Source: Chitinophagaceae bacterium
GTDB taxonomy: Bacteria > Bacteroidota > Bacteroidia > Chitinophagales > Chitinophagaceae
Reading direction: 5' to 3'
NCBI GenBank assembly: GCA_019454915.1
Contig: JACFNM010000034.1
Location: 1-19,204 of the forward strand
DNA length: 19,204 nucleotides
Made by a program: the position numbers and the translations under genes
The notes under the pieces: generated by a model
What the model saw: the letters and a program-made list of their open reading frames with translations, nothing else
What the model was told of the DNA's origin: nothing
Databases searched by the model: none
Shown: positions 1 through 19,204 of the stretch, one piece after another
How the letters are laid out: the number at the start of each line of letters is the position of its first letter
How positions within the stretch are numbered: the first letter of the stretch is position 1

Positions 1-1067
1 TGAAGAATGAAGACGACATGGCTCACAATCTGGTGATTACAAAACCAGGCTCCCGGTTGAAGGTGGTCAACGCCGCGATGCAGTTAGCAGAGAAAGGTCC
101 GCAGTTGAATTATGTACCGCCGGGAGAAGATGTGCTCAGGTTTATACCGGTGATTTCCCCCGGTCAGGAGAAGTCCGTTATTTTTGTCGCACCCCAGACT
201 CCGGGTGTCTATCCTTATGTGTGTACGTATCCGGGTCACGGATTTGTAATGTATGGTGCGATGTACGTGATGAAAGAAGGCTATATGCCTGACATTCGGA
301 AGGACACCCATCTGCCTGAAGCCAGGAGAAATGAAGATGCTAAAAATAGAAATGAAAGTATTCAGGAGATTGATGCTCAAAATTTAAGGAACCCAAAATC
401 AGGGAAAGATTCTCTGTCGGAGAAAAAAAAGCAATCAGACGATTCACGGAAAGCCAGTGAAGTCGTTGGTGCCATAAAAAGCCCTCATCCCTACGAGCTT
501 GTACCTCCTTACTGGTATCATACCATGATTGATGGTGTTAGCCCGGCTGTCATAGCAGCCCATCTTCCGCAACGGCTATCGTATGTTTGGGATACAGAAA
601 ATTGCAGGATGAGAAAAGCCTGGAAAGGCGATTTCCTGGATATGAGCGATTTGTGGAAAGGGCATTTTAATGCGTCGGCAAAAATCCTGGGAGATATCTT
701 TTGGGAAGGTGATCATGAATTTCCCATCAGGTTGGGTAGCAAGGATACGAAAACGGTTTCAATTAAATATCTGGGATATCGTCTCGTCAATCAATATCCG
801 GAGTTTCATTACCGGATGGACGATACGGATATTTTTGAATTAATCCGGGAGAAGCCCGATGGTAACGGATTGATCCGATATTTCCGGATTCCTCAGTCAT
901 CAGTACCGGTCCGTTTCTTATTGAACGAAGAAGAGGATTCCATAGAGTATGAATTTTCTGCGGGAAAAAAGAATGGTAATTATCTGGAGCTTAGCCCCCG
1001 GGAGGCGGAATCATTTTCTGTTACGATGACAAGTTATTACCTGGCCTATAAATATAAAAAGAAGTAA
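1..1067 (+). CDS. Azurin-like cupredoxin with uncharacterised C-terminal domain, copy A (5' partial)
   Basis: This is an exported copper protein, probably an electron carrier. The reading frame is open to the window edge, and codons before the first ATG (position 18) align with the paralogue at 11518, so the true start and signal peptide lie outside the window. Counting from that ATG, H3 (in MAHN), C69, H74 and M78 reproduce the azurin spacing C-x4-H-x3-M and the upstream His-Asn, so all four type 1 copper ligands are present. Residues about 100-155 form a highly charged Lys/Glu/Asp/Ser linker that the paralogue lacks. Residues about 160-345 form a second domain (CRMRKAWKGDFLD, WKGH, GYRLVNQYPEFHYRMD), known to me from cytochrome and cupredoxin proteins of Planctomycetes-type clusters but without assigned function. 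An amidohydrolase gene follows after 51 bases. The copper site is secure; the redox partner is inferred. Confidence 0.85.
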   Translation, partial: KNEDDMAHNLVITKPGSRLKVVNAAMQLAEKGPQLNYVPPGEDVLRFIPVISPGQEKSVIFVAPQTPGVYPYVCTYPGHGFVMYGAMYVMKEGYMPDIRKDTHLPEARRNEDAKNRNESIQEIDAQNLRNPKSGKDSLSEKKKQSDDSRKASEVVGAIKSPHPYELVPPYWYHTMIDGVSPAVIAAHLPQRLSYVWDTENCRMRKAWKGDFLDMSDLWKGHFNASAKILGDIFWEGDHEFPIRLGSKDTKTVSIKYLGYRLVNQYPEFHYRMDDTDIFELIREKPDGNGLIRYFRIPQSSVPVRFLLNEEEDSIEYEFSAGKKNGNYLELSPREAESFSVTMTSYYLAYKYKKK

Positions 1068-1118
1068 CCGGGTTGTGAATCATTGATTCTTAACCTCCCA
1101 ATTTGAATAAAGTATTTC

Positions 1119-2078
1119 ATGACAGTAAGATCACATCGAAGGAAATTTATTCAAAATACTGTGCTGGCGGCATCTTCGTTGGCGGTGGGGAAAGAGTTAT
1201 CTGTGCCGTTCGTCGGGGAAGAAAATAGTAATTATCGCAACACTTCACCTTATTCATTGATGCGGGAGGTGATGAGATACCGGAAAATTGACGCTTATGC
1301 CAATGCCTACGCAGATGAAGGAATAGCCCGAAAACAAATGGACTTTGCAGACCGATTGGGCATCGAAAAATTAATTCTGTCTGTACCCATAGCCAGAGAG
1401 ATGGGTAGAACACCGGAAGAAATCAGGAAATATAATGATTTGGTCATCAGGTCAGTTAAAAGATACCCTGAACGGTTGAGAGGGCAATTTACTTTGTCGC
1501 CCTTCTTTTTTAAAGAATCGGTTGATGAAATGAAACGCTGTATAGAAGAGGGAATGGTGGGTTTGAAATTGCACAACCAGTTCAAGATTAATGACCCGGT
1601 TGTGTATCCCGTTATTGAGCAATTTATTCCTTACCGCATGATGATTCATGTACATGGGGAGAGCCAGTTAGGTGTTGGCGGACACAGGATGAAATATGAT
1701 GTTCATAATACACCCACCATTTCCGTGCCTGAGGATTTTGCGGAAGTAGCTAAGCGATATCCGGAAGCGATGTTTCAGTATGCCCATATTGGTGGCGGTG
1801 GAGATTGGGAATATGCCTGTAAAGCGTTTGCAGACTATCCGAATATTTTCGTGGATGTGGGTGGCAGTAATAATGGCGGATATATGGTTGATTTTGCCGT
1901 GGAGACCCTGGGAGAGGATCGCGTATTCTTCGGTACGGACAGCTCTTATTATCAGGCTGTAGGAAATATTTTATCATGCGACCTAACAGTCAGACAAAAA
2001 GAGAAAATATTTTTTGAAAATTATAATACCATTTTAAAAAAATCAGGACGGGGTTTCAGTGATGATAAGAATAATTGA
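1119..2078 (+). CDS. Tat-exported amidohydrolase-2 family protein with altered metal site
   Basis: This is a TIM-barrel protein of the amidohydrolase-2 family (PF04909), whose members hydrolyse or decarboxylate small molecules and lactones. The N-terminus has a twin-arginine motif (HRRKFIQ, residues 6-12) and a hydrophobic stretch ending near residue 23, so export by the Tat system is expected. Visible barrel motifs are GLKLH (148-152), HVHGES (177-182), YAHIGGGGDW (221-230) and FFGTD (270-274), which supply the strand-5 and strand-6 histidines and the strand-8 aspartate. The strand-1 HxH motif that normally follows KIDA is replaced by Y60-A-N62, so the metal site is atypical and activity may be altered or lost. 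The gene lies between the copy A azurin (51 bases) and propeller (39 bases); the second copy of the module has no equivalent. The substrate is unknown; lactone or aldonate chemistry is only a contextual guess. Confidence 0.8.
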   Translation: MTVRSHRRKFIQNTVLAASSLAVGKELSVPFVGEENSNYRNTSPYSLMREVMRYRKIDAYANAYADEGIARKQMDFADRLGIEKLILSVPIAREMGRTPEEIRKYNDLVIRSVKRYPERLRGQFTLSPFFFKESVDEMKRCIEEGMVGLKLHNQFKINDPVVYPVIEQFIPYRMMIHVHGESQLGVGGHRMKYDVHNTPTISVPEDFAEVAKRYPEAMFQYAHIGGGGDWEYACKAFADYPNIFVDVGGSNNGGYMVDFAVETLGEDRVFFGTDSSYYQAVGNILSCDLTVRQKEKIFFENYNTILKKSGRGFSDDKNN

Positions 2079-2117
2079 ATATTCATTTTACAGACGGATT
2101 ATTATAAATACAAGACT

Positions 2118-3644
2118 ATGTACAGAAAAATTGTCGCTACGATAACCATTGTTGTTTTGTGTTTTTCTTATTGTCTGATAGTTAAGGCTCAGGGTACGCA
2201 AAATGGCTCCTATATAGTGGAAACAATCGAAACGCCTGAGGGATTAATCCCCCAGACTGGCGGAATTGATTTTTTGCCGGATGGCAGGTTGGTAGCTTGT
2301 TTTATGCGGGGTGAAGTGATGACTTATCATCCAAAAACAAAGGAATGGAAATTATTTGCCAGAGGTTTGTTGCTTCCGTTGGGAATACATGCGGTGAGTG
2401 ATAGGGAGGTTTTGGTGATGCAGTTTTCAGAACTTACACGGATTAAGGATACGGACGGTGATGGTGAGGGAGATGTATATGAAAGTGCGGCGCATGATTT
2501 CGGAATGTCCGGTAATTATCATGAGTTTAATTACGGTCCGGTTGAGGACCGGGAAGGCAATTTATACTTTGCACTGAATACTGCGTCCTCCGGTGGCGGA
2601 ATTCGTTCAATTGTGAGAGGTAAGTTTAATCGTTGGGGTCGGGATGGAATTGATGGTCATAAAGAAATGTTTTCGGTAGTGCCGTACAGGGGTTGGGTCA
2701 TGCAGTTGACACGAGAAGGGAAATTATTACCCTATGCTTCCGGGTTTCGCTCTCCCAATGGGTTAGGTTATAGCCCTGATGGGCATTTGTATGTAACGGA
2801 TAACCAAAGCGATTGGGTACCTACCAGCGCGTTGTTTGATGTAAAGCTGGGTCGCTTCTACGGCCACCCTGCAAGTCTTGTATGGACGAAAGAATGGGAG
2901 AGCAGAAATCCTTTTGATGCTCAGGTGGAAGAGTTGAACAGGATGAGAACGTTACCCATTGTTCAATTTCCACAGGGTATTATGGCAAATTCCCCTTCTC
3001 AGCCAGTTGTTGATATCACGGAGGGAAAGTTTGGCCCTTTTTTCAATCAGTTGTTTATCGGCGAAATGAATCGTGACCGGATATTACGGGTTATGCTGGA
3101 AGAAGTAGAGGGCGAGCTTCAGGGTGCCTGTGTGCCATTTATGGACGGACATGGATTAACGGTTGGTAACAACCGCCTTGCTTTTGCGGAAGATGGAAGC
3201 CTGTGGATTGGTAAAGTCAGTTTTGGGGGCTGGGTTGGTCAATCCGGTATTCAAAGAATTATTTTTACGGGAGAGCAACCGATGGATGTTTATACCATGA
3301 AGCTTACCGATACCGGGTTTGAATTGACTTTTACTCAACCGGTAGATCCTTCGGCAATAGCTTCACCCGAAAACTTCAGCATCAGGCGTTACCGTTATGA
3401 ATATAAAAAGAAAGATATTAATGAAGGAGTAGATGTCGCTAATCAGACCGATGTAAAACAAATGACAATTACCGGCTTGAAACTCTCAGAAGATGGCAGG
3501 AAGATTTTTATGTCGCTTGATGATTTGCAAGCCGGTTTTATATATGAATTAAAGATGCAGCATATAAAAAGTATTCAGGGTAAAACACTTGAGAATAATC
3601 TTATCTGTTATACACTTAATAAGTTGCTGCCAAAGGATAAATGA
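2118..3644 (+). CDS. Secreted sorbosone-dehydrogenase-like beta-propeller, copy A
   Basis: The protein (508 aa) is predicted to be a six-bladed propeller of the soluble PQQ glucose/sorbosone dehydrogenase superfamily. A type I signal peptide ends near A24-Q25. The propeller occupies residues about 30-385. It contains a calcium-loop-like DTDGDGEGD (111-119), NYHEFNYGP (133-141), GFRSPNG (209-215) and FYGHP (247-251). H135 and R211 align by eye with the catalytic His and Arg of soluble PQQ glucose dehydrogenase, so a quinoprotein oxidoreductase is plausible. Residues about 388-505 form an Ig-like or SwmB-like domain. No CxxCH heme motif is present, so electrons would need an external acceptor, such as the neighbouring azurin. 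It is clearly homologous over its full length to the gene at 12654. A 139-base gap follows before the next gene. Substrate and PQQ binding are inferred. Confidence 0.82.
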   Translation: MYRKIVATITIVVLCFSYCLIVKAQGTQNGSYIVETIETPEGLIPQTGGIDFLPDGRLVACFMRGEVMTYHPKTKEWKLFARGLLLPLGIHAVSDREVLVMQFSELTRIKDTDGDGEGDVYESAAHDFGMSGNYHEFNYGPVEDREGNLYFALNTASSGGGIRSIVRGKFNRWGRDGIDGHKEMFSVVPYRGWVMQLTREGKLLPYASGFRSPNGLGYSPDGHLYVTDNQSDWVPTSALFDVKLGRFYGHPASLVWTKEWESRNPFDAQVEELNRMRTLPIVQFPQGIMANSPSQPVVDITEGKFGPFFNQLFIGEMNRDRILRVMLEEVEGELQGACVPFMDGHGLTVGNNRLAFAEDGSLWIGKVSFGGWVGQSGIQRIIFTGEQPMDVYTMKLTDTGFELTFTQPVDPSAIASPENFSIRRYRYEYKKKDINEGVDVANQTDVKQMTITGLKLSEDGRKIFMSLDDLQAGFIYELKMQHIKSIQGKTLENNLICYTLNKLLPKDK

Positions 3645-3783
3645 TAAGAATAGTGGAATTTCATTCTTTGAGATGATGAACACGTTAGCGGGGTAAAAAA
3701 AGGAACTCATCTATTTTTATAAGTAGTCTGTTTTCCCGCGACCAAAATGAACAGATTTTCTTACCTTAAGAATTGAATCTCTA

Positions 3784-5325
3784 ATGTTAATAATCATGGG
3801 TAAGCAATTTTTTTCGACTGTTTCTGACATGCTGAGATGGATTAAGCCGATGCATTTTTTTATACTGACTATGCTGGTATTCTCACCGGTTTTCGGTATG
3901 GCTCAGCTCAAAGCCGGAGTTGGGAAGATGGATATCACCGACTATCAAAGCGGTCCGGTTAATGATCCCCTGTTTGCCAAGGCTTTGGTATTGGATGACG
4001 GAACGACGAAGATGGTCATTATAACTTTGGATGTAGTGGCTATAGCGGAAATAGGGCCCATTAAGGGAGATTATTTGAACGAAGTACGTTTGGGGATTCA
4101 AAAAGATTTACATATTGATCCGTCCCATGTGCTGGTCAATGTAAGTCACTGCCATGGTATCGTGCGGAGAGATGTGACGTCACTGACCATTGAGGCGGTA
4201 AAGCAGGCAGCCGCTCGTATGGTTCCGGTAAGAGTAGGGGCAGGTAAGGGATTCGAAAACAGAATCATGGAGAACAGGAGATATCTGATGAAGGATGGCA
4301 CTCAGGTGGATGTGCGGCGCGCGTATTCTTTACCTCCTGATGAAGAGATTGCGTCTGTTGGCCCTGTTGATCCGGAGATTGGTATCGTTCGTTTTGACCG
4401 GACAAATGGGAAACCCCTGGCTGTACTATATCAGTTTTCTATGCATCCCATTGAAGGAGTACCCGGCGGCGGGAATACGGCCGATATTACTGGTTTTGCA
4501 TCAAAAGTTATAGAAGACAATCTGGACGGAGCCATGGCTCTTTTTATGCAGGCTTGCGGGGGTGACATCAATCCTATAAACTATAAAAACCTGGAGTCTC
4601 CACCGGACGCAGAACCGTTGGGGAATATGCTGGGCTTGAGCACTTTAAAAGCTTTGCAAAGCATCAAAACAGCTCCCTCCGGAAAGATAAAACTGATTAA
4701 TGAAAAGATGGAACTACCTGTTTCCGATTTTCAAAGGCGCATAGACACTTTGGAAGCCAAAGAATTGCGGCTGCTTCGATCCCTGAAAGGAACGGATATC
4801 AATTTAAAGATGTTCATTCCGCTGCTGATAAAATATCAGTATGCTAAAGAGTATCCTTCATTTTATGCGCAACGCTATCTGACAGATCAACAATTAGGCA
4901 GAAAAGATATGACGCATCTGGATAGGATAAACAGAAAGGACATGGAAAACTACCGAAACAATATCTATATCATGGAGCATTTAACCAGAGTTCAGGAAAA
5001 CCTCCGGCTGGTAAAAATGCATCAGGAAAAATCGGGTGAGATGAAAACTATCGAAGTGGAAATGGTAGCCGTTAAGATCGGCAATATGAAAATGCTTACG
5101 TTTCCCGGTGAATTAACGGTACAAATCGGGCTGAACCTGAAAAAGAAATCACCGTTTGAAAATACCTTTATTACGGGATACACCAATGGATATATCTATT
5201 ATGCGCCTACCGCCGAACAATTAAGAAACACCGGGGAAGCACAGGAAGATTGTGATACCGTCCTCGCACCGGAATGGCAGGAATTGTTTGAAACCAAGGC
5301 GCTTCAGATGTTAAACCGATTATAA
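3784..5325 (+). CDS. Neutral/alkaline ceramidase N-terminal-like hydrolase, exported
   Basis: This is a predicted zinc hydrolase related to the N-terminal domain of neutral/alkaline non-lysosomal ceramidases (PF04734). Family signatures are LKAGVGKMDIT (42-52), LVNVSHCHG (117-125, with H122 and H124), FSMHP (218-222, with H221) and MQACGGDINP (255-264), equivalent to the ceramidase segment around the catalytic serine. That segment has Cys-Gly-Gly here, without an obvious serine. The protein (513 aa) is shorter than true ceramidases, and I see no clear C-terminal Ig-like domain. The first ATG gives an odd N-terminus; M16 (position 3829) gives a better signal peptide, cut near A40-Q41, and is the likelier start. 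The beta-helix gene follows after only 17 bases, suggesting co-transcription. In a sugar-oxidation context, an ester or amide substrate other than ceramide is possible. Confidence 0.75.
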   Translation: MLIIMGKQFFSTVSDMLRWIKPMHFFILTMLVFSPVFGMAQLKAGVGKMDITDYQSGPVNDPLFAKALVLDDGTTKMVIITLDVVAIAEIGPIKGDYLNEVRLGIQKDLHIDPSHVLVNVSHCHGIVRRDVTSLTIEAVKQAAARMVPVRVGAGKGFENRIMENRRYLMKDGTQVDVRRAYSLPPDEEIASVGPVDPEIGIVRFDRTNGKPLAVLYQFSMHPIEGVPGGGNTADITGFASKVIEDNLDGAMALFMQACGGDINPINYKNLESPPDAEPLGNMLGLSTLKALQSIKTAPSGKIKLINEKMELPVSDFQRRIDTLEAKELRLLRSLKGTDINLKMFIPLLIKYQYAKEYPSFYAQRYLTDQQLGRKDMTHLDRINRKDMENYRNNIYIMEHLTRVQENLRLVKMHQEKSGEMKTIEVEMVAVKIGNMKMLTFPGELTVQIGLNLKKKSPFENTFITGYTNGYIYYAPTAEQLRNTGEAQEDCDTVLAPEWQELFETKALQMLNRL

Positions 5326-5342
5326 TACAGCTATTTCACTTT

Positions 5343-6779
5343 ATGCATAGACTATTGACTGGAATTGGTTTTTTCTTCTTTTTTGGAGTGGAACTTTGTT
5401 ATGCTACCAACGTGAAAGATTTTGGTGCCAGGGGAGATGGTATTACGGATGATACACAGGCCATTTCCTTGGCTGTTTCTTCAGCGAAAGACGGCTATCT
5501 CGAATTTCCGAAGGGGGTATATAAAATAACCCGGACAATATGGATTAATCTCATCGAAGACGGGCCATTAGGTATAACGGGTACAGGCGGTAGCGCCCGG
5601 ATCTTAATGAGCGGTGAAGGTCCAGCATTTCTCTTTACCGGCTCGCATCAGGGCACTGCCGATCCGTCAACGGTTACACAGGTTACCGGAGACCGGGAAC
5701 GGATGCCCCTTATTTCATCCCTGGAAATTAAGGGGGAACACGTGAACGCTGATGGCATAGAAATCAGAAATGTGCTCATGCCTGTTTTGAAGAGCGTGTT
5801 GATTCGTGACGTGAGAAATGGAGTTCACTTCACATCCAGAAACCGGAATATTATTATTAGCGATTGCCATATTTATGATGCCCGCGGTATAGGAATATTT
5901 TTGGATAAAGTGAATATCCACCAGATGATCATCAGCAATAGCCATATCAGTTATTGCCGGCTGGGGGGGATTAATATCATCGGTAGTGAAATCAGAAATC
6001 TTCAGATTACCGGAAATGATATAGAATATAATTGCAGCGAAAATGGTAGTCACGCTGCGGATATCCTTATTGATTGTTCTCAGTCAGGTAGTGTGAGAGA
6101 AGGAACGATTTCAGGCAATACCATACAGGCAGTGCCCAGTCCGTCCGGTGCAAATATTCGTTTCGCCGGTTTGGCTACCAATCCGGATAAAATCGGTTTA
6201 TTTAGTATTACCGGTAATCATATCAGTAACCAGCAGGTGAATATTCAATTGGAACATTGTCGTGGGGTCAGCATTACCGGAAATACTTTTATCCGGGGTT
6301 ATGAAAGACATATTGTATTTGATGATTGTAAGAACATAGTATTGACCGGGAACGTATTCGATCATAATGAAGATTATTTTCCGAATGGGTTGAAGGCTTC
6401 CGGAGGAATTACCCTAAACAACAGCAAAGGACTGATGGTATCAGACAATGTGCTGGATGGTTCGGGTACGGAAGAATCCGAAAGTGATTACGCCTCGGTG
6501 AAAATTAAGGACTGTGAAGAAGTCATATTACGCGGAATGATTATAGGGAATAATACCCGGCGTGGAATACATATTGATAACAGCCGCTCTGTGAGAATGA
6601 CGGATTGTATTATTGGTCAAAGGCGCGATCGAAAGCCTGAGTCAATTGCTGTAATGCTGACGGGTAATTGTGATGCTTCTATAGTAAAAGATAATACCAT
6701 TTACGCCAATAAAAAAGAAGCAATAGTAAATACAGCGAATGGTGTCGTAGTGAAGGAAAACACTTTATTAGATTATTAA
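5343..6779 (+). CDS. Secreted right-handed parallel beta-helix protein (pectate lyase 3 superfamily)
   Basis: The N-terminus has a signal peptide with a run of phenylalanines, cut near A21. It is followed by NVKDFGARGDGITDDTQAI (residues 23-41), the hallmark start of the pectate-lyase-3 / GH28-like beta-helix fold (PF12708). Residues about 90-475 then show many short helical turns rich in Asn, Gly and Ile (ITGNDIEYN, ISGNTI, ITGNTFIRG, LTGNVFDHN, VKENTLLDY), as in parallel beta-helices. Proteins of this fold lyse, hydrolyse or epimerise polysaccharides, but I see no convincing catalytic Asp pair or lyase Arg/Lys set, so the reaction is not assigned. The gene begins 17 bases after the ceramidase-like gene and is followed by about 218 bases before the next likely start, which may hold a second promoter. 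A glycan-active or structural role in the envelope is inferred. Confidence 0.82.
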   Translation: MHRLLTGIGFFFFFGVELCYATNVKDFGARGDGITDDTQAISLAVSSAKDGYLEFPKGVYKITRTIWINLIEDGPLGITGTGGSARILMSGEGPAFLFTGSHQGTADPSTVTQVTGDRERMPLISSLEIKGEHVNADGIEIRNVLMPVLKSVLIRDVRNGVHFTSRNRNIIISDCHIYDARGIGIFLDKVNIHQMIISNSHISYCRLGGINIIGSEIRNLQITGNDIEYNCSENGSHAADILIDCSQSGSVREGTISGNTIQAVPSPSGANIRFAGLATNPDKIGLFSITGNHISNQQVNIQLEHCRGVSITGNTFIRGYERHIVFDDCKNIVLTGNVFDHNEDYFPNGLKASGGITLNNSKGLMVSDNVLDGSGTEESESDYASVKIKDCEEVILRGMIIGNNTRRGIHIDNSRSVRMTDCIIGQRRDRKPESIAVMLTGNCDASIVKDNTIYANKKEAIVNTANGVVVKENTLLDY

Positions 6780-6997
6780 CGACCGGAGGCTTAATTTAGA
6801 TAACCGGTAAAGCCCGGCGGATTTTACGTTCGGCCTGTTAAACAAGGAAAGAAGATTGATGCCGGAATAAAATATTCTTGTGAACGCTTTTCAAGTCAGC
6901 GATACTGTAAACCTTTTCATGTAAGAAGTTCCGGTTTTCAGTTGTTTCCTAAGCTACCGTGAAATACCGGTTTAAATATGTAAATAATGAATCCATT

Positions 6998-9900
6998 ATG
7001 CAGTTGAACAAAAAAATATGCTGGTATTTAATGATATTACTTTTAGCAGGTGGGCCGGCATGTAATAACAACGGTAATAAGCAGCAACCCACGAAAAGAA
7101 GTATAGACGATATTTCGGCCAATGAAGATGTAGCGAGATACCTGAAAAATTTTAAAGGACTCGGAGCACTGACGGATTCCAGTTCTCCTACCCCGGCGTT
7201 GGAATCTATGGCTAAATTCAAAGTAACCGGCGATCTGGCTATGGATTTGGTTTTATCAGAGCCCAGAGTAGTTCAACCGGTAGAGATGAGTTTTGATTCC
7301 CGGGGCAGGCTGTGGGTGGTGCAATATTCACAATACCCTTTTCCACAGGGGTTGAAAGTGGTGAGTGTAGATAATTACCTAAGATTCCAATATGATGCTG
7401 TTCCGCTGGCACCACCGGAAGGTGTTAAAGGGGCAGACAAAATCACCATATTTGAAGATACCGATGGCGACGGTGAATACGATAAGTCAACCGACGCCAT
7501 TACAGGCCTTAATATTGCCACCAGCGTAATAACCGGCAGAGGGAAAGTGTGGGTGCTCAATCCTCCTTATCTTCTGGCTTATCCTGATCCGGATAGAGAC
7601 GGAATTCCCAACGGCAATCCGGAAGCAGTACTATCCGGATTTGGTATGGAAGATTTGCATGCCGTAGCCAACAGTCTGCGTTGGGGTCCGGATGGCTGGT
7701 TGTATGGAGGGCAGGGAAGTACCACTACTGCGAATATCAGCTCTTCAGTGACCAAAAATGTATCTTTTTTAGGGCAGGTGATATGGAGATATAATGTGGA
7801 TACTCATGAGTTTGAAGTGTTCGCCGAAGGAGGCGGAAATACATTTAACGTAGAATTCGATAGCAAGGGGAGAGTTTTTTCCGGTAATAACGGATACGAT
7901 CGGGGACCCAATTTTAAGCAGGGCGCATATTATCCCAGAAGTTTGGGTAAGCATGGCGCTTATACCAACCCGTTTACTTTTGGAAATCTCCCGAACATGG
8001 AATTGGTTGGCGAAAAGAAAAGATTTACTCATTCTTTGATTCGGTATGAAGGAGGAAAATTGCCCTCCCGTTTTGAGGGGAAGATGATTGCTGTAAATCC
8101 GCTGCTCCATTATGTACAGCTCACCCGTTTTGAGCCGGATGGATCTACGCTGAAGAATATAGATGAGGAGCGGATTGTGGAAACTAATGACCGTTGGTTT
8201 CGCCCGGTAAACATTAAAGCGGGACCCGATGGCGGAGTTTATATTGCCGATTGGTATGACAGCAGATTATCCAACACCGATCCACGTGATACCTGGAATA
8301 AAACGACCGGAAGAATTTACCGGTTGCGCGGTAAGGAAGGTGTGAAGGGAATTGCTCCTTTCGATTTATCACAATACGATGCGAAAAAATTATTAGAACT
8401 GTTGAAGAGTGAAAACAAGTGGTTTCGCCAACATGCACGCAGAGAGCTGGCAGACAGAAAAGATCAGTCGGTACTACCTGATTTGATATCCATGCTTCAG
8501 TCGAAAAACGGTCAGGATGCACTGGAAGCGCTTTGGGCAATTCATGTCTGCGGTGGATTTAATGACGATATAGCCGGTACTGCCATTCACCATCAGGATC
8601 CATACGTTCGTGAATGGGGGGTGCGCTTATCCGGTGACAAGAAGCAAGTAACACCCAAAATCGGTCAACAGTTAATCCAACTGGCGGCAACAGAAAAAAA
8701 CGCCGAAGTGAGAAGCCAGTTAGCGTGTACCGCAAAAAGATTACCGGCGAAAGATGCTTTTCCAATTATTGAAAACTTATTGAAATTTCATCCGGAGGAT
8801 GCCAAAGATCCCGATATACCTATGCTTATCTGGTGGGCGCTGGAATCAAAAGCAGAAACAGATCGCAGAGGTGTGGTCTCCATGTTCCAGGATCAATCTA
8901 TATGGCGAAGTAAGATCGTTCAGCAGGTATTGCTCAGCCGGATAATGAAGCGCTATATCATAGCGGGAGGTGAAGATAATTTTTCGGTAGCTGCTGAATT
9001 GATTAAAATGGCACCGACAACACAATTGAAGAAGGGTATGGTAAGTGCGGTACACGAAGGATTAGGCGGACAGGATCTGGTGAGCTTATCTCTTCAACTG
9101 CTGAATGTAATTCGCCCCTTCGAATCGGATCTGTTTGGAGGACCTTTGGCTTTAGGTATCCGTAGTGGAGACAGTAAGTCCATTAAGCAGGCATTGACTA
9201 TTATAGGCGATGATCACGCAAGCATAGATAGTCGGCTGACATATACAAAACTATTAAGTGAAGTAAACCAGCCTGAGGCAGTATTTACCCTGATGAATGT
9301 AGTGGAGAGTGCCAGGACTTCTCCTGCACTTAGAGATGTAGCATTACAGGCACTCGGAAGATATGACAGCGCACGAATAGGCACACAGGTTATAAAAGCT
9401 TATCCGGGATTCAGAGGTGATGCAGGTAACCGGATGGCTGCGATAAATCTGTTAGTCAGCAGGCGCGGTTGGACAGAAGAACTGTTAAAAACCATTGATG
9501 AAAAGAAAACGATCAGCAGGGAAGATGTCTCTGATCAGGCGATACACAGAATGCGATTACTGAATGATCCAGAGATTACACAGATAGTTGATCGCCTATG
9601 GCCGAACTCAAAGCCACTTTCTCCTTCAGCCTTGAATGAGGAGATGGTGAAGTATGCGAAGATTTTGAAATCAGGTAAGGGGGATGCGGATAAGGGACGC
9701 ATGATTTATCTGGCTCAATGCGGAATGTGCCATCGGCTTTACGATGCCGGAGGTAACATCGGTCCTGATCTTACAGGATATGAACGAAGCAACCTGAATT
9801 ATTTGTTACAAAATATTGTTGACCCAAATGCTTATATCCGGGAGGGATACGGCGTTTATCAGATAACTACAACCGATGGGCGAACCCTGGAGGGAAAAAT

Positions 9901-10087
9901 GATTTCCCGGCAGGGTGAAATCAGCACCTTTGTACCACCCTTGGGTGGAGCACCGTTCACGTTGAGTAACGCTGAGATCAAAGAAATCAAAGAGCAGCAA
10001 AGATCGGTAATGCCGGAGAGAATTTTGGATCGGTTGAGCGAACAGGAAGTACGGGATTTGTTTGCCTATCTCACCAAAGAAAAATAA
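6998..10087 (+). CDS. PVC-type membrane dehydrogenase lipoprotein: propeller, HEAT-like repeats, C-terminal heme c
   Basis: This large protein (1029 aa from the chosen start) matches the Pirellula/Verrucomicrobium architecture described by TIGR02604 (N-terminal) and TIGR02603 (C-terminal heme domain). The frame extends upstream to a GTG at 6959, but the ATG at 6998 gives a lipoprotein signal with C22 as the lipid-anchored cysteine (GGPAC). Residues about 65-460 form a beta-propeller with FEDTDGDGEYD near 150 and DLHAVANSLRWGPDG near 219, where H221 is a candidate active-site base. Residues about 460-860 are helical HEAT-like repeats. The C-terminal domain has the single heme c motif C908-G-M-C911-H912, then GGNIGPDLTGYE, a possible distal region, and LFAYLTKEK at the end. 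It should pass electrons from the propeller to the heme and onward. It is the only CxxCH protein seen in the cluster. The substrate is unknown; sugar-like is inferred. Confidence 0.88.
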   Translation: MQLNKKICWYLMILLLAGGPACNNNGNKQQPTKRSIDDISANEDVARYLKNFKGLGALTDSSSPTPALESMAKFKVTGDLAMDLVLSEPRVVQPVEMSFDSRGRLWVVQYSQYPFPQGLKVVSVDNYLRFQYDAVPLAPPEGVKGADKITIFEDTDGDGEYDKSTDAITGLNIATSVITGRGKVWVLNPPYLLAYPDPDRDGIPNGNPEAVLSGFGMEDLHAVANSLRWGPDGWLYGGQGSTTTANISSSVTKNVSFLGQVIWRYNVDTHEFEVFAEGGGNTFNVEFDSKGRVFSGNNGYDRGPNFKQGAYYPRSLGKHGAYTNPFTFGNLPNMELVGEKKRFTHSLIRYEGGKLPSRFEGKMIAVNPLLHYVQLTRFEPDGSTLKNIDEERIVETNDRWFRPVNIKAGPDGGVYIADWYDSRLSNTDPRDTWNKTTGRIYRLRGKEGVKGIAPFDLSQYDAKKLLELLKSENKWFRQHARRELADRKDQSVLPDLISMLQSKNGQDALEALWAIHVCGGFNDDIAGTAIHHQDPYVREWGVRLSGDKKQVTPKIGQQLIQLAATEKNAEVRSQLACTAKRLPAKDAFPIIENLLKFHPEDAKDPDIPMLIWWALESKAETDRRGVVSMFQDQSIWRSKIVQQVLLSRIMKRYIIAGGEDNFSVAAELIKMAPTTQLKKGMVSAVHEGLGGQDLVSLSLQLLNVIRPFESDLFGGPLALGIRSGDSKSIKQALTIIGDDHASIDSRLTYTKLLSEVNQPEAVFTLMNVVESARTSPALRDVALQALGRYDSARIGTQVIKAYPGFRGDAGNRMAAINLLVSRRGWTEELLKTIDEKKTISREDVSDQAIHRMRLLNDPEITQIVDRLWPNSKPLSPSALNEEMVKYAKILKSGKGDADKGRMIYLAQCGMCHRLYDAGGNIGPDLTGYERSNLNYLLQNIVDPNAYIREGYGVYQITTTDGRTLEGKMISRQGEISTFVPPLGGAPFTLSNAEIKEIKEQQRSVMPERILDRLSEQEVRDLFAYLTKEK

Positions 10088-10117
10088 AAGAGTATTATCT
10101 AATTTAATCAGAAAACG

Positions 10118-11518
10118 ATGTTGACGCGAAGACAATTATTAAAACAATTAGCGGTAACAGGAGTAGCCGGCATGGTAAACTGGCCGGTTAATGCATATAC
10201 TGCTTTATCAAAAGACATAGGACTCAAAGGAATAGAGATCAGTTCGGCTGATCTGAATTTTGAAAGAGAGCCGCTTGTTCGGCCTTTTGGATTTAAGGGT
10301 GGATATGTTACTGAATTATGGCAGGGTATCAATTTGTTGCAATCATCATCGGGGACCAGGAAAGTAGGCTTATCAACCCAAAGCATACTTTGGTCGGATC
10401 CGGAGATATATTCAGCACACTCTGAAAGTGGAGGGAATGCTCTAATGCTTGCATTGACCGAGTATGCGTTGCAACGGGTAAAAGGACAAAAATTTAAGAG
10501 TCCAATCGAATTACAACAGCAGATTTTAGATGATGTGTATGCCTATGGAGTGAAAATTTCAGGAAATCCGGGATTAAGAAAAACCTTCGTGTTAAACGCT
10601 TTGGTTGGTTTAGACAATGCAGCGTGGATGTTGTATGCGGCAGAGAATGGAATCACCGGGTTTGATGACATGATTCCTGCAGAATATCATTCGGCTCTAT
10701 CTAACCGTCATCAACGTGTGGCGGCCATTCCCCTGATATCTTATAATGTTCCGATGAGTGAATTGCAAGCTTTAACCCGTTCCGGATATTTTATCCTCAA
10801 AATAAAATTAGGACAACCGGGTACCCAAGCGGAAATGCTGCAAAAAGATATTGAACGCATTTCTTCCATCCATAAAGCAATCGGTCAGATCAAAACACCG
10901 GATACCGGAATCGGAAAACCACTTTACTATTTTGATGCAAACGGCCGCTATGAAAAGAAGGAAACGCTATTGAAGCTGATAGACCACATCAAAAAGATAG
11001 GTGCTTTTGATCAGGTGGCAATTATCGAGGAACCTTTTCCGGAAGAAGCGGACATAACGGTGGGTGACATACCATTGCGTATAGCAGCAGATGAGAGCGC
11101 TCATACGACGCAGGATGTTATGGAACGGATACAAATGGGTTATAAAGCTATTGCCTTGAAGCCCATTGCCAAGACATTAAGTATGACGCTGGGTATGGTG
11201 CGCGCAGCCAAGGCGCAGTCTATTCCCTGCTTCTGTGCGGACTTAACCGTGAATCCTATATTAGTGGATTGGAATAAAAATGTCGCTGCACGTCTGGATC
11301 CCTTACCGGGGTTGAATACCGGACTGTTGGAAAGCAACGGAAATCAGAATTATAAGAATTGGTCAGTGATGGAAACCTACCATCCCTATCCGCATGCATC
11401 GTGGAGTAAGGTGGTTAAGGGTGTGTTTAATCTGAGTAAAGAATTTTATGCAAAAAGCGGAGGCATTTTGTCGGATTCGCCGCATTACATGAAAATGTTT
11501 CAAAGAGAAAAGAGTTAA
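10118..11518 (+). CDS. Tat-exported enolase-superfamily enzyme (mandelate racemase/muconate lactonizing type)
   Basis: The protein (466 aa) abstracts a proton next to a carboxylate, if active. A Tat signal (TRRQLLKQLA, residues 3-12) places it outside the cytoplasm, which is unusual because most relatives are cytosolic. The barrel motifs are complete: K228-I-K230 (base), D273-A-N (metal ligand), IIEEP (302-306, metal ligand), AADES (323-327, metal ligand) and K348 (ALKP, second base). The KxK plus Lys pattern is that of the muconate-lactonizing/dipeptide-epimerase branch, but the reaction cannot be assigned; sugar-acid dehydration or epimerisation would suit the neighbouring dehydrogenases. 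It starts 30 bases after the cytochrome gene. Its stop codon overlaps the next start (TAATG, 11516-11520), so translation is likely coupled with the azurin-like gene. The family call is firm and the reaction open. Confidence 0.85.
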   Translation: MLTRRQLLKQLAVTGVAGMVNWPVNAYTALSKDIGLKGIEISSADLNFEREPLVRPFGFKGGYVTELWQGINLLQSSSGTRKVGLSTQSILWSDPEIYSAHSESGGNALMLALTEYALQRVKGQKFKSPIELQQQILDDVYAYGVKISGNPGLRKTFVLNALVGLDNAAWMLYAAENGITGFDDMIPAEYHSALSNRHQRVAAIPLISYNVPMSELQALTRSGYFILKIKLGQPGTQAEMLQKDIERISSIHKAIGQIKTPDTGIGKPLYYFDANGRYEKKETLLKLIDHIKKIGAFDQVAIIEEPFPEEADITVGDIPLRIAADESAHTTQDVMERIQMGYKAIALKPIAKTLSMTLGMVRAAKAQSIPCFCADLTVNPILVDWNKNVAARLDPLPGLNTGLLESNGNQNYKNWSVMETYHPYPHASWSKVVKGVFNLSKEFYAKSGGILSDSPHYMKMFQREKS

Positions 11519-12651
11519 TGGGCAGGAAATCCTATGTTTTGAGTTTTTATCGGTCAGCAACGTTTAATTTACCAGGAGTCGTTTTTCTGCTGAGCTTTTC
11601 GTTTCTACTGACAGGGATAAGTGCGCAGCCGAACAGAGACAGCGCAAAGACTATAACGATTAACGCAATCGGCGGACTACAGTATGATTTGGTGAGATTC
11701 AGCGTAAAGCCGGGTTCAGAGGTGAAGCTGATACTCACCAATAAGGATGATATGAAGCATAATATGTTGATTACCGTCCCGGGAGCAAGGATGGCCGTGG
11801 TCAACGCAGCTTTACAGATGGGGAATATGGGAGAAAAGAAAAGTTATATCCCGGCAATGGATGAAATACTGTGGTCTATTCCGCTGCTTGAACCGGGTGA
11901 GTCCAAAACACTTTCGTTTACCGCTCCGCAAAAAGAGGGTGTGTATCCTTATGTGTGCACTTATCCGGGTCATGGCCAGGTGATGTATGGTGCGATGTAT
12001 GTAACTCGTAAGGAGATGCCTCCCTTGAAGGATGATATTCACGTTCCACCGGTTGCCGGCGCTCATAAGGGTGATGTTCATATCCACGATAACAAAGATT
12101 TTGCGGAGCAAAAAAGAGCAGCCCCTTATTTATATCGGATTTTTCTACCGGGTGCAAGCCCTGCCGCTATCGCCGTACGCCTGTCGGACAGCTTGTCTTA
12201 TTGTTGGGATGCTGGTACCTGCCGGTTGCGTTACGCCTGGTATGGCGGATTCTTAGATAACACGGATATCTGGAAAGGACATCACGATGCTTACGGAACC
12301 ATCATGGGTACTATATTTTATCGTGACAAAACAAACTTTCCTATTCATATAGATCATCCGGGAAATATTCCTGTTGTGCAGTTTAAGGGTTATCGTCTGG
12401 TGAATAAATATCCCGAGTTTCACTATACCCTGGATGGGATAGATGTGTATGAATTGATTAAGCCTGGGGAGAAAGGTGTGGCCCTAATCCGAACCTTCAG
12501 AGTTCCTCAAACAGAAAGGATACTCTGGTTCCTGTTTGATAATGACGATGGTGTCAGCTATCAGGCGTCAAAGGGGGACCGGCAGGGTAACAAAGTAAGG
12601 TTATCACCATCAGATGCAAAGGAGTTCACCATTACTATGGCTAAAAATTAA
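11518..12651 (+). CDS. Azurin-like cupredoxin with uncharacterised C-terminal domain, copy B
   Basis: This is a complete paralogue (377 aa) of the partial protein at the left edge. A signal peptide ends near A36-Q37. The cupredoxin domain spans residues about 44-163, with ligands H81 (MKHN), C147, H152 and M156 in the azurin spacing CTYPGHGQVM; the type 1 copper site looks intact. A histidine-rich linker (residues about 174-194, with HVPP, AHKGD and VHIHD) replaces the charged linker of copy A and might bind metal. Residues about 200-375 hold the same C-terminal domain (CRLRYAWYGGFLD, WKGHHD, GYRLVNKYPEFHY). The start codon overlaps the enolase stop by one base, and the copy B propeller starts two bases after its stop, so the three genes form a tight unit. 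An electron-carrier role for a nearby dehydrogenase is inferred. Confidence 0.88.
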   Translation: MGRKSYVLSFYRSATFNLPGVVFLLSFSFLLTGISAQPNRDSAKTITINAIGGLQYDLVRFSVKPGSEVKLILTNKDDMKHNMLITVPGARMAVVNAALQMGNMGEKKSYIPAMDEILWSIPLLEPGESKTLSFTAPQKEGVYPYVCTYPGHGQVMYGAMYVTRKEMPPLKDDIHVPPVAGAHKGDVHIHDNKDFAEQKRAAPYLYRIFLPGASPAAIAVRLSDSLSYCWDAGTCRLRYAWYGGFLDNTDIWKGHHDAYGTIMGTIFYRDKTNFPIHIDHPGNIPVVQFKGYRLVNKYPEFHYTLDGIDVYELIKPGEKGVALIRTFRVPQTERILWFLFDNDDGVSYQASKGDRQGNKVRLSPSDAKEFTITMAKN

Positions 12652-12653
12652 GC

Positions 12654-14156
12654 ATGAGACGATTTGTTTTCTATATTATTTCTCTTACTATTTATTTTTT
12701 CTCAGGTTGTCATAATAAAAAAGAATCAGTTGAACAACCGACAGATTCTTATATCGTAGAAACGATTTCTACGCCGGAGGGTGTCAAGGCCGAGATTGGA
12801 GCGCTTACCTTTCTTTCAGATGGACGCCTGGTAGTTTGCTTTCTGCGGGGTGAGGTCATGATTTATGATCCCCGTTCTCGAGAGTGGAGTTTGTTTGCCG
12901 AGGGATTACATGAGCCTTTAGGTATTATGGCAATCAGTGCTTCGGAATTCCTGATCATGCAGCGGCCGGAGCTCACCAGAGTGAAAGATACAGATGGAGA
13001 CGGCGTGGCGGATCTTTTCGAAACCGTAACCGATGATTTTGGTATCACCGGAAACTATCATGAATTTAATTACGGGCCCGTAATAGATAAAGAAGGAAAT
13101 ATATTTATTGCATTGAATTCGGGTTCGTCGGGGGGCGATATTCAGCCTGAAGTGAGGGGCAGACTGGACACAACAGGCCGTGATAACCATGGCAAAGAAA
13201 TGTATTCTGTGGTTCCCTACCGCGGCTGGGTGATGAAGCTGACACCTGATGGGCAACTCCTACCTTACGCTTCAGGCTTTCGTTCGCCCAATGGAATTGG
13301 ATTTGATGCAGACGGACATTTATTGGTCACCGAAAATCAGGGCGACTGGGTAGGTACGAGTAAGTTGTTTCATATTCAGGAAGGAAATTTTTATGGCCAT
13401 CCGGGTAGTTTAATATGGAGAAAGGGCTGGAATCGGGGTAATCCGTTTTACTTACCGGTGGAGGCTTTGGATAGTATGCGAACAAGAGCAGCTGTGTTGT
13501 TTCCTCAAAACATTATTGCCAACTCTCCCACCCAGCCTGTTTGTGACATGACGAATGGAAAGTTTGGTCCTTATAGCGGGCAGTTGTTTGTGGGTGAAAT
13601 GAATTCCGGTCGTCTGGTACGGGTGGTGCTGGAAACTGTGAACGGAACGCTTCAGGGGGCCTGCATTCCGTTCATAGATGGTAAAGGATTACGTAAAGGG
13701 ATTAATCGCCTGGCTTTTGCTCCTGATGGTAGTCTGTGGGTGGGGCAGGCTGCTTATGGGTGGGGTGGTGACAATGGCATACAGCGGATAAGATTTACAG
13801 GCAAACAACCGGTAGATATTTACGACATGCATCTGACGGATAAGGGTTTTGACCTTAGTTTCACGCAGGCGTTGGACAAATCCGCTGCTCTTTCCCAAAA
13901 CAACTACCGGTTAAAACACTATTATTACGAGTATCATAAGAAGTATGGCTCTGAGAGGATGGATGAGCAGGAGGTGCTAATAAATAAAATTACCCTTACT
14001 CCGGATGGGAAAAAATTATCGCTAACGATAGATAGTTTAAAAGCCGGTTATGTTTACCAGTTGGATCTTGGCGACCTGCGAACCATTGGTGGTGACACCC
14101 TCGCTAATCACCTGATTTGTTACACCGTGAATCAGTTGCGGGTAGAGAAAGAATGA
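12654..14156 (+). CDS. Sorbosone-dehydrogenase-like beta-propeller lipoprotein, copy B
   Basis: This 500-aa protein is a full-length homologue of the propeller at 2118, very roughly 60% identical in the N-terminal half by eye. Unlike copy A it has a lipoprotein signal (FFSGC, lipid-anchored C19), so the two copies should sit in different places. Conserved features are DTDGDGVAD (112-120), GNYHEFNYGP (133-142, with H136), GFRSPNG (208-214, with R210), ENQGDW (227-232) and FYGHP (246-250), followed by an Ig-like domain at about 384-495. H136 and R210 match the PQQ glucose dehydrogenase active site by alignment in my head. No heme motif is present. It is the last gene of the + strand run; a convergent gene ends 54 bases later, and I see no strong terminator hairpin between them. 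Confidence 0.83.
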   Translation: MRRFVFYIISLTIYFFSGCHNKKESVEQPTDSYIVETISTPEGVKAEIGALTFLSDGRLVVCFLRGEVMIYDPRSREWSLFAEGLHEPLGIMAISASEFLIMQRPELTRVKDTDGDGVADLFETVTDDFGITGNYHEFNYGPVIDKEGNIFIALNSGSSGGDIQPEVRGRLDTTGRDNHGKEMYSVVPYRGWVMKLTPDGQLLPYASGFRSPNGIGFDADGHLLVTENQGDWVGTSKLFHIQEGNFYGHPGSLIWRKGWNRGNPFYLPVEALDSMRTRAAVLFPQNIIANSPTQPVCDMTNGKFGPYSGQLFVGEMNSGRLVRVVLETVNGTLQGACIPFIDGKGLRKGINRLAFAPDGSLWVGQAAYGWGGDNGIQRIRFTGKQPVDIYDMHLTDKGFDLSFTQALDKSAALSQNNYRLKHYYYEYHKKYGSERMDEQEVLINKITLTPDGKKLSLTIDSLKAGYVYQLDLGDLRTIGGDTLANHLICYTVNQLRVEKE

Positions 14157-14210
14157 ACCGATAGCTATAGGGAGTGGCGAAACAGAAATCAGTCTCGGGA
14201 AGTTTGAAAA

Positions 14211-15335
14211 TCACTCCGGCCTCTCATTTAGCGCATAAAGAGCAAAGCTGGCCAGCCAGTGCTCTCCCTCGTATCCGCCATCGGTAATAGCGGGCAGCGA
14301 ATAAGCGAGATGCTTGTCTGCTACTTTCAATAAGTGGCCATATTGTTGGGAAAATTGCTTGGCAAGTTGATAGAAAACCCATGCGCGTGAAAAATTCAGC
14401 CCGTCCAGGTGAACCAGATGGCCATCTGCCCGGTCACTAACCTTAGCTACGCCCATGGAAAAATTTTTATCGGCTAATGTGGGCAGAAATTCTTTGAGCC
14501 ATTGCAGGAACTCTTTTTCCGGCATCACACGCTGCATCAGCGAAGCCTCCTCGAGGCAGGGAGACAGGAAATCAAAACCATCGGGCTCCCAGTTGAGCGG
14601 GCAGCCCTTATCGTTCCTGTATAGTCTGAGTGCGTTCTCTTTGATAGCAGAAATCAATGGCTGATTTTGTGAATGGCTTGCATAATCGTACGCGAAAATC
14701 ATCCCAAAAGCAGAATTGCTATGCATACCCACGCGCAGCGGATAAAGTAATTTGGGAAGGAACTCAAGATAGCGTCTAATCAGCAGATCAGTGAGCGGTT
14801 GAAGGTGGGCGGCCAGTTGTTTTCCGTCCTCGGTGTCCCAGGTATCCAGTTCCATTTGTAATTGTAGTAACCACGCCCATCCGTACATTCTCTCGTACGA
14901 GTATTCCTGAGTCCGATTAAAATAGGCTATCTCCTGACTGATATTTTCAACGCTGATATTTTCCTTCAGTTGGCTGAGGATATTCTCTTTATGTTGAAGC
15001 TCAGGAAAATTCTTTAATAATTTTACCAGTGACCAATGACCATGAACGGCAGAATGCCAGTCGAAGCAGCCGTAAAACGCCGGGTGCAGGGCTTTCGGAC
15101 TCCCCAGGTCTGAAGGCTTGCTCAGTACCTGTCCGGTTTTGTTGGGATATTCCGTTTGCAAACATTTCATAGGAAGGGAGGCGAGTCGGTTTGCCTGTAA
15201 GAGGTTTAAGTGCAAGTTCTGCACATTAACCTCAGTTTCGGTTGCCTCGCTTTGAGTCGCAGGATGGTCGGGCTGATTGCAGGCGTTAAGCCATAATGCG
15301 ATTACGATAACCAGAAAGGACAGACTGTATTTCAT
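14211..15335 (-). CDS. DUF2891 family lipoprotein
   Basis: This is a DUF2891 protein (PF11199), a family of unknown function common in Bacteroidota and Proteobacteria. The frame can be read from a TTG at 15341, but the ATG at 15335 is the better start: it gives a short signal with a lipobox LNAC (lipid-anchored C19) and 374 aa. Conserved stretches are HPAFYGCFDWHSAVHGHW (84-101), RVGMHSNSAFGM (201-212), EPDGFDFLSPCLEEA (250-264), LVHLDGLNFSRAW (307-319) and EGEHWLASFA (356-365). The repeated Trp/His/Asp motifs between helical segments suggest an alpha/alpha-barrel, perhaps carbohydrate-binding or carbohydrate-active, but this is inference. It lies 69 bases downstream of the ROK kinase gene on the same strand, so the two probably share a transcript. 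Envelope location beside a sugar kinase and a SusC supports a sugar-related role. Confidence 0.85.
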   Translation of the reverse strand: MKYSLSFLVIVIALWLNACNQPDHPATQSEATETEVNVQNLHLNLLQANRLASLPMKCLQTEYPNKTGQVLSKPSDLGSPKALHPAFYGCFDWHSAVHGHWSLVKLLKNFPELQHKENILSQLKENISVENISQEIAYFNRTQEYSYERMYGWAWLLQLQMELDTWDTEDGKQLAAHLQPLTDLLIRRYLEFLPKLLYPLRVGMHSNSAFGMIFAYDYASHSQNQPLISAIKENALRLYRNDKGCPLNWEPDGFDFLSPCLEEASLMQRVMPEKEFLQWLKEFLPTLADKNFSMGVAKVSDRADGHLVHLDGLNFSRAWVFYQLAKQFSQQYGHLLKVADKHLAYSLPAITDGGYEGEHWLASFALYALNERPE

Positions 15336-15404
15336 TGCCAATAAAAATAAGCAATATTCATTTCTTCATTGAAAACAGTGTCTTGTACTTTCGTATTTCT
15401 ACAT

Positions 15405-16376
15405 TCAATCATTGAGCAGGTTAGCAGCTACCGAAAGCGCCGCATAGGATCCGATGTCTTCCCCTAATTGAGAGGGGAGTATCCGGCAGGCTTTGCGCGC
15501 TTGTGGTAATGCTTCTTTTCCCAAAGCATCCAGCATATAAGATTCAAGCAAGGTTCTACATCTTGTATAGATGCCACCCATGACGATTAATTCCGGATTC
15601 AGTACATCAATGAGGATGGAGAGACCCTGACCCAGTTTAGTCCCCGAGATCCGGAAGACTTCTTTTGCCAGTTCGTCTCCCTGAAGTGCTGCCTCTGCTA
15701 TTTTCAGGGTAGTTAGTGTATTCAGTTCTTCCGGAGGACACCAGGTATAAATAATACCCATTTGTGCTTTTTCTTTGAGTAGGGATTGCCCGAGTTGAGT
15801 AATACCGCCACCACTGCAAAAGCCTTCAAAAGAGCCGGATTTACCATATCCTACCGGACCAAAATCCGTTAACCGGATATGGCCGATTTCACCGGCGTTA
15901 TCATTGGTTCCTGAATATAGGGCGCCGTTCAGTATCAATCCCGCACCCAGACCGGTTCCAAAAGTCAGGAAGATCATATTATCGGTACCCTGACCTGCAC
16001 CAAATTTCCATTCTGCCAGCGCACAGGCATTGGCATCATTTTGTAAACCGGTTGCTATATTAAATTCGTTTTTAATTTTTTCAACGATAGGAATATTATC
16101 CCATCCTGGTAAATTCGGGGGTGATTGTATGAATCCGGTTTTACTGTTGAGTGGTCCGCCGCAACTGATGCCGATGCCTGAGATATCTTCAGCTTGAAGT
16201 TCATGCGTTCTAAGAACTTTCCAAATTGTAGAAATGATTTGACGAATTGTCTCTTCGGCTTTATTTGTCGTAAATCTGATATCCTCCAGTATTTGCAGTT
16301 TCGATGACGCTGTCTGTCCAAGAACGATAGATGTTTTTGTACCTCCGATATCAATACCTATTAATTTTCTGTTCAT
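15405..16376 (-). CDS. ROK-family sugar kinase lacking the zinc-binding cysteines
   Basis: This cytoplasmic protein (323 aa) should phosphorylate a hexose or related sugar with ATP. The frame runs on upstream to 16478, but the ATG at 16376 places the phosphate-binding motif GIDIGGTKT at residues 7-15, as is normal for ROK kinases, and is the start I chose. There is no N-terminal helix-turn-helix, so it is a kinase-type and not a repressor-type ROK protein. Other motifs are LQNDANACALAEW (111-123, with D114 the likely catalytic base), LTFGTGLGAG (137-146) and GEIGH (162-166, with the conserved His). The usual CxCGxxGCxE zinc motif reads V175-G-Y-G-K-S-G-S-F-E184, so all three cysteines are missing, a variant I believe occurs in one ROK subgroup. 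The DUF2891 gene follows in a likely operon. Glucokinase-like activity is possible but unproven. Confidence 0.9.
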   Translation of the reverse strand: MNRKLIGIDIGGTKTSIVLGQTASSKLQILEDIRFTTNKAEETIRQIISTIWKVLRTHELQAEDISGIGISCGGPLNSKTGFIQSPPNLPGWDNIPIVEKIKNEFNIATGLQNDANACALAEWKFGAGQGTDNMIFLTFGTGLGAGLILNGALYSGTNDNAGEIGHIRLTDFGPVGYGKSGSFEGFCSGGGITQLGQSLLKEKAQMGIIYTWCPPEELNTLTTLKIAEAALQGDELAKEVFRISGTKLGQGLSILIDVLNPELIVMGGIYTRCRTLLESYMLDALGKEALPQARKACRILPSQLGEDIGSYAALSVAANLLND

Positions 16377-16671
16377 GCTTAAATTTTTGACTTGGGCTGT
16401 GCATCCGGTTGCTTTCCTCTGCCCGGCATTATCTATAAGCCGCCGATGCCCACAGCAGTCATATAAAAGAACAGGCAAGCTCCCCGGATTGATATTCCCA
16501 ATATATTATATCTTTTGCTAAGCCACTGATAATAATGAATCATAAGCAAACCTTTCGCTTCTAAATTAACACCGAAGTTTGGAAATACGAGTCTTATTCT
16601 TTCGGCGTTAGGTTTAATAGTCAAAAAATAATTGAAATGTCTCGTAGGGGTTTTAGCGGTTTCGTGCGACA

Positions 16672-16683
16672 TACTACGTAGTA
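16672..16683. promoter_or_regulatory. Perfect 12-bp palindrome, candidate operator
   Basis: The sequence TACTACGTAGTA is its own reverse complement and has a central CG, as do LacI-type operators. It lies about 295 bases left of the ROK start and 219 bases left of the SusC start, so it could act on either promoter. No regulator gene is visible in the window. The binding role is inferred from symmetry alone. Confidence 0.4.
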
Positions 16684-16737
16684 AGGGAGCGTCTGGGTGA
16701 AAGCCGGGTGCTTATAAGAATCAAGACGAGTGATTTG

Positions 16738-16760
16738 ATGAGATTGGCTGATTATCTCAT
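16738..16760. promoter_or_regulatory. 7-bp inverted repeat upstream of SusC gene
   Basis: ATGAGAT and ATCTCAT are perfect inverted arms separated by nine bases. They could be an operator with half-sites about one and a half helical turns apart (16 bases centre to centre), or a small hairpin in the SusC leader. The stem is AT-rich and weak as RNA, and it is not followed by a U run, so I do not call it a terminator. Confidence 0.35.
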
Positions 16761-16901
16761 ATAAGGTTTAATACGATAAATGAAGGTGTTAAAAGGGTTT
16801 TCCCAAAGGGAGGTAATCGACGTTTTGCAAGGCAGGAGCTTTCAATGATATTTCAGATCATCGGTTTTCAAAATTCAAAAAATAGTACACTCAAATTTTA
16901 A

Positions 16902-19204
16902 ATGTTTATGAGTTTTCCAATTCTTTCAAATCCATACAAAGCAGGCCAACAAACTTCAATAGGGTTTCTTGGCGTTTCAAAGGTACTCCTCTTTTTAATG
17001 GTGGTGATATTTATCGGAGTTGATGCGAAGGCTCATCCGTCTGAATTCATTCCTCCCGTACAGATTCGCGGGAAGGTGTTAAACCAGGACGGCGAACCGT
17101 TGCAAAATGTTTCGGTGGTCATTGTGGGTACTCAGATTGGGACGGTTACCGATGCCGAAGGGAATTATAGTTTGACTGCCCCGGATAACAGAAATATTGT
17201 ACTGGAGATATCCAGTGTAGGATATCAGACAAGAAGGGTGAATGTAGGCAACCAGACTGAAATTAATATTACTCTGGATCAGGAAGTGTCCGGATTGAGT
17301 GATATTGTGGTAATCGGATACGGAACGGCAAAGAAAAGTGATTTGACAGGAGCGGTAGTACGGGTGAATGTAGCTGAGAAAGCGAACCTTGCCAATGTGA
17401 ATCTATTGCAAACACTTGTTGGAACCTCTGCCGGAGTCAATCTGGAGGAAAGAGGAGGCGCAGCAGGCGAGCCAACGCTTTCCATCAGAGGACAAACATC
17501 GTTGTCTGCTTCTGACCGGCCCTTGATCGTGTTGGATGGCGTGATATACAACGGAAGCATTTCCAATATTAACATCAATGACGTAGAGTCAATAGACGTA
17601 CTTAAGGATGCAAGTGCCGCTGCCGTGTATGGATCAAGGTCTGCAAACGGAGTGCTGATTATCTCTACTAAAAAAGGGAGCGCTCAAAAACAAGCTGTAT
17701 CATTTAATGTATATACCGGTTTTCAGAATATGACCAATAATCCGATGCGGGTGATGAATGCACAGGAATTTGCAGTGCGGCTTGTTGACTGGGATTGGGA
17801 AAACAAAGTATATGCATGGTACAAAACCAATCCAACCAGCGCTGCAGGACGTCCGGCCAGACCCGACGTGAACGATAGAAACGTGGTAGCAGCGTACTTA
17901 AAAACATACGAAGAGCAGCAAAACTATCTGGCGGGGAAAGAAATAGACTGGGTTAAAGAGGTGCTCAGAAAGAATGCCCCCATGCAAAATTATAATGTGA
18001 GTTTACAAGGAAAGGCAAATAAGACATCTTATTACCTGTCAGGCTCATTGTCAAAAATTGCTGGGATTCAACTGAATGATAATTTCCGGAGAATTACCGT
18101 GCGGAGTAACATCGAAAATGAAGTAACTGATTGGTTGACTCTCGGAGTAAATTTATCGTATAGCAATAGAGATAATTCAGGCATTCCGACGAGTTTGTCA
18201 GGCGCCCGGGTGGCAAGCCCCCTGGTAAATAATTATATAGGCCAACCGAACTACGATATCTATTTGGGAGGTGAATTATTTCAACCTTATCCGCTGGTCA
18301 ACTTGTATGTTGATAATTCTAACATTAGTAATGAGTTGTTCGCTTTGGGAACGGCCAAGGTGACGGTTCCTTGGGTTAAAGGGTTGAAGTATGAATTTGA
18401 CTATTCTCATATTTATACCAATTCGAATAACAACACCTTCCATTCCCACGCTACGCCTTCAGGTGTTAATAACCGGGGTCTTGCAATCAAGAATCCGTCC
18501 GAATCCCGCAACTGGAATTTTAATCACATCATTACTTATTCCCGGGAATTTGGCGATCATCAGGTTAATGCTACGTTGCTTTTCAGCCGGGAACAAAACA
18601 AAGGAAATTCTACCACAGCCACGGCTCAGGGTTTTGATAATGAAGTTTTGGGCTATAATAATCTTGGATTGGGAGAGGGCGCTACTGTGGCCTCCTCGGC
18701 CTATGAAGAAAATAGTCTCGCTTACATGGCACGCGTAAATTATACTTATTTATCCAGGTACATGTTTACCGGTACTATTCGCCGCGATGGTTATTCCGGA
18801 TTTGGACCTAATAATAAATTCGCCACCTTCCCTTCAGCATCTGTTGCCTGGGTGGCCTCCGAAGAGGATTTTCTTAAGGATGCCGGGTTATATCTGAAGT
18901 TAAGATTATCCTATGGGGAAAACGGGAATCAGGGAATAGGTCGTTATGCGAGCTTTTCCAGAATGGGCACCCGATACTACGTTTATGGCCAATCTACAGC
19001 TATTGGGCTTTATCCCAGTACTTTAGGAAATGCTGATCTGGCATGGGAAAAAACCGCTTCGTACAACCTGGGCTTGGATTTTGGATTTTTAAGAAACAGG
19101 ATTACAGGCTCTCTTGATTTGTACACCGCGAAGACAACCGATGTGTTGGTGCAAAGGCAGCTTCCAAGAACTTCCGGCTATGCCAGTGTTTGGACGAATA
19201 TAGG
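16902..19204 (+). CDS. SusC/RagA-family TonB-dependent outer-membrane transporter (3' partial)
   Basis: The frame is open from ATG 16902 to the window end (767 codons), with another in-frame ATG at 16908. It encodes a substrate importer of the SusC type, which takes up oligosaccharides or other ligands through the outer membrane with energy from TonB/ExbBD, together with a SusD lipoprotein. A long N-terminal signal sequence ends near residue 44 (VDAKA). Residues about 53-130 form the carboxypeptidase-regulatory-like domain (IRGKVLNQDGEPL, VGTQIGTVTDAEGNYSL, SSVGYQTRRV). The plug follows, with DIVVIGYGTAKKSDLTGAV from about residue 133, and then the SusC signature YGSRSANGVLIISTKKG near residue 243. 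The remainder is beta-barrel. There is no STN domain, so signalling to an anti-sigma factor is not expected. The ligand cannot be inferred; the adjacent ROK kinase suggests a sugar. Confidence 0.93.
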   Translation, partial: MFMSFPILSNPYKAGQQTSIGFLGVSKVLLFLMVVIFIGVDAKAHPSEFIPPVQIRGKVLNQDGEPLQNVSVVIVGTQIGTVTDAEGNYSLTAPDNRNIVLEISSVGYQTRRVNVGNQTEINITLDQEVSGLSDIVVIGYGTAKKSDLTGAVVRVNVAEKANLANVNLLQTLVGTSAGVNLEERGGAAGEPTLSIRGQTSLSASDRPLIVLDGVIYNGSISNININDVESIDVLKDASAAAVYGSRSANGVLIISTKKGSAQKQAVSFNVYTGFQNMTNNPMRVMNAQEFAVRLVDWDWENKVYAWYKTNPTSAAGRPARPDVNDRNVVAAYLKTYEEQQNYLAGKEIDWVKEVLRKNAPMQNYNVSLQGKANKTSYYLSGSLSKIAGIQLNDNFRRITVRSNIENEVTDWLTLGVNLSYSNRDNSGIPTSLSGARVASPLVNNYIGQPNYDIYLGGELFQPYPLVNLYVDNSNISNELFALGTAKVTVPWVKGLKYEFDYSHIYTNSNNNTFHSHATPSGVNNRGLAIKNPSESRNWNFNHIITYSREFGDHQVNATLLFSREQNKGNSTTATAQGFDNEVLGYNNLGLGEGATVASSAYEENSLAYMARVNYTYLSRYMFTGTIRRDGYSGFGPNNKFATFPSASVAWVASEEDFLKDAGLYLKLRLSYGENGNQGIGRYASFSRMGTRYYVYGQSTAIGLYPSTLGNADLAWEKTASYNLGLDFGFLRNRITGSLDLYTAKTTDVLVQRQLPRTSGYASVWTNI

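Follow-up and report, generated by a model that had tools for sequence, protein, structure and literature searches.

The conserved core of the window (the whole stretch of DNA analysed, 19,204 nucleotides) is, as read from the sequence, a two-gene cassette in which a gene for an azurin–DUF6797 protein (A) is followed by one for a propeller predicted to have the PQQ-sugar-dehydrogenase fold (P). This arrangement, seen in the Bacteroidota genomes examined, points to a possible exported unit that oxidises sugars and brings its own electron acceptor, and we put at roughly two in three the probability that A and P form a two-subunit exported oxidoreductase in which P, a sugar-type dehydrogenase, reduces A. 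The window carries two such cassettes, A1–B–P1 and E–A2–P2, and also encodes a propeller/heme c lipoprotein, Y:

3..1067, + strand: A1, azurin–DUF6797 protein (PF00127, PF20601), 5′ truncated; proposed electron acceptor of cassette 1
1119..2078, + strand: B, Amidohydro_2 protein (PF04909) encoded between A1 and P1; twin-arginine start
2118..3644, + strand: P1, propeller, partner of A1 (56% identity to P2)
3784..5325, + strand: C, ceramidase-like hydrolase (PF04734, below cut-off)
5343..6779, + strand: H, right-handed beta-helix protein, pectate-lyase-like (PF13229, PF05048, and PF12708, over cut-off)
6959..10087, + strand: Y, DUF7133 propeller with HEAT and cytochrome c, lipoprotein-like (TIGR02604, TIGR02603); likely start at 6998
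10118..11518, + strand: E, enolase-superfamily enzyme (PF13378) with a twin-arginine start
11518..12651, + strand: A2, azurin–DUF6797 protein (PF00127); proposed electron acceptor of cassette 2
12654..14156, + strand: P2, propeller lipoprotein; candidate dehydrogenase of cassette 2 (DUF7133, AlphaFold2 model)
16902..19202, + strand: SusC-like TonB receptor, 3′ end cut off, downstream of the gene set

The nine genes of the first-pass annotation were indeed found as same-strand (+) open reading frames at 3-14156. The window corresponds to the entire contig C204, one of 802 in the assembly, so its edge cuts A1, whose 5′ end is missing. From A1 to P2, the stop-to-start gaps are 51, 39, 139, 17, 179, 30, −1, and 2 bp, which define A1-B-P1, C-H, and Y-E-A2-P2 as the tight parts; the 139- and 179-bp gaps lie on either side of C-H. 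Families were called by Pfam and NCBIfam profile searches against curated cut-offs. By motif scan, B (RRKFI) and E (RRQLL) carry twin-arginine motifs and P2 has a lipobox (FSGC); visual inspection found a lipoprotein-like Cys in Y and Sec-like leaders in P1, C, H, and A2. These N-termini appear compatible with export, as had been claimed for the set.

All 44 copies of A found outside the window, at 42 loci, have P downstream on their own strand, and the reverse view gives the same picture: 18 of 18 P relatives (at least 54% identity, from 12 carrier genomes) sit in A–P pairs. The 42 loci represent 39 genomes (L007, L008, and L010 taken as distinct) with kinship among them, so the counts are not independent. 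In the one-family search, 34 of 72 places were taken, chosen across genera with up to seven per genus; azurin-only matches from the order search were left out of the loci, and the DUF6797 search had 20 of its 28 places kept. The 42 loci do not include L009, which is the contig of a same-genus genome, G265; the reading also passed over L005 and L006, and L053 was taken as ORFs only. The two genes also diverge together: A and P distances correlate at r = 0.88 (permutation maximum, 0.21; n = 2000), and swapping partners within a genome lowers this correlation in 6 of 6 two-cassette genomes. Shared species history alone would raise r, but the swaps lower it every time. The distribution of the cassette is patchy, with full-length A in 6 of the 396 genomes covered for the order and the cassette in 4 of 395 genomes of a class sample and 68 of 200 genomes of one family. 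Between the window's own cassettes, the A proteins are 44% and the propellers 56% identical, and the two diverged cassettes probably serve two substrates or two steps.

Both A proteins exceed the PF00127 azurin cut-off of 21.2 bits (A1, 27.5; A2, 38.1), bearing out the annotation of two azurin-like proteins, and the fold tables covering the azurin half assign it the azurin fold. The type 1 copper ligands of azurin, which we take to be His, Cys, His, and Met, are present as H81, C147, H152, and M156, invariant in 30 of 30 A sequences, and the motif is kept in 46 of 46 A copies. The NCBIfam azurin equivalog, TIGR02695, was missed by the two A proteins (37.8 and 32.7 bits versus 105.1). Overlooked in the original family list was the second domain of both, DUF6797 (PF20601; cut-off, 24.9 bits), which scores 27.2 bits in A1 and 21.5 bits, under the cut-off, in A2. 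The source genome has six azurin-family matches, and azurin–DUF6797 proteins occur in Verrucomicrobia too. We found no assigned role for DUF6797, DUF7133, or PVC-type heme-binding in the open-licence PubMed Central literature.

The propellers had been called quinoprotein-like, a description that stands for the predicted fold but is doubtful for the cofactor. The P2 model (pLDDT, 88.2; pTM, 0.88) is predicted to share the fold of PQQ-dependent sugar dehydrogenases; its best 16 structural matches listed are all PQQ-type sugar dehydrogenases or AA12, and it has an additional C-terminal region beyond about residue 385. With the DUF7133 propeller profile (cut-off, 27), P2 scores 38.4 bits and P1 25.0, just under; P2 also falls just short of PF07995 (GSDH) at 24.7 bits versus 25, while P1 has no PF07995 match at 0.001 in the Pfam search. 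Neither HEAT nor heme was matched in P by Pfam profiles and motif scan. Searched against PDB sequences, the propeller profile picked up mainly designed Pizza propellers, through one 24-residue repeat, and this result was set aside. Many DUF7133-type propellers among the matches listed are annotated “PQQ-dependent sugar dehydrogenase” or are unnamed. Lactonases and the non-enzymatic HHIP share this propeller fold among the structural matches, a point that we count against the dehydrogenase reading. P could instead be a hydrolase from the superfamily of six-bladed propellers, a lactonase or another, with the azurin only buffering copper or serving another enzyme; we regard this as unlikely.

As for the cofactor, we take the PQQ-contact residues of sGDH to be H144, R228, N229, K377, R406, and R408. 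By profile alignment, R228 and R406 are matched in P, a His lies one position off H144, R408 has no counterpart, and in 46 of 46 P copies N229 is replaced by S and K377 by D or N. These comparisons are sequence alignments, and the two made disagree in the C-terminal part: a weaker single-sequence profile comparison with GSDH (probability, 76%; E = 2e-5) places the C-terminal arginines and K377 differently. H136, E137, R210, S211, N228, Q229, W232, M316, and R352 of P are invariant in 46 of 46 copies. The one synthesis gene sought, pqqC, turned up in none of 206 genomes (6 + 200), the positive control, pSymB, being matched. Because the N229 and K377 counterparts and pqqC are missing, PQQ appears doubtful as the cofactor of P, and we rejected “PQQ enzyme” as a settled fact. 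A contrary point is that, in one study, all 206 Bacteroidota with the importer PqqU were without PQQ synthesis genes, and scavenging of PQQ is possible on that basis (PMC12124388).

Natural fusions join the same parts in one chain. One protein (P0192) is a single-chain azurin–DUF6797–propeller, and another locus (L085) holds an 838-codon fused A–P frame; four P2-like propellers among 120 listed are joined to cytochrome c, and a cytochrome c–DUF6797–propeller fusion was found in the same genome as a 685-aa propeller–azurin chain. Dyadobacter sp. CY323 carries a one-chain fusion. Because the fusions carry either acceptor, azurin and cytochrome c can stand in for each other as partner of the same propeller. 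It is conceivable, although we would not wager on it, that A–P represents a new class of copper-linked dehydrogenase in the periplasm, its propeller without known PQQ use (relying on another cofactor or metal alone), with azurin– and cytochrome c–DUF6797 as interchangeable acceptor “plugs” for one propeller across Bacteroidota.

The first-pass annotation proposed that all nine genes may form one sugar-oxidation pathway. This is partly supported, but the nine genes are not one conserved unit: C occurs in 0 and H in 2 (L007, L010) of the 42 A–P loci. Because C and H do not accompany the cassettes, we reject the nine-gene block as a conserved unit; association beyond chance is valid for A–P, on its 44 of 44 order, and not for the block. 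One pathway including C and H and limited to this lineage would fit the shared strand, the mostly short gaps, and G265, which holds A1, B, P1, E, A2, P2, Y, and a 77% SusC relative in one stretch. However, the 40 kb covered in G265 gave no match to C or H, and their 139- and 179-bp borders also argue against this alternative, which we consider quite improbable. Both are probably bystanders or species-specific additions. H is the beta-helix protein it was said to be (87.4 bits; cut-off, 25.9), while the ceramidase likeness of C amounts to 24.0 bits with PF04734, short of the cut-off of 32.1, and C had no solved-structure relative by sequence below E 0.4, with chance matches only.

The sequence comparisons point to E, B, and Y as facultative neighbours of the cassette. 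Y combines DUF7133, HEAT, and cytochrome c (TIGR02604, 238.8 versus 122.2; TIGR02603, 123 versus 68.15), has one CxxCH (CGMCH, residue 921), and accompanies 6 of 42 A–P loci. E, found at 7 of 42, passes MR_MLE_C (38.3 bits; cut-off, 29.4) and has the signature that we assume for MLE-type enolases (KxK, three acidic metal ligands, and a second Lys), K228, K230, D273, E304, D325, and K348 being invariant in 8 of 8, so its earlier assignment holds. The redox gene beside E is A–P, a cytochrome c–propeller relative, or a GSDH; away from A–P, no same-strand propeller dehydrogenase lies within 1.5 kb at 23 of 30 sampled E loci, and E as an obligate partner was rejected. B is amidohydrolase-like by profile (63.4 bits; cut-off, 26.4), but the HxH at the first strand, presumably the hallmark of metal amidohydrolases, is replaced by YxN (IDAYANA), and we rejected B as a standard member; its D58, H179, and H223 are invariant in 10 of 10. 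G265 repeats the A1-B-P1 order, and the 77% relative of the SusC-like TonB receptor adjoins both of its cassettes. That the propeller is a noncatalytic scaffold or sugar-binding partner, placing azurin for the electrons of another dehydrogenase, is very unlikely given the nine invariant P residues (H136 to R352) and the ability of GSDH to occupy the neighbouring position.

In the A–P oxidoreductase that we favour, P would be the periplasmic enzyme that oxidises a sugar or a compound derived from one, passing electrons to the copper of A, and DUF6797, which in the fusions lies between acceptor and propeller, would dock A to P. A would in turn deliver electrons to heme c, whether of Y or of another cytochrome, and to the respiratory chain, and the product would be processed by exported sugar-type enzymes beside the cassette, here E and B. 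If true, this would hint at what DUF6797 does, account for the several azurin-family genes retained by such genomes, and link exported sugar-acid-type enzymes to respiration. Since the azurin partner is fixed, A–P offers a defined, purifiable, and assayable two-protein system.

Compared with known systems, P shares its propeller fold with the soluble PQQ sugar dehydrogenases (sGDH, Asd, GSDH [PF07995], and fungal AA12), its best structural matches, and in the profile alignment has counterparts of R228 and one of R406/R408 and a His within one position of H144. It differs from them in the N229 and K377 replacements and the unmatched R408 of that alignment, a PF07995 score just under cut-off, its fixed azurin–DUF6797 partner, and its extra C-terminal region. 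The PVC-type propeller/heme proteins (TIGR02604, TIGR02603, DUF7133), whose cut-offs Y passes, have a propeller of which P1 and P2 are short relatives, but P1 and P2 are without HEAT or heme matches and their acceptor is a separate azurin–DUF6797 protein. Azurin-using quinoproteins, such as aromatic amine dehydrogenase (complex 2h3x, by title), offer a periplasmic quinone enzyme that passes electrons to azurin; that enzyme, which we take to be different from P, is without DUF6797, and we found no report of gene fusion in such systems in the open-licence PubMed Central literature, where we also recognised no paper on the A–P pair. Azurin is reported as an electron acceptor of quinoproteins (PMC12124388). 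Quinohemoproteins, such as the AA12 pyranose dehydrogenase with a fused cytochrome, resemble A–P in having a dehydrogenase with a built-in acceptor domain (PMC4332668), whereas the A–P acceptor is blue copper, mostly a second gene, and carries the DUF6797 segment. A 2021 survey of azurin genes described the associated genes it sampled as “always different from each other”, two Flavobacteriaceae being the one exception (PMC8779525); the fixed propeller partner of A is a further exception to that pattern.

The assembly that holds the window is 95.5% complete in 802 contigs, and the window is one entire contig. The first-pass annotation was right that nine genes lie on one strand there; they occupy 3–14156 in the following order.

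A1, azurin-DUF6797 protein
B, amidohydrolase-like protein (1119–2078)
P1, propeller
C, ceramidase-like protein
H, beta-helix protein
Y, propeller-HEAT-cytochrome c protein
E, enolase superfamily protein
A2, azurin-DUF6797 protein
P2, propeller
14211–16478, minus strand: DUF2891 and ROK genes, between the cassettes and SusC
3′ of the DUF2891 and ROK genes: SusC-like receptor

Export signals were assessed from motifs and by eye. The window contains no tRNA, and no Rfam family reaches its gathering score there. In B (Amidohydro_2), the HxH motif is substituted (IDAYANA) and the metal site appears incomplete or altered; D58, H179, and H223 are invariant in 10/10 aligned sequences.

The conserved core of the window is A followed by P. 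We sampled 42 loci from 39 genomes, each with a full-length relative of A: eight (L007, L008, L010, G265, G338, G184, G057, and G226) and 34 chosen from 72 places in one other family, where full-length A relatives occur in 68/200 genomes. Elsewhere A is patchy, being full length in 6/396 genomes of the window's own order and in 4/395 of a class-wide sample. P lies 3′ of A on the same strand in all 44 copies at these loci, within about 0.3 kb in 43; in the 44th, from a genome of the same genus as the window's (G265), B sits between A and P, as it does in the window. Conversely, in 12 carrier genomes every P relative at ≥54% identity (18/18) belongs to an A-P pair; all other matches have ≤46% identity and lie within reading frames at least 632 aa long. 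Across 46 cassettes (the 44 outside copies plus the window's two), distances among A proteins track those among P proteins (r = 0.88, against a peak of 0.21 in 2000 permutations), although shared species history also raises r and the loci are related, so that counts are not independent. Exchanging P partners within a genome is a sharper test of A-P matching; the fit fell in 6/6 two-cassette genomes, by 0.007 to 0.084. The closest cassette by A was also the closest by P in 33/46.

The nine genes had also been proposed as a single set, and gene order across the 42 A-P loci does not bear this out: C is found in none and H in 2, with B in 5, Y in 6, and E in 7 (always on the A-P strand). A SusC relative is present in 18/42. 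Further neighbors include an aminotransferase of the DegT type and a protein resembling xylose isomerase, each with a twin-arginine start, as well as UxuA-like and GFO/IDH proteins; at L008, an alpha-L-rhamnosidase is next, on the opposite strand. DUF2891 relatives also occur near A-P at L109 and L110. The DegT-type PLP aminotransferase that adjoins A-P in G226 (L049:15221–16606, twin-arginine start) has cluster mates in G184, G265, L084, and L091; export of a PLP aminotransferase appears unusual.

Elsewhere in Bacteroidota, DUF6797 is found within long chains. At 20 loci examined out of 28 places, BLAST found a P-like propeller in 19, and a CxxCH motif is in frame in 15, as far as the available DNA reaches. 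Pfam scans of four such chains placed cytochrome c ahead of DUF6797, and the propeller that follows was seen through BLAST to P and by Pfam only below cut-off; a fifth, L067, gave DUF6797 only. Azurin fusions also occur: the database protein P0192 is a single azurin-DUF6797-propeller chain, and one 838-codon frame at L085 holds both A and P. Among the best 120 of 234 matches, nine proteins of 829–878 aa and six of 675–696 aa carry azurin or cupredoxin plus DUF7133 labels; among the best 120 of 3062, four P2 relatives carry a cytochrome c label. The window's own genome encodes a 685-aa propeller-azurin chain and, in adjacent genes at L052 (G000:C265, 7915–13543), a 776-aa DUF7133-cytochrome c chain and then a 1102-aa GDSL-DUF7133-HEAT-azurin chain. 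In fused and split forms alike, the same propeller thus has a heme c or blue-copper partner, which can stand on either side of it. The simplest reading of the fusions is that the propeller would pass electrons to that partner. Azurin-DUF6797-like chains fused to LamG domains (P0245–P0297 and others) are, where an organism is given, from Chthoniobacter-type bacteria or Opitutales (Verrucomicrobia); the acceptor module therefore extends beyond Bacteroidota.

E is frequent apart from A-P: 76/200 genomes contain 86 match places, of which 4 lie no more than about 10 kb from an A-P pair. Of 30 E loci sampled away from A-P, 23 have no same-strand propeller dehydrogenase within 1.5 kb and seven do: six are relatives of a cytochrome c-propeller chain (Pfam scans of two, L126 and L127, bore out the cytochrome c), and the seventh is a GSDH (184.7 bits; cut-off, 25). 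At L122, a single frame (15413–19237) with ThuA, DUF7133, CARDB, and azurin domains, and HEAT below cut-off, lies near E and a cytochrome c-propeller relative. An Nramp-SDR-DHDPS-E operon, whose DHDPS labels score below the Pfam cut-off, accompanies A-P at L086, L088, and in G226 (L049 and L050) and GSDH at L120; L115 has Nramp-SDR-DHDPS and A-P without E. No propeller was found with the operon at L131 and L147, and L130 is truncated.

The strongest clue to the reaction is that a true sugar dehydrogenase can occupy the A-P position. Adjacency is no proof of chemistry, and an oxidative role for A-P is suggested by sequence and predicted structure. The A-P neighborhood, which combines dehydrogenase with lactonase-like, dehydratase-like, and aldolase-like proteins, may be comparable to a pathway of non-phosphorylative sugar oxidation; the lysine-type active site predicted for E would also fit racemases.

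Some P relatives are already annotated publicly as "PQQ-dependent sugar dehydrogenase." We found no paper naming DUF6797, DUF7133, or "PVC-type heme-binding" among the open-licence PubMed Central papers searched. Azurin is described as an electron acceptor of quinoproteins (PMC12124388), and a survey of azurin genes saw no shared pattern of neighbors in its sample (PMC8779525). Compared with these systems, what looks new, judging from sequence, is the fixed azurin-DUF6797 partner, its apparent swap with heme c, and a probably altered pocket.
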